Shown here: in pieces, positions 1-64,000 of the stretch
How positions within the stretch are numbered: position 1 is the stretch's first letter
How the letters are laid out: each line of letters starts with the position of its first letter
NCBI RefSeq assembly: GCF_040760005.1
Contig: NZ_CP099760.1
Span: forward strand, 4,459,501 to 4,523,500
From: Pseudomonas sp. stari2
Lineage (GTDB): Bacteria; Pseudomonadota; Gammaproteobacteria; Pseudomonadales; Pseudomonadaceae
DNA length: 64,000 bases
Direction: 5' to 3'
Made by a program: the position numbers and the translations under genes
The notes under the pieces: model-generated
What the model saw: only the letters and a program-made list of their open reading frames with translations
The model's database searches: none
Told to the model about the DNA's origin: nothing

Positions 1-217
1 CATGTTGCTGAAATATCCGATCCAGCAACGCCCGGTCGCACACATCGCCGCGAATCATCAGCGCACTTTTGCCGCAAATGGCCTCTACCGCATGCAACGC
101 CGCATCGCTGCTGTTGCAAAGATTATCCAGAACGACAACTTCATGTCCTGCTTCAAGCAATGCAAGTGTGGTGTGCGAGCCGATATATCCGGCGCCCCCC
201 GTTACCAGAATCTTCAT
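1..217 (-). CDS. galE: UDP-glucose 4-epimerase, N-terminal part (runs off the left edge)
   Basis: Reading the minus strand from the ATG at 217 gives MKILVTGGAGYIGSH, the N-terminal NAD-binding Rossmann motif (GGAGYIG) of short-chain sugar-nucleotide epimerases, followed by a VVVLDNL strand and IRGDVCD, where the adenine-binding Asp of GalE lies. About 72 residues are visible; the rest is outside the window. GalE interconverts UDP-glucose and UDP-galactose in the cytoplasm. It is divergent from galU, which makes UDP-glucose, so the pair would supply precursors to the EPS operon to the right. A related epimerase with another substrate cannot be excluded from this fragment. Confidence 0.85.
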   Translation of the reverse strand, partial: MKILVTGGAGYIGSHTTLALLEAGHEVVVLDNLCNSSDAALHAVEAICGKSALMIRGDVCDRALLDRIFQQH

Positions 218-598
218 AGCGCGGTCCATAGTGGGAAAAGTGCCAACTAGCGTGTCAAGCCCAACTTGTTTAATGTGTGTCTTGCTTCACACAAACAGGG
301 CGACAACAACCCAAAACAAAAACAGTTCCATCACTGGCCAAAAATATTTTTAAAGGCCAAACTGTATTGCCCGGTACTTATTAGCACTCTCGCACTTTCA
401 CCACTATCGACAGATACCGACTAAAAATAACTGTTATTTATCAAGCCGACATCTAATAACATTATCCCGCTTTACACCAAGCTAACATTGCCACTTACAA
501 CCTGACTCAGGTATTAAAGTACAGCCTCATCAACTTGCAACTTTTCCTTATTGCAATGTAACCGATGGCTGTATGCCATGAATGTCCAGGAAACTTCT
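218..598. promoter_or_regulatory. galE-galU divergent intergenic region
   Basis: A non-coding stretch of 381 bases, clearly more AT-rich than its flanks, between the divergent galE and galU genes. It carries two copies of a 15-bp element at 417-431 and 446-460 and a 15-base motif at 373-387 (GGTACTTATTAGCAC). Both kinds of motif recur upstream of wzb and the glycoside hydrolase gene about 11 kb away. I could not assign a sigma-70 promoter with confidence and see no small gene in it. Confidence 0.6.
417..460 (+). repeat. Pair of EPS-promoter elements (copies 1a and 1b)
   Basis: Copy 1a is CCGACTAAAAATAAC (417-431) followed by TGT. Copy 1b is CCGACATCTAATAAC (446-460) followed by ATT. The starts are 29 bp apart. 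The same ordered pair occurs at 11512-11527 and 11562-11576. Function unknown; a binding site for a shared EPS regulator is the inference. Confidence 0.6.
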
Positions 599-1432
599 AT
601 GATTCGTAAATGTTTGTTCCCCGCTGCCGGCTATGGCACGCGTTTCTTGCCGGCCACCAAAGCCATGCCCAAAGAGATGCTGCCGATCGTCAACAAGCCG
701 TTGATCGAATACGCCGTTGAAGAAGCACGGGACGCCGGCCTGCAGCACATGGCAATCGTCACCGGACGGGGCAAGCGCGCGCTGGAAGACCACTTCGACA
801 TCAGCTACGAACTCGAACACCAGATTCGCGGCACCGAGAAAGAGAAATTTCTGGCCGGCACTCGCGAGTTGATCGACACCTGCACCTTCTCCTACACCCG
901 CCAGGTGGAAATGAAAGGCCTGGGCCACGCGATTCTCAGCGGCCGCCCGCTGATCGGTGACGAGCCCTTCGCTGTAGTCCTGGCAGACGACCTGTGCCTG
1001 AACCTCGAAGGCGACGGCGTGCTCACGCAGATGATCCAGCTCTACAAGAAATTCCGCTGCTCGATCGTCGCCATCCAGGAAGTCCCGCGCGACCAGACCC
1101 ACAAGTACGGCGTGATTGCCGGCGAGGCGATTTCCGACGGTATCTACCGGGTCAATCACATGGTGGAAAAACCGGCCCCGCAAGACGCCCCATCGAACCT
1201 GGCGATCATCGGCCGCTACATCCTGACGCCCGACATCTTCGACCTGATCGCCGACACCGAGCCCGGTAAAGGCGGGGAAATCCAGATCACCGACGCCCTG
1301 ATGAAACAGGCGCAGAACGGTTGCGTGCTGGCCTACAAGTTCAAGGGTCTGCGCTTTGACTGTGGCGACGCCGAGGGTTACCTCCAGGCGACCAACTTCT
1401 GCTACGAGAACGTCTACCTCAAGGGCCGTTAA
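599..1432 (+). CDS. galU: UTP-glucose-1-phosphate uridylyltransferase
   Basis: This 277-residue protein catalyses UTP + glucose-1-phosphate to UDP-glucose + PPi in the cytoplasm. The N-terminus MIRKCLFPAAGYGTRFLPAT carries the nucleotidyltransferase loop (GxGTRxLP), followed by KEMLP; VLADDLCLN holds the metal-binding Asp region, and GGEIQITDAL is typical of GalU. The length is normal for bacterial GalU. I chose the ATG at 599 because AGGAA lies 6 bases upstream (588-592); an upstream in-frame start would add 16 residues without homology. It is divergent from galE and 31 bases ahead of the phosphomannomutase-like gene, probably in one transcript. UDP-glucose feeds EPS, LPS and UDP-galactose synthesis. 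Confidence 0.95.
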   Translation: MIRKCLFPAAGYGTRFLPATKAMPKEMLPIVNKPLIEYAVEEARDAGLQHMAIVTGRGKRALEDHFDISYELEHQIRGTEKEKFLAGTRELIDTCTFSYTRQVEMKGLGHAILSGRPLIGDEPFAVVLADDLCLNLEGDGVLTQMIQLYKKFRCSIVAIQEVPRDQTHKYGVIAGEAISDGIYRVNHMVEKPAPQDAPSNLAIIGRYILTPDIFDLIADTEPGKGGEIQITDALMKQAQNGCVLAYKFKGLRFDCGDAEGYLQATNFCYENVYLKGR

Positions 1433-1463
1433 ACCGCCCCCGCGCACATCCGACGAGGCAACC

Positions 1464-1874
1464 ATGAACATTGCACAACATTCGACAGACATTGAACGGG
1501 AGGTGGACAACCTCGGGGTGATGAGCTGGTTGTCTCGTCATCAGCCGTTGCCCAGCGCCAACGAATCCTGGCTCGGGACCATCCTGCTGGTGGAGCGGAT
1601 CGGCATGTTTCCTTCATCCGGGGACATTCGCCGACCAGTGCGCGATCCCTATCCCCTGCTCGCCCATCTGAAATGGATCTACGGCGAACAGGCGCTGGAG
1701 GTCGATGACCGCGACGGCCTGAAAGTGATTTTCAGCGACTGGCGATTCCGGGTGCGCATCTGCTGCAACGACCCGGCGATCATCATCACTGTGGAAACCC
1801 GTTGCGTGACGCAATTGATGCCGCAAAAGACCGCAGAGCTTCTGGGTCACGTGGACAACTTCGACCAGGGCTGA
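1464..1874 (+). CDS. Orphan phosphomannomutase C-terminal-domain-like protein
   Basis: A 136-residue protein. From about residue 40 it resembles the last ~95 residues of phosphomannomutase ManB/CpsG: FPSSGDIRR resembles FPASGEINR, then QALEVDDRDGLKVIFSDWRFRVR lines up with the domain-4 stretch ending DWRFNLR. The phosphate-binding loop that follows, RxSNTEP in real mutases, reads RICCNDP here, so the Ser/Asn/Thr ligands are gone. Domains 1-3, including the catalytic Ser loop and metal site, are absent, and nothing resembling them lies in the 31 bases separating it from galU. It cannot be an active mutase alone. A GAGG ribosome site precedes the ATG at 1464. It could be a regulatory or adaptor domain, or a retained remnant. 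The alignment is from memory of the family. Confidence 0.6.
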   Translation: MNIAQHSTDIEREVDNLGVMSWLSRHQPLPSANESWLGTILLVERIGMFPSSGDIRRPVRDPYPLLAHLKWIYGEQALEVDDRDGLKVIFSDWRFRVRICCNDPAIIITVETRCVTQLMPQKTAELLGHVDNFDQG

Positions 1875-1878
1875 GCCC

Positions 1879-3015
1879 TTATTCCGAGGCGGCGCCGCAG
1901 GAAACCCCGTGGTTGCCGCCGACGATCATCCGATAGAAGTAATCGGCAATCACCTTCCCTCCCGTGGCCGGCACCGGATGTATCTTGTCCGGGCCGATCA
2001 TCGCCGCAGCGTAACGCTTGACGTCCGTACCGAACGCGCATTGCAGATTGGCGTAACCCAGATGCTGCTCACGAGCCCAGGGTTCCAGCACCTGCGCGTA
2101 GGCCGACATTGGATAGGCGCTGGAGCGCGTGGTGTCCTGGCGCAGGATCAGATTGACGCTCGCTGACGGCTGAATCTCGCGGATCATCCCGACCAGCCCC
2201 TGAACGTTCGTCAGGTATTGCTCGGGTTTCACCCCGAAACCCTGATCGTTGCCACCGAGCATGATCAGATAGACATCGGCCGGAATCTTCGAGACCACCG
2301 CTTTCCACTGCGCCTGCCACTGACCGTCGCCATGATAGAAATCGGCAGAGGCCGCACCCGACGCGGCCAGTTTCGACACCCGCAAACCGGCCTGTTCGTT
2401 GCTCATCCACAGGCCGAACAGGGTTGGCGCGCCCTTCACCACTTCCAGCCTGAAGGACCAGTCCGTCGCGGAGGATGTACCTGACAACGGGACTTCCTGA
2501 ACACCGACACCGGTCAGCTTCAAAGGCTGCCAGGATTGCGAGGGTGCCCAGCGATAGCGCAGTTCACTGGATTCGCCGTTGCCCAGAAAAAGTAACTTTG
2601 CCTGAGTGACAGCGGTGTTTATCGCTTCACTCGGATGGGCATCGACCTGCAGCCATGCACCGAGACTTCCGGTCACGGTACGGCTGTCGGGACTAGCCAC
2701 GCCGAGGTTCGACACCTTCCAGTCGCCGCCGAAGTATTTCTCGCTGCTGCGGGTGTACTTGAAATGGCTGCCGCCCAGCGCCGCGCCATGGTTGAAGCCG
2801 ACATAACCGGGGCCGGCGAAACCGACCTCCCCGACCAGCCGCTGAACCAGTTTGTTCAGATAGAAATCCTGCCCGGCGCTGTAGCTGTCGCCGATCACCG
2901 AGACCGACAACACCTTCCCGGCCTTGCCTTCGCGCCACTGAGCAAAACGCTCGCGGACGTCCCCGACTTCAACCACCGACGCCGCGACCGGCGCTGCGTC
3001 ATCCACTGCAACCAT
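1879..3015 (-). CDS. SGNH/GDSL hydrolase-like protein of the EPS operon
   Basis: A 378-residue protein with the SGNH blocks: GDSYS (nucleophile Ser44), GGND (Gly255, Asn256) and DKIHP (Asp343, His346). Such enzymes add or remove O-acyl groups on polysaccharides. Its start codon overlaps the stop of the acyltransferase gene (TGATG at 3013-3017), so the two are translationally coupled and probably act together on EPS acylation. I see no hydrophobic signal peptide at the N-terminus, which begins MVAVDDAAPVAASVVEVGDV; this is odd for an enzyme expected to meet periplasmic polymer. It is the last gene of the minus-strand EPS operon and converges on the galU transcript with a 4-base gap. Confidence 0.75.
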   Translation of the reverse strand: MVAVDDAAPVAASVVEVGDVRERFAQWREGKAGKVLSVSVIGDSYSAGQDFYLNKLVQRLVGEVGFAGPGYVGFNHGAALGGSHFKYTRSSEKYFGGDWKVSNLGVASPDSRTVTGSLGAWLQVDAHPSEAINTAVTQAKLLFLGNGESSELRYRWAPSQSWQPLKLTGVGVQEVPLSGTSSATDWSFRLEVVKGAPTLFGLWMSNEQAGLRVSKLAASGAASADFYHGDGQWQAQWKAVVSKIPADVYLIMLGGNDQGFGVKPEQYLTNVQGLVGMIREIQPSASVNLILRQDTTRSSAYPMSAYAQVLEPWAREQHLGYANLQCAFGTDVKRYAAAMIGPDKIHPVPATGGKVIADYFYRMIVGGNHGVSCGAASE

Positions 3016-4067
3016 CAGGCACTTCCTTTAGCCGAAACCTGCGCCGGGGAGACGTTCCCCGCCGGTTTTTTCGCCGCCGCACGCTCACCCAGAAACAGCA
3101 CCGAAGTGAAGTTGAACCGGCTGAAGATCGTCGACAGCAACACCGGCCCGAGCAACCCGCAAGCCACGCCGCAGAACACCAGCACACTTTCGTCCTTGAT
3201 GCCCAGGCGCCCGAGCACCGAGCGCGAGGTGGCAGCGAACAACACATGAAACAGGAAAATCGCGTAAGAGTAACCACCCAGCCAGGTCAACGCCTTCGAA
3301 CGCATGTCACTCGACAGCAGCGTGAAGCAGGACACGCATCCAACCGTCAGACCGATCAGGCTGCGGCGGTCGATGATCAGCTCGCGATCCAGCGACGCGA
3401 TGTACAACAGCGTCAGGGAGATCAGCACAAACACCAACGGGCCAATGACTTTGAACCGTTGCTTCAACGCACTGACATTTTCCTGGCCGATCATGCCCGC
3501 CACAAAGAACGGCAACAGATAGGTCGCCCCGTTGATGCCGAACGCATCGAACTTGAACGGCGGCAACAGAAACACCGCTGCAGAAAACGCGAACAGCAGG
3601 TACAGACGCGTCGCCGAGCGCAGCCAACCACGCCATTCCAGCAGGCCGACAAACATGAAAATGATGAACACCGCCTGCAGGAACCAGAAGTGGTTCACCG
3701 GCACATAGAACGACAACAGCGCGTCGATCACACCGACGTCCTTGTTGACGCCCGGCCCCACCGCCTGCAACACCGAGAACGGCACACCCACGCAAAACAG
3801 CGGCACGATCAGGCGCCGCACCTTGCCGGTGAAGAACGCCGAAAAGTCATTGCCGCGAATCTTGTAGATGGAATAGATGTAGCCCGAGATAAAGGTGAAC
3901 AGCGGCATGCGCACGTACACCATCGAATCGGCGATCACCCGGAACGGCGAGCCGATGTCGATCTTCAAACCGCCACCCAACGGGCCGATCACGTGATAGA
4001 GCACCAGCAGCAGGCACGCGAGGCCGCGCAGGGTTTCGATCTCCAGGGACTTTTTCTTGCTCGACAT
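3015..4067 (-). CDS. Acyltransferase family 3 membrane protein (EPS O-acylation)
   Basis: A 350-residue polytopic membrane protein. The N-terminus reads IETLRGLACLLLVLYHV, with the conserved RG and the catalytic His of acyltransferase-3 proteins (WecH/OafA type). It is followed by RMPLFTFISGY, the characteristic second motif, and roughly ten hydrophobic segments to the end. The family moves acetyl or other acyl groups from cytoplasmic acyl-CoA across the inner membrane to sugars. It lies 12 bases after the polymerase-like gene, with a GAGGCGGGTG ribosome site spanning that gene's stop, and is coupled to the SGNH gene after it. The acyl group and the sugar are not deducible. Confidence 0.85.
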   Translation of the reverse strand: MSSKKKSLEIETLRGLACLLLVLYHVIGPLGGGLKIDIGSPFRVIADSMVYVRMPLFTFISGYIYSIYKIRGNDFSAFFTGKVRRLIVPLFCVGVPFSVLQAVGPGVNKDVGVIDALLSFYVPVNHFWFLQAVFIIFMFVGLLEWRGWLRSATRLYLLFAFSAAVFLLPPFKFDAFGINGATYLLPFFVAGMIGQENVSALKQRFKVIGPLVFVLISLTLLYIASLDRELIIDRRSLIGLTVGCVSCFTLLSSDMRSKALTWLGGYSYAIFLFHVLFAATSRSVLGRLGIKDESVLVFCGVACGLLGPVLLSTIFSRFNFTSVLFLGERAAAKKPAGNVSPAQVSAKGSA

Positions 4068-4079
4068 AAAGCACCCGCC

Positions 4080-5183
4080 TCAATTCAGAATTCTTGATTC
4101 GACCCGCACCGGTTTGTTCGCCCGCAGCATCAAGCCCAGGCCCACGAACAACACCGGCACCACCATCGAGAAGTGTCGGGCGAACGAGCCGAAGTCCGGT
4201 TCGAACAAGCCTTGAACCAGCAGAAACGCCAGGGGAATCGCGATCAGTTCCTTGGGTTTGGTCTGGATCGGCACGCCTTTGTAATCGGTCGAGGTGATGA
4301 CTTTGAACAGCAGCAGCGCGGTCATGATCATCAACGCCACGAAGATCACCTGGCCCGGCCCGGAGAGCAGGATCAGCTCAACCGGGAACGACAGCCGGAA
4401 GAAGATGATCATCGAGTCCAGCGCCTGCGAGACGAAATCGCTGCCGCTGAGCCAAGAGACAATCAGCGACTTGGAACCCTCCTCGCCCGCTGTGCGCAGT
4501 TCGTTGTTGCTGGCGCGAATCGACGACACCGGAAAGCCCAGCGCCAACTGGATGGCCATGGCCACCGCCAGGTAGAACAGGAACAGCATCAGGAAGAAGG
4601 TCATGCGCGACACGTACTTCTTCATCATGCAGACGCCGACCCAGGACAGCGAAAACAGGATCCAGTAGGGCCGGATCAGCACGCCGTAGATCACCGCCGA
4701 GAGGAAAAACCCGCCGCGATATTTGCGCGTCAGCGAGCTGAACAGAATGCTCAGCACCGCCACCGACACAATGATTTCCTTGGTCAGGTTCTCCAGGAAG
4801 AACGAACGCACCACGCCCCACAGGCACAGAGTGCCGAAGATCGCCAGCGGCATGCGCCGGAACACCACCACGGGAATCGCCGTGAGGAAAAAGTTGCAGA
4901 ACATCCCGTAGGCCCAGGCGTTGGTCAGGTTGATCCCGGTGGGCCGCAGCAGGAACGCCGAACACTCGTAGGAAGAGCGATCCGGCGAGAACGGGTTCCA
5001 GAAATTGCAGTTGTCGGCCCGGGCATAGGAAGACCACAGGGTCATCGCATCCGGGCCCGGATCGCGGGGGATCAGCAACGGCATGGCCACCGACAGAAAC
5101 AGGCCGGTGAACAGGATCAGGAATGACAGTGACGAATCGAGTTTCTTGCCGCGAAACTCGATGCACGGCAGTTTCAGGCCCAT
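4080..5183 (-). CDS. Polysaccharide polymerase-like (Wzy-like) membrane protein
   Basis: A 367-residue membrane protein with about ten hydrophobic segments and no strong family signature. An EPS polymerase (Wzy) is the missing function in this Wzx/Wzc-type operon, and its size and topology fit, so Wzy is an inference from context. The ATG at 5183 (MGLKLPCIEF) overlaps the end of the flippase gene by 10 bases; longer readings upstream of it are frame shadows. A loop of charged residues (SSIRASNNELRTAGEEGSKS) in the second half may be the periplasmic loop expected in Wzy proteins. It could be another EPS membrane protein instead. Confidence 0.6.
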   Translation of the reverse strand: MGLKLPCIEFRGKKLDSSLSFLILFTGLFLSVAMPLLIPRDPGPDAMTLWSSYARADNCNFWNPFSPDRSSYECSAFLLRPTGINLTNAWAYGMFCNFFLTAIPVVVFRRMPLAIFGTLCLWGVVRSFFLENLTKEIIVSVAVLSILFSSLTRKYRGGFFLSAVIYGVLIRPYWILFSLSWVGVCMMKKYVSRMTFFLMLFLFYLAVAMAIQLALGFPVSSIRASNNELRTAGEEGSKSLIVSWLSGSDFVSQALDSMIIFFRLSFPVELILLSGPGQVIFVALMIMTALLLFKVITSTDYKGVPIQTKPKELIAIPLAFLLVQGLFEPDFGSFARHFSMVVPVLFVGLGLMLRANKPVRVESRILN

Positions 5184-6406
5184 GACACGACAGCCTTTTT
5201 CGCACGCGTTGCACGGGTCAGCAGCGCAATCACGCCGAGCTGCACGATGATCCCGAAGACGTTGCCCCAGGCCGCGCCATAAATCGAATAGTGCTTGATC
5301 AGCACATAGCTGACCGGTACCGAAATCAGCAGGCAAAGGGCCGAACTGGCAAAGGATACCCGGCTGTTTTTCGACGCGATCAAGCCGCCCCAGACGATGT
5401 CGCCGATGGCGCGTAGGGCGAAGGAAAAGATCAGCACGCCAAGGATTCCGTTGTCCGGACGCGGCACCGCTGCGCCGACGTAATCGAGCACGACATTGAA
5501 GAACAGATAGATCGCCACCGCGACTGCCGCTGAAACCACCAGCGAACGCGCGACCCATTTGTTCACGAACAATTGCCTGACCGTGAACGCTTGTTGATCG
5601 GCCTGATAACGCTTGGCGAGCACCGGAATGCCGACCACCGCCACCACCGCGTAGGACAACGCCTGCAAGGTGTTGGCGGCCGACCAGGCGTACACGTATT
5701 TACCGAGGCTGGCGTAGGGTTCCAGATCAATGATCAGAAAGCGCTCGGCGTACTGACTCACTGCGATCAGGCCGGTGCCCAGGTAGAACGGCAGCCCGGC
5801 TTTCCACACGGTCGCCGTCGCCAGCGTCCCCTCTTCGCGTCCACGATGGACGTTCACCACAATCAGGTAACCGGCGACGATCACCAGCACGTTGGCGATG
5901 ACCCACAGCCATAGCACGCTGGCGATTCCGGACACCCAGCCGAGCATCATGCCGCCCACGGCCAGCAGTGCCCAGAGGCCGGTCTTGATGAAGAACAGCA
6001 GCGCCCCCGCCGTGGCTTTCTGCGCGGAAAACACGAACGAGTTGATCTCAAAGGACAGGTGCTCGGTCAGCAGAACCAGGGTCACACAGGCGATCAATGC
6101 CGCCGTCGCCTCGACCTGCTGGAACAGCGAATAGATCAGCACCGTCAGCACCGACAACAGCAACCCCACGGCCAGGTACAGCAGCAGAACCTTGTCGACG
6201 ACTCGCTTCGAACTGCCGCCGACACTGATCAGCCGATTGATCTCGGAGCTGAAGCCGACACTGTAGAACTTCGAAGCGATCAACGACGCCGCGACCACCA
6301 CGCCGTAAAACCCCAGCGCCTCGTAACCGAGGTAATGGGTAATGGCGAGCACCAGCAGGAACTTCGCACCCAGCGCTCCGCCGCGCAGCAACAAGCGGAA
6401 TATCAT
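5174..6406 (-). CDS. Polysaccharide flippase (Wzx-like, MOP superfamily)
   Basis: A 410-residue membrane protein beginning MIFRLLLRGGALGAKFLLVLAI, with about 12 hydrophobic segments, length and N-terminal pattern as in Wzx/RfbX-type flippases, which move undecaprenyl-linked repeat units across the inner membrane. It starts 4 bases inside the pyruvyltransferase gene (ATGA overlap at 6403-6406) and overlaps the polymerase-like gene by 10 bases, so it is firmly within the operon. Exact substrate unknown. Confidence 0.8.
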   Translation of the reverse strand: MIFRLLLRGGALGAKFLLVLAITHYLGYEALGFYGVVVAASLIASKFYSVGFSSEINRLISVGGSSKRVVDKVLLLYLAVGLLLSVLTVLIYSLFQQVEATAALIACVTLVLLTEHLSFEINSFVFSAQKATAGALLFFIKTGLWALLAVGGMMLGWVSGIASVLWLWVIANVLVIVAGYLIVVNVHRGREEGTLATATVWKAGLPFYLGTGLIAVSQYAERFLIIDLEPYASLGKYVYAWSAANTLQALSYAVVAVVGIPVLAKRYQADQQAFTVRQLFVNKWVARSLVVSAAVAVAIYLFFNVVLDYVGAAVPRPDNGILGVLIFSFALRAIGDIVWGGLIASKNSRVSFASSALCLLISVPVSYVLIKHYSIYGAAWGNVFGIIVQLGVIALLTRATRAKKAVVSWA

Positions 6407-7515
6407 CGAATGACGCCCTTGATGATGTCGTCCATGGCCACGGTTTTGGCTTCGATTTCACGGCAGGTGTCGGTCAGGCGCTTGCCGAAATCCGACAGCG
6501 CGTTCGGCGCAAAAACCGTGTCGATGATGGTGTCGACATTGATGTCGCCACCGTTGATGACCCAGTCCTCGACGCCCATGTCCTGATAGGCACCGAAGCC
6601 TTTGCGCTCGTAGCTGATGTGGTACGCCGGCACGCCGGAGAGCAGCGATTCGATCGCACCGTGCAGGCGCACGGAAATCACCAGGTCCGGCTGATATTTG
6701 GCAATCGTGGCCTTCAACGGCAGCAGGTCTTCGGTGATGCCCAGTTCGCGATAGAACGCTCCGTCATCGTTACCCCGCACAGCGCTCTGCACCGCGCAGA
6801 CCACTTTGCTTTTGTTCTTCAGACGCTGCAGCAGCACCTTCAGGTTGGCCACGTAGGCGAGCTTCTTTTCCTTGCTCCAGGCCGGCGGTTTGCGCAGCAC
6901 TACGCACACGGTGGCCGGCGTCGAGGCGCAACGGGTGAACTTGGGTTGCTGCAGGATTTTGCCGGCCAGGGCCTGCACCGCGAGATCCGGTGCGCGGTAG
7001 ACATTTTCGCAGGCATCGAACAACGCCGAGGAGCGGTTATCGCGCACGAACACCGCATCGGCGCTGGCGTAGTGGCCGACGATCTTGTCGCTGTCACCGT
7101 GGAACGGCCCGATGCTCTGCGGCAGGTACACCGACGGCACTTTGCTGAGGATCGCGGTCTCCAGTTGCTTGGCGTGGCCCAGTTTCAGCTTGATGTGTTC
7201 GAAGGCGCTTTTGGAGCGCATGTAGCCGCCACCGACGCCAACGATCAGATCGGTTTTCTTCAACAGATCCGCCAACCCGGCGTAGGACTGATTGAGGAAT
7301 ATCGCCTGCTTGACCCGGCCCAGGCCCTTGGCGGCCATGACCGGCGCATCGAAACGCGGGTGCGGCAGGTATTTGAAGGAATCCGGATCGGAGGCCACGA
7401 CGCTGATCGAAGTGTCTTCGCCAAAGTTGCGCTGCACCAGCGCAATGGCCAGATCGACCAGCAGACCATCGCCGGAATTGGAGGCACTGTAGCCATGCAA
7501 AATCGTTACGTTCAT
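6403..7515 (-). CDS. Polysaccharide pyruvyltransferase family protein
   Basis: A 370-residue cytoplasmic protein of the WcaK/AmsJ/CsaB type. The start NVTILHGYSASNSGDGLL matches the N-terminal nucleotide-fold motif of the family (NxGD). VGVGGGYMRS, VYLPQSIGPF and the C-terminal VRLHGAIESLLSGVPAYHISYE (the RxHG histidine motif) are the other family blocks. It probably transfers pyruvate from PEP to a sugar of the repeat unit as a ketal, giving a negatively charged polymer. It lies 14 bases after the glycosyltransferase gene. It is also homologous to non-catalytic relatives, so activity is inferred. Confidence 0.8.
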   Translation of the reverse strand: MNVTILHGYSASNSGDGLLVDLAIALVQRNFGEDTSISVVASDPDSFKYLPHPRFDAPVMAAKGLGRVKQAIFLNQSYAGLADLLKKTDLIVGVGGGYMRSKSAFEHIKLKLGHAKQLETAILSKVPSVYLPQSIGPFHGDSDKIVGHYASADAVFVRDNRSSALFDACENVYRAPDLAVQALAGKILQQPKFTRCASTPATVCVVLRKPPAWSKEKKLAYVANLKVLLQRLKNKSKVVCAVQSAVRGNDDGAFYRELGITEDLLPLKATIAKYQPDLVISVRLHGAIESLLSGVPAYHISYERKGFGAYQDMGVEDWVINGGDINVDTIIDTVFAPNALSDFGKRLTDTCREIEAKTVAMDDIIKGVIR

Positions 7516-7529
7516 GAGCGAAGTTCTAC

Positions 7530-8612
7530 TTAATAAGAGGGAGCGGAATACACGTCGTAGGTCTGGCGGATCATCAACGCGGCGCTGAAGCGCTCGCGGA
7601 CGATGCGCCGACCTTCAAGGCCAAGGACCGACAACGCGGGTTTCTGGATCTGCTTCAGGCGATCGGCCAATGCGTGGTGGTCACCGGTGGGGAACACGTA
7701 GCCGGACACCCCATGGGTGACCAGTTCAGGCAGCGAGGTGCAGTCGCTGGCGATCACCGGCAAGCCCAGCGCCATGCCTTCCAGAGGCACCATGGCGAAG
7801 CCTTCCCAGCGACTCGGAACAATCAGCGCATCGGCCTGTTGATACAGCGCGTTGACCTCGGCGGGCGTGACCCACGGCAAGTACTGAACACCGTCCATTG
7901 GCGGGCACTCGACCGTCGCCTCGTTGACCGCACTGCCGACCACCGTCAGTTTCAGGTCGTTGCGTCCGGCCTTGGCGTAGGCCTTGAGCAGCACGTCGAA
8001 GCCTTTTTGATAGTCGAGCCGGCCGACGAAGAGCAGATGAATCGGCTGTGGATCCTCGGCTTTGCGCGCGTCATCCTTGGGGTGTATGCCGTTGTAGATC
8101 AGGCGCATGCGCTTGCGCTCGATGCCAAACGCTGCGGCTTTGTCCAACTCGTACTGGCTGACGCAAATGATCGTATCGGTGACCTTCTGCAGCACGCGCT
8201 CGATCCACGCATAGACTTTCTGCTTGATCGGCGAGCTTTCCATCAGGAACGAAAAGGCGTGCGGGCAATAGACGATTTTCGGTTTGCGCCACGGCCGCAG
8301 AAGCACGCACACGCAACGGCCGATCACCCCGGAAAACGTGCTGTGCAGGTGCACCACATCAGGTTTTTCCTTGAGCATCACTTGCATCAGTCGCCAGGCA
8401 AAACGAAGCAACGACGGCACATTGCGCCCGGTTCGCTCGAAGGTGCGGATCTGCTGCGGGGCGATGCCGTGCAGTTCCTTTTCCTGATCCTGCGGCACCA
8501 GATACACCAGCTCGTAGTTGGCTTGCTCATCGTCCGGGGACGCCGAAATCGTGCGGATCACCGTCGCGACGCCACCTTTTATCGTTTCAGCCACGTGCAG
8601 TATTTTTTTCAC
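7530..8612 (-). CDS. Glycosyltransferase family 4
   Basis: A 360-residue GT-B fold glycosyltransferase. The N-terminus reads KKILHVAETIKGGVATVI, with the glycine-rich acceptor loop, then DVVHLHSTFSGVIGR. The C-terminal half has LLFVGRLDYQKGFDVLLKAY (phosphate-binding GR...KG) and PSRWEGFAMVPLEGMALGLPVIAS (the EGFxxxxLE donor motif). It starts with GTG at 8612; the nearest candidate ribosome site is G-rich but weak. It is the only glycosyltransferase in the visible part of the operon, so it cannot build a repeat unit alone; further transferases are expected left of the window or elsewhere. Sugar specificity is unknown. Confidence 0.9.
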   Translation of the reverse strand: MKKILHVAETIKGGVATVIRTISASPDDEQANYELVYLVPQDQEKELHGIAPQQIRTFERTGRNVPSLLRFAWRLMQVMLKEKPDVVHLHSTFSGVIGRCVCVLLRPWRKPKIVYCPHAFSFLMESSPIKQKVYAWIERVLQKVTDTIICVSQYELDKAAAFGIERKRMRLIYNGIHPKDDARKAEDPQPIHLLFVGRLDYQKGFDVLLKAYAKAGRNDLKLTVVGSAVNEATVECPPMDGVQYLPWVTPAEVNALYQQADALIVPSRWEGFAMVPLEGMALGLPVIASDCTSLPELVTHGVSGYVFPTGDHHALADRLKQIQKPALSVLGLEGRRIVRERFSAALMIRQTYDVYSAPSY

Positions 8613-8654
8613 AACCCACCCACTTTCTTGCCTGTAAAGAACAATCGCTGAAAC

Positions 8655-10883
8655 TCAGGATTTGTCGGACGCATATTCGTAGTTGTAATAGCCGTAGCTG
8701 CCGTTGCCGTAGTAACTGGCCGCACGCTTCTCGACGCCGTTGAACACCGCGCCTTTCAACTCGATGCCGTTCTGGGCGAAGCGACGAATCGTCAGTTCGA
8801 TCTCTTTGGCCGGGTTCACCCCGAATCGCGCGACGATCAGGCTGATGCCTGCTTCGCGACCGACAATCGCCGCATCCGTCACCGCCAGCAGCGGCGGTGT
8901 GTCGATGATCACCACGTCGTAGCGCTTGCTGAGTTCCGCCAGCAGGTCGCGGAAATTGGCGTGCATCAGCAGTTCGGAAGGATTGGGCGGCACCTGGCCA
9001 CGGCTGATGAAGTGCAGGTTGTCGACTTCGACCTTGTTGATCGCCTGTTCGAGGGTGCAGCGCTTGACCAGCAAATCCGACAAACCGTTGGTGATCGGTG
9101 TGTTCAGCGTCTTGTGCAGATGCCCCTTGCGCATGTCGGCATCGATCAGCACCACGCGCTGGCCGCTCTGGGCCATGACCGCCGCGAGGTTGGAAGACAC
9201 GAACGTCTTGCCGACCTGCGGGCTCGGGCCGGAAATCATGATGCGGTTGTTGGTAGAGTCCAGCGCCGCGAAATGCAGGCAGGTACGCAGGCTGCGGATC
9301 GACTCGATGGACAGGTCCGTCGGATTGCGCAGGGCCAGCAGATACGCCGGTGTGTCCGCCGTGACTTTGGCGCGGACTTTCTTGGTGTCCTCTTCTTTTT
9401 GCAGGGCGCTGTAAGGGATCGATGCGTAGACCGGCAAGCCGAGTTGCTCGATGGCTTCCGGCCCCTCCAGGCCCTTGCTCAGGGATTTGCGCAACAGCAC
9501 CAGGGCCACACCGACAAAGGCGCCGAGGAAGGTCGCAATCAGCACGATCAGGGCTTTTTTTGGTTTGACCGGACTGGTCAGGTCTACATCCGCCGAGTCC
9601 ACCAGACGCACGTTGCCCACGGCGCCGGCGCGGATGATGTCCAGTTCCTGGGACTTGTTCAGCAACTGGGTATAGATCTGCGAAGCCACTTCAACATCGC
9701 GGGTCAGGTTGAGCAGTTCCTGTTGCGTAGCCGGCAGGTCGCCAACCTTGCCTTCCAGCGACTTCTGTTGCTGGGTCAATTCACCGATCTGGGTCATCAG
9801 TGCACGATAGGCCGGATGCTGCCTGGTGAACTTGCGATCCATTTCCGCCTGCTGCATTTTCAGCTCGGAAATCCGCGTTTCAAGGGCGACGGACTGGCCG
9901 AGCACCGATTGGGTTTCCAGGGAGATGTTCACGGTCTTGCCGCGCGTCTGGTAGGCATTGAGCGCATCGCTGGCCTTGGCCAGGTCGCGTTTGACCTGCG
10001 GCAACTGACTTTGCAGGAAGGCCAGGCTCTGCGCCGCTTCGGCCGAGGTGCGGCGTACGTTCTGGTCCACGTACAGCGAGGCGATCTTGTTGAGGATCTT
10101 CACTGCTTCAGCAGCGTCGGTGCTGGCCAGGGCCAGGCGGATGATCCCCGACTCCTTGCCCTGTTCGGAAATATCCAGCGCGTCCTGATACCCCTGAATA
10201 GTCACGATCCGTGGGTAGCGCACCACTTCAAACCGGGTGCCGGGGTTGGCCAACAGCTGCGTGATCTGCCCTTCTACGCCATCCTGTGCGAAGGCTTCAC
10301 CAGCAGTGCCTTCTGCCAGCAGATTGTCGTTGTCGTCGAACAACTGAAAGCGATGCTGCTCGCCGGCGATCAGGCTGAGTTTCTTGCCCAGCAGCTCCTT
10401 GGGCAACTCGAGCCGGGCGAACTCCAACCGTTCACCGCCCCAAGCGTAGCTGCTCAGCCCGAAACGTGGCGGCGCGACGCTGAGTTCGGTTTCACCGCGA
10501 TAGCGGCGGGAGAGAAAACCGCCAATCACCGGGAAAGTATTGGGGGTGACGTCGATGTCCAGGCGCAGATCGTCGACGGTCTTGCCGATCACCGCGCGGG
10601 ATTTGATGATGCCGATCTCGGTCACGGACGGCGACTGACCACCCAGCATGCTGTTGAGGTCGGAGAAGCCGAGCATGTCATTCTTCTTCGGCTCGACCTG
10701 TACCAGCGCGTTGGCCAGATACACCGGCGTGGCCAGAATCGCATAGGCGACGCCGGTCATCATGAACGCGCCGGTGAAAGCGCCGATCAACCATTTCTGA
10801 TCGAGCAAACTGCCAAATATGCCGAGTAGATCAATACTGTCTTGATCGTTGTCACGGGTGCCGACTACTGACGGTAACTGCAT
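8655..10883 (-). CDS. wzc: Polysaccharide co-polymerase and tyrosine autokinase
   Basis: A 742-residue inner-membrane protein. A Wzz chain-length domain covers roughly residues 15-460, with membrane segments at about 33-50 and 442-464 and a periplasmic coiled region between. The cytoplasmic BY-kinase domain has Walker A GPSPQVGKT (552-560), Walker A' VVLIDADMR (577-585) and Walker B VVIIDTPP (656-663). The C-terminal tail has seven tyrosines between 724 and 737, the autophosphorylation cluster. It drives polymerisation and export of EPS, cycling between phosphorylated and dephosphorylated states through Wzb. It is the second gene of the operon, 38 bases after wzb. No Wza outer-membrane channel gene is seen in the window. 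Confidence 0.93.
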   Translation of the reverse strand: MQLPSVVGTRDNDQDSIDLLGIFGSLLDQKWLIGAFTGAFMMTGVAYAILATPVYLANALVQVEPKKNDMLGFSDLNSMLGGQSPSVTEIGIIKSRAVIGKTVDDLRLDIDVTPNTFPVIGGFLSRRYRGETELSVAPPRFGLSSYAWGGERLEFARLELPKELLGKKLSLIAGEQHRFQLFDDNDNLLAEGTAGEAFAQDGVEGQITQLLANPGTRFEVVRYPRIVTIQGYQDALDISEQGKESGIIRLALASTDAAEAVKILNKIASLYVDQNVRRTSAEAAQSLAFLQSQLPQVKRDLAKASDALNAYQTRGKTVNISLETQSVLGQSVALETRISELKMQQAEMDRKFTRQHPAYRALMTQIGELTQQQKSLEGKVGDLPATQQELLNLTRDVEVASQIYTQLLNKSQELDIIRAGAVGNVRLVDSADVDLTSPVKPKKALIVLIATFLGAFVGVALVLLRKSLSKGLEGPEAIEQLGLPVYASIPYSALQKEEDTKKVRAKVTADTPAYLLALRNPTDLSIESIRSLRTCLHFAALDSTNNRIMISGPSPQVGKTFVSSNLAAVMAQSGQRVVLIDADMRKGHLHKTLNTPITNGLSDLLVKRCTLEQAINKVEVDNLHFISRGQVPPNPSELLMHANFRDLLAELSKRYDVVIIDTPPLLAVTDAAIVGREAGISLIVARFGVNPAKEIELTIRRFAQNGIELKGAVFNGVEKRAASYYGNGSYGYYNYEYASDKS

Positions 10884-10921
10884 AAGTCTTTCTTACCATT
10901 CACTGTTCTGAAGAATATTCA

Positions 10922-11362
10922 TCAATGCCCGAGGCGTTGTGCCCATGAGCCAACAGCATCTTCAATCAATGCATGGGCATGAATAAAAGCGGCCTGCCCT
11001 TGACGATACGGATCCTGTATTTCTCGTTCGTTCTGCCACTTGCCGAGAAGAAACACTTTGCCCCTGGCGTGAGAGGCAATCTTCAGTACTTGTTTTACAT
11101 GCTCTTTTTCCATCACCAGAATCAGGTCTGATTCATTGACGATGTCCGCTGTCAGTTGCCGCGCCTTGAAGCCTTCGGCGCACTGCCCACGGTCTTCCAG
11201 CACCTTGCGGGCTGTTGCCTCCATGGACTCACCAACCCTTGCGGACAAGCCTGCGGAGGTGACGGTGATCGTCGAGGGCGCCAGTGCGTTGCGCAGCAAC
11301 AGTTCTGCTGTGGGACTTCGGCAAATATTGCCGACGCAGACGACAAGGATCTTTCTGAACAA
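10922..11362 (-). CDS. wzb: Low-molecular-weight protein tyrosine phosphatase
   Basis: A 146-residue cytoplasmic phosphatase with the active-site loop CVGNICRS (nucleophile Cys9, Arg15) and the DPY motif (IQDPYRQG) bearing the general acid Asp. It dephosphorylates the tyrosine cluster of Wzc. The start is a TTG at 11362, because the homologous N-terminus FRKILVVCVGN begins right after it and no ATG or GTG fits; a GGGAAAG stretch lies 6 bases upstream. It is the first gene of the minus-strand EPS operon and diverges from the glycoside hydrolase gene. The TTG start may hold its expression low. Confidence 0.9.
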   Translation of the reverse strand: MFRKILVVCVGNICRSPTAELLLRNALAPSTITVTSAGLSARVGESMEATARKVLEDRGQCAEGFKARQLTADIVNESDLILVMEKEHVKQVLKIASHARGKVFLLGKWQNEREIQDPYRQGQAAFIHAHALIEDAVGSWAQRLGH

Positions 11363-11665
11363 GGTTTACTTTCCCGTGTAATGTCAATCGGCCAACATTC
11401 CGTGTGGATTGAAATAAACCCACCAGACTTTCCCGCACTCGGAAATAGATTCGCCTGTTAGTACCGGTGCATTAAGTACCACGGGGTCCAAAAGTCACCC
11501 AACCAGAATTACCGGACTAAAAATAACTGTGATTTTCGGCGTTTTTTACACGCGGACTTTTCCGACAAAAAATAACATTTGTGCACTTTTCAACCCTTCG
11601 GACATCGGAATAGGGGTAACGAGATAACTATTGGCTAGATGTCATTTCTCATCAGGAGAGCAGAC
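11363..11665. promoter_or_regulatory. wzb / glycoside hydrolase divergent promoter region
   Basis: A 303-base AT-rich non-coding region that must hold the promoter of the EPS operon (minus) and of the hydrolase (plus). It contains GTGCATTAAGTACC at 11467-11480, which read on the minus strand resembles the 373-387 motif of the galE-galU region. It also carries the two 15-16 bp elements described separately. I could not place -10/-35 hexamers convincingly. No small coding sequence is apparent. Confidence 0.6.
11512..11576 (+). repeat. Pair of EPS-promoter elements (copies 2a and 2b)
   Basis: Copy 2a is CCGGACTAAAAATAAC (11512-11527) followed by TGT. Copy 2b is CCGACAAAAAATAAC (11562-11576) followed by ATT. 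The order (TGT-type first, ATT-type second) and the orientation match copies 1a/1b at 417-460, but the spacing is 50 rather than 29 bp, a difference of about two helical turns. Confidence 0.6.
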
Positions 11666-12610
11666 ATGAAATCAGCACATCTCATTCGTCTCGGCGCCCT
11701 TTCCCTGTTAATGCTCAGTGCAGCGCCTTCGCTCCACGCCAGCGAGCTGTTCCCCGCCCTCCCCCACAAAACGGTCGGCGTTCAGGTCAAAGTCCAGAAT
11801 TTTTCCGCCGCTGATGCCGCGCAGATCAAGGCAGCGGGTTTCAGCTTCGTGCGCCTGGGCGCGTGGAGCGACAGCCTGGGCGACAAGACCTATCAGAAAC
11901 AGCTCGGCGATGCGTTTGCCGCCGCCGGATCCGCCGGCTTGCCAGTGCTGATGACGGTACGCGCCATCAAACCGCTGTCGGCAGACCCGGCCACCGCCGG
12001 CACGGCGTTTGCCAGCGCGGTCGCCCGCCTTGAGCAGACCTACGGCTCTCAACTGGTCGCGATTGAAATCTGGAATGAACCGGATCTGGACACGTACTGG
12101 CCCACGGGCAATTTCAGCACCACGTTTGCGCCTTTCATGAGCGCGATGTGCAAGGCGCTGCAAGACAATCCCACCACCACTCCCGTGATCGGTTTCGGCT
12201 TCGCCCGGCCACCAAGCGCCGGTTCGGCCTCGACCGTAGCGCTGAACAGCATTCTCGGTACGTATCCCAAGTGTTTGAGCGCCATTTCCTACCACCCCTA
12301 TGGCATGACGGCGACGCAGATCAGCAATGCGCAGACCTTCATCCAGCAGAACTTCCACCTGCCTGGCGTCATCAGTGAATGGGGGATTTCAGCACTTGCC
12401 TCCAACGGTGGTCCCGACGGACAGGCCACCAAGATCGCAGCGTTCATTGCCGATGTGAAACGACTGCAGATTCCGCTGACTTCGATCTACGAATGGAAAA
12501 ACAGTGATTCGGGGAGCAATGACCGAGAGAAGAATTTCGGCTTGCAGACCTCGAACGGGCAACCGAAGCCCGCAGAAGCGGCCGTCAGAACGCAGCTGGA
12601 GTCCGAATAG
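11666..12610 (+). CDS. Secreted glycoside hydrolase (clan GH-A, PslG-like)
   Basis: A 314-residue protein with a signal peptide (cleavage likely after LHA, residue 25) and a TIM-barrel hydrolase pattern. IEIWNEPD has the acid/base Glu138 after Asn, and VISEWG has the nucleophile Glu238 on a late strand; SYHPYG lies between them. This layout is that of clan GH-A enzymes, including the PslG-type endoglycosidases that trim exopolysaccharide during biosynthesis. The ATG at 11666 follows AGGAG with about 8 bases spacing; a longer reading from 11639 would begin before the ribosome site. It is divergent from wzb and shares its regulatory region, so it probably edits or degrades this EPS in the periplasm or outside. 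Confidence 0.8.
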   Translation: MKSAHLIRLGALSLLMLSAAPSLHASELFPALPHKTVGVQVKVQNFSAADAAQIKAAGFSFVRLGAWSDSLGDKTYQKQLGDAFAAAGSAGLPVLMTVRAIKPLSADPATAGTAFASAVARLEQTYGSQLVAIEIWNEPDLDTYWPTGNFSTTFAPFMSAMCKALQDNPTTTPVIGFGFARPPSAGSASTVALNSILGTYPKCLSAISYHPYGMTATQISNAQTFIQQNFHLPGVISEWGISALASNGGPDGQATKIAAFIADVKRLQIPLTSIYEWKNSDSGSNDREKNFGLQTSNGQPKPAEAAVRTQLESE

Positions 12611-12661
12611 GTCGCACATTCATCAGTCAGTTGCTTTGAACCTGTGCCGCGATTTGGCATC

Positions 12662-12733
12662 GTATCTATCGATACCGCGCCTCGCCCTTTCAAACAGCCG
12701 TTTTCAGGTTGTTGCCTGCGGGGCTATCGATAC
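12662..12733. repeat. Repeated CTATCGATAC upstream of tal
   Basis: CTATCGATAC occurs at 12666-12675 and again at 12724-12733, in the leader of the transaldolase gene. The first copy is part of an inverted repeat GTATC-N4-GATAC (12662-12675). It could be an operator or only a chance palindrome. Confidence 0.3.
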
Positions 12734-12802
12734 ATCCACATGCCCTTGAGTGGCTGTCAGCGCTCGGGTAATGTCGTCAGACCCATAGGACAGAGCACGC
12801 TC

Positions 12803-13729
12803 ATGACTTCCAAGCTGGAACAACTCAAACAGTTCACCACCGTGGTTGCCGACACCGGCGACTTCGAAGCGATTTCCCGGGTCAAGCCGGTCGACGCCAC
12901 CACCAACCCTTCCCTGCTGCTCAAGGCGGCGGCCATTCCGGCCTATGCCGAGCTGCTGAACGCCGCCGTTCGCGACTGCAAGGGCGATGTCGGCCTGGCC
13001 AGTGACCGCTTTGGCGTCGCGGTGGGTCAGGAAATCCTCAAAGTGATTCCGGGCCGCATTTCCACCGAAGTGGATGCGCGCCTGTCGTTCGACAAGGACG
13101 CGATGCTCAAGCGTGCGCATCGCCTGATCGAGCTGTACGACAAGGCCGGCGTCGGCCGCGACCGCGTACTGATCAAGATCGCTTCGACCTGGGAAGGCAT
13201 CCGGGCCGCCGAAGTACTGGAGAAGGAAGGCATCCAGACCAACCTGACCCTGCTGTTCTCCTTCGCTCAGGCCGCTGCTTGCGCCGACGCCGGCGTGTTC
13301 CTGATTTCGCCGTTCGTGGGTCGCATCTACGACTGGTACAAGAAGGCCAACGGCAACGACTATACCGGCGCCGATGATCCGGGCGTACAGTCCGTGACGC
13401 GCATCTACAACTACTACAAGGCCAATGACTACAAGACCGTGGTCATGGGCGCGAGCTTCCGCAACCTCAACCAGATCGAGCAACTGGCCGGCTGCGACCG
13501 CCTGACCATCAGTCCGGACCTGATCGACAAGCTGGCAGCAGACACCGGCAAACTGGAGCGCAAACTGGCCCCCGGTCACGCCGGCGAAGCACGTCTGAGC
13601 CTCAACGAATCGCAATTCCGCTGGTTGTCCAACGAAGATGCGATGGCCACCGAGAAACTGGCCGAAGGCATTCGTCAGTTTGCCCGCGACCAGGAAAAAC
13701 TCGAGGCGCTGCTGCAAGCCAAGCTGTAA
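12803..13729 (+). CDS. tal: Transaldolase
   Basis: A 308-residue cytoplasmic enzyme of the non-oxidative pentose phosphate pathway, exchanging a dihydroxyacetone unit between sedoheptulose-7-phosphate and glyceraldehyde-3-phosphate. [13 protein letters not shown] is the N-terminal signature. [12 protein letters not shown] holds the Schiff-base lysine, and [28 protein letters not shown] is the phosphate-binding region of TalB-type enzymes. Length is normal. The ATG at 12803 is chosen from homology; only a distant AGGA precedes it. A strong terminator follows, and the gene converges on rssC. Confidence 0.95.
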
Positions 13730-13747
13730 CGGGCTGACGACAAACGC

Positions 13748-13782
13748 AAAAAGGGCGAACCCTCACAGGTTCGCCCTTTTTT
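13748..13782. terminator. Intrinsic terminator after tal
   Basis: AAAAGGGCGAACC (13749-13761), a 6-base loop, then GGTTCGCCCTTTT and a T run. The stem is flanked by A and T runs and may serve both tal and the converging rssC. Confidence 0.9.
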
Positions 13783-13801
13783 GTGCCTGATGGCTGGGGA
13801 A

Positions 13802-14284
13802 TCAATGCCTTTCGAGGGCATTCACCAGATCATGGAAGGCTTCGCGGTTGGAGTCGTTCAGGCCCATGAGGATCTTGTGCGCTTCCAGCACCTTGATCCG
13901 CACGACTTCCTCAGACTGATCCTGATCCGGCAGGTCATCGAGGCATTCCGGGCAAGGCACGGGATGGTTGACGATATTGAACACCTGCTCGAAACCCATC
14001 GATTGCAGCAGACGGGTGATGTCGTCGTGGGTGGTGACCACGGTCGGCAGCAGGCCGACCTTTTGCCGCGACAGGATCGACAGCTTGGCCAGCAGACCCA
14101 GCGTGGTGCTGTCGATGCTCCGGGTTTCGGTCAGATCGATCACGATCGCGTTGAAATTCAGCGCGGTGAAGATCTTTTCAATAGTCGCATCCAACGCCGA
14201 ACACAGGGTCAGGCGAACTTCACCGACGAACTTCAGGACGAAGGTGCCGTCCTGCTCGGCGAACTGGATTCTACCGGTACTCAT
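13802..14284 (-). CDS. rssC: STAS-domain anti-sigma factor antagonist
   Basis: A 160-residue protein with one STAS domain over about residues 1-105. IVIDLTETRSIDSTTLGLL carries the phosphorylatable Ser/Thr cluster (Ser59-Thr61) of SpoIIAA-like proteins. A C-terminal extension contains a CPEC pair. The start overlaps the stop of the response-regulator phosphatase gene (TAATG), so both are coupled, the classical layout of a partner-switching module in which the phosphatase dephosphorylates the STAS protein. The symbol follows the PAO1 pair next to tal (RssB/RssC), as I recall it. An HsbA-type protein is the close alternative. Confidence 0.75.
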   Translation of the reverse strand: MSTGRIQFAEQDGTFVLKFVGEVRLTLCSALDATIEKIFTALNFNAIVIDLTETRSIDSTTLGLLAKLSILSRQKVGLLPTVVTTHDDITRLLQSMGFEQVFNIVNHPVPCPECLDDLPDQDQSEEVVRIKVLEAHKILMGLNDSNREAFHDLVNALERH

Positions 14285-15465
14285 TAAAGATTCCTGCTCA
14301 ACACCAACAAGGCGATATCATCCGGCATCTCCCCTAGCGTGGCCAATCCAAAAACCTGCCGCAGGCCATCCAGGCTGCCGCCCGCCGACTTGACCCGTTG
14401 GGGCAAGGCAGCTTCTTTCTCTTTGAGTGTGGGTTCTGGCAAAAGATCCAGAATGCCATCAGACATCAGCGTCAGGCTGAACGTCGGTGGCAGCTCGAGC
14501 ACGTGGTCTTCGTAGGTGGCTTCGTTGAAAAGCCCCACGGGCAGGCCGCGCCCTTCGAGGTAGCGAACACTGTCAGGCGTGTACAACACAGGCAACGGCA
14601 GATGGCCGCCGATGCTATAGGTCAACAAACCGGTCTCCTCGTCGATGACTCCACCGACCATTGTGACGTGTTTACCCAGCTTACAACTGATCAGCCCCCG
14701 GTTGATATGACCAAGGACTTCCGAAGGCTTGAATTCCGGCAAGGTGCCGTTGCGCTTGGACTCGAACAACAGGCGCGTGGTCATGAACTTCAGCAGTACG
14801 GTGACGAACGCCGAAGAGGCGCCATGGCCCGACACATCCGCCAGATAGAACGCGACCCGACGCTCGTCCACCCGGAAATAATCGACAAAATCACCCGACA
14901 GGTACAACGACGGGATGATCTGGTGGGCGAATTTGAACGCGTCGATGGTCCAGGGGCTTTCCGGCAGCATGTTCATCTGCACCTGGCGACCGGCGTTCTG
15001 GTCTTCCTGAAGCAGATTCAGGCTGGCTTCGAGCTCACGGTTGGCCTTTTCCAGCTTCTCGCGGTAGCGCTGGTTTTCCAGCAGCAGACGCGCACGATCC
15101 AGAGCCCGGCGCACGGAGTGCTCGAGCACGGCCAGATCTTCGAGAGGCTTGATCAGGTAATCCGCCGCGCCCAGGCGCAGGGCCTCGACCGCGTCGTTCA
15201 TCACGCCGGCACCCGAAACCACGATCACAGGCGTCTGTGGTGACCGCTCGGTGACCTGACGAATGAGTTCGAGACCGCCCATCTGCGGCATGCGCAGATC
15301 GCAGATGACCAAGTCGGGCTTGTCTTGCTCGAATACCTGAAGACCCTGCTGGCCGTTACTGGCCTGCAAGACGCTGAAACCACTGTCTTCCAAATAGGCC
15401 GCGAGGCTCGCGCGCACTACTTCGTCATCATCGATTATCAGCAGCGTGGCACTGGTTTTTGGCAT
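14284..15465 (-). CDS. rssB: Response regulator with PP2C/SpoIIE phosphatase output
   Basis: A 393-residue cytoplasmic protein. The receiver domain covers about residues 6-122 (acidic pocket IDDD, phospho-acceptor Asp56 in ICDLRMP, Ser/Lys switch region VVSGAG and LIKP). A coiled-coil linker spans about 130-170. A PP2C-like SpoIIE phosphatase domain follows, with GDFVDYF, YLADVSGHGASSAFV and LMSDGILDL as metal-binding motifs. It lacks the extra kinase domain of HsbR. An unknown sensor would trigger dephosphorylation of the STAS partner. Family members of this kind regulate RpoS or surface behaviour in pseudomonads; the output here is inferred. Confidence 0.8.
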   Translation of the reverse strand: MPKTSATLLIIDDDEVVRASLAAYLEDSGFSVLQASNGQQGLQVFEQDKPDLVICDLRMPQMGGLELIRQVTERSPQTPVIVVSGAGVMNDAVEALRLGAADYLIKPLEDLAVLEHSVRRALDRARLLLENQRYREKLEKANRELEASLNLLQEDQNAGRQVQMNMLPESPWTIDAFKFAHQIIPSLYLSGDFVDYFRVDERRVAFYLADVSGHGASSAFVTVLLKFMTTRLLFESKRNGTLPEFKPSEVLGHINRGLISCKLGKHVTMVGGVIDEETGLLTYSIGGHLPLPVLYTPDSVRYLEGRGLPVGLFNEATYEDHVLELPPTFSLTLMSDGILDLLPEPTLKEKEAALPQRVKSAGGSLDGLRQVFGLATLGEMPDDIALLVLSRNL

Positions 15466-15741
15466 GTGGGCAAACGGCGCCAGAATTAGGTTGGCGTAGC
15501 AGGCGGGGCAAAGGCCCGGCGCAGACTACTGGATTCGCTTTCTAGCCTCTCTGCTGCACCGTTTCAGAGCGTTTGCCCTGTACACGGTTGCACCAGAGGT
15601 GCCCTTCTAAGGCGCAGACGGTACTCCCATCCTTCGAGCGTTTCAAGCATGCGCCGATGGTCGCTTGGAGACTTTGTTTGTCAAATCACTCGCAGTTATA
15701 AGAACGGCTTCAACCGTAACCCAATCATTGGATGCGCCCAC
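15466..15741. promoter_or_regulatory. Region upstream of rssB
   Basis: Non-coding bases between the rssB start and the mlaA terminator; the promoter of the rssBC pair must lie here. I see no recognisable operator, small gene or RNA. Readings through this stretch on the plus strand are not protein-like. Confidence 0.4.
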
Positions 15742-15765
15742 AAAAAAGGCGACCTCGCGGTCGCC
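15742..15765 (-). terminator. Intrinsic terminator after mlaA
   Basis: On the minus strand GGCGACC-GCGA-GGTCGCC is followed by six T residues, 20-odd bases after the mlaA stop. Confidence 0.85.
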
Positions 15766-15787
15766 CCTTCATGTCGATCAATCGAGA

Positions 15788-16477
15788 TCAAAAATCGTCT
15801 TCGACGTGGCCGTCCTTGACCTTGAACTCGCGGTTCTGCAGGTAGGCATTGCGGATGAAAGTGTACTTGTCGCCGCTGATCAGCTTCTCGCTGGACAGCA
15901 GGCTGGCGCGGGTGTCGACGATGTTCAGGCCGTAGATGGTGTTGCGCGCCGGGATGTCGTTCATGTAGCGGTACGGTGCGGTGTAGGTGTCTACGTACTT
16001 GGACGGCGCATCACGCAGGGTGCTCGGGCCGAGCAACGGCAGCATCACGTACGGACCGCTGCTGACGCCCCAGTAGCCGAGGGTCTGGCCGAAGTCTTCA
16101 TCACTACGCTGCAGGCCCATCTTGGTGCCCACATCGAAGAAGCCCAGCAGGCCGAAGGTGGTGTTGAAGATCAAACGCGCGGTGTCGACACCGGCGGCGG
16201 CCGGTTTGGCCTGCAGGATGTTGTTCGCCAGGTTGGTGATATCGCCGACGTTGCGGAACATGTTGTGGATGCCGTCTTCCAGGAATTGCGGCGTTACATA
16301 TTCATAGCCCTGCGCCAGAGGTTTCAGCGCGTAAGTGTCGACGAAGTCGTTGAACTGGAAGATCGGACGGTTGACGCTTTCCCAAGGGTCTTCTTCCGTT
16401 GCCGCCTGGGCAACGAACGGAACCAGCATCACGCTGGCGCATACACAAAGCTGAGCGAGAGGGTTGCTCCAGCGCAT
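15788..16477 (-). CDS. mlaA: Outer-membrane lipid asymmetry protein MlaA (VacJ)
   Basis: A 229-residue protein of the Mla pathway, which removes phospholipids from the outer leaflet of the outer membrane and hands them to MlaC. EDPWESVNRPIFQFND is the family signature, followed by RNVGDITNLANNILQAKP, FDVGTKMGL and GYWGVSSGPYVMLPLLGPS. The N-terminus is a signal sequence (MRWSNPLAQLCVCASVMLVPFVAQA). There is no clear lipobox at the cleavage site, so it may be released by signal peptidase I, unlike the E. coli lipoprotein. The ATG at 16477 has AGGAG 7 bases upstream. Single gene with its own terminator. Confidence 0.92.
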   Translation of the reverse strand: MRWSNPLAQLCVCASVMLVPFVAQAATEEDPWESVNRPIFQFNDFVDTYALKPLAQGYEYVTPQFLEDGIHNMFRNVGDITNLANNILQAKPAAAGVDTARLIFNTTFGLLGFFDVGTKMGLQRSDEDFGQTLGYWGVSSGPYVMLPLLGPSTLRDAPSKYVDTYTAPYRYMNDIPARNTIYGLNIVDTRASLLSSEKLISGDKYTFIRNAYLQNREFKVKDGHVEDDF

Positions 16478-16663
16478 AGAAAAACTCCTTGGATTGTACA
16501 TACGCGGCATGCGGGCCACGGTCATAAGAGGTGCAGTATAAGACGGAAACAAGGTTTTAGGCATTTCTGGCGTGAACACCTCTGTAGGACGCATCGTCAC
16601 GCACTTGTCATCCAACTGTCACCGGCAATGCTTAGCCTGACTTCTATTTCAGGGATGTTTTCC

Positions 16664-17284
16664 ATGCCTCAAGCCGAAGCCTTGCCCCTGTCCGCCCCCA
16701 ACCTGACGGCCGTGCTGTTCGGGCTCAGCGGTTGCCTGGTGGACTTCGGCGCCCGTGCCCGCGATCACGCCAGCCCCGGCACAGAGCACGCCGACGCCAC
16801 GCCAGGCGCGCTCGACAGCCTGCGCAGCTTGCAGCGCCAACTGATCCCCTGCGCCTGGCTCGATGACTTGCCCCCTGCCCTCTCCCAAGTACTTGCATCC
16901 GGGTTGCCTGACTGGATCAAACCTTCGCAACATTCGGCAACACACAATCCATGGCCGGCACCGAATGCCTGCTGGCAAGCCCTGATGACGTTGAATGTCG
17001 ATCGCCTGGACGGCTGCGTGTTGGTCAGTGGCGAACCGCGTTTACTGCAATCGGGCCTGAATGCCGGGCTGTGGACCATTGGCCTGGCGTCCTGCGGCTC
17101 ACTCTGCGGCCTGACCCCGAGCGAATGGCAAGACCTCAGTCAGAAAGAACGCGAACAACTGCGCGGCAAGGCCACGGTGCAACTATTCGGCCTGGGCGTG
17201 CACTCGGTGATCGATCATCTGGGCGAACTCGACACCTGCCTGGCGGACATCAGTCTGCGCCGCCTCAAAGGCGAAAAGCCCTGA
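16664..17284 (+). CDS. HAD-like protein related to phosphonoacetaldehyde hydrolase, probably non-catalytic
   Basis: A 206-residue protein. The N-terminal LTAVLFGLSGCLVDFGARA sits where HAD hydrolases have the DxDGTL(V)D catalytic motif, but the nucleophile position reads FGLSG, so the first catalytic Asp appears lost. LDGCVLVSGEPRLLQSGLNAGLWTIGLASCGS matches the late HAD loop of phosphonatase-like proteins. It is probably the counterpart of a PAO1 gene at the same place annotated as phosphonoacetaldehyde hydrolase-related. The ATG at 16664 follows AGGG by 9 bases; an ATG at 16655 is possible. Function unknown. Confidence 0.6.
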   Translation: MPQAEALPLSAPNLTAVLFGLSGCLVDFGARARDHASPGTEHADATPGALDSLRSLQRQLIPCAWLDDLPPALSQVLASGLPDWIKPSQHSATHNPWPAPNACWQALMTLNVDRLDGCVLVSGEPRLLQSGLNAGLWTIGLASCGSLCGLTPSEWQDLSQKEREQLRGKATVQLFGLGVHSVIDHLGELDTCLADISLRRLKGEKP

Positions 17285-17302
17285 CCGGGATCATGCAGGT
17301 TC

Positions 17303-17378
17303 ATCGAGAGTGGATTAGTCTTAAGGAGAGCCATAGACCTTTGGCGCACGGCTGCGGTCTATGCCAGTGCCTCTCGAT
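17303..17378 (+). other. Nested inverted repeats in the DUF4404 leader
   Basis: Outer arms ATCGAGAG (17303-17310) and CTCTCGAT (17371-17378) enclose inner arms CATAGACC (17332-17339) and GGTCTATG (17356-17363), just before the AAAGGAAAAC ribosome site. It would fold into a two-tier RNA hairpin. Confidence 0.45.
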
Positions 17379-17392
17379 AAAAGGAAAACACC

Positions 17393-17656
17393 ATGCCCGC
17401 CCGCGAACTGCAAGAACAGCTCAACACCCTGCGCGAGCAACTGGATCAGAATCCGCCGCTGTCGGAAGCCGAGCGCGCAGACCTGCACGCACTGATGCAA
17501 CAGATCGAACTGGAACTTGAACTGGAAACCAAAACCCAGGATTCCAATCTCGCCGATGGCGTGAACCTGGCCGTCGAACGCTTCGAACTCGAACACCCCA
17601 CCATCGCCGGTACCCTGCGCAACATCGTGAATTCCCTGGTCAGCATGGGAATCTGA
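17393..17656 (+). CDS. DUF4404 family small protein
   Basis: An 87-residue soluble protein, strongly helical: a Leu/Glu-rich N-terminal half (ARELQEQLNTLREQLDQNPPLSEAERADL) resembling a coiled coil and a C-terminal HPTIAGTLRNIVNSLVSMGI, the conserved end of the DUF4404 family. Function unknown. A good ribosome site (AAAGGA) precedes the ATG. It stands alone between the HAD-like gene and a terminator, with a structured leader. Confidence 0.8.
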   Translation: MPARELQEQLNTLREQLDQNPPLSEAERADLHALMQQIELELELETKTQDSNLADGVNLAVERFELEHPTIAGTLRNIVNSLVSMGI

Positions 17657-17670
17657 AGCTCGCGAATACA

Positions 17671-17702
17671 AAAAAGCCCTGCCAGTGATGGCAGGGCTTT
17701 TT
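17671..17702. terminator. Bidirectional intrinsic terminator
   Basis: AAAAGCCCTGCC, loop AGTGAT, GGCAGGGCTTTTT, between the converging DUF4404 gene and queF. Confidence 0.9.
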
Positions 17703-17719
17703 CATGTGCGCATTGCGGG

Positions 17720-18550
17720 TTACTGACGAACCAGGCGATGGTTCGGCAACTGCACACTTTCCGTGCTGCGGTACGGGTTGATATCCAGCCCGCCCCGGCG
17801 CACGTAACGTGCGAACACCGTCAGTTTTTCCGGTTTCAGCAAACGCTGCAGGTCGAGGAAAATCCGCTCAACGCATTGCTCATGGAAGTCCGAGTGCTGG
17901 CGGAAGCTGACGATGTATTCCAACAGACTGGCGTGATCCAGCGCCGCGCCCCGATATTCCACCACCACACTGCCCCAGTCCGGCTGGCTGGTCACCGGGC
18001 AGTTGGATTTGAGCAGATGACTGTGCACGCTCTCCTCCACCACGCGCGAATCGTCGCAGCGCAGCAGTTCGGGACGCGGATGTTCGTAGTTGCTGACGCT
18101 GATATCCAGGTCATCAATGCACACACCCGGCAGCGCGACCACGCCTTCGGCTTCGACCTCTTTCAGGCTGCGAACCCGCACCCCCACCGGCTTGCCGGCA
18201 GCGGCGGACAAGTCCTTGACCAGCGTTGCCTCCAGGCTCTCTGTATCGGCGAACGGGGTCTGGTTCAACGAGTTCAGGTACAGCTTGAAGGACTTGGATT
18301 CGATGATGTTCGGCGAGTCCGCCGGAATGCTGAATTCGCCGATCGCCACCACCGGTTTTCCCGACGGCAGCAGCCACGACAGTTCGAAGCAGTTCCAGAA
18401 ATCCACACCTTTATACGGTAGGGTTTCGGCGGTCAGGCCCAGCTCCGCCCACTTCGCGGTGCGCGGAATCGGGAACAGCAAGGACGGTGTGTAAGTGGCG
18501 ATGTATTCGCTGGACTTGCCCAGCGGCGAATGTTCGGCTGCGGGATGCAT
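17720..18550 (-). CDS. queF: NADPH-dependent 7-cyano-7-deazaguanine reductase
   Basis: A 276-residue enzyme reducing preQ0 to preQ1 for the queuosine tRNA modification. It is the long, two-domain (YqfO/E. coli) form. [12 protein letters not shown] is the QueF motif, and [19 protein letters not shown] contains the catalytic Cys that forms a thioimide with preQ0. [16 protein letters not shown] is the C-terminal conserved block with the substrate-binding Glu/His. ATG at 18550 with CAGG upstream. Single gene. Confidence 0.95.
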
Positions 18551-18611
18551 GGCGGAAACCTGACTGAAGAATCAGCGGATTCTATCAGCCTTTGCTCCCG
18601 CCTTTGAGTGC

Positions 18612-19145
18612 TTACTGACTGACAGTCAGTTTGCCGACCATTCCGGCCTGGTAGTGCCCGGGAATATTGCAGGCAAACTCCAGGCTGGTCGCCTTGTTGA
18701 AGGTCCAGGTCAACTCGGCGGTCTTGCCGGGCTCGACCAGCACGCTGTTAGGGTCGTCGTGCTTCATGACGTGCCCCATCGAACCATGATCCATGCCCGC
18801 CATATCGTGGGACATTTCCTTCATGCCGGTCGGCGTCAGCATGCCGCTTTGCTGCATCTGCAACATTTCCTGCTGATGTTTGGCATGCATCGCTGCATCG
18901 CCGAGGTTGAATTCGTGCAGCAACTGGCCTTTATTCACCAAAACAAAACGAATGGTCTCACCGGCCTTGATGTCGATGGCCTTCGGATCGAACGACATGT
19001 CGCCCATCACCACTTTAATGCTACGACTGGCCTTGGCGGCCGGCGCCGACTGGCCGAAGTCATACGTGTGCGCAGGGTCGGCCCAGACGGATGAACTCAG
19101 CGCCAGCAAACAGGCGGCGACGGCCAGAGGGTTGCGCAAAAACAT
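18612..19145 (-). CDS. Periplasmic cupredoxin-like copper-binding protein
   Basis: A 177-residue protein with a signal peptide (cleavage near VWA-DP, residue 22) and a cupredoxin fold. GETIRFVLVNKGQLLHEFNLGD supplies a His ligand, and LEFACNIPGHYQAGMVGKL is the C-terminal Cys-His-Met copper loop. Between them is a Met/His-rich insertion (MKEMSHDMAGMDHGSMGHVMKHDD) likely to bind extra copper. The ATG at 19145 is preferred because GGAG lies 7 bases before it; the ATG at 19151 would leave only one base. It is divergent from copRS with a Cop box between, so it is probably copper-induced and protects the periplasm. Confidence 0.85.
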   Translation of the reverse strand: MFLRNPLAVAACLLALSSSVWADPAHTYDFGQSAPAAKASRSIKVVMGDMSFDPKAIDIKAGETIRFVLVNKGQLLHEFNLGDAAMHAKHQQEMLQMQQSGMLTPTGMKEMSHDMAGMDHGSMGHVMKHDDPNSVLVEPGKTAELTWTFNKATSLEFACNIPGHYQAGMVGKLTVSQ

Positions 19146-19222
19146 AGTCATACTCCAACAAGAAAAGGTTCAGCCTGTGGGAAACTTTAGTCCGCCCGCG
19201 CTGGCAGCTACCTGACAGGCAG

Positions 19223-19237
19223 ATTACAACTTTGTCA
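19223..19237. promoter_or_regulatory. Cop box (CopR operator)
   Basis: On the minus strand TGACAAAGTTGTAAT fits the CopR consensus TGACA-N4-TGT-N-AT exactly. It lies between the cupredoxin gene and copR and could serve either or both. Confidence 0.75.
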
Positions 19238-19300
19238 GCTTGGCGCTTGTGACAACGTCCCACGGTATAAAGCTTTCGATCCTACAACCCCGAGTTGCCC

Positions 19301-19981
19301 ATGAAACTGCTGATCGTCGAAGACCAACCGAAAACCGGCCACTACCTGCGCCAGGGACTGACCGAGGCCGGTTTCAATACTGAACTGGTGGCCGACGGCA
19401 ACACCGGGCAACAACTGGCGTTGAGCGGTGACTACGCCCTGCTGATCCTCGACGTGATGCTGCCCGGGCGCAATGGCTGGCAGATTCTGCAAGCGGTACG
19501 CAGTGCCGGGCTGGAAACGCCGATCCTGTTTCTGACGGCCAAGGACACCGTGGAAGACCGGGTTCACGGCCTGGAACTCGGTGCCGACGATTATCTGGTC
19601 AAACCCTTCGCCTTCTCCGAACTGTTGGCCCGGGTGCGCAGCCTATTAAGACGTGGCAGCGCCACACCGCAGGAAACCTGCCTGCAACTGGCCGATCTGC
19701 GCCTGGACCTGATTCGCCGCCGGGTCGAACGCGGTGGTCAACGCATCGATCTGACGGCGAAAGAGTTTGCCCTGCTGGAAATGCTCCTGCGACGCCAAGG
19801 CGAAGTGCTGCCCAAATCCCTGATCGCCTCCCAGGTCTGGGACATGAACTTCGACAGCGACACCAACGTGATCGAAGTGGCGATTCGCCGTCTGCGCCTG
19901 AAGATCGATGATGACTTTCCCGACAAACTGATCCACACCGTGCGCGGCATGGGGTACGTGCTTGAAGAGCGTCCTGTCTGA
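19301..19981 (+). CDS. copR: Copper-responsive response regulator
   Basis: A 226-residue OmpR-family regulator. The receiver domain has [10 protein letters not shown], acceptor Asp in [10 protein letters not shown] (about residue 51), switch Thr in LFLTAKD and Lys in YLVKPF. The winged-helix DNA-binding domain begins at about 125 ([25 protein letters not shown] ... [15 protein letters not shown]). The neighbouring Cop box and cupredoxin gene support copper as the signal rather than another metal. ATG at 19301 chosen; a TTG two codons earlier is less likely. Stop and start with copS overlap as TGATG. Confidence 0.88.
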
Positions 19982-21321
19982 TGCGCCGCCTGTCACTCGG
20001 CAGTCGGCTGGCGTTGCTGTTCGCCGCGTGCACCGCGACGGTTTCGCTGGTGGCGGGCGTGGTCTTCAATCGGGCCAGCGAGGCGCACTTCATTGAACTC
20101 GACCGGCAATTGCTCGAAAGCAAGCTGATCAATGTGCGTCAGACGTTGCTGAGTGGCAGCGACGCCGCACATATCACCGATGAGTTGAGCCAACAGGGCG
20201 ATGTCACCCTGCGCATCAGCGGCCCCGAGGGCCAGCGCTGGTTCGGCCGTTCCCTGCAAATGCCGGCGAACCTGCCACAGCAGCACGGCCTGGCCACCGT
20301 CAACGATAGCGGCACGGATTACCGTCTGCTCAATGCTCCGCTTTACCCGGAACAACCCGACTCGCCACAGTTGACCCTGCTGCTGGACATCACCCACCAC
20401 CAGCACTTCCTGCAACGCATGCAGCATCTGATCTGGCTGACCGTCGGTCTTTCGGCGCTGGCGACCGCGCTGCTCGGCGCCTGGGCAGCCCGTAGCGGTC
20501 TTCGTCCATTACGCCGAATGAGCGCAGTCGCTCGTGGGATTTCGGCCCAATCGCTGAACGCACGACTCCCGGAAGCGCAAATGCCTGCAGAACTCACGGA
20601 ACTGGCCCACAGCTTCAACGCCATGCTCGGACGTCTCGATGATTCTTTTCAGCGACTTTCGGCGTTCTCCGCCGACATCGCCCATGAACTGCGCACCCCG
20701 CTGTCGAACCTGCTGACCCACACACAGGTCACCCTCACCCGCCCTCGTCCACTCGAAGATTATCGCGAGGCCCTGCACAGCAACCTCGAAGAGCTGCAAT
20801 GGATGGCGCAACTGGTCAACGACATGCTTTATCTGGCCAAGGCTGACCACGGATTGCTGGTGCCCAAGCGTGAACCCCTGGAGCTGGCGGAAGAAACCGA
20901 TGCGTTGCTGGAGTTTTTTGCGCCGCTGGCCGAAGACGCTCAGGTCAGCCTGAGCCGTGACGGTAAGGGTCGGTTTGAAGGTGACCGCGCGATGCTGCGC
21001 CGGGCGCTGTCGAATCTGCTGGATAACGCATTGCGCTTCACGCCGTCAGCAGGCGATGTGCGCGTGCGCATCGCTGAACAGGCGAAATCCTTGAGAGTGA
21101 CCGTGGAGAACAGTGGCGAGGGGATTTCTTCGGAGTTGTTGCCGCGTTTGTTCGACCGCTTTTACCGGGCTGATCCGGCGCGCCAGGAAGGCAGCAGCGA
21201 ACACGCCGGATTGGGACTGGCGATCACTCAGTCGATCATCCGGGCCCATGGCGGGCAGATTCATTGCGAATCCGCTCAGGGCTGGACGCGGTTTGTGATT
21301 GAGTTGCCGCAAAACGATTGA
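19981..21321 (+). CDS. copS: Copper-sensing histidine kinase
   Basis: A 446-residue inner-membrane kinase of the CusS/IrlB heavy-metal type. Membrane segment at about 10-30, a periplasmic sensor of roughly 120 residues, a second membrane segment at about 147-168, HAMP, then the H-box FSADIAHELRTPL (His235), N-box RRALSNLLDNALRF, and G-boxes ENSGEGIS and HAGLGLAI. It detects periplasmic copper and controls CopR phosphorylation. Translation is coupled to copR by a one-base overlap. Confidence 0.88.
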   Translation: MRRLSLGSRLALLFAACTATVSLVAGVVFNRASEAHFIELDRQLLESKLINVRQTLLSGSDAAHITDELSQQGDVTLRISGPEGQRWFGRSLQMPANLPQQHGLATVNDSGTDYRLLNAPLYPEQPDSPQLTLLLDITHHQHFLQRMQHLIWLTVGLSALATALLGAWAARSGLRPLRRMSAVARGISAQSLNARLPEAQMPAELTELAHSFNAMLGRLDDSFQRLSAFSADIAHELRTPLSNLLTHTQVTLTRPRPLEDYREALHSNLEELQWMAQLVNDMLYLAKADHGLLVPKREPLELAEETDALLEFFAPLAEDAQVSLSRDGKGRFEGDRAMLRRALSNLLDNALRFTPSAGDVRVRIAEQAKSLRVTVENSGEGISSELLPRLFDRFYRADPARQEGSSEHAGLGLAITQSIIRAHGGQIHCESAQGWTRFVIELPQND

Positions 21322-21343
21322 GGCCGGCAATGCCGGCCTCAAT
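21317..21343. terminator. Perfect GC-rich inverted repeat at the copS end
   Basis: ATTGAGGCCGGCA-A-TGCCGGCCTCAAT, 13-base perfect arms overlapping the copS stop codon and lying before the converging lolE stop. There is no clear T run, so termination strength is uncertain. Confidence 0.55.
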
Positions 21344-21351
21344 GGGGGAGC

Positions 21352-22596
21352 TTAGGAGTAACGCAACGCGTGCGCCGGCTCGATCTTCGCCGCCCGCCAC
21401 GCCGGGTAGACGGTGGCCAGGAAGCTGAGAATGAAGCCCGCCGAGCAGATCAGTAGCACGTCGCCGCCCTGCAATTCCGAGGGCAGGTTGCTGACGAAAT
21501 ACACGTCGGAACTGAAGATGTGCTGCCCGGTCACTCGCTCGACCCAGCCCACCATCTCACTGACATTCAGCGCGGCAATCACGCCCAACACGCCACCAAT
21601 GATGGTGCCGACGATGCCGATCACCGTGCCCTGCACCATGAAGATCGCCATGATCTGCCGTGGCGTGGCGCCGATGGTGCGCAGGATCGCAATGTCCGCG
21701 CCCTTGTCGTTCACCACCATGATCAAAGTCGCGATGATGTTGAACGCCGCCACCGCGACGATCATCAACAGCAACAGACCGATCATGGTCTTTTCCATTT
21801 TCATCGCGCTGAACAGGCTACCCTGGGTGTGGGTCCAGTCGTCAGCCTTGAAATCAGTGCCAAGGCCGGTGGCGATGTCGGACGAAACCTTCGGTGCGGC
21901 ATACAGGTCTTTCACCGCCAGACGCACGCTCTGCACCTGATTCGGCTCCCAGTGCTGCATGGTCGCTGCATCGGCCACATGGATCAGGCCCATGGAACCG
22001 TCCAGCTCGGCGCCGACCTTGAAGATGCCGACCACATTCAGACGCTGCATACGCGGGGTAATGCCGCCGGGTGCAGTGCTGACTTCCGGCACAATCAGGG
22101 TGATCTTGTCGCCGACGTTCAGGCGGAAACGCCGGGCCGTGATTTCACCCAGCACCACACCGAATTCGCCCGGCTTCAAGGCATCGAGACGGCCCTGAAC
22201 GATATGCTGGGCCACGATCGACACCTTGCCTTCCTGGGCCGGGTCGACGCCACTGATCTGGATCGGCTGCATCATGCCCTTGTAGGACAGCATACCTTCC
22301 ATCTCGGTGAACGGCACGGCGGCCGTGACTTCAGGATTCTTCAGGGCAGCAGCAGCCACCGGCTGCCAGTCGTCAATCGGCTTGACACCGACGATGGTCG
22401 CGTGAGGCACCATGCCGAGAATGCGCGAGCTCATTTCACGCTGGAAGCCGTTCATCACCGACAGCACTACGATCATCGCCAGCACGCCGAGGGCGAGACC
22501 GATCATCGAGGTCATCGAAATGAATGAAACAAAGCGATTGCGGCGCTTGGCGCGGGTATAGCGCGTGCCGATAAAGATCGATAACGGTCTGAACAT
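21352..22596 (-). CDS. lolE: Lipoprotein-releasing ABC transporter permease (second paralogue)
   Basis: A 414-residue inner-membrane protein of the LolC/LolE family: first membrane segment after the conserved [36 protein letters not shown], a large periplasmic domain (about 45-270), then three membrane segments including VNDKGADIAILRTIGATP, the coupling region contacting the ATPase. With LolD it extracts lipoproteins from the inner membrane and passes them to LolA. The ATG at 22596 matches the paralogue's start; neither it nor the GTG 12 bases upstream has a good ribosome site. LolC versus LolE identity is assigned from position only. A terminator-like hairpin separates it from lolD. Confidence 0.85.
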   Translation of the reverse strand: MFRPLSIFIGTRYTRAKRRNRFVSFISMTSMIGLALGVLAMIVVLSVMNGFQREMSSRILGMVPHATIVGVKPIDDWQPVAAAALKNPEVTAAVPFTEMEGMLSYKGMMQPIQISGVDPAQEGKVSIVAQHIVQGRLDALKPGEFGVVLGEITARRFRLNVGDKITLIVPEVSTAPGGITPRMQRLNVVGIFKVGAELDGSMGLIHVADAATMQHWEPNQVQSVRLAVKDLYAAPKVSSDIATGLGTDFKADDWTHTQGSLFSAMKMEKTMIGLLLLMIVAVAAFNIIATLIMVVNDKGADIAILRTIGATPRQIMAIFMVQGTVIGIVGTIIGGVLGVIAALNVSEMVGWVERVTGQHIFSSDVYFVSNLPSELQGGDVLLICSAGFILSFLATVYPAWRAAKIEPAHALRYS

Positions 22597-22609
22597 TCGC
22601 TGGGGCACC

Positions 22610-22649
22610 GTATAAAAATAAAAGACCCGACGCCTTTTCAGGCATCGGG
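22610..22649 (-). terminator. Terminator-like hairpin between lolD and lolE
   Basis: On the minus strand CCCGATGCC (22649-22641), loop TGAAAA, GGCGTCGGG (22634-22626; one G-T pair), then TCTTTTATTTTTATA. It has the form of an intrinsic terminator yet sits within the lol operon, directly before lolE. Confidence 0.7.
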
Positions 22650-22659
22650 TTTCAAGCCG

Positions 22660-23358
22660 TCAGATGGGGGTCAGGCAACCTTCCTGCAACTGCAGGACGC
22701 GGTCCATCTGGCGAGCCAGGTTCATGTCGTGAGTCACCACCAGGAACGCCGTGCGCATCGAAGTGCTGAGTTCCAGCATCAGGTCCTGAATGCCTTCGGC
22801 GGTGTGGGAGTCGAGGTTGCCGGTCGGCTCGTCGAGCATCACCAGGCCCGGGTTGTTCACCAGTGCACGGGCAATGGCCACGCGCTGGCGTTCGCCACCG
22901 GACAACTCGGCCGGTTTGTGTTCCAGGCGATGGCCCAGACCCACTCGTTCCAGCAACGCCGTGGCCCGCTGACGCGCTTCCGGGATCGCAGTCTTGCCGA
23001 TCAGCAGCGGCATGCAGACGTTTTCCAGCGCGGTGAACTCCGGCAGCAGGTGGTGGAACTGGTACACGAAGCCGAGGGCACGGTTACGCAGCAGGCCACG
23101 CTTCTTCTCGCTCAGCGCCGAGAGCTCTTCACCGTCGAGCCAGACACTGCCCTTGGTCGGCGTATCGAGACCGCCCAGAAGGTTGAGCAAGGTACTTTTG
23201 CCCGAACCGGACTTGCCGACGATCGCCACTCGCTCGCCCGGGTGCAACTCCAGTTGCAGGTTGGCCAGTACTTCCACCGACTCCGGGCCTTCCTCGTAGG
23301 ACTTGCCCAGGTTGCGGCAGCTCAGGATTGCTTTTTCACTCATGCCCGACTCACTCAT
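22660..23358 (-). CDS. lolD: Lipoprotein-releasing ABC transporter ATPase
   Basis: A 232-residue cytoplasmic ATPase that powers LolCE. Walker [13 protein letters not shown]-loop [18 protein letters not shown] (LolD-type), signature [15 protein letters not shown], Walker [14 protein letters not shown]-loop THD. The ATG at 23358 overlaps the end of the upstream permease by 8 bases and has GGAGG about 9 bases upstream; the alternative ATG at 23343 has a poorer site. Second gene of the lol operon. Confidence 0.93.
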
Positions 23359-24601
23359 AACGTAGCGCCTCCGCCGGCTGGGTGCGCGCGGCACGCCAGG
23401 CTGGATACAGGGTGGCGAGGAAACTCAGGACCAATGCAGCAGCGCAGACCATGATCACGTCCTGGCTCTGCACCTGCGATGGCAGGTAATCGATGAAATA
23501 CACGTCGGCGTTGAGGAACTTGTGCCCGATCAAGCCTTCGAGTGCCGAAATCGCGGCGCTGACGTTGAGCGCCGCCAGGATTCCGACCACGGCGCCGATG
23601 GCCGTACCGACCACGCCGATCACCGTGCCCTGCACCATGAACGTGCGCATGATCGTGCCCGGCGTGGCGCCCAGCGTGCGCAGGATGGCGATGTCGCCTT
23701 TCTTGTCGTTCACCACCATCACCAGCGTTGAAATGATATTGAACGCGGCAACCGCGACAATCAGCAGCAACAGCAGGCCGATCATGGCTTTTTCCATGCG
23801 GATCGCCTGATACAGGTTGCCGTGGGTTCGGGTCCAGTCGCGAGCGTAGTAATGGTCTTCGCCGAGGCGCTGGGCGATGTTCCACGCCTCGCGCGGTGCC
23901 TGGAACAGATCGTCGAATTTCAGGCGCAGGCCCTGCACCTGATCCGGCTTCCAGCGGTGCATCTTCGCCAGATCCTGCAGGTTGGTGACGCCCAGGTAAC
24001 CGTCCAGCTCGCCGGCGCCGACATGGAAGATGCCGACCACGGTGAAGCGTTTCATGCGCGGGAACATCCCGGCCGGGGTCACGCTGACCTCCGGCGCGAC
24101 GAAGGTGATCTTGTCACCGAGGCCCACGCCAAGCTTGGTCGCGGCCTTGTCGCCGATCACGATGCCGAAACTGCCGGGCGTCAAATCGTCGAGTTTGCCC
24201 TGCTTCATGAAGTTGTCGATGATCGAGACGTTGCGCTCCAGCGCCGGATCGATGGCATTGAGCAACACCTTGGACACCTGGCCGTTGTTGGTCAGCAGGC
24301 CCTGCATCTGGGTGAACGGCGCGACGGCCGCCACCTGCGGGTTCTGCTTGACCTTGGCGGCCAGGCTCGGCCAGTCGCTGATGGCTTCACCGGATTCGAT
24401 GGTCGCGTGGGGCACCATGCCCAGCACGCGGGTGCGCATCTCATGATCGAAGCCGTTCATCACTGACAACACCACGATCATCACGACCACGCCAAGGGCG
24501 AGCCCGATCATCGAAGTCAGGGAAATGAACGACACAAAATGATTGCGACGCTTTGCACGGGTGTAACGCGTGCCGATAAATACGAAGAGAGGTCTGAACA
24601 T
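23351..24601 (-). CDS. lolC: Lipoprotein-releasing ABC transporter permease (first paralogue)
   Basis: A 416-residue paralogue of the downstream permease, with the same architecture: N-terminal [36 protein letters not shown], periplasmic domain, and the C-terminal three-helix part with [18 protein letters not shown]. The two form the heterodimeric membrane part of the lipoprotein exporter. It is the first gene of the operon and occupies the LolC position of the E. coli lolCDE order. The start at 24601 has only a weak ribosome site. The C-terminus ends PAEALRYE, the usual end of the family. Confidence 0.87.
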
Positions 24602-24695
24602 GTCGGGGCTTGTTCGGAGGGAAAAGGAACGTCCTTGTGGCGGGGGTCGATAACCAGCTTTACACTCAGACCACCGCCGCTACCATGGGTTCGCC

Positions 24696-25277
24696 ATGTC
24701 GACATTAGATGAAGAAGATCGCCGCGAATACTACCGTATCGAGGATTCGATCGCACTGGAAATTCGGCCCCTGTCCGCTGCCGAAGCCGCAGGCCAGGAA
24801 GTGTTGCAGGATGCTTCCCCGTTATTCAACGTGCTCAGTGAACTGCACCTGAGCGAATTCGAATCACAACACCTGTTGCGACAGATCAACGAACGCGACC
24901 GTGCCATCGCGGCATTCCTGAAATCCCAGAACAAGCGCATCGACCTGCTCAGTCAGGTCATCGCCCTGACCGCACTGGGGCAGATCGGCGAGCCGCAACC
25001 GGTGATCATTTCCGAGGGCGGTGTCGACTTCCAGAACCCGACCCCGATAGCCGCCGGCTCACGCCTGTCGGTAAAAATGGTGTTGATGCCACAGGCCCAC
25101 GGCCTGCTGCTGCGCGCCCGGGTCACCCATTGCGACCGCAAGGGCGACGGTTACGACATCGGCACCGAGTTCGAACACTTGACCGACGCCCAGCGCCAGT
25201 TGCTCGCCCGCTATATTTTGCAAAAGCAGGCACAGGAAAGACGTCTGGCCCGCGAACAGAACGAATCAGGCATTTAA
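24696..25277 (+). CDS. PilZ domain protein
   Basis: A 193-residue cytoplasmic protein. The N-terminus DEEDRREYYRIEDSIALEI has the RxxxR-type beginning of PilZ proteins; the central part is helical, and the C-terminal PilZ barrel includes IAAGSRLSVKMVLMPQAHGLLLRARVTHCDRKGDGYDIGTEFEHL. The second cyclic-di-GMP motif, usually (D/N)xSxxG, is not obvious, so ligand binding is uncertain. It may act in surface behaviour or EPS control. Next to ugpQ (13 bases) and divergent from lolC, the same order as I recall in PAO1. Confidence 0.75.
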   Translation: MSTLDEEDRREYYRIEDSIALEIRPLSAAEAAGQEVLQDASPLFNVLSELHLSEFESQHLLRQINERDRAIAAFLKSQNKRIDLLSQVIALTALGQIGEPQPVIISEGGVDFQNPTPIAAGSRLSVKMVLMPQAHGLLLRARVTHCDRKGDGYDIGTEFEHLTDAQRQLLARYILQKQAQERRLAREQNESGI

Positions 25278-25290
25278 TTAAGGAAGAACC

Positions 25291-26013
25291 GTGACCCTTA
25301 TCTACGGCCACCGCGGCGCCAAGGGCGAAGCACCGGAAAACACCCTGACCAGTTTTCAGGAATGTCTCAAGCACGGCGTACGCCGTTGCGAACTGGACCT
25401 GCACCTGTCCAAGGACGGCGAGTTGATGGTCATCCACGACCCGACCCTCAAGCGCACTACCGAGCGCCGTGGCAAGGTGGTCGAGCACTCCGCCGCCGAT
25501 CTGGTGACCTACGACGCCCGCAAGGGTGGCCCAGGCTGGATCAAGCCGTGCCCGATTCCGACGCTGGAAGAACTGTTCGAGAAATGTGATTTCGATCACT
25601 GGCAGCTCGAAGTCAAAAGCGCCTCGCGCACCCGCGCCGCCACCACCGTTCTGGCCATTCGTGAAATGGCGGTCAGGCACGGGCTGCTCGACAAGGTGAC
25701 GATCACTTCGAGTTCGCGGGAAGTATTGAAAGCGGCGCTGGATCTGGTACCGGACGTGTCACGGGGCCTGGTGGCCGAGTATGCCTGGCTCGATCCGCTG
25801 AAGGTCGCCGCAAGCTACGGCTGTGAAATTCTGGCCTTGAACTGGACGCTGTGTACGCCGGAACGCCTGCAGAAGGCGCAGCGTCAGGGGCTGCATGTGT
25901 CGGTGTGGACCGTCAACGAGCCTGCGCTGATGCGCAGACTCGCCGACTTCGGCGTTGACAGCCTGATTACAGACTTTCCCGGTTTGGCCACTGCCACCCT
26001 TGGGAATAGCTGA
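25291..26013 (+). CDS. ugpQ: Cytoplasmic glycerophosphodiester phosphodiesterase
   Basis: A 240-residue TIM-barrel GDPD enzyme splitting glycerophosphodiesters into glycerol-3-phosphate and an alcohol. YGHRGAKGEAPENTL carries the catalytic His7-Arg8 and metal Glu; CELDLHLSKDGELMVIHDPTL has the metal Glu34/Asp36 and catalytic His49. WQLEVKS is the third motif and VWTVNEP the family C-terminal motif. No signal peptide, so the cytoplasmic UgpQ type rather than periplasmic GlpQ. Starts with GTG at 25291, AGGAAG just upstream. Probably co-transcribed with the PilZ gene. Confidence 0.9.
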   Translation: MTLIYGHRGAKGEAPENTLTSFQECLKHGVRRCELDLHLSKDGELMVIHDPTLKRTTERRGKVVEHSAADLVTYDARKGGPGWIKPCPIPTLEELFEKCDFDHWQLEVKSASRTRAATTVLAIREMAVRHGLLDKVTITSSSREVLKAALDLVPDVSRGLVAEYAWLDPLKVAASYGCEILALNWTLCTPERLQKAQRQGLHVSVWTVNEPALMRRLADFGVDSLITDFPGLATATLGNS

Positions 26014-26024
26014 AATCGGTCTCC

Positions 26025-26049
26025 CCGGCCGGCTCAGGCCACCGGCCGG
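26025..26049. terminator. GC-rich hairpin between ugpQ and sth
   Basis: CCGGCCGG at 26025-26032 and 26042-26049 can pair across a 9-base loop between the converging genes. No T run directly follows, so it is a weak terminator candidate. Confidence 0.4.
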
Positions 26050-26055
26050 AGCCCG

Positions 26056-27450
26056 TCAAAAAAGCCGGTTGAGGCCATCGTACGCCGCTACCCGATAGGC
26101 TTCGGCCATGGTCGGGTAGTTGAACGTGGTGTTGACGAAGTACTTCAAGGTATTGAGCTCGCCCGGCTGGTTCATGATCGCCTGACCGATGTGCACGATC
26201 TCCGACGCCTGATAACCGAAGCAGTGAACGCCCAGCACCTGCAGGGTTTCACGGTGGAACAGGATCTTCAGCATGCCTTGCGGCTCGCCGGCGATCTGCG
26301 CCCGCGCCATGCTCTTGAAGAACGCCTTGCCCACTTCGTACGGCACCTTGGCCTGGGTCAGTTCCTGCTCGTTCTTGCCGATCGAGCTGATCTCCGGAAT
26401 GGTGTAGATGCCGGTCGGCACGTCATTCACGAAACGCCAGCTGCCATTGTCGACGATGCTGCCGGCTGCCGAACGACCCTGGTCGTGGGCGGCGCTGGCC
26501 AGGCTTGGCCAGCCGATCACATCACCGGCGCCATAGATGTTCTGCACGCAGGTGCGGTAATTCTCGTCGACTTCGATCTGGCCACGGCTGTTGACTTTGA
26601 CACCGATGTTTTCCAGCCCCAACTGATCGGTGTTGCCGGTACGGCCGTTGCACCAGAGCAAGGCGTCGGCCTTGATCTTCTTGCCGGACTTCAGATGCAG
26701 GATCACACCGTTGTCCACGCCTTCAACGCGGTCATACTCTTCGTTATGACGCACGGTGATGTTGTTGTTGCTGAAGTGATAGCTCAACGCCTGGGAGATT
26801 TCCGAGTCGAGGAAGCTCAGCAATTGCCCGCGGTTGTCCACCAGCTCGACCAGCACGCCCAGACCACTGAAGATCGAAGCATATTCGCAACCGATCACGC
26901 CGGCGCCGTAAACGATCAGTTTGCGCGGGGTGTGGCCGAGGCTGAGGATGGTGTCGCTATCGTAGATGCGTGGGTGGTGGAAATCGATGTCCGCCGGGCG
27001 ATAAGGACGCGAACCGGTGGCGATGATGATGTGCTTGGCCACCAGCTTCTCGACCACGCCGTTGGCGCAGACCACTTCGATGGTCTGCTCGTCGGCGAAG
27101 CTGCCGGTGCCGAAGAACACGTCGACGCGGTTACGGGCGTAGTAGCCGGTACGCGAAGCGACTTGCTTGGAGATGACTTTCTCGGCGCTTTTCAACACGT
27201 CCGGGAAGGAGAACCAGCGCGGCTCACCGATCGCACGGAACATCGGGTTGGTGTTGAACTGCATGATCTGCCGCACCGAATGACGCAGGGCCTTGGACGG
27301 GATGGTGCCCAGGTGGGTGCAGTTACCGCCGACCTGGCGACGGCTGTCGACCATCGCCACCTTGCGCCCTGCTTTGGCGGCGTTCATTGCCGCGCCTTCT
27401 CCCGCCGGGCCGGAACCCAGCACCACCACGTCGTAGTTGTAGACAGCCAT
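26056..27450 (-). CDS. sthA: Soluble pyridine nucleotide transhydrogenase
   Basis: A 464-residue FAD flavoprotein of the disulfide-reductase fold, transferring hydride between NADPH and NAD+ to rebalance redox cofactors. [14 protein letters not shown] is the FAD-binding loop. [16 protein letters not shown] is the diagnostic site: the position of the second redox Cys is Thr, as in SthA and unlike lipoamide dehydrogenase. [16 protein letters not shown] binds the nicotinamide nucleotide, and [10 protein letters not shown] contacts FAD. ATG at 27450 follows AGGAG. Single gene. Confidence 0.94.
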
Positions 27451-27651
27451 GCGTACTCCTCAGAACAGGCCGCGGTGCCAGCAGCACCGGCGGCTAAATC
27501 ACGCCGAACAACGGCGCGAAGGAACAATTGGGGGCCAGTTGAAAACCCGGACATAGTCTATAGAAGCGTCAACGCCGCGCACATTAACCCTTGGTCGCGT
27601 CGTAGGCTACTTTTGCCTGCACTACAACACCAGCTTTCGCATTGCCCCGGG

Positions 27652-28665
27652 TCAATTTTTTGCGCCACTGAGGCGTTCGAACGCCGGACTGGCGCGGGTG
27701 ACGAAACCTGTATCGGCACGAATCACAAAGAATGCACCAATGTCGTGTTTTTCGGCATAGTCCCAGGCCTTTTCCGGACCGAGAATCAGCAACAGTGTCG
27801 ATAGTCCATCGGCCATCAAGGCTGAAGGATGTATCACCGTGACTGACGCCAGGTCATGTAGGACGGGCGACCCGGTGCGGGCATCGAAGGTGTGGGAATA
27901 GCGCCGGCCATCCTGCTGAAAATAGTTGCGGTAGTCGCCGGACGTGGAAAGGCCATAACCATCGACGTTAATGACGCGTTCCGCCACCTGCTGATCGTCA
28001 CGGGGCTCTTCCAGCGCGACGCGCCATGGCGAGCCATCGAGTTTCTTGCCGGACGCCTTGAGCTCGCCCGTCGCTTCGGCGAGGTAATCATGAATGCCCA
28101 TGGCGTCGAGCCGCGCGGCAATGGTGTCGACCGCGTAACCGGCAGCGATGCTGTTGAAATCGACTTCGACCGCCGCGTCCTTGCATAACTGGTCGCCATC
28201 GACACGTAAATGCCGGTAGCCCACCCGTTTCTCCACCTCGGCCAGCGCATCGGCGCTCGGTACTTTTTCTTCACGCCCCTGGGGACCGAAACCCCAGAGA
28301 TTGAGCAGCGGCTCTACGGTCAGGTCGTAGGAACCTTCGCTTTGTTGTGACAGCTGCTCGCCAACCCGCACCAGTTCGAGGATCGGTGCGGACATGGTCT
28401 GACAGCGATCGGCGGGTAATGCGTTGAAACGCGAAATATCGGAGTCGGCGCGGTAGGTGGACATTTGTTGATCCACGTCGGCGAGAATCTTCTCCACTTC
28501 GATGCGGACATCCTGCGGTGCAGGCAGATTGGCCCGGCGTACGTACTTGATCGAATAAGTGCTGCCCATGGTCGGGCCGCCGAAGCTCTCCAAGGAGTCG
28601 CCGTTGCCGCATCCGGACAAAATGCCGAGCAGACCCACGAAAACCACAAACCGTCCAGTTAACAA
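27652..28665 (-). CDS. apbE: FAD:protein FMN transferase (ApbE-like lipoprotein)
   Basis: A 337-residue lipoprotein. A TTG at 28665 fits best: GGAGATGAAGAA precedes it, giving the signal [18 protein letters not shown] with lipobox LSG-Cys at about residue 18; an ATG at 28698 is the alternative. [29 protein letters not shown], and [13 protein letters not shown] with [13 protein letters not shown] are the ApbE FAD- and Mg-binding blocks. It attaches FMN to Thr residues of periplasm-facing subunits such as NqrB/NqrC or RnfG. No nqr or rnf genes are visible near it, so its target lies elsewhere. Confidence 0.87.
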
Positions 28666-28773
28666 TTCTTCATCTCCGAGCAAAACCGCGCCGGCCATTA
28701 TGGCCACAGAGCCCGCTCGCTCCCAAACGGCTGCACCGCTTTCATACAAAATCAAAAAAGTGAGTACCTGAAC

Positions 28774-30066
28774 ATGTCCTCCTCCACGGGCAAAGGCAAA
28801 GCGATTTTTCGCGTTGTCAGCGGCAACTTTCTCGAGATGTTCGACTTCATGGTCTACGGCTTCTACGCCACGGCCATCGCCAAGACCTTCTTCCCTACCG
28901 ATAGCGCTTTCGCCTCCCTGATGCTTTCGCTCGCCACCTTCGGCGCAGGCTTTTTGATGCGTCCTTTGGGCGCGATCTTCCTTGGAGCCTACATTGACCG
29001 ACACGGGCGACGTCAGGGCCTGATCATTACCCTCGCACTGATGGCGGCCGGTACCGTGCTGATTGCCTGCGTGCCGGGCTATGCCACGCTCGGTGTCGCC
29101 GCGCCGCTGATCGTGCTGTTCGGCCGGTTGCTGCAAGGCTTCTCGGCCGGCGTGGAACTGGGCGGCGTGTCGGTGTATCTGGCGGAAATCGCCACACCAG
29201 GGCGCAAGGGCTTCTTTGTCAGCTGGCAGTCCGCCAGCCAGCAAGCAGCTGTGGTGTTCGCCGGACTGTTGGGCGTTGGCCTCAACCACTGGCTGAGCCC
29301 GGACCAGATGGGCGAATGGGGCTGGCGCGTGCCGTTCCTGATCGGCTGCATGATCGTTCCGGTGATCTTCGTCATTCGTCGCTCGCTGGAGGAAACCCCG
29401 GAGTTCCAGGCGCGTAAACATCGCCCTACCTTGCAGGAAATCGTCCGCTCGATCGGTCAGAACTTCGGCATTGTCCTTGCCGGCATGGCACTGGTGGTGA
29501 TGACCACCGTGTCGTTCTACCTGATCACCGCCTACACCCCGACCTTCGGCAAGGCGGAACTGCACCTGTCGGACTTCGATGCATTGCTGGTAACGGTGTG
29601 CATCGGCCTGTCGAACTTCTTCTGGCTGCCGGTAATGGGTGCACTTTCCGACAAGATCGGACGTAAACCCCTGCTGCTGGGGGCGACGATCCTGGCGATC
29701 CTGACCGCCTATCCGGCGCTTTCGTGGCTGGTGGCAAACCCGAGCTTCAGCCATCTGCTGATCGTCGAGTTGTGGCTGTCGTTCCTGTACGGTTCGTACA
29801 ACGGCGCGATGGTGGTGGCGCTGACCGAAATCATGCCGGTGGAAGTGCGTACAACCGGTTTCTCGCTGGCCTACAGCCTGGCCACAGCGACCTTCGGTGG
29901 CTTCACGCCAGCTGCCTGCACTTACCTGATCCATGTGCTGGACAACAAGGCGGCACCGGGGATCTGGCTCAGTGGCGCAGCCGTATTGGGCCTGGTCGCA
30001 ACCCTGGTGCTGTTCCGGGGCAACAAGCACGAACTGCGCACGGCACAAGCAGCCATCCCCCGCTGA
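28774..30066 (+). CDS. MFS citrate/tricarballylate-type proton symporter
   Basis: A 430-residue inner-membrane transporter with 12 predicted segments of the metabolite:H+ symporter family. [24 protein letters not shown] is the family N-terminus; [21 protein letters not shown] is the signature loop 2-3, and [39 protein letters not shown] resembles CitA/TcuC citrate carriers. [11 protein letters not shown] is the matching loop 8-9. The substrate is inferred as a tricarboxylate. Its leader lies against the divergent apbE gene; a bidirectional terminator follows. Confidence 0.8.
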
Positions 30067-30085
30067 CACAAATCGCGCACAAACA

Positions 30086-30114
30086 AAAACGCCCCGACAA
30101 TGTCGGGGCGTTTT
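30086..30114. terminator. Bidirectional intrinsic terminator
   Basis: AAAACGCCCCGACA (30086-30099) and TGTCGGGGCGTTTT (30101-30114) between the converging symporter and GAPDH genes. Confidence 0.92.
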
Positions 30115-30130
30115 CATTTGCAGCTAAGGC

Positions 30131-31579
30131 TTAGCGCGGGAATGCTGGCGGGTTTACACCGGCCATGTCTTCCATCACGCGAACCACCTGGCAGCTGTAA
30201 CCGAACTCGTTGTCATACCAGACGTACAGAACAACGCGGTTGTCCTGAGTGATGGTTGCCTCGGCATCCACGACACCAGCGTGACGCGAGCCCACGAAGT
30301 CAGTGGAAACCACTTCCTGCGAGCTGACGTAATCGATCTGCTTGTGCAGATCCGAGTGCATGGCCATCTGGCGCAGGTACTCGTTGATTTCTTCGCGAGT
30401 GGTGGCCTTTTCCAGGTTCAGGTTCAAAATGGCCATCGACACGTTCGGCGTAGGTACGCGAATCGCGTTGCCGGTCAGCTTGCCCTTGAGCACTGGCAGC
30501 GCCTTGGCAGCGGCAGTGGCGGCACCGGTCTCGGTGATAACCATGTTCAGCGGCGCGGCGCGGCCACGACGGCTGCCCTTGTGGAAGTTGTCGATCAGGT
30601 TCTGGTCGTTGGTGAACGAGTGAACGGTTTCGACATGGCCATTGACGATGCCGTACTGATCGTTGACGGCCTTGAGCACCGGTACGATGGCGTTGGTGGT
30701 GCAGGACGCCGCCGAGATGATCTTGTCGTCAGCGGTGATGTCGCCGTGGTTGATGCCGTGAACGATGTTCTTCAGCGCGCCCTTACCCGGTGCGGTGAGA
30801 ATCACGCGGGCAGCGCCCGGGCAGGCCAGGTGCTGACCCAGACCGTCGGCATCACGCCATACACCGGTATTGTCTACGATCAGCGCGTTTTCGATGCCGT
30901 ACTGGGTGTAGTCGACTTCGCTCGGGCTCTTGGCGTAGATCACCTGAATCAGGTTGCCGTTGGCGGTGATGGTGTTGTTTTCTTCGTCGATGGTGATAGT
31001 GCCATCGAACGGGCCGTGTACCGAGTCACGACGCAGCAGGCTGGCACGCTTGACCAGATCGTTCTCGGCGCCTTTGCGCACGACGATGGCGCGCAGACGC
31101 AAGCCGTCGCCACCACCGGTTTTTTCGATCAGGATGCGCGCCAGCAGACGGCCGATACGACCGAAGCCGTACAGCACGACATCAGTGCCTTTACGCGCGG
31201 AGGCGTTTTGCTGACCCACAACATCGGCCAACTCTTCGCGAACGAATTGTTCGGCCGTGCGGCCATTGCCTTCAGCGCGGAATTTGAATGCCAACTTGCC
31301 CAGATCCACCGAAGCCGCGCCGAGCTTGAGCTCGCTCATGGCCTTCAGCAGAGGGAATGTTTCGTGGACGGAGAGTTCGCTATCGTCGGAAGAACGATGG
31401 CGAGCAAAGCGATGAGCTTTGAGAATCGCGATGACAGACTGGTTGATCAGGCTGCGGCCATAGATCGAGCTCACCACGTTGTTATTGCGGTAGAGCTGAC
31501 CGATAAGCGGAATCATCGCTTCTGCGAGTGCTTCACGGTCGATCCATTCACCAAGACACTGGTCGGGCTTCTGAGTCAC
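30131..31579 (-). CDS. Glyceraldehyde-3-phosphate dehydrogenase, long pseudomonad form
   Basis: A 482-residue GAPDH with an N-terminal extension of about 125 residues before the usual Rossmann motif VVLYGFGRIGRLLARIL. SAASCTTNAIVPVLKAV holds the catalytic Cys, HSFTNDQNLIDNFHKGSRRGRAAPLNMV the catalytic His region, and WYDNEFGYSCQVVRVM the C-terminus. It interconverts glyceraldehyde-3-phosphate and 1,3-bisphosphoglycerate; the long form is thought to serve gluconeogenesis. The GTG at 31579 is chosen because GGAAGG lies about 6 bases before it; the ATG at 31594 has no site. Confidence 0.9.
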   Translation of the reverse strand: MTQKPDQCLGEWIDREALAEAMIPLIGQLYRNNNVVSSIYGRSLINQSVIAILKAHRFARHRSSDDSELSVHETFPLLKAMSELKLGAASVDLGKLAFKFRAEGNGRTAEQFVREELADVVGQQNASARKGTDVVLYGFGRIGRLLARILIEKTGGGDGLRLRAIVVRKGAENDLVKRASLLRRDSVHGPFDGTITIDEENNTITANGNLIQVIYAKSPSEVDYTQYGIENALIVDNTGVWRDADGLGQHLACPGAARVILTAPGKGALKNIVHGINHGDITADDKIISAASCTTNAIVPVLKAVNDQYGIVNGHVETVHSFTNDQNLIDNFHKGSRRGRAAPLNMVITETGAATAAAKALPVLKGKLTGNAIRVPTPNVSMAILNLNLEKATTREEINEYLRQMAMHSDLHKQIDYVSSQEVVSTDFVGSRHAGVVDAEATITQDNRVVLYVWYDNEFGYSCQVVRVMEDMAGVNPPAFPR

Positions 31580-31948
31580 GGGAACCTTCCACATGTAGGG
31601 GCAGAAAAAAGGGGCTACATTATGCCGCCGAGAACCTCTCGTAGCAATGCGCGCTTGTCGCGCAAACGGTAACAAAATTCCGTCCAAAAAAATAACGCCC
31701 TCCGCAAGCCCAGTAAAACCGGGGCTTTCAGCGCAGTCAGTTTTTCGACGACTGTTAGACGATGTCTGTAACCCTCCGTAACACCTCCCACTTTCGGCAC
31801 TACATAATCGTCAAAAAAGTGCTGGTTTTTATGGTTACCACTACATTTCGCTGAAACAGCGCAGATAGACGCAGTCTGCAACTGACAGGCGGCACCGGAC
31901 GCCGCTACAATTACCGACTTTGTCGCAACGCCTGGAGCTCAACCTTCC
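31580..31948. promoter_or_regulatory. GAPDH / mfd divergent intergenic region
   Basis: A 369-base non-coding region with the promoters of both genes. It contains A/T-rich blocks (31670-31700 and 31800-31830) but I could not assign hexamers or a known operator. Open readings in it lack protein character. Confidence 0.4.
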
Positions 31949-34900
31949 GTGCCTGTTCTGCGTCTACCGCTTCTCCCTGCCGCGGCAGGTAAACAGCACT
32001 GGGGCAATCTCCCCGGTGCCGCCCTGAGCCTGGCGATTGCCGAGGCTGCCAGCGCTGCCAAGCGCTTCACGTTACTGCTGACCGCCGACAGCCAGAGTGC
32101 CGAACGGCTGGAGCAGGAGCTGAGTTTCTTCGCCCCGGATTTGCCGGTGTTGCATTTCCCCGACTGGGAAACCCTGCCCTACGACCTGTTCTCACCGCAC
32201 CAGGACATCATCTCCCAGCGCATCGCCAGCCTTTATAGACTGCCGGAGCTGGAGCATGGCGTGCTGGTGGTGCCGATCACTACCGCCCTGCATCGCCTGG
32301 CGCCGACCAAGTTCCTGCTCGGCAGCAGCCTGGTGCTGGATGTCGGTCAGAAGCTCGACGTCGAGCAAATGCGCTCGCGGCTCGAAGCCAGCGGCTATCG
32401 CTACGTCGACACGGTTTATGAACACGGCGAGTTCACGGTGCGTGGCGCGTTGATCGACCTGTTCCCGATGGGCAGCAAACTTCCCTATCGCATCGATCTG
32501 TTCGACGACGAAATCGAAACCCTGCGCACCTTCGACCCGGAAAACCAGCGTTCCATCGACAAGGTCGATTCGGTCAAGCTGCTGCCGGCCAAGGAGTTCC
32601 CGCTACAAAAGGATGCGGTGACCCGCTTCAAGGCGCGCTTTCGCGAGCGCTTCGACGTCGATTTCCGCCGCTGCCCGATCTTCCAGGACCTGAGCAGCGG
32701 CATCACGCCGGCCGGCATTGAGTACTACCTGCCGCTGTTCTTCGAAGAAACCTCGACCCTGTTCGATTACCTGCCCCAGGACACCCAGGTGTTCTCGTTG
32801 CCAGGCATCGAGCAAGCGGCGGAAAACTTCTGGAACGATGTGCGCAATCGTTATGAAGAACGCCGCGTCGATCCATCGCGTCCTTTACTGCCGCCGGCCG
32901 AACTGTTCTTGCCGGTGGAGGACTGTTTCGCCCGCCTGAAGAACTGGCCCCGAGTGGTCGCCAGTCAACAGGACGTGGAAACCGGTGCCGGCCGCGAACG
33001 CTTCCCGGCGCAGGCATTACCGAATCTGGCAATCGAAGCCAAGGCTACGCAACCGCTGGCCGCGCTTTCCGCCTTCCTCGACGAATTCCCGGGGCGCGTG
33101 CTGTTCACCGCCGAATCCGCCGGCCGTCGCGAAGTGCTGCTGGAATTGCTGGAACGCCTGAAGCTGCGGCCGAAAACCGTCGACAGTTGGCCTGACTTCG
33201 TCGCGAGCAAGGATCGCCTGGCGATTACCATCGCCCCGCTCGACGAAGGCTTGATGCTGGATGACCCGGCGCTGGCACTGGTCGCGGAAAGTCCGCTGTT
33301 CGGCCAACGGGTGATGCAGCGTCGCCGTCGCGAAAAACGCGCCGATGCCAACAACGATGCCGTGATCAAGAACCTCACCGAGCTGCGCGAAGGCGCGCCA
33401 GTGGTGCATATTGACCACGGCGTCGGTCGTTATCTTGGCCTGACGATTCTGGAAATCGACAATCAGGCTGCCGAATTCCTGACCCTCGAATACGCCGAGA
33501 ACGCCAAGCTCTACGTGCCCGTAGCCAACCTGCACCTGATCGCCCGTTACACCGGTAGCGACGATGCGCTGGCCCCACTGCACCGCCTCGGCTCCGAAAC
33601 CTGGCAGAAAGCCAAGCGCAAGGCTGCCGAACAGGTGCGCGACGTGGCTGCCGAACTGCTCGACATCTATGCCCGTCGCGCCGCCCGCGAAGGTTATGCG
33701 TTTGCCGATCCGAAGGCCGATTACGCAACGTTCAGCGCCGGCTTCCCGTTTGAGGAAACCCCGGATCAGCAATCCACCATCGAAGCCGTGCGCGAAGACA
33801 TGCTCGCGCCGAAACCGATGGATCGCCTTGTCTGCGGCGACGTGGGTTTTGGCAAGACCGAGGTGGCCATGCGTGCCGCGTTCATTGCCGTGCACGGCGG
33901 CAAGCAAGTGGCGATCCTGGTGCCGACCACCCTGCTCGCCCAGCAGCACTACAACAGCTTCCGTGACCGCTTCGCCGACTGGCCGGTGACCGTGGAAGTG
34001 ATGAGCCGCTTCAAGTCGGCCAAGGAAGTGAACGCTGCGGTGGCCGAACTGGCCGAAGGCAACATCGACATCGTAATCGGCACCCATAAACTGCTGCAGG
34101 ACGACGTCAAAATCAAAAACCTCGGGCTGGTGATCATCGACGAAGAGCACCGTTTCGGTGTCCGTCAGAAGGAGCAGCTCAAGGCCCTGCGCAGCGAAGT
34201 CGACATTCTTACGCTGACTGCCACGCCGATTCCGCGCACGCTGAACATGGCGGTGTCGGGCATGCGCGATCTGTCGATCATCGCCACACCGCCGGCGCGA
34301 CGCCTGTCGGTGCGCACTTTCGTCATGGAGCAGAACAAGAGCACGGTCAAAGAGGCCTTGCTGCGTGAGCTGCTGCGCGGAGGGCAGGTTTACTACCTGC
34401 ACAACGATGTGAAGACCATCGAGAAGTGCGCCGCCGAACTGGCCGAACTGGTGCCGGAAGCGCGGATCGGCATCGGCCACGGGCAGATGCGCGAACGCGA
34501 ACTCGAACAGGTGATGAGCGACTTCTACCACAAGCGTTTCAACGTGCTGATCGCCTCGACCATCATCGAGACCGGCATCGACGTGCCGAGCGCCAACACC
34601 ATCATCATCGAGCGCGCCGACAAGTTTGGCCTGGCGCAGTTGCACCAGTTGCGCGGGCGCGTCGGACGTAGTCACCACCAGGCCTACGCCTACCTGCTGA
34701 CTCCGCCACGCCAGCAGATTACCGGCGATGCGGAAAAACGTCTGGAAGCGATTGCCAATACTCAGGATCTGGGTGCGGGCTTCGTGCTGGCCACCAACGA
34801 CCTGGAAATCCGTGGCGCCGGTGAATTGCTGGGCGATGGTCAGAGCGGACAGATCCAGGCAGTCGGCTTCACGCTGTACATGGAAATGCTCGAGCGCGCG

Positions 34901-35398
34901 GTGAAGTCGATCCGCAAGGGCGAACAACCGAACCTCGACCAGCCGCTCGGCGGTGGCCCGGAAGTCAATCTGCGAGTGCCGGCGCTGATTCCGGAAGATT
35001 ATCTGCCGGACGTTCACGCACGCCTGATCCTGTACAAGCGCATCGCCTCGGCCACCGACGAGGAAGGCCTGAAGGATCTGCAGGTGGAGATGATCGACCG
35101 CTTCGGGCTGCTGCCGGAACCAACCAAGAATCTGGTGCGCATCACTGCGTTGAAATTGCAGGCCGAACAGCTGGGTATCAAGAAAGTCGATGGCGGCCCG
35201 CAAGGCGGACGCATCGAGTTCGCGGCGCAAACGCCGGTCGACCCGATGACTCTGATCAAACTGATCCAGAGTCAGCCAAAACGCTACAAATTCGAAGGCG
35301 CCACGATGTTCAAGTTCCAGGTGCCGATGGAGCGTCCGGAAGAACGCTTTAATACTGTAGAGGCGCTGTTCGAGCGCCTCCTCCCGAAAACTGTTTGA
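31949..35398 (+). CDS. mfd: Transcription-repair coupling factor
   Basis: An 1149-residue DNA translocase that removes stalled RNA polymerase at lesions and recruits UvrA. In order: UvrB-like N-terminal region (1-330; FPDWETLPYDLFSPH), the RNA-polymerase interaction domain near residue 480 (VVHIDHGVGRYLGL), and the translocase with Walker A GDVGFGKTEVAMRAAF (about 630), DEEH box, TATPIPRTLNMA, and the second RecA fold ending in QLRGRVGRSHHQAYAYLL. A C-terminal regulatory domain follows. Full family length. GTG start at 31949 after GGAG. The csiV ribosome site overlaps its stop. Confidence 0.97.
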   Translation: MPVLRLPLLPAAAGKQHWGNLPGAALSLAIAEAASAAKRFTLLLTADSQSAERLEQELSFFAPDLPVLHFPDWETLPYDLFSPHQDIISQRIASLYRLPELEHGVLVVPITTALHRLAPTKFLLGSSLVLDVGQKLDVEQMRSRLEASGYRYVDTVYEHGEFTVRGALIDLFPMGSKLPYRIDLFDDEIETLRTFDPENQRSIDKVDSVKLLPAKEFPLQKDAVTRFKARFRERFDVDFRRCPIFQDLSSGITPAGIEYYLPLFFEETSTLFDYLPQDTQVFSLPGIEQAAENFWNDVRNRYEERRVDPSRPLLPPAELFLPVEDCFARLKNWPRVVASQQDVETGAGRERFPAQALPNLAIEAKATQPLAALSAFLDEFPGRVLFTAESAGRREVLLELLERLKLRPKTVDSWPDFVASKDRLAITIAPLDEGLMLDDPALALVAESPLFGQRVMQRRRREKRADANNDAVIKNLTELREGAPVVHIDHGVGRYLGLTILEIDNQAAEFLTLEYAENAKLYVPVANLHLIARYTGSDDALAPLHRLGSETWQKAKRKAAEQVRDVAAELLDIYARRAAREGYAFADPKADYATFSAGFPFEETPDQQSTIEAVREDMLAPKPMDRLVCGDVGFGKTEVAMRAAFIAVHGGKQVAILVPTTLLAQQHYNSFRDRFADWPVTVEVMSRFKSAKEVNAAVAELAEGNIDIVIGTHKLLQDDVKIKNLGLVIIDEEHRFGVRQKEQLKALRSEVDILTLTATPIPRTLNMAVSGMRDLSIIATPPARRLSVRTFVMEQNKSTVKEALLRELLRGGQVYYLHNDVKTIEKCAAELAELVPEARIGIGHGQMRERELEQVMSDFYHKRFNVLIASTIIETGIDVPSANTIIIERADKFGLAQLHQLRGRVGRSHHQAYAYLLTPPRQQITGDAEKRLEAIANTQDLGAGFVLATNDLEIRGAGELLGDGQSGQIQAVGFTLYMEMLERAVKSIRKGEQPNLDQPLGGGPEVNLRVPALIPEDYLPDVHARLILYKRIASATDEEGLKDLQVEMIDRFGLLPEPTKNLVRITALKLQAEQLGIKKVDGGPQGGRIEFAAQTPVDPMTLIKLIQSQPKRYKFEGATMFKFQVPMERPEERFNTVEALFERLLPKTV

Positions 35399-35408
35399 AG
35401 GACGCCGC

Positions 35409-35975
35409 ATGCGCCTGTTTCGCTCATTGACCTTGCTACTGACTCTGGTAGCACCGACGGCGTTTGCCGACGACCTGTATCAGGTCGAAATGATTCTGGT
35501 ACGCCAGAACGCCGTGCCGGCCATCGTCAGCCGCGCCGCGCCGGAAGACTGGGCCGCCGGTGCCCAACGCCTGGGCGATGACAGCAAGCGCACCACCGCG
35601 CTGAACGACGTCGCCACCAAACTCACCGCCAGCGGCGAGTACAGCGTGCTGATGCACAAGGCCTGGCAGCAGACACTTGGCGAGACGCCGGCGAAGGTCG
35701 CGGTCAGCGAAGGTCAGGAGCAGTTCGGCCAGTTCCCGATCGAGGGCACGATCGAAATGAAGCTCGGCCGCTTCACCGACGTGAACGCCGACTTCTGGGT
35801 CAACCAGATCGACGCCAACGGTATGGTCACCGCCAGCGAACGCCTGAAACAGGAAAGCCACACCAAGAACGGCCAGCTCAACTACCTGGACAACGGCCAC
35901 TTGGCCCTGCTGATCAAGATCACTTCACTGACGGCGCCTGCGCCTCGGGAAGCGCCTGAAGTCGTACCGGACTGA
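35409..35975 (+). CDS. csiV: CsiV family periplasmic protein
   Basis: A 188-residue protein with signal peptide MRLFRSLTLLLTLVAPTAFA and the family start DDLYQVEMILVRQ. The rest, including FPIEGTIEMKLGRFTDVNADFW, fits the CsiV/DUF2066-like peptidoglycan-binding family described near mfd in gamma-proteobacteria. Its role in Pseudomonas is unknown. The ribosome site GAAGGA overlaps the mfd stop, so it is probably co-expressed with mfd. Name confidence is moderate, based on position and the N-terminal pattern. Confidence 0.7.
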   Translation: MRLFRSLTLLLTLVAPTAFADDLYQVEMILVRQNAVPAIVSRAAPEDWAAGAQRLGDDSKRTTALNDVATKLTASGEYSVLMHKAWQQTLGETPAKVAVSEGQEQFGQFPIEGTIEMKLGRFTDVNADFWVNQIDANGMVTASERLKQESHTKNGQLNYLDNGHLALLIKITSLTAPAPREAPEVVPD

Positions 35976-35986
35976 TTGAAGTCCTT

Positions 35987-38677
35987 ATGTCCCCGCCTCT
36001 GAGTAAACCGCTGGCCTCTTCCTGGGTCAGCCGATTCAAGGAACAAAGCCTGGAGCGTGGCCGCCGCTACGCGCTGGAGAACCGGGTGCGGATCGTGCAG
36101 GTCGGCGATGCGACCATTACCGCCAGTTGCGAAGGCTCTGGCGGCAACATTTATCGTCAGACGATTCATCTGCGCGAGTCGGCCAAAGGCACACTGCTGA
36201 TGGTCGACGCCACGTGCACCTGCCCGGTCCACAGCAACTGCAAACACTGTGCGGCGGTCTTGCTGCAGGTGCAGGAAACTCTCGAATACCCTGCCGCTGC
36301 CAAAGACGCCGAACTGCTGGAAAAACTCCAGGCTGCTCTGGAAAACCGCAGCCCCAAGGCGCCGCCACAAGTGCTGGTGGACAATGTGCAGCCGGTGCCG
36401 CGCCTGTGGCTGGCCAGCGTCGAGTTCAGCGCGTTCGAGCCGCGCAACGGCAAGATGCAGCGCTATATCCAGCATCGTGCGGCGCTGTCTTTCAGCTACC
36501 TCGACGAATACGTCAGCGGCCAGAAAAACAGCGACATCCTGATTCGCCAGGAAGCACAGACTCTGCGTGTCAAACGCCATCCTGACGTAGAGCAAAGCTA
36601 CCGCGAACAATTGCGGATTCTCGGCTTCCGCATCGCCACGAGACAGAGTAAAGCCCTGCCGGAAAGCGCCGGTGAACTCTATGAGATGGTCAACGACAGC
36701 GCGTGGCTGACATTCACTCTCAACGATCTGCCAAAGCTGCGCACCCAAGGTTGGGAATTGCAGATCGACGAAGAATTCGGCTTCGATCTGACGGCCGTCG
36801 ACGACTGGTACGCCACCGTCGAACAAACCCCGGAACGCGACTGGTTCGATCTTGAGTTGGGCATCATCGTCAATGGCGAGCGCCTGAGCCTGCTGCCGAT
36901 CCTGCTCAACCTGATGCGCTCGCACACTGAAATCCTCAACCCCGAACGCCTTGCCCGGCGACGGGATGACGAGTTGATTCTGGTGAACATCCCGCAACGC
37001 AACAGCGAGCATGGCCCCTTGCAGGTCGCCCTACCCCTCGGCCGGTTGAAACCGGTGCTGGCAACGTTGGGCGAGTTCTATCTGCAAGAGCCGGGCGAAA
37101 CCACCCTGCGCCTGAGCAAGGCTGACGCCACCCGTCTCAACACGCTGGAAGGCATCCCCCTGCTATGGGAGGGCGGCGAGCAGATTCGCAGTTTCGCCCA
37201 ACGCCTGCGCGATATCCGCGACTACAGCGCCGAGGCGCCGGAAGGACTGAACGCGACACTGCGGCCTTATCAGCTCGAAGGCTTGAGCTGGATGCAGTCG
37301 CTGCGGCAACTTGAGGTCGGCGGGATTCTTGCGGACGACATGGGACTGGGCAAAACCCTACAGACCCTGGCGCACATTCTCAGCGAGAAAAACGCCGGAC
37401 GCCTGGACCGGCCGTGCATGGTGGTGATGCCCACCAGCCTGATCCCCAATTGGCTGGACGAAGCGGCGCACTTCACGCCCCAGCTCAAAGTGATTGCTCT
37501 GTACGGTGCCAGCCGCAAAAAGCATTTTGAGCATCTGGCCGATTACGACCTGATCCTCACGACCTATGCGCTGCTACCCAAGGATGTCGAGCGCCTGGCA
37601 AAGCAGCCATTGCATGTATTGGTGCTGGATGAGGCACAGTACATCAAGAACCCGAACAGCAAAGCCGCCCAGGCGGCTCGTGAACTGAACGCCCGCCAAC
37701 GTCTGTGCCTCAGCGGTACGCCGCTGGAAAACCACCTGGGCGAACTGTGGTCACTGTTTCACTTCCTGCTGCCCGGCTGGCTCGGCGACGTTAAAAGTTT
37801 CAACGCCGATTACCGTGTGCCGATCGAAAAACGCGCCAGCGAAGTCAGACTTCAGCACCTCAACGGTCGGATCAAACCGTTTCTGCTGCGCCGCACCAAG
37901 GAACAGGTCGCGACCGAGCTGCCGCCGAAAACCGAGATCATCCACTGGGTCGATCTCAACGAGGCCCAGCGCGACATGTACGAAACCATGCGCCTGGCCA
38001 TGGACAAGAAGGTTCGCGACGAGATCACCCGCAAAGGCGTGGCACGCAGTCAGATCATCATTCTCGAAGCGCTGCTCAAGCTGCGTCAGGTCTGCTGCGA
38101 TCTGCGTCTGGTCAATGACGCCACCCTGCCCGCGCGCGGCAGCACCTCGGGCAAACTCGACAGCCTGATGGAAATGCTCGAGGAGCTGTTTGAGGAGGGG
38201 CGACGGATCCTGCTGTTTTCGCAGTTCACTTCGATGCTGTCACTGATCGAGGATGAACTGAAAAAGCGCAATGTCCCCTATGCGTTGCTGACCGGGCAAA
38301 CCCGGGATCGGCGCACACCGGTGAAGGAATTCCAGAGCGGCAAACGTCAGATCTTTCTCATCAGCCTGAAGGCCGGTGGCGTTGGTCTGAACCTGACGGA
38401 AGCGGATACCGTGATTCACTACGATCCATGGTGGAACCCGGCGACCGAAAATCAGGCAACCGACCGTGCGTATCGCATTGGTCAGGAGAAGCCGGTATTC
38501 GTCTACAAGATGATTGCCCGGGGCACGGTTGAAGAGAAAATTCAGCTTCTGCAACGGGAAAAATCCGACCTGGCGGCCGGTGTGCTAGATGGGCGCAAGG
38601 CCGGGGACTGGAAGTTGCAGAGTGATGATATCGAGGCGCTGTTTGCGCCGTTGCCGGACAAGTTTGAAAAGCGCTGA
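35987..38677 (+). CDS. SWIM zinc-finger SNF2-family helicase/translocase
   Basis: An 896-residue ATPase. The N-terminus holds a SWIM zinc finger (Cys77, Cys79, Cys85, His87 in CTCPVHSNCKH), a domain for DNA or protein binding. A long middle region (100-415) is unassigned. The SNF2 core follows: LRPYQLEGLSWMQSL, LADDMGLGKTLQTLAHIL (Walker A), LVLDEAQYIKN (DEAQ), LSGTPLENHLGELWSLFHFLLPGWLG, then the second lobe with LISLKAGGVGLNLTEADTVIHYDPWWNPATENQATDRAYRIGQ. It likely remodels protein-DNA complexes. It follows csiV by 11 bases and converges on the phosphorylase gene. It is an addition relative to the PAO1 order as I remember it. Confidence 0.9.
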   Translation: MSPPLSKPLASSWVSRFKEQSLERGRRYALENRVRIVQVGDATITASCEGSGGNIYRQTIHLRESAKGTLLMVDATCTCPVHSNCKHCAAVLLQVQETLEYPAAAKDAELLEKLQAALENRSPKAPPQVLVDNVQPVPRLWLASVEFSAFEPRNGKMQRYIQHRAALSFSYLDEYVSGQKNSDILIRQEAQTLRVKRHPDVEQSYREQLRILGFRIATRQSKALPESAGELYEMVNDSAWLTFTLNDLPKLRTQGWELQIDEEFGFDLTAVDDWYATVEQTPERDWFDLELGIIVNGERLSLLPILLNLMRSHTEILNPERLARRRDDELILVNIPQRNSEHGPLQVALPLGRLKPVLATLGEFYLQEPGETTLRLSKADATRLNTLEGIPLLWEGGEQIRSFAQRLRDIRDYSAEAPEGLNATLRPYQLEGLSWMQSLRQLEVGGILADDMGLGKTLQTLAHILSEKNAGRLDRPCMVVMPTSLIPNWLDEAAHFTPQLKVIALYGASRKKHFEHLADYDLILTTYALLPKDVERLAKQPLHVLVLDEAQYIKNPNSKAAQAARELNARQRLCLSGTPLENHLGELWSLFHFLLPGWLGDVKSFNADYRVPIEKRASEVRLQHLNGRIKPFLLRRTKEQVATELPPKTEIIHWVDLNEAQRDMYETMRLAMDKKVRDEITRKGVARSQIIILEALLKLRQVCCDLRLVNDATLPARGSTSGKLDSLMEMLEELFEEGRRILLFSQFTSMLSLIEDELKKRNVPYALLTGQTRDRRTPVKEFQSGKRQIFLISLKAGGVGLNLTEADTVIHYDPWWNPATENQATDRAYRIGQEKPVFVYKMIARGTVEEKIQLLQREKSDLAAGVLDGRKAGDWKLQSDDIEALFAPLPDKFEKR

Positions 38678-38690
38678 GATCCTCAGCGCT
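38670..38690. terminator. Hairpin at the SNF2 gene end
   Basis: AGCGCTGAG-ATC-CTCAGCGCT, perfect 9-base arms overlapping the stop codon and followed by TATT. Probable terminator between converging genes. Confidence 0.6.
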
Positions 38691-38718
38691 TATTCGTACG
38701 AGTCATTCGGAGCCAGAC

Positions 38719-39468
<750 letters not shown>

Positions 39469-40479
39469 TTAATCGATCAGTTGAGCGTCTTTGAGCGCGC
39501 CGACAGCGGTCAGCCAGCGCGGATCCTGACGGTATTCGGTGCTAGCGAACGCCTGACCGCGCATCCGCGCGATGCGCTGTGATGGCTTCACCTTCATGCG
39601 CTGCGCGGCGCTCAGGGCCAGCTCGGCGGCCGCCCGGTCGTTGCACACCAGGCCCATGTCGCAACCGGCGCTGAGTGCGGCTTCGATGCGGCTGGCGGCA
39701 TCGCCTACGACATGCGCACCGGCCATCGACAGGTCATCACTGAAGATCACGCCGTCGAACTGCAACTCACCGCGCAGGATGTCCTGCAGCCAGCGGCGGG
39801 AGAACCCGGCTGGCTGCGCATCGACTTGCGGATAAATCACGTGGGCCGGCATGACGGCGGCCAATTGCTTACTCAGTTTGGCGAACGGCACCAAGTCGTT
39901 GGCGCGAATCTCCTCCAGGCTGCGCTCGTCGCTGGGGATTGCGACGTGAGAGTCGGCCTCCGCCCAGCCGTGGCCAGGGAAATGCTTGCCGGTGGCAGCC
40001 ATGCCGGCGCTGTTCATACCTTTGATGAAAGCCCCGGCGAGCAGTGCTGCACGCTCCGGATCGCCTTCGAACGAACGAGTGCCAACCACGGCGCTGCGCT
40101 GGTAATCCAGGTCCAGCACCGGGGCAAAACTCAGATCGAGGCCGACAGCCAGCACTTCAGTGGCCATGATCCAGCCGCATTGCTCGGCCAGATACTCGGC
40201 ATTCGGGTTGTCAGCGATGGCACGCATGGCCGGTAGACGCACAAAGCCCTGACGCAGGCGCTGGACGCGACCGCCTTCCTGATCCACCGCCAGCAGCAGG
40301 TCCGGGCGAATGGCACGGATCGCCGCGCTCAGCTCACGCACCTGGCGCGGATGCTCGATGTTGCGGGCAAAAATGATCAGGCCACCCACTTCGGGCTGGC
40401 GCAACAATTGGCGATCTTCGGCCGTCAGCCAGGTACCGGCGACGTCCACCATCAACGAGCCTTGCAGGCCAGCAGTCAT
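39469..40479 (-). CDS. nagZ: Beta-N-acetylhexosaminidase (GH3) of cell-wall recycling
   Basis: A 336-residue cytoplasmic GH3 enzyme that removes GlcNAc from anhydro-muropeptides, producing the signals that control AmpR-type beta-lactamase induction. GLIIFARNIEHPRQV, LLAVDQEGGRVQRLR, KHFPGHGWAEADSHVAIP (the NagZ catalytic His/Asp loop) and GVIFSDDLSMAGAH with the nucleophile Asp are all present. The length is right for NagZ. It sits between psrA and the phosphorylase gene on the same strand. Confidence 0.95.
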   Translation of the reverse strand: MTAGLQGSLMVDVAGTWLTAEDRQLLRQPEVGGLIIFARNIEHPRQVRELSAAIRAIRPDLLLAVDQEGGRVQRLRQGFVRLPAMRAIADNPNAEYLAEQCGWIMATEVLAVGLDLSFAPVLDLDYQRSAVVGTRSFEGDPERAALLAGAFIKGMNSAGMAATGKHFPGHGWAEADSHVAIPSDERSLEEIRANDLVPFAKLSKQLAAVMPAHVIYPQVDAQPAGFSRRWLQDILRGELQFDGVIFSDDLSMAGAHVVGDAASRIEAALSAGCDMGLVCNDRAAAELALSAAQRMKVKPSQRIARMRGQAFASTEYRQDPRWLTAVGALKDAQLID

Positions 40480-40490
40480 AGAGATTCCTT

Positions 40491-40571
40491 GAAAACGAAA
40501 AACCCGTTGCTCACGAAACCACCACCGGGGGCATTTTCCGGCAGGTCGGTGATTTCAATGAGAAACGGGTT
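40491..40571 (-). terminator. Long-loop terminator after psrA
   Basis: On the minus strand AACCCGTTTCTCA, a 45-base loop, TGAGCAACGGGTT (13-base arms, one mismatch), then TTTCGTTTTC, in the psrA-nagZ gap. The loop is unusually large for an intrinsic terminator. Confidence 0.5.
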
Positions 40572-40637
40572 CAGAACGAGAGTCGGCATGGGCGGCTAGC
40601 TTAGCGGATGTCAGCTGCCGCGCCCACCCATGGACAG

Positions 40638-41345
40638 TTAAACCTTGGCCGGTGCCGGCGCTGATTTGCTGCGTGGTCGCAGCTGCGCGGTGGCCATCGC
40701 GGTATCGGTGACGCCGGTTTCGGCACGCATGCCGGCCGCGAGAAACGGCACCATCAGGCGCATCACCTGTTCGATGGAGGTGTTGACGCCGAAATCAGTC
40801 TCGGCAATCGCGCGCAACGCCTTGATACCCGACATGCTGAACGCCGCGGCTCCAAGCATGAAGTGCACACGCCAGAACAGTTCGATAGGAGGAATACGTG
40901 GTGCAGCTTCGTTCACCAGCAACATGTAGCGGCGGAACACCTTGCCGTACATGTCTTCCAGATAGCGCCGCAAGTGACCCTGACTCTGGCTGAATGCGAG
41001 ACCCAGCAAGCGCATGAAAATCGACAGGTCGTTGCCACTACGTGGCTGTACCACCAGTGCTTGCTCGACAAGGATTTCCAGCAGCTCTTCGAGCGAAGGC
41101 TTGTTCTCTGGCTTGGCCTGGCGGCGCTCCAGCTCTTTGTCGAGGCTGATGCAGAACGGACCGAGGAAGCGCGAGAATACCGCCTGGATCAGCGCCTTCT
41201 TCGAACCGAAGTGATAGTTCACCGCAGCGAGGTTGACCCCTGCCTTGCTGGTGATCAGACGCAATGAGGTTTCAGCGAAACCTTTTTCCGCGAACAGCTG
41301 TTCTGCAGCATCAAGAATGCGTTCAACGGTTTCCGACTGGGCCAT
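40638..41345 (-). CDS. psrA: TetR-family fatty-acid-responsive regulator PsrA
   Basis: A 235-residue repressor/activator. The N-terminal helix-turn-helix has RILDAAEQLFAEKGFAETSLRLITSKAGVNLAAVNYHFGSKKALIQAVF, with AVNYHFGSK as the recognition helix of TetR proteins. The C-terminal part binds long-chain fatty acids in characterised PsrA. It represses itself and fadBA and activates rpoS in Pseudomonas. Two perfect PsrA boxes in its own promoter (41361-41387) support autoregulation. The ATG at 41345 (MAQSETVER) is chosen by homology. It is divergent from lexA. Confidence 0.93.
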   Translation of the reverse strand: MAQSETVERILDAAEQLFAEKGFAETSLRLITSKAGVNLAAVNYHFGSKKALIQAVFSRFLGPFCISLDKELERRQAKPENKPSLEELLEILVEQALVVQPRSGNDLSIFMRLLGLAFSQSQGHLRRYLEDMYGKVFRRYMLLVNEAAPRIPPIELFWRVHFMLGAAAFSMSGIKALRAIAETDFGVNTSIEQVMRLMVPFLAAGMRAETGVTDTAMATAQLRPRSKSAPAPAKV

Positions 41346-41360
41346 GGCTACTCCGCCTGA

Positions 41361-41387
41361 CAAACACTTGTTTGAAACATACGTTTC
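41361..41387. promoter_or_regulatory. Tandem PsrA boxes
   Basis: CAAAC-ACTT-GTTTG (41361-41374) and GAAAC-ATAC-GTTTC (41374-41387). Both fit the PsrA consensus (G/C)AAAC-N2-4-GTTT(G/C) perfectly, share one base, and start 13 bp apart, 15 bases before the psrA start codon. Confidence 0.85.
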
Positions 41388-41530
41388 AGCCTATGCCTTG
41401 TCAAGCCTGCCAGTTCGTTTTGGGAATGGTCGGTCAGATATTTAACCACAACAAGGACGCCACATTAATCAGCGTCGTCACTGACCGTCCGGCGGCATGG
41501 CAAAAAAGGATCATTGCCAAGCCCGCTTCA

Positions 41531-41565
41531 CTGTATATAATCCCAGTCACTGTATAAAAAGACAG
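41531..41565. promoter_or_regulatory. Two LexA (SOS) boxes
   Basis: CTGTATATAATCCCAG (41531-41546) and CTGTATAAAAAGACAG (41550-41565) both fit CTG-N10-CAG. Their starts are 19 bp apart and the second ends 10 bases before the lexA ATG, so LexA occupancy would block lexA-sulA transcription. Confidence 0.92.
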
Positions 41566-41575
41566 AGCGATCAAT

Positions 41576-42184
41576 ATGCTTAAGCTGACGCCACGCCAAG
41601 CCGAGATTCTGGCCTTTATCAAACGCTGCCTCGAAGACAACGGCTACCCGCCGACCCGCGCGGAAATCGCTCAGGAACTGGGGTTCAAATCCCCTAACGC
41701 CGCCGAAGAGCACCTCAAGGCGCTCGCCCGCAAAGGCGCGATCGAGATGACCCCGGGGGCCTCTCGCGGCATTCGAATCCCTGGCTTCGAAGCGAAGGTC
41801 GACGAGTCAACGCTTCCGATCATTGGTCGCGTGGCCGCCGGTGCACCGATTCTCGCCCAGCAGCACATCGAAGAGTCCTGCAACATCAACCCGGCCTTCT
41901 TCCACCCTCGCGCCGACTACCTTTTGCGCGTCCACGGGATGAGCATGAAGGACATCGGTATTTTCGACGGCGACCTGCTGGCCGTTCACACGACCCGAGA
42001 AGCCCGCAACGGTCAGATCGTGGTTGCCCGGATCGGCGACGAAGTGACTGTCAAACGCTTCAAGCGCGATGGCAGCAAGGTCTGGCTGATCGCCGAAAAC
42101 CCTGAGTTCGCCCCTATCGAAGTCGACCTGAAAGATCAGGAACTGGTGATCGAAGGCTTGAGTGTCGGCGTCATCCGCCGCTAA
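41576..42184 (+). CDS. lexA: LexA repressor
   Basis: A 202-residue SOS repressor. The N-terminal winged helix-turn-helix is [51 protein letters not shown]. The self-cleavage bond is Ala88-Gly89 (RVAAGAP), and the protease Ser123 lies in HGMSMKD, with the partner Lys in VTVKRFK. DNA damage and RecA trigger cleavage. Two LexA boxes precede it, giving autoregulation. sulA follows 10 bases later, making a two-gene SOS operon. Confidence 0.97.
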
Positions 42185-42194
42185 AGGAGGCTTT

Positions 42195-42668
42195 ATGCAG
42201 TTCCCACACGCACCTCAGCAAACACAACTGCCGTTGTTCGAGGCATTTCTGGCGCAACCACTGGCCCCCATCCTCAAGGATGTAGCCGAGCGACCATGGA
42301 ATGTCGAACCCGAAGCGTTCAGTGAGCTGTCGCTGCGCGGCGCGGCCGGGAACTGCTTGAACCTGCTGGCGCCGATTCTTCGCGAATTGAGCGAGGATCA
42401 GGACGCGCGCTGGCTGACCCTGATCGCTCCACCTGCGAGCCTGACCCAAACCTGGTTGCGGGATGCTGGATTGAATCGTGAACGCATCCTGCTGTTGCAA
42501 CCGCGCGGCACTCAGAGCGCTCAGCAATTGGCTTGCGAAGCCCTGCGCCTGGGTCGTAGTCATACGGTGGTGACATGGTTGAACCCGCTCGCCTCAGGTT
42601 CACGCCAACAACTGATCAACGCCGCCCGCACCGGGGACGCTCAAAGCCTGAATATTCGACTGGGCTGA
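42195..42668 (+). CDS. sulA: SOS-induced cell division inhibitor SulA
   Basis: A 157-residue protein of the SulA family that binds FtsZ and halts division during SOS. LPLFEAFLAQPLAPI is its N-terminal region; the central LAPILRELSEDQDARWLTLIAPPASLTQTWLRDAGLNRERILLLQPRG is RecA-like and conserved. HTVVTWLNPL follows. A strong ribosome site (AAAGGAGG) lies 5 bases before the ATG. It is co-transcribed with lexA under both LexA boxes. Confidence 0.9.
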   Translation: MQFPHAPQQTQLPLFEAFLAQPLAPILKDVAERPWNVEPEAFSELSLRGAAGNCLNLLAPILRELSEDQDARWLTLIAPPASLTQTWLRDAGLNRERILLLQPRGTQSAQQLACEALRLGRSHTVVTWLNPLASGSRQQLINAARTGDAQSLNIRLG

Positions 42669-42747
42669 CTGCATGCGCGCTAATTCGAGCGCGGGGCTTC
42701 TCAAGGGATAGAGAAGCCGAACCGAAGCGATAATCGACGGGCGGTGC

Positions 42748-43062
42748 TCAATGAAGAACCCGCGGTCCCTCTTCCTTATCAAACTCGCCTTCAACCATAC
42801 GACCGGCCATTTGCACGCCGACGCTCAGCATCGCCTTGGCAATTTCAACGTGTTGGCCCTGCAGAAATGCCTTGGCATCCTCGGAGAAATCAAGAGTCAC
42901 CAGGGAACCCTCGTCCTCGGCCCTGCGCAGTTCGATTCGGCCGTCTGGTAGCTCGACAATTTCTAGAAAGGACGTTGGCATATAGGTCTGTTCTCCACGA
43001 AAGGCAGGGATTATATAGACATCATTCAGGATTCGCTCAGGATCTTGACCAGCAGCATGCAT
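42748..43062 (-). CDS. Conserved hypothetical protein (PA3009-like)
   Basis: A 104-residue soluble acidic protein, MHAAGQDPERILNDVYIIPAFRG onward, with no recognised domain. Many charged residues, no membrane segment. The ATG at 43062 lies 25 bases after the stop of the DUF6586 gene, so the two are probably one operon. A TTG at 43080 would add six residues. At the same place PAO1 has a small conserved hypothetical gene, as I recall. Function unknown. Confidence 0.65.
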   Translation of the reverse strand: MHAAGQDPERILNDVYIIPAFRGEQTYMPTSFLEIVELPDGRIELRRAEDEGSLVTLDFSEDAKAFLQGQHVEIAKAMLSVGVQMAGRMVEGEFDKEEGPRVLH

Positions 43063-43087
43063 CTCGTCGCCACCAGCCAAGAAGCCA

Positions 43088-43612
43088 TCAGCACTCGTTC
43101 AAGCCTTCACGGAAACGGATAGCCAGACCCTTCAGATTCTGCCGCCAGCTCTCCAGCTCTTCACGACTCAACTCTTCCGGGGCTTGCTCTTCATCCAGAT
43201 TGACCGCCTGAATCAGCGGCTGGGTCACATCGCCTTTTGGCTTGTGTGGCACTCGCGGCGGCTGAAACAGCGCCGAATGCGCGGCCAGCAATTTAGCCAG
43301 CCAGGTTTCCGGATTACCCGCCAACTCAACCATCTCGGCCAACTCGGGGATCGCAATCGACTCAAGCACTTCGCGGGTCAACAGCGTTTCCGCCCGCGGC
43401 GCGTTAGCCTGTGGCAGCCTGTAGAACCCGGCAATTTCGTGACACAACCCCAGCAACGCACCATAGAGATGAAACAGTGCGGACTCGCGCCCGGCCTGAA
43501 TCAGCGCCAGCGAATTCATCGCCCGCCCCTCTTCGGCCCTGGCCAGCGCTTCCAGCGACAAACCCGCGAAATAGATCTTCTGATTGGTACGGGTATAGAG
43601 TTCGTGGGCCAT
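43088..43612 (-). CDS. DUF6586 family protein
   Basis: A 174-residue soluble helical protein (MAHELYTRTNQKIYFAGLSLEAL...). The Ala/Leu/Glu-rich sequence and SALFHLYGALLGLCHEIAGFYRLPQ match a conserved pseudomonad family between sulA and topA that I recall as DUF6586. The C-terminal part is acidic (NLDEEQAPEELSREELESW). The ATG at 43612 has GGAGAG about 8 bases upstream. Function unknown. Confidence 0.7.
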   Translation of the reverse strand: MAHELYTRTNQKIYFAGLSLEALARAEEGRAMNSLALIQAGRESALFHLYGALLGLCHEIAGFYRLPQANAPRAETLLTREVLESIAIPELAEMVELAGNPETWLAKLLAAHSALFQPPRVPHKPKGDVTQPLIQAVNLDEEQAPEELSREELESWRQNLKGLAIRFREGLNEC

Positions 43613-43696
43613 GTCGTCACTCTCCACAACGAAATAATTGCTTCACACAGGCCGGACAGTGTCATGGATCAGCCGATCCGACCGCAAGCATTAAAC

Positions 43697-43740
43697 AAAA
43701 AGGCCGCATGAAAACCAGAAGGTTGTCATGCGGCCTTTTG
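43697..43740 (-). terminator. Intrinsic terminator after topA
   Basis: On the minus strand AAAAGGCCGCATGA, a loop of about 16 bases, TCATGCGGCCTTTTTGTTT, within the topA-DUF6586 gap. Confidence 0.85.
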
Positions 43741-43783
43741 TGTTGAAGATGCCTGATCAGCGCACCTTCAGTTCAGCGTTCGC

Positions 43784-46414
43784 TCAAGCCTTGGCTTTTG
43801 CCGGACGCTTGTCTTCGACCGTCCACTTGCCACCATCGAAGAACGCTTTCCAGCCTGTTGGCTTGCCGTCGACTTCGGTCTGAACATATTGCTCCTTGGT
43901 CTTGCGGCTGTAGCGGATCACTGCCGGCAGACCATCTGGATCCTTCTGCGGCGCTTCGCACAGGAAGTGGTACTTCGGATCGATCTCGTCCTTGTGCGGC
44001 AGAATCTCGACCACCAGCGGAGCACGGGTCTCGCGGTTTTTCGGGAACTGGCTGGCCGCCAGGAACAGGCCTGAAGCACCGTCGCGCAGGATATAGGTGT
44101 CGTTGACCTTTTCGCATTTCAGCTCAGGCATTTTCACCGGATCCATCTTCGGCGGCGCCGCGTCACCGCTCTTCAGCAGCTTGCGGGTGTTCTTGCAGGT
44201 CGGATTGGTACAACCGAAGAACTTGCCGAAACGACCGGTCTTGAGCTGCATCTCGCTGCCACACTTGTCGCATTCCAGGCTCGGACCTTCGTAACCCTTG
44301 ATGCGGTAGCTGCCCTCTTCGATTTCGTAGCCGGCGCAATCCGGGTTGTTACCGCAGATATGCAGCTTGCGCTTTTCGTCGAGCAGGTAAGCGTCCATCG
44401 CCGTGCTGCAGATCGGGCAGCGATGCTTGCCGCGCAGCACCAGGGATTCCGATTCACCCTCGTCGTCCGCAGCGATTTCATCGCCCGGCACCAGGTTGAC
44501 GGTGGCCTTGCAGCGCTCTTTCGGCGGCAGGCTGTAGCCCGAGCAACCGAGGAAGACGCCGGTCGAAGCAGTACGAATCTGCATCGGACGACCGCAAGTG
44601 GTGCACGGAATATCGGTCATCACCGGCTGGTTGGCACGCATGCCGGCTTCCGGATTCTCGGCTACTTCAAGTTTCTTTTTGAAGTCACCGTAGAACTCAT
44701 CCAGCACGTTCTTCCAGTCGCGCTCGCCCTGGGCCACGTCATCGAGGTTCTCTTCCATGCCGGCGGTGAAGCCGTAGTCCATGAGGTTCGAGAAGCTCTC
44801 GGACAGACGTTCAGTGACGATGTCACCCATCTTTTCCGAATAGAAACGACGGTTGTGCAGGGTCACGTAACCGCGATCCTGAATGGTCGAAATGATCGCC
44901 GCGTAGGTCGAAGGACGGCCAATGCCGCGCTTTTCCATTTCCTTCACCAGGCTGGCTTCCGAGTAACGGGCCGGTGGCTTGGTGAAATGCTGGGTTGGAT
45001 CAAGCTTGATCAGCTTCATCACGTCGCCCTGCGCCATGTCCGGCAGGACATCGTCATCGCCAGGCTTGGTGATTTGCGGCAGGACGCGGGTGTAGCCGTC
45101 GAACTTCAGAATACGGCCCTTGGCGCGCAGCTCGAAGTCGCCAGCGGCCACGCTGACGGTGGTCGACAAGTATTGCGCCGGCAGCATCTGGCAAGCCAGA
45201 AACTGGCGCCAGATGAGCTCGTAGAGGCGCTCAGCGTCACGCTCCATGCCAGCGAGCTTGCTTGGCGTGGTGTTCGCGTCGGAAGGACGAATCGCTTCGT
45301 GAGCCTCTTGTGCGCCTTCCTTGCTGCTGTAGACGTTCGGCGTTTCCGGCAGGTACTTCTTGCCGAACTCGTCTTCGATATAAGTACGCGCCATCGCCAC
45401 GGCATCGACCGAGAGGTTGGTCGAGTCGGTACGCATATAAGTGATGTAGCCGGCTTCGTACAGACGCTGGGCCATCATCATGGTTTTCTTCACGCCGAAG
45501 CCCAGGCGGTTACTCGCGGCCTGCTGCAGCGTGGAGGTGATGAACGGCGCCGACGGTTTGCTGCTGGTCGGCTTGTCTTCACGCTTGACGATGCTGTAGC
45601 TGGAGGACTTCAGCTTCTCCAGGGCCGCCATGGCCTGCGCTTCATTGAGCGGCTTGAAAGCTTCACCCTTTTCACGGGCCACTTCGAAACGAACGGTCGA
45701 GCCCTTGGTGGTGCCGAGGTCGGCATGCACTTCCCAGTACTCTTCCGGGATGAACGCACGAATTTCACGCTCACGCTCAACCACCAGCTTCACGGCTACC
45801 GATTGCACACGACCGGCGGACAGACCGCGAGCGATCTTTGCCCACAGCAGCGGAGAAACCATGTAACCCACGACGCGGTCGAGGAAACGACGGGCCTGCT
45901 GCGCGTTCACTCGATCGATATCGAGCTCGCCCGGCTCCGAGAAGGCTTCCTGAATCGCCTTCTTGGTGATTTCGTTGAACACCACGCGCTTGTAGCGGCT
46001 GTCGTCACCACCGATGGCTTCGCGCAGGTGCCAGGCAATGGCTTCCCCCTCGCGATCCAAGTCGGTTGCGAGATAGATGGTGTCAGCATCCTTGGCGAGC
46101 CGGCGCAGCTCTTCGATGACCTTTTCCTTGCCCGGGAGGATCTCGTACTTGGCTTTCCAGCCATGATCCGGATCGACCCCCATGCGCGAGACCAGCTGCT
46201 TGCGCGCCTTCTCTTTAGGCGACAGCGCTGGCGCTTCGCCCGCAGCAGCCTTGCCGCGCTTGGCGGCAGGCTCCTTGCTGGCGCTAGCCGAACCGCTGGT
46301 GGGCAGGTCTCGGATATGGCCGATACTCGACTTCACCACGTATTGGTTGCCCAGATACTTGTTGATGGTCTTGGCCTTAGCCGGGGATTCCACAATGACC
46401 AGCGATTTGCCCAT
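43784..46414 (-). CDS. topA: DNA topoisomerase I
   Basis: An 876-residue type IA topoisomerase that relaxes negative supercoils. N-terminal TOPRIM ([20 protein letters not shown] ... [15 protein letters not shown], metal Asp triad). Catalytic [14 protein letters not shown] has the active Tyr at about residue 325. The C-terminal third has three zinc-ribbon repeats: CTTC...C, CPIC...[16 protein letters not shown]...CTNPTC. A Lys/Ala-rich insertion ([21 protein letters not shown]) lies between the first strands and the TOPRIM acidic motif, as in other pseudomonads. Single gene with its own terminator. Confidence 0.97.
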
Positions 46415-46528
46415 GGATCAGAAAATTCCTGAATTCTAGAAGTGAAAGGCGGTTGGCGCCTGACGCGGCACCGCTATATATAGTGGCTACAAGGTGAGGT
46501 CAAGCGCAGGGTTTTGCGCGCCCTCGCC

Positions 46529-46765
46529 TTATGGCTTCGAAAAAAGGCTTGGTTCGGCTTGCACCAAAGCAAAGCGCGGGACCTGCTCGCCGTCAACTTC
46601 GACGGACTCCAGGAACATGCTCAAGGGACGTACCCAAAAGCCGTAATCGCCATACAGGGCTTGGTAAAAGACCACTTCTTCTTCAGTCTCGGAATGCCGC
46701 GCAACACTGAATACGCGGTACTGCGGACCTTTGTAATGTTGGTAGAGCCCAGGTTGTATCGGCAC
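46529..46765 (-). CDS. DUF1653 domain protein
   Basis: A 78-residue protein that is almost entirely the DUF1653 domain: PGLYQHYKGPQYRVFSVARHSETEEEVVFYQALYGDYGFWVRPLSMFLE. Function unknown. The GTG at 46765 is preferred, because GAGG lies 8 bases before it and the domain starts immediately after; a TTG at 46783 would add six residues. It lies between topA and fadA, both on the same strand. Confidence 0.85.
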   Translation of the reverse strand: MPIQPGLYQHYKGPQYRVFSVARHSETEEEVVFYQALYGDYGFWVRPLSMFLESVEVDGEQVPRFALVQAEPSLFSKP

Positions 46766-46815
46766 GCTTCGGCCCTCACTCAAATTTTTTCATAATAAAT
46801 ACAAAAATAAATCCG

Positions 46816-46846
46816 CAAAAACAAAAACCGGGGCACTTGGCCCCGG
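46816..46846 (-). terminator. Intrinsic terminator after fadA
   Basis: On the minus strand CCGGGGC-CAAGT-GCCCCGG followed by TTTTTGTTTTT, about 20 bases after the fadA stop. Confidence 0.9.
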
Positions 46847-46864
46847 CTTCCATCGACGAGACGC

Positions 46865-48055
<1,191 letters not shown>

Positions 48056-48069
48056 CTAGTTGGGGGCGC

Positions 48070-50217
48070 TTAACCGAAGAAGCTCTGGCCGTTCTTGGCC
48101 ATTTCGCGCAGCTTCGCGGTCGGGTGGTACAGCGCGCCCAAATCAGCGTACTGGTCGGCCAGGGCAACGAACTCGGCAACACCGATCGAATCGATGTAGC
48201 GCAGCGCACCGCCACGGAATGGAGGGAAACCAATACCGTAGACCAGACCCATGTCGGCTTCGGCGGCGGTTTCGACAATGCCGTCTTCCAGGCAACGCAC
48301 GGTTTCCAGGCACAGCGGGATCATCATCCAGTTGATGATGTCTTCGTCAGTGACTTCACGCTGCTCGTAGACGATCGGCTTGAGCACTTCCAGTACCGAC
48401 GGGTCGGCGACTTTCTTCTGCTTGCCTTTCTTGTCGGCCTCGTAGGCGTAGAAGCCCTTGCCGTTTTTCTGACCCAGACGCTTGGCTTCGTAAAGCACGT
48501 CGATGGCCGAACGACGGTCGTCCTTCATGCGGTCCGGGAAGCCTTCAGCCATCACGTCACGACCGTGGTGACCGGTGTCGATGCCGACCACGTCCATCAG
48601 GTATGCCGGGCCCATCGGCCAGCCGAATTTTTCCATGATCTTGTCGATACGGACGAAGTCCACACCCGCGCTGACCAGCTTGGCGAAGCCGCCGAAGTAC
48701 GGGAACAGTACGCGGTTGACCAGGAAGCCCGGGCAATCGTTGACGACGATCGGGTTCTTGCCCATTTTCTTGGCGTAGGCAACGGTGGTGGCAATCGCCA
48801 GCTCGCTGGACTTCTCGCCACGGATCACTTCCACCAGCGGCATCATGTGCACCGGGTTGAAGAAGTGCATGCCGACGAAGTTTTCCGGCCGCTTGAGCGC
48901 TTTGGCCAGCAGGCTGATGGAAATGGTCGAGGTGTTGGACGCGAGGATGGTGTCTTCTTTGACCTTCTCTTCGACTTCCGCCAGAACGGCTTGCTTGACC
49001 TTCGGATTCTCGACCACGGCTTCAACAACCAGGTCGACGTGCCCGAAATCGCCGTAGGACAGGGTCGGACGAATGCCGTTGAGCACTTCAGCCATTTTCG
49101 CGGCGGTCATGCGGCCTTTATCAACGCGACCAACCAGCAGCTTGGCGGCTTCAGCCAGACCTTGCTCGATGCCGTGCTCGTTGATGTCCTTCATCAGGAT
49201 CGGCGTACCTTTGGAAGCCGACTGATAGGCGATACCGCCACCCATGATGCCGGCGCCCAGTACGGCAGCCTGCTTCACGTCCTTGGCGATTTCGTCGTAG
49301 GCCTTGGCCTTTTTCTTCAGTTCCTGATCGTTCAGGAACAGACCGATCAAGCTCTGCGCGGCAGAGGTCTTGGCCAGTTTCACGAAACCTGCGGCTTCGA
49401 CTTCCAGCGCCTTGTCACGGCCGAAGTTCGCGGCTTTCTGGATGGTCTTGATCGCTTCGACCGGGGCCGGGTAGTTCGGGCCGGCCTGGCCAGCCACGAA
49501 ACCTTTGGCGGTTTCGAAAGCCATCATTTGTTCAATGGCGTTCAGCTTCAGCTTTTCCAGCTTCGGCTGACGCTTGGCCTTGTAGTCGAACTCGCCGGAG
49601 ATGGCGCGCTTGATCAGCTCAAGGGCAGCATCCTGCAGCTTCTCGGGAGCAACCACTGCATCGACGGCGCCGACCTTCAGCGCGTCCTCAGGACGGTTTT
49701 CCTTGCCGGCGGCAATCCACTCGATGGCGTTGTCGGCACCGATCAGGCGCGGCAGACGCACGGTACCACCGAAGCCCGGGTAGATGCCCAGTTTGACTTC
49801 CGGCAGACCGATCTTGGCCTTGGTGGACATGACGCGGTAGTCCGCTGCCAGGCACATTTCCAGACCGCCACCCAGGGCGATGCCGTTGATCGCGGCGACG
49901 GTCGGAACGTTGAGGTCTTCGAAATCGCTGAAGATCTTGTTGGCTTCGAGATTGCCAGCAACCAGCTCGGCATCCGGCAGCTTGAAGTTGTCGACAAATT
50001 CGGTGATGTCGGCGCCGACGATGAACACGTCCTTGCCACTGCTGACGATCACGCCCTTGATCGAAGCATCTGCCTTGATGGTGTCTACGACCTGACGCAG
50101 TTCGTTCAGGGTAAGACGGTTGAACTTGTTGACGGACTCACCCTTGAGGTCGAATTTCAATTCGACGATGCCACTTTCAAGAGCTTTAACCGTGATGGCT
50201 TTACCTTCGTAAATCAT
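48070..50217 (-). CDS. fadB: Multifunctional fatty-acid oxidation complex alpha subunit
   Basis: A 715-residue protein with an N-terminal enoyl-CoA hydratase/isomerase ([21 protein letters not shown], catalytic Glu region [15 protein letters not shown]), then a 3-hydroxyacyl-CoA dehydrogenase NAD domain ([18 protein letters not shown]), [16 protein letters not shown] with the catalytic His, and two C-terminal dehydrogenase domains. Exact family length. The ATG at 50217 follows GGAG; readings further upstream have no homology. First gene of fadBA. Confidence 0.96.
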
Positions 50218-50367
50218 CAACTGATCTCCACGATATGGAAGCTGAACAGTACACGTCGGACGCAGGCGAATGGCTCGGCAGGACGCTTTTTCGTCAATGC
50301 TGACACCAATCCACCCGGCACACCCGCCAACGCGATAGTCGGGATTCTGTAGGAGCAGTCTGCAATA

Positions 50368-50394
50368 CAAACGCTCAATTCATACGCCCGTTTG
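50368..50394. promoter_or_regulatory. Inverted repeat upstream of fadB (possible PsrA-related site)
   Basis: CAAACG (50368-50373) and CGTTTG (50389-50394) form a perfect inverted pair separated by 15 bp, about 150 bases before the fadB ATG. Each arm equals a PsrA half-site, but the spacing is longer than the 2-4 bp in known boxes. Confidence 0.4.
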
Positions 50395-50549
50395 ATTTGG
50401 GTACGCCACCTTCACGGAATTTCCGACAATTGTCAATCGCCCTAAATACGGGTTGAAATGCGACTTTGCGGTCATTTCTGTAAGACGCAGCCCGTCCACA
50501 CATGCTTGCATGTCAGGGCATTCATAAGATTAATAGTTAGAAAAGTCGC

Positions 50550-50708
50550 CCTAATTCACCGCAAGCCTTGTTTAACAGGCTACGCTGGCTGGACTACGAA
50601 GGAAAACAGGCGCACTTTTGCTGACCGAATCACTCCGGTTCAACGCCAAAAAGAATTTCCGGCCTGCCTGGCCAACCCCGCCCGATGAATCATGTCGGGC
50701 TTTTTATT
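50550..50708 (+). ncRNA. Candidate small RNA between fadB and the PA3016-like gene
   Basis: A convincing intrinsic terminator GCCCGATG-AATCA-TGTCGGGC-TTTTTATT (50680-50708) on the plus strand has no plus-strand gene before it: fadB lies on the other strand and no open frame with a start and ribosome site is found. The preceding 130 bases hold further hairpins (GCCT...AGGC at 50564-50579; GGCC-TGCCT-GGCC near 50661-50673). A weak TTGCAT-N17-ATTAAT pair (about 50507-50535) could be the promoter; the 5' end given is an estimate. In the 540-base gap 50218-50757 the left part is the fadB leader. Confidence 0.45.
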
Positions 50709-50757
50709 GCTCGTCTGCCGGACGTTTCGCACCATTGCAGCGCGAAAAGTCCGAGAG

Positions 50758-51195
50758 TCATGCCAGCGCTTTCAGCGTGGCATCAATTTCCAGCAAAACC
50801 GTCGCTTCGCCCTTCTCGCCCCAATAGAGCGCGATCATCTGCTTGTCGGCTTCAACCTTGAAAACGTTGCCCGGCAATTTCTCGAAATGATTCAACAGAA
50901 GCGGATCCTCACAGGCTTCCTGCCACTGATTGACCCACACGCCCGGGGATTTCTGCCAGTACGTCCAGCACACAGGCTGCTTGCTGCGCCGTGGCCGATG
51001 GTATTGCGCACATGGGTTTGGCGGCTCCTGAGACAACCAGTGCGGCCACTCCTGAGGTGCCAACTGCATGGCCAGTCCGATGCGCCGGGCCTCGGTGCGC
51101 AAGGCTATGCGGCCACTCTGTGCACGGGACGGGCGCAGCCACGCCAGGGGGCTCAACACCACCAGCAGGATTGACACCACCAGCCAGACCGTCAT
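50758..51195 (-). CDS. Membrane-anchored hypothetical protein
   Basis: A 145-residue protein with one N-terminal membrane segment (MTVWLVVSILLVVLSPLAWL) and a soluble remainder with Trp-rich stretches (WPHWLSQEPPNPC, VCWTYWQKSPGVWVNQWQEAC). Three cysteines lie in the exported or cytoplasmic part; topology is not certain. No domain recognised. The ATG at 51195 has GGGAG 8 bases upstream. It is divergent from uspA, in the position of a PAO1 conserved hypothetical gene. Confidence 0.75.
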   Translation of the reverse strand: MTVWLVVSILLVVLSPLAWLRPSRAQSGRIALRTEARRIGLAMQLAPQEWPHWLSQEPPNPCAQYHRPRRSKQPVCWTYWQKSPGVWVNQWQEACEDPLLLNHFEKLPGNVFKVEADKQMIALYWGEKGEATVLLEIDATLKALA

Positions 51196-51313
51196 ATCTC
51201 TACTCCCGTTTTTAAATGCGCCCATTTTGAATAAGCCCATTGCGTCACTTTGGAACCAATGCGCTTGAAACCAGCCATACTTAACAATATTGATCCCTCA
51301 CGAGGAGCACCTC

Positions 51314-51751
51314 ATGCCCTACCACCATATCCTGGTCGCCGTAGATCTGACCGAAGAGTGCGACCCTGTGATCCACCGCGCCCGAGAGCTGTCGGTGAGC
51401 AATGGCGCCAAGCTGTCGCTGGTGCATATCGTCGAACCGATGGCCATGGCCTTCGGGGGTGACGTGCCGATGGATCTGTCACAACTGCAACAACAGCAGT
51501 TCGATCAGGCCAAGGAGCGCCTCGAGCGCCTGAAGCACAAATACACCGAACTGGAAGGCTCCAACTGCCACCTGACCTATGGTCAACCACGCCAGGAAAT
51601 CCACCACTTCGCCAAGGATCAGGAATGCGACCTGATCGTGGTCGGCAGCCATGGCCGACATGGTCTGGCGCTGCTATTGGGCTCGACCGCCAACGATGTC
51701 CTGCATGGCGCACCTTGCGATGTGCTGGCGGTGCACTTGGTCAAACGCTGA
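51314..51751 (+). CDS. Universal stress protein A family
   Basis: A 145-residue UspA-fold protein. YHHILVAVDLTEECDPVIHRARELS is the N-terminal strand and Asp; IVVGSHGRHGLALLLGSTANDVLHGAPCDVLAVH carries the ATP-binding G-x2-G-x9-G-S/T motif (GSHGRHG ... GSTAN), so it probably binds ATP. It is of the UspA/UspC-type length. GAGGAG 6 bases before the ATG at 51314. Single gene with a strong terminator. Confidence 0.92.
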   Translation: MPYHHILVAVDLTEECDPVIHRARELSVSNGAKLSLVHIVEPMAMAFGGDVPMDLSQLQQQQFDQAKERLERLKHKYTELEGSNCHLTYGQPRQEIHHFAKDQECDLIVVGSHGRHGLALLLGSTANDVLHGAPCDVLAVHLVKR

Positions 51752-51762
51752 TTCCACCTGTG

Positions 51763-51799
51763 AAAAGCCCGGCGTCCATCACTGGACGCCGGGCTTTTT
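51763..51799. terminator. Bidirectional intrinsic terminator
   Basis: AAAAGCCCGGCGTCCA, loop TCAC, TGGACGCCGGGCTTTTT, between converging uspA and uup. Confidence 0.93.
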
Positions 51800-51814
51800 C
51801 ATGACCGGAAGCTA

Positions 51815-53737
51815 TCAGGCGTCCAGTTCGGCCCAACGCTCTACCAAGGTGTCCAGCTCAGCCTGCAATTGCTCCAGCGAAGCAATGACTTTGGCCGTCT
51901 CGGCCGGCGGACGCTGGTAGAAACCGGCCTCTGCCATTTCAGCCTCGACAGCAGCGATCTGCTGTTCCTTTGCGTCGATGTCGCCCGGCAACGCTTCCAG
52001 CTCGCGCTGAAGCTTGTAGCTCAGTTTCTTCTTCGCAGCCGGGGCCGCAGCAACAGGTGCGGCGACCGGAGCCGGCTCGGCAGTAACCACCGCCGAATTC
52101 AGGTCAGCCTTGCCGGATTTGCTTTCAGTCACGCCCAACAGACGTGGCGAACCGCCCTGGCGGATCCAGTCCTGATAGCCGCCGACGTATTCGCGAACCT
52201 TGCCTTCACCTTCGAAGACCAGGGTGCTGGTGACCACGTTGTCGAGGAATGCCCGGTCGTGGCTGACCATCAACACTGTGCCGTTGAAGGTCAACAGCAC
52301 TTCTTCGAGCAGTTCGAGGGTTTCCACGTCGAGGTCGTTGGTCGGTTCGTCGAGCACCAGCAGGTTCGCAGGCTTGCTGAACAGTTTGGCCAGCAGCAGA
52401 CGTGCACGCTCACCACCGGACAGCGCCTTAACCGGCGTGCGGGCACGCTGCGGGCTGAACAGGAAATCGCCGAGGTAGCTCAGCACGTGGCGGCTCTGGC
52501 CATTGATATCGATGAAATCGCGACCTTCGGCGACGTTGTCGACCACGGTCTTTTCCAGATCCAGCTGATGGCGCAACTGGTCGAAATAGGCCACGTCGAT
52601 CTTGGTGCCCTCTTCCACCTTGCCGCTGGTCGGTTGTAGACCGCTGAGCATCAGTTTCAGCAGGGTCGTCTTGCCGGTACCGTTGGCGCCGAGCAGGCCG
52701 ATACGATCGCCGCGCTGCAGCACCATGGAGAAATCGCGGATCAGGAACGGACCGCCCGGGTGCGCGAAACTCACGTTATCCAGCACCATTACCTGCTTGC
52801 CGGACTTCTCCGCTGTTTCCAGCTGGATGTTGGCCTTGCCGGTGCGCTCACGACGTTCGCTGCGCTCGACACGCAGGGCCTTCAAAGCACGCACGCGGCC
52901 TTCGTTACGGGTACGACGGGCCTTGATGCCCTGACGAATCCACACTTCTTCCTGAGCCAGACGCTTGTCGAACAGAGCGTTGGCGGTTTCTTCAGCGGCC
53001 AGCTCGGCTTCTTTGTGGACCAGGAAACTGGCGTAGTCGCCGTTCCAGTCGATCAGACCACCGCGATCCAGTTCGAGGATGCGGGTGGCGAGATTCTGCA
53101 GGAAGGAACGGTCGTGCGTGATGAACAGCACGGCGCCCTGGAAATCCTTCAGTGCTTCTTCGAGCCAGGCAATCGCACCGATGTCCAGATGGTTGGTCGG
53201 TTCGTCGAGCAGCAGCAGATCCGGCTCGGACACCAGCGCCTGCGCCAGCAACACACGACGACGCCAGCCGCCGGACAACTCGGCGAGGGTCTTGTCGGCC
53301 GGCAATTGCAGGCGGCTCAGGGTGCTGTCGACCAGGGTCTGCAAGCGCCAGCCATCACGAGCTTCAAGGTCGTGCTGAACGTGCATCAACTTGTCCAGAT
53401 CGGCATCGGTGACGATGTTCTGGCTCAAGTGATGATACTCGGCGAGCAAGGCGCCAACGCCGTCGAGGCCTTCAGCCACCACGTCGAACACTGTCCGCTC
53501 GTCGGCCACCGGCAATTCCTGCGGCAATTCACCGATTTTCAGACCGGGGGCACGCCACACGGCGCCGTCGTCAGGCTTCTGGTCGCCCTTGACCAGTTTC
53601 ATCATGCTGGACTTGCCAGTGCCGTTGCGGCCGATGATGCACACCCGCTCACCACGGGCGATCTGCCAGGACACCTTGTCCAACAACGGCATCGCGCCGA
53701 ATGCAAGGGACACATCGCTGAATTTGAGCAGGGTCAT
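51815..53737 (-). CDS. uup: ABC-F family ATPase (Uup-like)
   Basis: A 640-residue cytoplasmic protein with two ABC domains and no membrane part. First Walker A GRNGTGKSSMM, signature LSGGWRRRVLLAQAL, Walker B LLLLDEPTNHLD; a linker rich in Arg (RRTRNEGRVRALKALRVERSERR); second Walker A GANGTGKTTLL, LSGGERARLLLAKLF, LVLDEPTNDLD. The C-terminal Pro/Ala linker and coiled coil (KLSYKLQRELEALPGDIDAKEQQIAAVEAEM) are typical of Uup, which acts on ribosomes or branched DNA. ATG at 53737 chosen from MTLLKFSDVSLAFG. Confidence 0.9.
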   Translation of the reverse strand: MTLLKFSDVSLAFGAMPLLDKVSWQIARGERVCIIGRNGTGKSSMMKLVKGDQKPDDGAVWRAPGLKIGELPQELPVADERTVFDVVAEGLDGVGALLAEYHHLSQNIVTDADLDKLMHVQHDLEARDGWRLQTLVDSTLSRLQLPADKTLAELSGGWRRRVLLAQALVSEPDLLLLDEPTNHLDIGAIAWLEEALKDFQGAVLFITHDRSFLQNLATRILELDRGGLIDWNGDYASFLVHKEAELAAEETANALFDKRLAQEEVWIRQGIKARRTRNEGRVRALKALRVERSERRERTGKANIQLETAEKSGKQVMVLDNVSFAHPGGPFLIRDFSMVLQRGDRIGLLGANGTGKTTLLKLMLSGLQPTSGKVEEGTKIDVAYFDQLRHQLDLEKTVVDNVAEGRDFIDINGQSRHVLSYLGDFLFSPQRARTPVKALSGGERARLLLAKLFSKPANLLVLDEPTNDLDVETLELLEEVLLTFNGTVLMVSHDRAFLDNVVTSTLVFEGEGKVREYVGGYQDWIRQGGSPRLLGVTESKSGKADLNSAVVTAEPAPVAAPVAAAPAAKKKLSYKLQRELEALPGDIDAKEQQIAAVEAEMAEAGFYQRPPAETAKVIASLEQLQAELDTLVERWAELDA

Positions 53738-53820
53738 GAGCTTCTCCAAAAACCGGGCGCGCATTCTACCTGAATCGGGACCCGAGCAGGCCGGCAATTT
53801 CACCGCTGACGCACTCTGCA

Positions 53821-53832
53821 CAACAATTGTTG
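53821..53832. repeat. Palindrome in the uup-slt intergenic region
   Basis: CAACAATTGTTG, a perfect 12-base palindrome in the 213 bases between the divergent uup and slt genes. It may be an operator; no known consensus is matched. Confidence 0.3.
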
Positions 53833-53950
53833 CGAACTTGTGCCGCAAGGCCCGCAAAGCTTTCGCCGGCTGCTGGCAAAAGGCTAAGCTACAGACAATT
53901 CAGTGCCGCCACTGTCGGCACTTGTCATGATTTCTCTGCCCGGATGTCTC

Positions 53951-55879
53951 ATGCGCAGTCGCCTTTTCAGTGTTTTGTCCTGTTTGCTACTCACCGCCGC
54001 TGCTGCCCAATCCGCCCAGGCGGTGGATCTGTCCACCCAGCGCCAGTATTACGATGAGGCCAAACGTGCCCTGGCCAAGGGTGACACCGGCCCGTATTTT
54101 CGCTACAGCCAGGCCCTCGCCGATTATCCGCTGGAGCCGTATCTGGCCTACGACGAGTTGACCGCCCGCCTGAAGACTGCCAGCAACGCGGAAATCGAGA
54201 AATTCCTCGCCGAACACGGTGACCTGCCCCAGGCCAACTGGATGAAGCTGCGCTGGTTGCGTTGGCTGGCCGACCGTGGCGAATGGGCGACCTTCGTCAA
54301 GTATTACGACCCGAAACTCAACTTCACCGAACTGGACTGCCTGAATGCCCAGTACCAGATCAGCAGCGGCCACAAGGCCGAGGGTTACGCCAATGCCGAC
54401 AAACTGTGGCTGACCGGCAAATCCCAACCGGCGGCGTGTGATGCGCTGTTCGGGATCTGGGCCGCCGACGGCCAGTTGACCGAGCAAAAACGCTGGGAGC
54501 GCACCAAGCTCGCCGCTCAGACACGCAACTATCCGCTGGCCAACAGTCTGGTCAACGGCCTGACCACCTTGGCCCCGCGCGGGCGTCTGCTGGTGGACGT
54601 GGCGCAGAAACCTGAACTGCTCAACCAGCCGTCGCGCTTCACCCCGGCCGACGAGCCAATGTCGGATATTGTCAGCCTCGGCCTGCGCCGTCTTGCCCGT
54701 CAGGATCCGGACAAGGCCATGGAGTTGCTCGACGGGTACGCCAGCAGCATGCATTTCTCCCGCGATGAAAAAGTCGCGATCGCCCGGGAAATCGGCCTGA
54801 CCCTCGCCCGTCGCTTCGACAGCCGCGCGCTGGACGTGATGACCAAATATGACCCGGAACTGCGCGACAACACTGTGTCCGAATGGCGTCTGCGCCTGCT
54901 GCTGCGTCTGGCGCGCTGGGACGATGCCTATCAGTTGACCCGCCGCCTGCCGCAGGATCTGGCCACCACCAATCGCTGGCGTTACTGGCAGGCCCGCAGC
55001 CTGGAACTGGCACAACCGCAGAACCCTGAAGCACAGACGTTGTACAAGAGCCTCGCACGGGAGCGGGATTTCTACGGTTTCCTGGCTGCCGATCGTTCAC
55101 AGCTGCCCTATTCGCTGGTCAACAAACCGCTGGTACTCAGCCAGGCCACCATCAACAAGGTGCGCAACACCCCCGGCGTTCGCCGCGCGCTGGAATTCCA
55201 CGCCCGCGGGCAGATCGTCGATGGCCGCCGCGAGTGGTACCACGTCAGCCGTCACTTCAACCGCGACGAGATGGTCGCCCAGGCCAAACTGGCTTACGAC
55301 CTGAAATGGTATTTCCCGGCAATCCGCACCATCAGCCAGGCGCAATACTGGGACGACCTGGACATCCGCTTCCCAATGGCCCACCGCGACACCCTCGTGC
55401 GTGAAGCCAAGGTCCGCGGCCTCCATTCGAGCTGGGTATTCGCCATCACCCGTCAGGAAAGTGCCTTCATGGACGACGCCCGCTCCGGCGTCGGCGCCAG
55501 CGGCCTTATGCAACTGATGCCCGGCACCGCCAAGGAAACAGCGCGCAAGTTCAGCATCCCTCTGGCCTCGCCGCAGCAGGTGCTCGATCCGGACAAGAAC
55601 ATCCAGCTCGGCGCCGCCTACCTGAGCCAGGTGCACAGCCAGTTCAACGGCAACCGCGTACTCGCCTCCGCCGCCTACAACGCCGGCCCCGGCCGCGTGC
55701 GCCAGTGGCTGCGCGGCGCCGATCACCTGAGCTTCGACGTGTGGGTTGAAAGCATTCCGTTCGACGAAACCCGTCAGTACGTGCAGAACGTGCTGTCCTA
55801 CTCGGTGATCTACGGCCAGAAACTCAACTCGCCGCAACCGCTGGTGGACTGGCATGAGCGGTACTTTGACGATCAGTGA
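53951..55879 (+). CDS. slt: Soluble lytic murein transglycosylase
   Basis: A 642-residue periplasmic enzyme that cleaves peptidoglycan to 1,6-anhydro-muropeptides. Signal peptide (MRSRLFSVLSCLLLTAAAAQSAQA, residues 1-24), a long helical superhelix domain (30-470), then the lysozyme-like SLT domain: FAITRQESAF has the catalytic Glu503, ARSGVGASGLMQLMPGTAKETA follows, and AAYNAGPGRVRQWL is the last motif. Length is that of Slt70. Its products are substrates for the NagZ recycling enzyme encoded in the same window. Confidence 0.95.
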   Translation: MRSRLFSVLSCLLLTAAAAQSAQAVDLSTQRQYYDEAKRALAKGDTGPYFRYSQALADYPLEPYLAYDELTARLKTASNAEIEKFLAEHGDLPQANWMKLRWLRWLADRGEWATFVKYYDPKLNFTELDCLNAQYQISSGHKAEGYANADKLWLTGKSQPAACDALFGIWAADGQLTEQKRWERTKLAAQTRNYPLANSLVNGLTTLAPRGRLLVDVAQKPELLNQPSRFTPADEPMSDIVSLGLRRLARQDPDKAMELLDGYASSMHFSRDEKVAIAREIGLTLARRFDSRALDVMTKYDPELRDNTVSEWRLRLLLRLARWDDAYQLTRRLPQDLATTNRWRYWQARSLELAQPQNPEAQTLYKSLARERDFYGFLAADRSQLPYSLVNKPLVLSQATINKVRNTPGVRRALEFHARGQIVDGRREWYHVSRHFNRDEMVAQAKLAYDLKWYFPAIRTISQAQYWDDLDIRFPMAHRDTLVREAKVRGLHSSWVFAITRQESAFMDDARSGVGASGLMQLMPGTAKETARKFSIPLASPQQVLDPDKNIQLGAAYLSQVHSQFNGNRVLASAAYNAGPGRVRQWLRGADHLSFDVWVESIPFDETRQYVQNVLSYSVIYGQKLNSPQPLVDWHERYFDDQ

Positions 55880-55901
55880 TCGTACAAGGATCGACGTAAA
55901 C

Positions 55902-55937
55902 AAAAATGCCCGCATCGAAAGATGCGGGCATTTTTTT
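55902..55937 (+). terminator. Intrinsic terminator after slt
   Basis: AAAAATGCCCGCATC, loop GAAA, GATGCGGGCATTTTTTT; A and T runs on both sides may also serve the converging exporter gene. Confidence 0.93.
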
Positions 55938-55950
55938 GGCGTTCTACTAG

Positions 55951-55979
55951 GTCAGTTACTTAGTCGGTTACTTGGTCGG
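55951..55979. repeat. Short tandem repeat across the ABC exporter stop
   Basis: GTCAGTTACTTA (55951-55962), GTCGGTTACTTG (55963-55974), then GTCGG: two and a half copies of a 12-base unit. On the coding strand the exporter's stop codon lies at the junction of the two full copies. Confidence 0.6.
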
Positions 55980-57753
55980 TCGAAGCCAGATGCCCATCAC
56001 TGAACTGCAACGCCGCCAACCGCGCATACAGCGGATTGCTCGCGATCAGCTCCTGATGCGTACCGATCGCCACCAGTTTGCCCTGGTCCATCACCGCAAT
56101 CCGGTCGGCGTTTTTCACCGTGGCCAAGCGGTGGGCGATTACCAGCGTGGTGCGGTTTTGCATCAGGCTGGGCAGGGCTTGCTGGATCAGGTGTTCGCTC
56201 TGGGCGTCGAGGGCGCTGGTGGCTTCGTCCAGCAGCAGGATCGGCGCGTCGACCAACAACGCCCGGGCGATGGCCAGACGCTGGCGTTGTCCGCCTGACA
56301 GGCCAAGACCGCCATCGCCCAGGTGGGTCTGGTAGCCGTCGGGCATTTGCTCGATGAAGTCGTGGGCGTGGGCGATTTTCGCGGCTTCCCGCACCTGCTC
56401 CAAGGTGGCGGTCGGGCAGCCGTAGCGAATGTTTTCTTCAACGCTGCCGAAGAACAGCGCCGGAGTCTGCGAAACCAGTGCAAAGCAGCGGCGCAGGTCA
56501 AGCGGATCAAGGCTTGTAAGCGGCACGCCATCAATCAGGATTTGCCCTTCGCGCGGATCGTAGAAGCGCAGCAGCAAGTCATACACCGTGGACTTGCCCG
56601 CACCGGACGGACCTACAAGCGCGAGGGTTTCGCCCGCGTTGACTGTCAGACTCAAGCCGTCAACGGCAAAGCTTTGGGGACGCGAAGGGTAGGAAAAGCG
56701 CACGTCCTGCAACGCCAGCTCGCCTTTGATCCGCTCCGGCAAGGTCACCAATCCGTCTTTCGGCGGCTGGATAATGTTCTCCGAACGCAGTAGTTCGGCG
56801 ATGCGCTCGGCGGCACCGGCAGCACGCTGCAATTCTCCGATCACTTCGCTCAACGTGCCAAAGGCACTGCCGACGATCAGGCTGTAGAACACGAACGCCG
56901 CCAGCTCACCGGCAGAAATCCGCCCGGCAATCACGTCCATGCCGCCGACCCACAACATTACCGCGACAGCACCGAGCACCAGCACGATCACCAGCGTAAT
57001 CAGCCAGGCCCGTTGGAAAATTCTTTTTCGCGCAGTCTCGAACGCCTGCTCGACCGTCGAGGCAAATCGCTGTTCGTCCTGCACCTGATGGTTATAGGCC
57101 TGAACGGTCTTGATCTGACCGAGGGTTTCCGAGACATAGCTGCCAATGTCGGCGATCCGGTCCTGACTCAGCCGCGAGAGATTACGCACGCGGCGTCCGA
57201 AAATCAGGATCGGCGCAATCACCAGTGGCAGCGCAATCACCACGATACTGGTGAGCTTGGCATTGGTGATGAACAGCAGCACGACGCCGCCGATGACCAT
57301 CAGCAGATTGCGCAGGAACAGAGACAGCGACGAACCGATCACCGATTGCAGCAACGTCGTGTCAGCGGTCAGGCGCGACTGGATTTCCGAACTGCGATTG
57401 TCCTCGTAGAACCCGGGATGCAGGTACACCAGATGGTTGAACACCTGCCGACGGATGTCAGCCACCACCCGCTCGCCGATCCATGACACCAGATAGAACC
57501 GGGCAAAAGTGCCGACCGCGAGCCCCAGCACCAAGAGCATGAACAGGCCAATGGACTGGTTGAGCAGATGCGGCGACTGGGTCATGAAGCCCTGATCGAC
57601 CAGCAGCTTGATGCCCTGCCCCATCGACAAGGTGATGCCGGCCGTGACGATCAGCGCGAGCAACGCACCGAAGGCCGGCCAGCGATAGGGCGCAAGAAAA
57701 TGACTGGTCAGGCGCAGGGCCCGGCGATGTCGCGAGGAAAGCATCGGGATCAT
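55960..57753 (-). CDS. ABC exporter with fused membrane and ATPase domains (MsbA/multidrug-like)
   Basis: A 597-residue half-transporter working as a dimer. Six membrane segments in residues 25-320, with a cytoplasmic loop IVADIRRQVFNHLVYLHPGFYEDNRSSEIQSRLTADT typical of MsbA-like exporters, then the ATPase: Walker A GPSGAGKSTVYDLLLRFYDP, signature LSGGQRQRLAIARALL, Walker B ILLLDEATSALD, H-loop AHR. It likely exports lipids or drugs; the substrate is unknown. The ATG at 57753 lacks a clear ribosome site; an ATG at 57744 is possible. Single gene. Confidence 0.85.
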   Translation of the reverse strand: MIPMLSSRHRRALRLTSHFLAPYRWPAFGALLALIVTAGITLSMGQGIKLLVDQGFMTQSPHLLNQSIGLFMLLVLGLAVGTFARFYLVSWIGERVVADIRRQVFNHLVYLHPGFYEDNRSSEIQSRLTADTTLLQSVIGSSLSLFLRNLLMVIGGVVLLFITNAKLTSIVVIALPLVIAPILIFGRRVRNLSRLSQDRIADIGSYVSETLGQIKTVQAYNHQVQDEQRFASTVEQAFETARKRIFQRAWLITLVIVLVLGAVAVMLWVGGMDVIAGRISAGELAAFVFYSLIVGSAFGTLSEVIGELQRAAGAAERIAELLRSENIIQPPKDGLVTLPERIKGELALQDVRFSYPSRPQSFAVDGLSLTVNAGETLALVGPSGAGKSTVYDLLLRFYDPREGQILIDGVPLTSLDPLDLRRCFALVSQTPALFFGSVEENIRYGCPTATLEQVREAAKIAHAHDFIEQMPDGYQTHLGDGGLGLSGGQRQRLAIARALLVDAPILLLDEATSALDAQSEHLIQQALPSLMQNRTTLVIAHRLATVKNADRIAVMDQGKLVAIGTHQELIASNPLYARLAALQFSDGHLASTDQVTD

Positions 57754-58011
57754 TCAGGTTCACGTCGTGTGCTGATTAATGGGGCCAGCCTGGACACTCA
57801 ATGGGGTGGAACTCTGCAAATCACAATGAGTCAGGTTAATTATGACCGGCCAGACTACCCCCTAGATGCTATCGGTCTAATGTCCGGGTTGAGACGAACG
57901 GTCAATTCTGCTTGAGTGAAGATACCGTTCCGGAAAGATCGAAGGGAGTTGTCACAGCCTGGTCACCTGACGGTTTTATTGTGCTTACACAACCTGATGA
58001 GGAGACAGGCC

Positions 58012-58191
58012 ATGTCCTTGCAACACAGCAGCGACGACAAGATTCAAGTGATCCGCACCAAGCCCGGCCAACCTCTGGGTTGCTCGATTATCGATAAGGA
58101 TGGGCGCGAAGTGCCAATCACTGAAGACATGATCCAGGACGCTTGCCGCGAACTGGAGAAGCGATTGGTCAAGCCTGCCGAACAAAAGTGA
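58012..58191 (+). CDS. PA1571 family small protein
   Basis: A 59-residue soluble protein, MSLQHSSDDKIQVIRTKPGQ then LGCSIIDKDGREVPITEDMIQDACRELEKRL, a conserved small pseudomonad family of unknown function. GAGGAGA lies 6 bases before the ATG at 58012; upstream in-frame starts are not homologous. Its own terminator follows. The 258 bases before it hold its promoter and that of the divergent exporter; I recognise no operator there. Confidence 0.8.
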   Translation: MSLQHSSDDKIQVIRTKPGQPLGCSIIDKDGREVPITEDMIQDACRELEKRLVKPAEQK

Positions 58192-58210
58192 TGTAGCCAC
58201 CGTCTTCCTG

Positions 58211-58237
58211 ACCCGGCCCCTGTAGGCCGGGTTTTTT
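58211..58237 (+). terminator. Intrinsic terminator after the PA1571-family gene
   Basis: ACCCGGCC, loop CCTGTA, GGCCGGGT and six T residues. Confidence 0.9.
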
Positions 58238-58248
58238 CTGCCCGCGGT

Positions 58249-59391
58249 TTATACGGCCAAAGCGCCCAGTGCCGTCACGATCTGCTGCAACGCTGGCGAA
58301 TCACCGTCGATCCGCACTTTCAGCCCTTCGATCTCGCGACGTGCCGGATATTGTTTGCGCAATACATCGAAAGCCGCACGTTGCTCACCGACGCTACCCA
58401 ACAGGGTGCGACGGAAATCTGCATCATCCCGGCGCGGGTCGTACACGCCACGGCACAACATCGCCAATACCCAGGCCGGATCGCTGTCGGCATGCAGCGA
58501 AACTTCCGACAACCACGGTGCGGGCAACAGATCGCCGAGCTGAATGCTGGCCGGTTGGCCGATGAAGTCACAGTACGCCTGATAGATCTGCGCCGTGCCG
58601 CGTTGCTTGCCATCGAGGCTGTAACCGGCGATATGCGGGGTCGCCAGCACACAGAGTTCGGCCAGCGCCACATCGACTTCAGGCTCGGCTTCCCACACAT
58701 CGAGGACCGCTTGCAGGTCTTCACGCTCCAGCAGCACTTCGCGCAACGCGGCGTTATCCACCACCGGACCACGGGCGGCATTGATCAGCCAGGCGCCGGG
58801 CTTGAGTTGCTGCAAACGTTGCTCGTCGAACAAGTGCCAGGTCGCGCCTTCACCACTGCGGGTCAGCGGGGTGTGCAGACTGATCACGTCGCACTGCGCG
58901 ATGATCTGCTCCAGGCTGACATAGTCGCCGCCCTCGGCCGCCTGACGCGGCGGATCGCAGACTTTCACGTTCCAGCCCAACCCTTTCAGCACCTTGATCA
59001 AGCGACCGCCCACTTCACCGGCGCCGATCACGCCATAGGTGCGTTCACTCAAATCGACACCTTCGATTTCAGCCAGGGTCATCAGGCTGCCCAGCACATA
59101 ATCCACCACACCACGAGCATTGCAGCCCGGCGCGCTGGACCAGGTGATGCCGGCCTCGTTGAAGTATTCGAGATCCAGATGATCGGTGCCGATGGTGCAG
59201 GTGCCGACAAAACGCACCTTGCTGCCTTCGAGCAACGCGCGGTTGACGTTGGTCACCGAGCGCACCAGCAACACGTCGGCCTGTTCGACCGTGGCCCGGT
59301 CAATGGAACGGCCCGGCACCCGGCGGATCTCGCCGAAACCGGCAAAAAAGGCATCGAGCAGCGGGATATTTTCGTCGGCAACAATCAGCAT
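58249..59391 (-). CDS. pdxB: Erythronate-4-phosphate dehydrogenase
   Basis: A 380-residue NAD-dependent 2-hydroxyacid dehydrogenase of pyridoxal-phosphate biosynthesis. [16 protein letters not shown] is the PdxB N-terminus. [31 protein letters not shown] is the nucleotide fold, [14 protein letters not shown] the catalytic Arg loop, and [12 protein letters not shown] plus [12 protein letters not shown] the Glu and His of the triad. The C-terminal about 90 residues form the PdxB dimerisation domain. AAGGAG 9 bases before the ATG. It diverges from the MATE gene. Confidence 0.95.
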
Positions 59392-59550
59392 GGCGGGGCT
59401 CCTTGGGCGGATCGGCAGTGTAGGCGCTGAGACTGCGATGAGCCAGCAGGCTGTTGATTACAAATCCACAACAGAGGATTTTTCCTGACCGTAACGTCAG
59501 CGGCGTAGAATGCCCGGCCTTGCGCATCAACCCCTGTGGACGCTTTGCCT

Positions 59551-60960
59551 GTGAACTCCGTAACCGAACGCCCTGACGCCGTTTCCCTCAACCGCCCTGC
59601 CCGGGTTCGCCTGGAGCTGAAAAATCTGCTCGGTCTGGCACTGCCGATCATGATCGCGCAGCTGGCAACCACCGCCATGGGCTTCGTCGATGCGGTGATG
59701 GCCGGGCGCGTCGGGCCAAAGGATCTGGCGGCCGTGGCACTGGGCAACTCGATCTGGGTACCGGTGTTTCTGCTGATGACCGGCACCCTGCTGGCCACCA
59801 CGCCGAAAGTCGCCCAGCGCTTCGGCGCCGGCACCCACAGCGAGATCGGCCCGATCGTGCGTCAGGCCCTGTGGCTGGCGCTGGTGGTCGGACTGATGGC
59901 GACCACCCTGCTGTTCTGCGCTGAACCGATCCTGCACCTGATGAAAGTCGATCCGGAACTGATCGGCCCGTGCATGCAGTACCTGCACGGCATCGCCAGC
60001 GGTCTGCCAGCGGTGGCGTTCTACCATGTGCTGCGCTGCACCAGTGACGGCCTCGGCCGCACCCGGCCGGCGATGGTGCTGGGCCTGTGTGGCCTGGCGC
60101 TGAACATTCCGCTGAACTACGTGTTCATTTACGGTCACTTCGGCGTGCCGGCCATGGGCGGCGTCGGTTGCGGCTGGGCCACGGCGATCGTGATGTGGGT
60201 GATGGCGCTGGGCCTGGCCGGTTATGAGCGCTGGGCGCCAGCCTACAAGTCGAGCGAACTGTTCAGCCGTTTCGACTGGCCGCAATGGGCGGTGATCAAG
60301 CGTCTGCTGGCCATCGGTCTGCCGATTGGCATCGCGGTGTTTGCCGAGTCGAGCATTTTCGCGGTGATCGCGCTGCTGATCGGCAGCCTCGGCGCCACGG
60401 TGGTGGCCGGGCATCAGATCGCGCTGAACGTCAGCTCGCTGGTGTTCATGATTCCGTATTCATTGGGTATGGCCGTGACCGTACGGGTCGGCCAGGCTTT
60501 GGGCCGTGAAGAACCTCGCGAAGCGCGTTTTGCGGCAGGTGTCGGCATGGGCACCGCGCTGGCCTACGCCTGCCTGTCGGCGAGCATGATGTTGCTGATG
60601 CGCGAACACATTGCAGCGATCTACACCTCGGATCCGATGGTGATTCACATCGCCGCGATGCTGATCGTGTATTCGGCGCTGTTCCAGTTCTCCGACGCGA
60701 TCCAGGTAACCGCCGCTGGCGCCCTGCGCGGTTATCAGGACACGCGGGTGACGATGATCCTGACCCTGTTCGCCTACTGGGGCATCGGCCTGCCGGTGGG
60801 TTACGCCCTCGGCCTGACCGACTGGTTCGGCGAGCCACGCGGCCCGAGCGGCTTGTGGGAAGGCCTGATCGTAGGCTTGAGCTGCGCGGCGCTGATGCTG
60901 TCGATCCGCCTGACACGCAGCGCACGCAAACGCATTCGCATCAGCCGCTCGATGGGGTGA
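59551..60960 (+). CDS. pmpM: MATE-family multidrug efflux pump (NorM/PmpM-like)
   Basis: A 469-residue inner-membrane protein with about 12 segments in two homologous halves. LALPIMIAQLATTAMGFVDAVMAGRVGPKDLAAVALGNSIW is the MATE N-terminal signature, and the second half repeats it at LAIGLPIGIAVFAESSIFAVIALLIGSLGATVVAGHQIALN. It exports cationic drugs in exchange for H+ or Na+. Start at GTG 59551 (MNSVTERPDAV) is preferred to a GTG at 59536; both have weak ribosome sites. Terminator follows. Confidence 0.88.
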   Translation: MNSVTERPDAVSLNRPARVRLELKNLLGLALPIMIAQLATTAMGFVDAVMAGRVGPKDLAAVALGNSIWVPVFLLMTGTLLATTPKVAQRFGAGTHSEIGPIVRQALWLALVVGLMATTLLFCAEPILHLMKVDPELIGPCMQYLHGIASGLPAVAFYHVLRCTSDGLGRTRPAMVLGLCGLALNIPLNYVFIYGHFGVPAMGGVGCGWATAIVMWVMALGLAGYERWAPAYKSSELFSRFDWPQWAVIKRLLAIGLPIGIAVFAESSIFAVIALLIGSLGATVVAGHQIALNVSSLVFMIPYSLGMAVTVRVGQALGREEPREARFAAGVGMGTALAYACLSASMMLLMREHIAAIYTSDPMVIHIAAMLIVYSALFQFSDAIQVTAAGALRGYQDTRVTMILTLFAYWGIGLPVGYALGLTDWFGEPRGPSGLWEGLIVGLSCAALMLSIRLTRSARKRIRISRSMG

Positions 60961-60968
60961 CCGGCCAT

Positions 60969-61001
60969 AAAAAAAGACCTGCACATGCAGGTCTTTTTTT
61001 T
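60969..61001. terminator. Bidirectional intrinsic terminator
   Basis: AAAAAAAGACCTGCA-CA-TGCAGGTCTTTTTTTT between the converging pmpM and tusA. Confidence 0.93.
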
Positions 61002-61010
61002 GCCTTCCGA

Positions 61011-61262
61011 TCAACCGGACTTCTTGCGAATCCAGTACAGATAGGTCCCGGCCTCTTCGTGCTGCCCCACCAGTTCATGGTCGAGAAACACACAGAACTT
61101 GGGGATGTCGCGGCGGGTCGACGGGTCGGTGGCGATCACCTTGAGCAGGCCGCCGGGCACCAGGTCACGGATGTGCTGGTGCAGCATCATCACCGGCTCC
61201 GGGCAGTTGAGGCCCGTAGCGTCGAGGGTACCGTCGACCGGCGTATTGATCATTTCACTCAT
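61011..61262 (-). CDS. tusA: Sulfur carrier protein TusA
   Basis: An 83-residue sulfurtransferase. [22 protein letters not shown] contains the active Cys20 in the CPxP-like motif (CPEP), and [27 protein letters not shown] is the family core. It receives persulfide sulfur from IscS and passes it on for the 2-thiolation of tRNA uridines. AGGAG before the ATG at 61262. It lies 65 bases downstream of the rlmM stop on the same strand. Confidence 0.95.
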
Positions 61263-61327
61263 GATTCACTCCTGAAACTGGCCGGCATTGTCGCCCAATG
61301 CCGGGTGTTCGGTCACCTGTCGCGCGC

Positions 61328-62401
61328 TCAGCGGGCCTTGGCTTTTTTCACGTCATGGCGGCGCAAATGGCAGGTCACTTCCTCACGGTCGTGGTACAGC
61401 TGCTTGCAGCCGATATCGACTTTGATCCCGCGGGCCTTGAAACCATCAGCGATGCGTTCGAGCAGACGCTTCACTTCGGCGTAACGCTGCTTCATCGGTA
61501 ACTTGAGGTTGACCACCGCTTCCCGGCAATGCCCCTCGCCGATCCATTCTTCGAGCATCGCGGCGTTGCGCGCCGGTTTCTCGACGATGTCGCAGACCAT
61601 CCAGTCCACCGGCTGCTTGGGCTTGAAGGTGAAACCGTCGGCCATCAAATGCTGCACCAGACCGGTGTCCATCAGGCTTTCGGCCATCGGGCCGTTATCG
61701 ATGGCCGTCACCAGCATGCCGCGATTGACCAGTTGCCAGGTCCAGCCACCCGGCGCCGCACCGAGGTCGACACCGGTCATGTCGCTGTGCAGGCGCTCGT
61801 CCCACTGATCCCGGGGGATAAAGTGGTGCCAGGCTTCTTCCAGCTTCAACGTGGAACGGCTCGGCGCCTCACGCGGAAACTTCAAACGCGGAATACCCAT
61901 GGGCCACATCGCCGAGTTTCCGGCATCGGCCAGACCGAGGAACACCTCACGGCCACTCTTGAAGGTCAGCAACAGGCGCGGTTTGCTGGCATCGTCCACC
62001 AGTTTGCCGGCGCCGGTCAGCGCCTTGCGCAGCGGGCCTTCGAACTTCTTGCAGAAATTCGACAGTTCCTTGCCGTCATTGGTGTCGACGACTTCCAGCC
62101 ACAGGCTGCCGCACACCGGGAATTCGGCCATATGCGCGAGGATCACGCTGATGCGGTCGGTTTCCGGCAGATCGATGAAAACCCCGCGGGCCCATTGGCG
62201 CGGGAAGATCAGCTCAGCGAAACGCTGGCCACGCATCAGGCGCTCGGCGCCGTCTTCTTCGGTGCAGACGAACTCGGCGCAAGCGGTCGCCGGCTTGGCC
62301 TTGGCGTAGCCGGCCACGTTCAGTTGGGCGGCGAGGTCGGAAATTTCCGAACAGACTTCGCCTTCGAAGCCCGGCCGGCAATGCATGAATAGGGTGTTCA
62401 T
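61328..62401 (-). CDS. rlmM: 23S rRNA 2'-O-ribose methyltransferase
   Basis: A 357-residue SAM-dependent enzyme that methylates the 2'-O of C2498 (E. coli numbering) in 23S rRNA. MNTLFMHCRPGFEGEVCSEI is the RlmM start, followed by a THUMP-like domain. The Rossmann domain carries TGVDLGAAPGGWTWQLVNRG (SAM loop), WMVCDIVEKP and NLKLPMKQRY with the catalytic Lys. The ATG at 62401 follows AGGAG. Upstream of tusA and divergent from acnA. Confidence 0.95.
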   Translation of the reverse strand: MNTLFMHCRPGFEGEVCSEISDLAAQLNVAGYAKAKPATACAEFVCTEEDGAERLMRGQRFAELIFPRQWARGVFIDLPETDRISVILAHMAEFPVCGSLWLEVVDTNDGKELSNFCKKFEGPLRKALTGAGKLVDDASKPRLLLTFKSGREVFLGLADAGNSAMWPMGIPRLKFPREAPSRSTLKLEEAWHHFIPRDQWDERLHSDMTGVDLGAAPGGWTWQLVNRGMLVTAIDNGPMAESLMDTGLVQHLMADGFTFKPKQPVDWMVCDIVEKPARNAAMLEEWIGEGHCREAVVNLKLPMKQRYAEVKRLLERIADGFKARGIKVDIGCKQLYHDREEVTCHLRRHDVKKAKAR

Positions 62402-62503
62402 TCTTACTCCTGGGCAGAGGGCGATCATTCATCCCCTGCGCGATGTCCAGGCTTGCGTCAAAGCAAAGCCTGTCACGAAAACCGGCGCATGATAGCCGAT
62501 GTC

Positions 62504-62517
62504 GGAACCTTGGTTCC
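62504..62517. repeat. Palindrome in the rlmM-acnA promoter region
   Basis: GGAACC-TT-GGTTCC lies in the 221-base divergent region. It could be an operator for acnA; no known consensus recognised. Confidence 0.3.
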
Positions 62518-62622
62518 TGTCATAGAGTCCAGTTATTAGCCAGCTACCTAAAACAGGGCTAAGTTTTAAGCTCTATTCGTCCCCTCAATCCGTAGCCGTG
62601 CGGATTCAAAGGAGTGATCGTA

Positions 62623-64000
62623 ATGCCGTCCCTCGATAGCCTGCACACCCTTAAGACCCTGAAAGTCGATGACAAGACTTACCACTATTTCAGCCTGCCG
62701 GATGCCGCCAAAACCTTGGGCGATCTCGACAAGCTGCCGATGTCGTTGAAAGTCCTGCTGGAAAACCTGCTGCGCTGGGAAGATGAAAAAACTGTCACCG
62801 GCGCCGACCTCAAGGCGATTGCCGCGTGGCTCAAGGAGCGTCGCTCCGACCGGGAAATCCAGTACCGCCCTGCCCGCGTGCTGATGCAGGACTTTACCGG
62901 CGTCCCCGCCGTGGTCGATCTGGCCGCGATGCGCGCCGCCATGGCCAAGGCCGGCGGCGATCCGCAGCGAATCAACCCGCTTTCACCGGTGGATCTGGTG
63001 ATCGACCACTCAGTGATGGTCGATAAATTCGCCAGCGCCAGTGCATTCGAACAGAACGTCGACATCGAAATGCAGCGCAACGGCGAACGCTACGCCTTCC
63101 TGCGCTGGGGCCAGAGCGCTTTCGACAACTTCAGCGTGGTGCCACCGGGCACCGGGATCTGCCACCAGGTCAACCTCGAATACCTCGGACGCACGGTGTG
63201 GACCAAGGACGAGGACGGCCGCACCTATGCCTTCCCCGACACGCTGGTCGGCACCGACTCCCACACCACCATGATCAACGGCCTCGGCGTACTCGGCTGG
63301 GGCGTCGGCGGGATCGAGGCGGAAGCCGCGATGCTCGGGCAACCGGTGTCGATGCTGATTCCCGAGGTGATCGGTTTCAAACTCACCGGCAAGCTCAAGG
63401 AAGGCATCACCGCCACCGACCTGGTGCTGACCGTGACCCAGATGCTGCGCAAGAAAGGCGTGGTCGGCAAATTCGTCGAGTTCTACGGCGACGGCCTCGC
63501 TGACCTGCCGCTGGCCGATCGCGCGACCATCGCCAACATGGCCCCGGAATATGGCGCGACCTGCGGCTTCTTCCCGGTCGATGACGTGACTCTCGAATAC
63601 CTGCGCCTTTCCGGTCGCCCCACCGAAGTGGTGAAACTGGTCGAGGCCTATACCAAGGCCCAGGGCCTGTGGCGCCTGCCCGGTCAGGAACCGGTGTTCA
63701 CCGACAGCCTGGCGCTGGACATGGGCAGCGTCGAAGCCAGCCTCGCCGGGCCGAAACGTCCGCAAGACCGGGTTTCCCTGCCGAATGTCGGTCAGGCGTT
63801 CAGCGACTTCCTCGACCTGCAATTCAAACCCACCAGCAAGGAAGAAGGACGTCTGGAAAGCGAAGGCGGCGGTGGCGTGGCGGTGGGCAATGCCGATCTG
63901 GTCGGCGAAACGGATTACGAGTACGACGGCCACACCTATCGCCTGAAAAACGGCGCGGTGGTGATTGCCGCGATCACCTCCTGCACCAACACCTCCAACC
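62623..64000 (+). CDS. acnA: Aconitate hydratase A, N-terminal part (runs off the right edge)
   Basis: The first 459 residues of an aconitase/IRP1-type enzyme, which isomerises citrate and isocitrate in the TCA cycle with a 4Fe-4S cluster. Recognised: [125 protein letters not shown], and at the edge [10 protein letters not shown] with the first cluster Cys. AAAGGAG precedes the ATG. The AcnA (rather than AcnB) type is clear from the sequence order. Confidence 0.95.

Follow-up and report, generated by a model that had tools for sequence, protein, structure and literature searches.

The stretch of DNA analysed here, which we refer to as the window, comprises 64,000 nt of the 6.31 Mb genome of Pseudomonas sp. 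stari2 (NZ_CP099760.1) and carries two divergent gene arrangements belonging to an EPS locus (Table 1). At one of these galE diverges from galU, which is followed by the gene for a small phosphomannomutase-like protein that spans positions 356–452 of the 456 in profile NF011943, with a match far under the cut-off. At the other, wzb, the first gene of the EPS operon, diverges from a glycoside hydrolase gene with orthologues in 28 of 199 genomes, its own included (E < 1e-100). Each intergenic region holds two copies of a 15 bp element. Direct checking of the sequence places all four copies where the first-pass annotation had put them, the only change being that a 16-mer at 11512 becomes the 15 bp site 11513–11527. 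The start-to-start spacing is 29 bp in the galE–galU pair, as had been described, and 49 bp in the wzb–hydrolase pair, where the earlier value of 50 bp is reached only by counting from 11512. At both pairs the first copy continues with TGT and the second with ATT, again as described.

Table 1. Genes, element copies and proposed promoter boxes around the two pairs in the window
Feature	Position	Strand	Basis or remark
galE (UDP-glucose 4-epimerase-like), 5' part	1..229, extends to about -799	-	translation reading
galU (nucleotidyl transferase)	599..1432	+	PF00483 2.4e-31; ATG at 599 by eye
small protein resembling phosphomannomutase C-terminal part, after galU	1464..1874	+	NF011943 2.9e-14
wzc (chain-length/tyrosine kinase)	8655..10883	-	Wzz, WZC_N, GNVR, AAA_31
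wzb (low-molecular-weight tyrosine phosphatase), EPS operon gene 1	10922..11362	-	PF01451 1.4e-32
glycoside hydrolase gene	11639..12610	+	PF00150 4.8e-4, under cut-off
site 1, galE–galU pair	417..431	-	GTTATTTTTAGTCGG on minus strand; galE-proximal
site 2, galE–galU pair	446..460	-	GTTATTAGATGTCGG on minus strand
site 1, wzb–hydrolase pair	11513..11527	-	GTTATTTTTAGTCCG on minus strand; wzb-proximal
site 2, wzb–hydrolase pair	11562..11576	-	GTTATTTTTTGTCGG on minus strand
proposed galE -10, TAATAA	378..383	-	by eye; 34 bp past site 1 core
proposed wzb operon -10, TACTTA	11473..11478	-	by eye
proposed wzb operon -35, TTGGGT	11497..11502	-	by eye; adjoins site 1; conserved GGTTGGG block
proposed galU promoter TTGCCA-N18-TATTAA	488..517	+	conserved block, 28-sequence alignment, by eye
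proposed AlgU-like hydrolase promoter GCACTT-N16-TCGGA	11583..11609	+	pattern after site 2

Read on the minus strand the element has the core GTTA-N6-GTCNG, whose two blocks are only partly alike; the starts of GTTA and GTC are 10 bp apart by definition, and this spacing is conserved in the alignments. The paired element is real and does not reflect chance. The core GTTANNNNNNGTCNG is matched six times in the window, four of these matches being the two pairs, against a shuffle mean of 0.79, and none of 100 shuffles gave six. The longer form CCGACNNNNAATAAC (CCGAC-N4-AATAAC) has three matches in the entire genome, all inside the window, and CCGACTAAAAATAACTNT at up to 3 mismatches has eight, of which the best three (0, 1 and 2 mismatches) are at these pairs and the remaining five each carry 3 mismatches. 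Single matches mean little, because 63 scattered matches turned up in the 199 genomes when the pattern was reversed as a control (tallied by hand).

All 27 relatives possessing the hydrolase retain both pairs when up to 2 mismatches are allowed in each site, and 31 of 32 core columns are invariant as against 93 of 562 other intergenic columns. Strict pairs are found between galE and galU in 25 of 28 genomes, with one core base changed in L084, L085 and L097 and a spacing of 29–30 bp in the relatives, and between wzb and the hydrolase gene in all 28. With no more than 1 mismatch per site, every one of the 64 named Pseudomonas loci also has the latter pair, whose spacing in relatives is mostly 38 bp. 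Where genomes have other EPS operons, wzc still adjoins the pair in 12 of 13 such loci. The motif scan of relatives proposed in the first-pass annotation finds the element conserved at EPS loci, with neither random scatter over the genome nor loss of the motif in relatives that keep the EPS locus. In an order-wide scan of 293 genomes all 14 matches outside Pseudomonas occur without a partner site, and because of this the element looks Pseudomonas-specific within that sample. Single matches in L108, L110, L112, L113, L115, L116 and L117 were set aside as random or coding, since allowing 1 mismatch brought up no further site in the surrounding 300 bp, as was CCGACAATAAATAAC in L045, L055, L056 and L062, where a partner is absent within 65 bp; three of these four loci have a match with 1–2 mismatches at +170.

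The element extends beyond the two EPS promoter regions of the window that the first-pass annotation described. A third pair, with a spacing of 18 bp, is located 850 bp to the left of the window upstream of yjbE-wza-yjbFGH; it is strict in 22 of 28 genomes, and a yjbE-like gene is present in 27 of 27 relatives. Single sites occur upstream of other genes of the locus, namely those for wcaJ and for two candidate regulators, TF1 and TF2, described below. GTTACCAATTGTCAG is found 76–78 bp upstream of TF1 in 28 of 30 fetched TF1 loci, these being all of those with more than 55% identity; the two loci at 51–52% identity (L313 and L314; G059 and G048) lack a site in the 450 bp upstream of TF1, but these genomes nevertheless carry the wzb pair. 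In all 30 fetched TF2 loci GTTA-N6-GTCAG lies 153–189 bp upstream of the wcaJ match, and a single site just upstream of TF2 is seen only in our genome and in L286.

The first-pass annotation described the pairs as lying before galU and before the hydrolase gene, which gives half of the picture since by position the sites also fit the minus-strand genes galE and wzb-wzc. With the -35 and -10 boxes placed by eye, a conserved GATAGTG block (402–408) occupies the -35 position of the proposed galE promoter, and in their geometry the pairs match the divergent galE and wzb-wzc operons no less well than they match galU and the hydrolase gene. We dropped the idea that the sites activate only plus-strand galU and the hydrolase gene, because in G132 (L283) the pair adjoins wzb and neither of these genes is adjacent within the stretch read. 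Inside the G095 locus (L282) a pair precedes the small gene that resembles phosphomannomutase, with a similar pair in G048, and this argues that both directions can be served. AlgU (sigma-22) recognizes boxes resembling GAACTT-N16/17-TCTGA, and in 54 of 65 loci a GNACTW-N16-TCNNA pattern occurs at a constant position just downstream of site 2, the other 11 loci lacking it; with a putative AlgU-like promoter so placed, control of the hydrolase gene by the pair is only putative.

The genes for TF1 (245 aa) and TF2 (214 aa) are situated 8–10 kb to the left of the window, at the far end of the EPS locus. Both proteins match the DNA-binding domain Trans_reg_C of Pfam above the gathering score (1.4e-10 and 9e-9 respectively), with a near-invariant C-terminal helix and wing, and their nearest solved chains are PcoR (4.1e-5) and PhoB (2.9e-4) for TF1 and CpxR (1.6e-4) for TF2. 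Neither protein of our genome matches Response_reg at E ≤ 0.1. The diverged G183 copies do match it (TF2 at 1.8e-8; TF1 at 2.7e-4, under the gathering score), some weak NCBIfam matches of TF1 begin at residue 61–71, inside the receiver part, and the likely acidic, phosphosite-like position of TF1 is not conserved. As judged from these profile matches, TF1 is an OmpR/PhoB-type winged-helix protein with a degenerate receiver-like part, and TF2 is a protein of the same type whose N-terminal part has no receiver match in our genome; we call them atypical rather than canonical response regulators because Response_reg is unmatched and the acidic site of TF1 is unconserved. No sensor kinase was noticed beside them. 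A degenerate EAL-domain protein is encoded between TF1 and TF2 in several lineages, and an AraC-like gene, named by eye, adjoins TF1 in L313 and L314.

TF1 is found in 48 of 199 genomes, and strict pairs occur in 42 of these 48 compared with 1 of the 151 others, where the match is a tandem array (G080); for the first pair scan alone, and with genomes treated as independent of kinship, the one-sided Fisher p is 2e-30. Six TF1 genomes are without a strict pair: three (G067, G171 and G179) carry a variant that differs by one base, G088 has sites that form no strict pair within the searched ranges, and G043 and G116 encode only 31–33% homologues, their stretches read showing neither EPS gene matches nor pairs, although G043 has one single site. 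The distribution of the TF1/TF2 gene pair almost equals that of the strict pairs. Because in the genomes sampled the paired element is found almost only where TF1 and TF2 are encoded at the locus, these proteins are probably a private EPS on-switch, and we think it likely, on comparative grounds, that the element is an operator for a regulator encoded at the same EPS locus, with TF1 together with TF2 as the candidate. These comparisons lend good support to the earlier suggestion of a dedicated regulator that joins the supply of precursors to polymer assembly, the pairs being kept wherever the hydrolase-type locus is kept; the extension of this suggestion to the hydrolase is the part that stays putative.

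TF1, TF2 and the sites share a single locus and may be co-inherited without interacting, and a core Pseudomonas regulator encoded elsewhere, such as an OmpR/AmgR orthologue or another response regulator, might read the sites with TF1 and TF2 as passengers or acting upstream. The half-sites GTTAN and GTCNG, with starts 10 bp apart, are compatible with any OmpR-type regulator, and pairs are still present in two genomes in which TF1 appears damaged, being in two separate pieces in G005 and interrupted by an in-frame stop in G165. However, strict pairs are nearly missing from the 151 TF1-less genomes, where core regulators are expected, and all three strict pairs of our own genome are located at the EPS locus, so we regard a core regulator as an unlikely reader. 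FleQ was rejected as the reader: its box GTCANTAAATTGAC at up to 3 mismatches gives 10 window matches against 7.98 expected, none of them at 370–600 or 11360–11640.

An AraC/XylS-type activator is very doubtful. Its site would consist of two different pentamers with copies spaced in steps of about 10 bp, and the pentamers do differ and the pair spacings across loci are 18, 29–32, 37–39, 49–50 and 57–60 bp, but the own-genome stretch L226 contains two OmpR-type genes with a matching distribution and no AraC-type gene noticed by eye. We also find it highly improbable that the element acts in RNA, for instance as A-rich Hfq/Crc or leader sites. While CNGAC-N-AAAAATAAC, the core as read on the plus strand, is A-rich and lies 90–140 bp upstream of plus-strand genes, galU site 2 reads CCGACATCTAATAAC and the sites of TF1 and wcaJ are not rich in A either, which disfavours such a reading; furthermore, the listed sites have just GTTA and GTCNG in common, and the sites are located between divergent genes.

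The scheme that we infer, comprising TF1/TF2 binding, activation, a signal, TF1 autoregulation and a TF1–TF2 heterodimer, returns to the element as a DNA operator. Putative TF1/TF2 operators would serve promoters of the whole EPS locus (galE/galU, wzb-wzc/hydrolase, yjbE-wza-yjbFGH, wcaJ and TF1). The site closest to the minus-strand gene would lie immediately upstream of a weak -35, where a class II activator usually sits, and filling of both sites of a pair by TF1/TF2 would switch on the divergent promoters together, with TF1 autoregulated via its own upstream site. More tentatively, TF1 and TF2 might be obligate heterodimer partners, GTTA being read by one protein and GTCNG by the other, and with the degenerate EAL protein might constitute a phosphorylation-independent, perhaps c-di-GMP-sensing, EPS/matrix switch, although we hold this to be a possibility rather than an expectation. 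Distant TF1/TF2-like gene pairs adjoin a LapA-like adhesin locus and a mannose-1-phosphate guanylyltransferase gene, and if the heterodimer model is true these would be further members of such a switch.

The candidate regulators share Trans_reg_C with OmpR/PhoB-family response regulators (the DNA-binding domains of PcoR, PhoB and CpxR), and the core has two short blocks with starts 10 bp apart, as half-sites of such an operator would have, though the blocks are only partly alike; TF1 and TF2 differ from the family in the receiver and phosphosite features given above and in being encoded as two genes together with no sensor kinase noticed alongside. RcsA–RcsB and BldM–WhiI are heterodimeric NarL-type regulators with composite operators; the likeness lies in two related proteins that are encoded together and in the asymmetry of the site, the heterodimer being putative here, whereas TF1 and TF2 are OmpR-type. 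FleQ and AmrZ, which act on Pseudomonas matrix genes, are alike in controlling EPS genes, although the FleQ consensus is unmatched near either window pair. Group 4 capsule and yjb operons are under RfaH control and are alike in having yjbE-wza-yjbFGH-type genes; the operator with TF1/TF2 differs as a proposed control at the DNA level. An RfaH-type gene is present in several related loci (the L280 copy matches TIGR01955 at 3.5e-47), and the L280 protein, compared with L226 and the window, gives nothing better than E 0.14.

Literature searches, at the level of titles and the beginnings of abstracts, turned up no earlier description of the operator or of TF1/TF2. A putative operator, its target operons and a candidate regulator can now be named for one Pseudomonas EPS locus as a testable package. 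According to two reports, P. fluorescens Pf0-1 makes a mucoid polymer that is lost on deletion of Pfl01_3834, for which the primers are called galE (PMC4748119), and that is made by an rsmE mutant (PMC9578434). We infer that the locus for this polymer is the EPS locus studied here, in which case TF1/TF2 may supply its missing transcriptional input. If true, a pair of atypical response regulators whose operator is composite and whose partner is a degenerate EAL protein would give c-di-GMP a path to EPS transcription that does not run through FleQ.

Core copies matching GTTA-N6-GTCNG (15 bp) occur in ordered pairs at the EPS locus of Pseudomonas sp. stari2, and all four copies described in the first-pass annotation were found at the positions it gave (Table). 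The window holds six matches to this core against a mean of 0.79 in shuffled sequence, a number reached in none of 100 shuffles, and CCGACNNNNAATAAC has three matches in the entire 6,310,573-base genome, every one inside the window. When a longer pattern is allowed up to three mismatches there are eight matches in the genome, of which the window copies rank 1, 2 and 3. A third pair, spaced by 18, precedes an operon on the minus strand whose wza was confirmed as a polysaccharide export protein.

Coordinates of the element, its putative promoters and associated genes (window positions unless an L handle, denoting a fetched locus, is given; L226 is the stretch of the same genome left of the window)
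Feature	Position	Strand or direction	Remarks
Core copies, galE|galU pair	417-431, 446-460	minus	GTTA-N6-GTCNG
Core copies, wzb|hydrolase pair	11513-11527, 11562-11576	minus	GTTA-N6-GTCNG
Third pair	-850 and -832		just left of window
Operon after third pair		minus	yjbE-like, wza, yjbF, SLBB/yjbG, yjbH; names from reading, except wza
Putative galU promoter		plus	TTGCCA-N18-TATTAA
Putative AlgU-like promoter of hydrolase	11583-11609	plus	GCACTT-N16-TCGGA
TF1	L226:9275-10009		about 9-10 kb left of window; Trans_reg_C match
TF2	L226:10305-10946		Trans_reg_C match
Degenerate EAL-domain gene	L312:2433-3017, L348:3194-3922, L308:2444-3001		TF1-TF2 gap of diverged lineages
RfaH-type antiterminator genes	L280:17645-18154, L282:11452-11961, L345:6262-6765		inside EPS loci

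The ordered pairing noticed in the first-pass annotation extends to related Pseudomonas. Orthologues of the hydrolase are present in 28 of the 199 genomes of the genus sample, including this one (E below 1e-100), and in all 27 relatives both pairs are kept with their order unchanged (at most two mismatches per site), as is the yjbE-like gene. Strict matches are found in 28/28 genomes for the wzb|hydrolase pair, 25/28 for galE|galU and 22/28 for the third pair, and across two 28-sequence alignments every core column but one (31 of 32) is invariant, compared with 93 of 562 columns elsewhere in the intergenic regions. The hydrolase pair is also present in each of 64 loci from named Pseudomonas that were fetched with the hydrolase (at most one mismatch per site), a count that leaves out 15 other fetched loci representing distant matches; its spacing is 38 in 56 loci, 39 in six, and 37 and 49 in one each.

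In genomes without the hydrolase the pair, at spacings of 29-32 and 57-60, adjoins wzb-wzc of different EPS operons, and wzc is seen in 12 of 13 such loci (the exception is L106). In the wzb cases read, GTTA...GTCNG is directed toward wzb, G088 being arranged differently, and the pair of G132 has wzb as a neighbour but not galU or the hydrolase. With gaps of 3-33, the pair pattern matches 39 of the 199 genomes at 91 places by our own tally, seven of them elsewhere (G080 four, G183 two, G167 one), and the reversed-pattern control gives 63 scattered matches, again by our tally. Outside the genus the single-site pattern has 14 matches, none with a partner site.

The distribution of pairs largely follows that of the candidate regulator TF1, a winged-helix protein of the OmpR/PhoB type encoded near a second such protein, TF2. 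TF1 is found in 48 of the 199 genomes (E up to 1e-15) and TF2 in the same 48 and in G138 (E up to 1e-10); in a sample of 293 genomes of the order TF1 occurs in two, both of this genus. Strict pairs are present in 42 of the 48 genomes with TF1 versus one of 151 without it (G080, a tandem array). Gaps of 32-48 match in seven of the 199 genomes, at one place each, all TF1-bearing; among them is G183, whose matches at the shorter gaps lie elsewhere and whose true pair is beside wzb. Of the other six TF1-bearing genomes, three (G067, G171 and G179) carry a variant that differs by one base, and G088 has EPS genes and sites but lacks a strict pair within range. The last two, G043 and G116, have TF1 homologues of only 31-33% identity, and the parts of them that were read contain neither pairs nor matches to EPS genes. 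Fisher's exact test of the gap 3-33 scan against TF1 presence gives p = 2e-30, which overstates the evidence because the genomes are related, and to which gene-site linkage at one locus also contributes.

Sites are also found around the TF genes themselves. Of 30 fetched TF1 loci, the 28 with identities over 55% have GTTACCAATTGTCAG 76-78 bp before TF1, and the remaining two (51-52%) lack it; an additional GTTA-N6-GTCNG site lies 360-414 bp before TF1 in 26 loci (identity at least 73%). All 30 TF2 loci that were fetched have GTTA-N6-GTCAG between TF2 and wcaJ, 153-189 bp ahead of the wcaJ match, and among the fetched loci a site immediately before TF2 is confined to this genome and L286. There was no other plus-strand match in 60 partly overlapping TF1/TF2 stretches, the longest about 4 kb, and minus-strand matches number one or two in each of four stretches from two genomes. 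From these patterns we propose that the pairs are probably operators of TF1/TF2 serving the promoters of the EPS locus. Our confidence is slightly lowered because TF1 is split into two pieces in G005 and carries an in-frame stop in G165, with pairs kept in both, and because two TF1 loci lack the upstream site.

For galE, wzb and yjbE, which all lie on the minus strand, a conserved block (GATAGTG, TTGGG, TGGCAA) stands about 10 bp past the proximal site, followed at 33-34 bp past that site by TAATAA, TACTTA or TAGATA, the boxes being identified by eye; this placement of the proximal site is the usual activator position adjoining the -35. In the other direction, the AlgU-like pattern of the hydrolase lies at a fixed distance past site 2, the second copy of the pair, in 54 of 65 loci. 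Because promoter-like boxes are found in both directions, we read the pairs as what may be shared operators of divergent promoters. The within-pair spacings (18, 29-32, 37-39, 49-50 and 57-60) mostly shift in steps of about 10 bp, which suggests that helical facing matters even though the spacings do not equal whole turns. The asymmetry of the core, and the fact that TF1 is consistently paired with TF2, suggest a heterodimer. Dyad-like sequences GGTACTTATTAGCAC (373-387) and GTGCATTAAGTACC (about 11468-11482) resemble each other, and each is situated some 30 bp before site 1, overlapping the -10 boxes proposed for galE and wzb.

Comparison of 35 TF1 copies (31-100% identity) and 37 TF2 copies (34-100%), with a few genomes counted twice, shows a nearly invariant C-terminal helix and wing and a variable N-terminal part. 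Both proteins belong to the OmpR/PhoB group by fold but depart from it in their receiver part, which is degenerate: Response_reg has no match in TF1 or TF2 of this genome, and a clear one (1.8e-8) in TF2 of G183. Seven loci, representing six genomes, have a third gene in the gap separating TF1 from TF2, with L309 and L310 also matching it; the three copies checked match EAL at 2.4e-11 to 1.6e-12 with the first 69-133 profile positions missing. This genome retains only a short, decayed remnant similar to it, in L226 between 10012 and 10304 (47% over 36 residues, E 1e-5), and in L303-L307 the remnant is weak or absent.

Other genes were noted in passing. The RfaH-type assignments rest on TIGR01955 for the L280 copy, 57% likeness for that of L345 and inspection by eye for L282, and nothing better than E 0.14 was found for such a protein across L226 and the window. 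The small protein encoded at 1464-1874 is like only the C-terminal part of the phosphomannomutase CpsG, and unrelated EPS loci contain small genes, similar to it by eye, next to wzb and the pair. At 13802-15465, adjoining a transaldolase gene, are genes for a STAS protein and a SpoIIE-type response regulator, which we take to be RssC/RssB-like.

The FleQ box consensus finds no match near either pair, and the literature searched, which covered few subscription journals, yielded no description of the operator or the TF1/TF2 gene pair. In Pf0-1, deleting Pfl01_3834 is reported to abolish mucoidy, and the primers used were named galE (PMC4748119); because of that name, this EPS locus may correspond to the one that makes the mucoid polymer of Pf0-1. 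In G043 (L350) a distant TF1/TF2-like pair adjoins type I secretion and giant adhesin-like genes, and in G116 (L352) another such pair adjoins a mannose-1-phosphate guanylyltransferase-like gene, these neighbours being named by reading. Such pairs possibly represent a wider family of matrix regulators.
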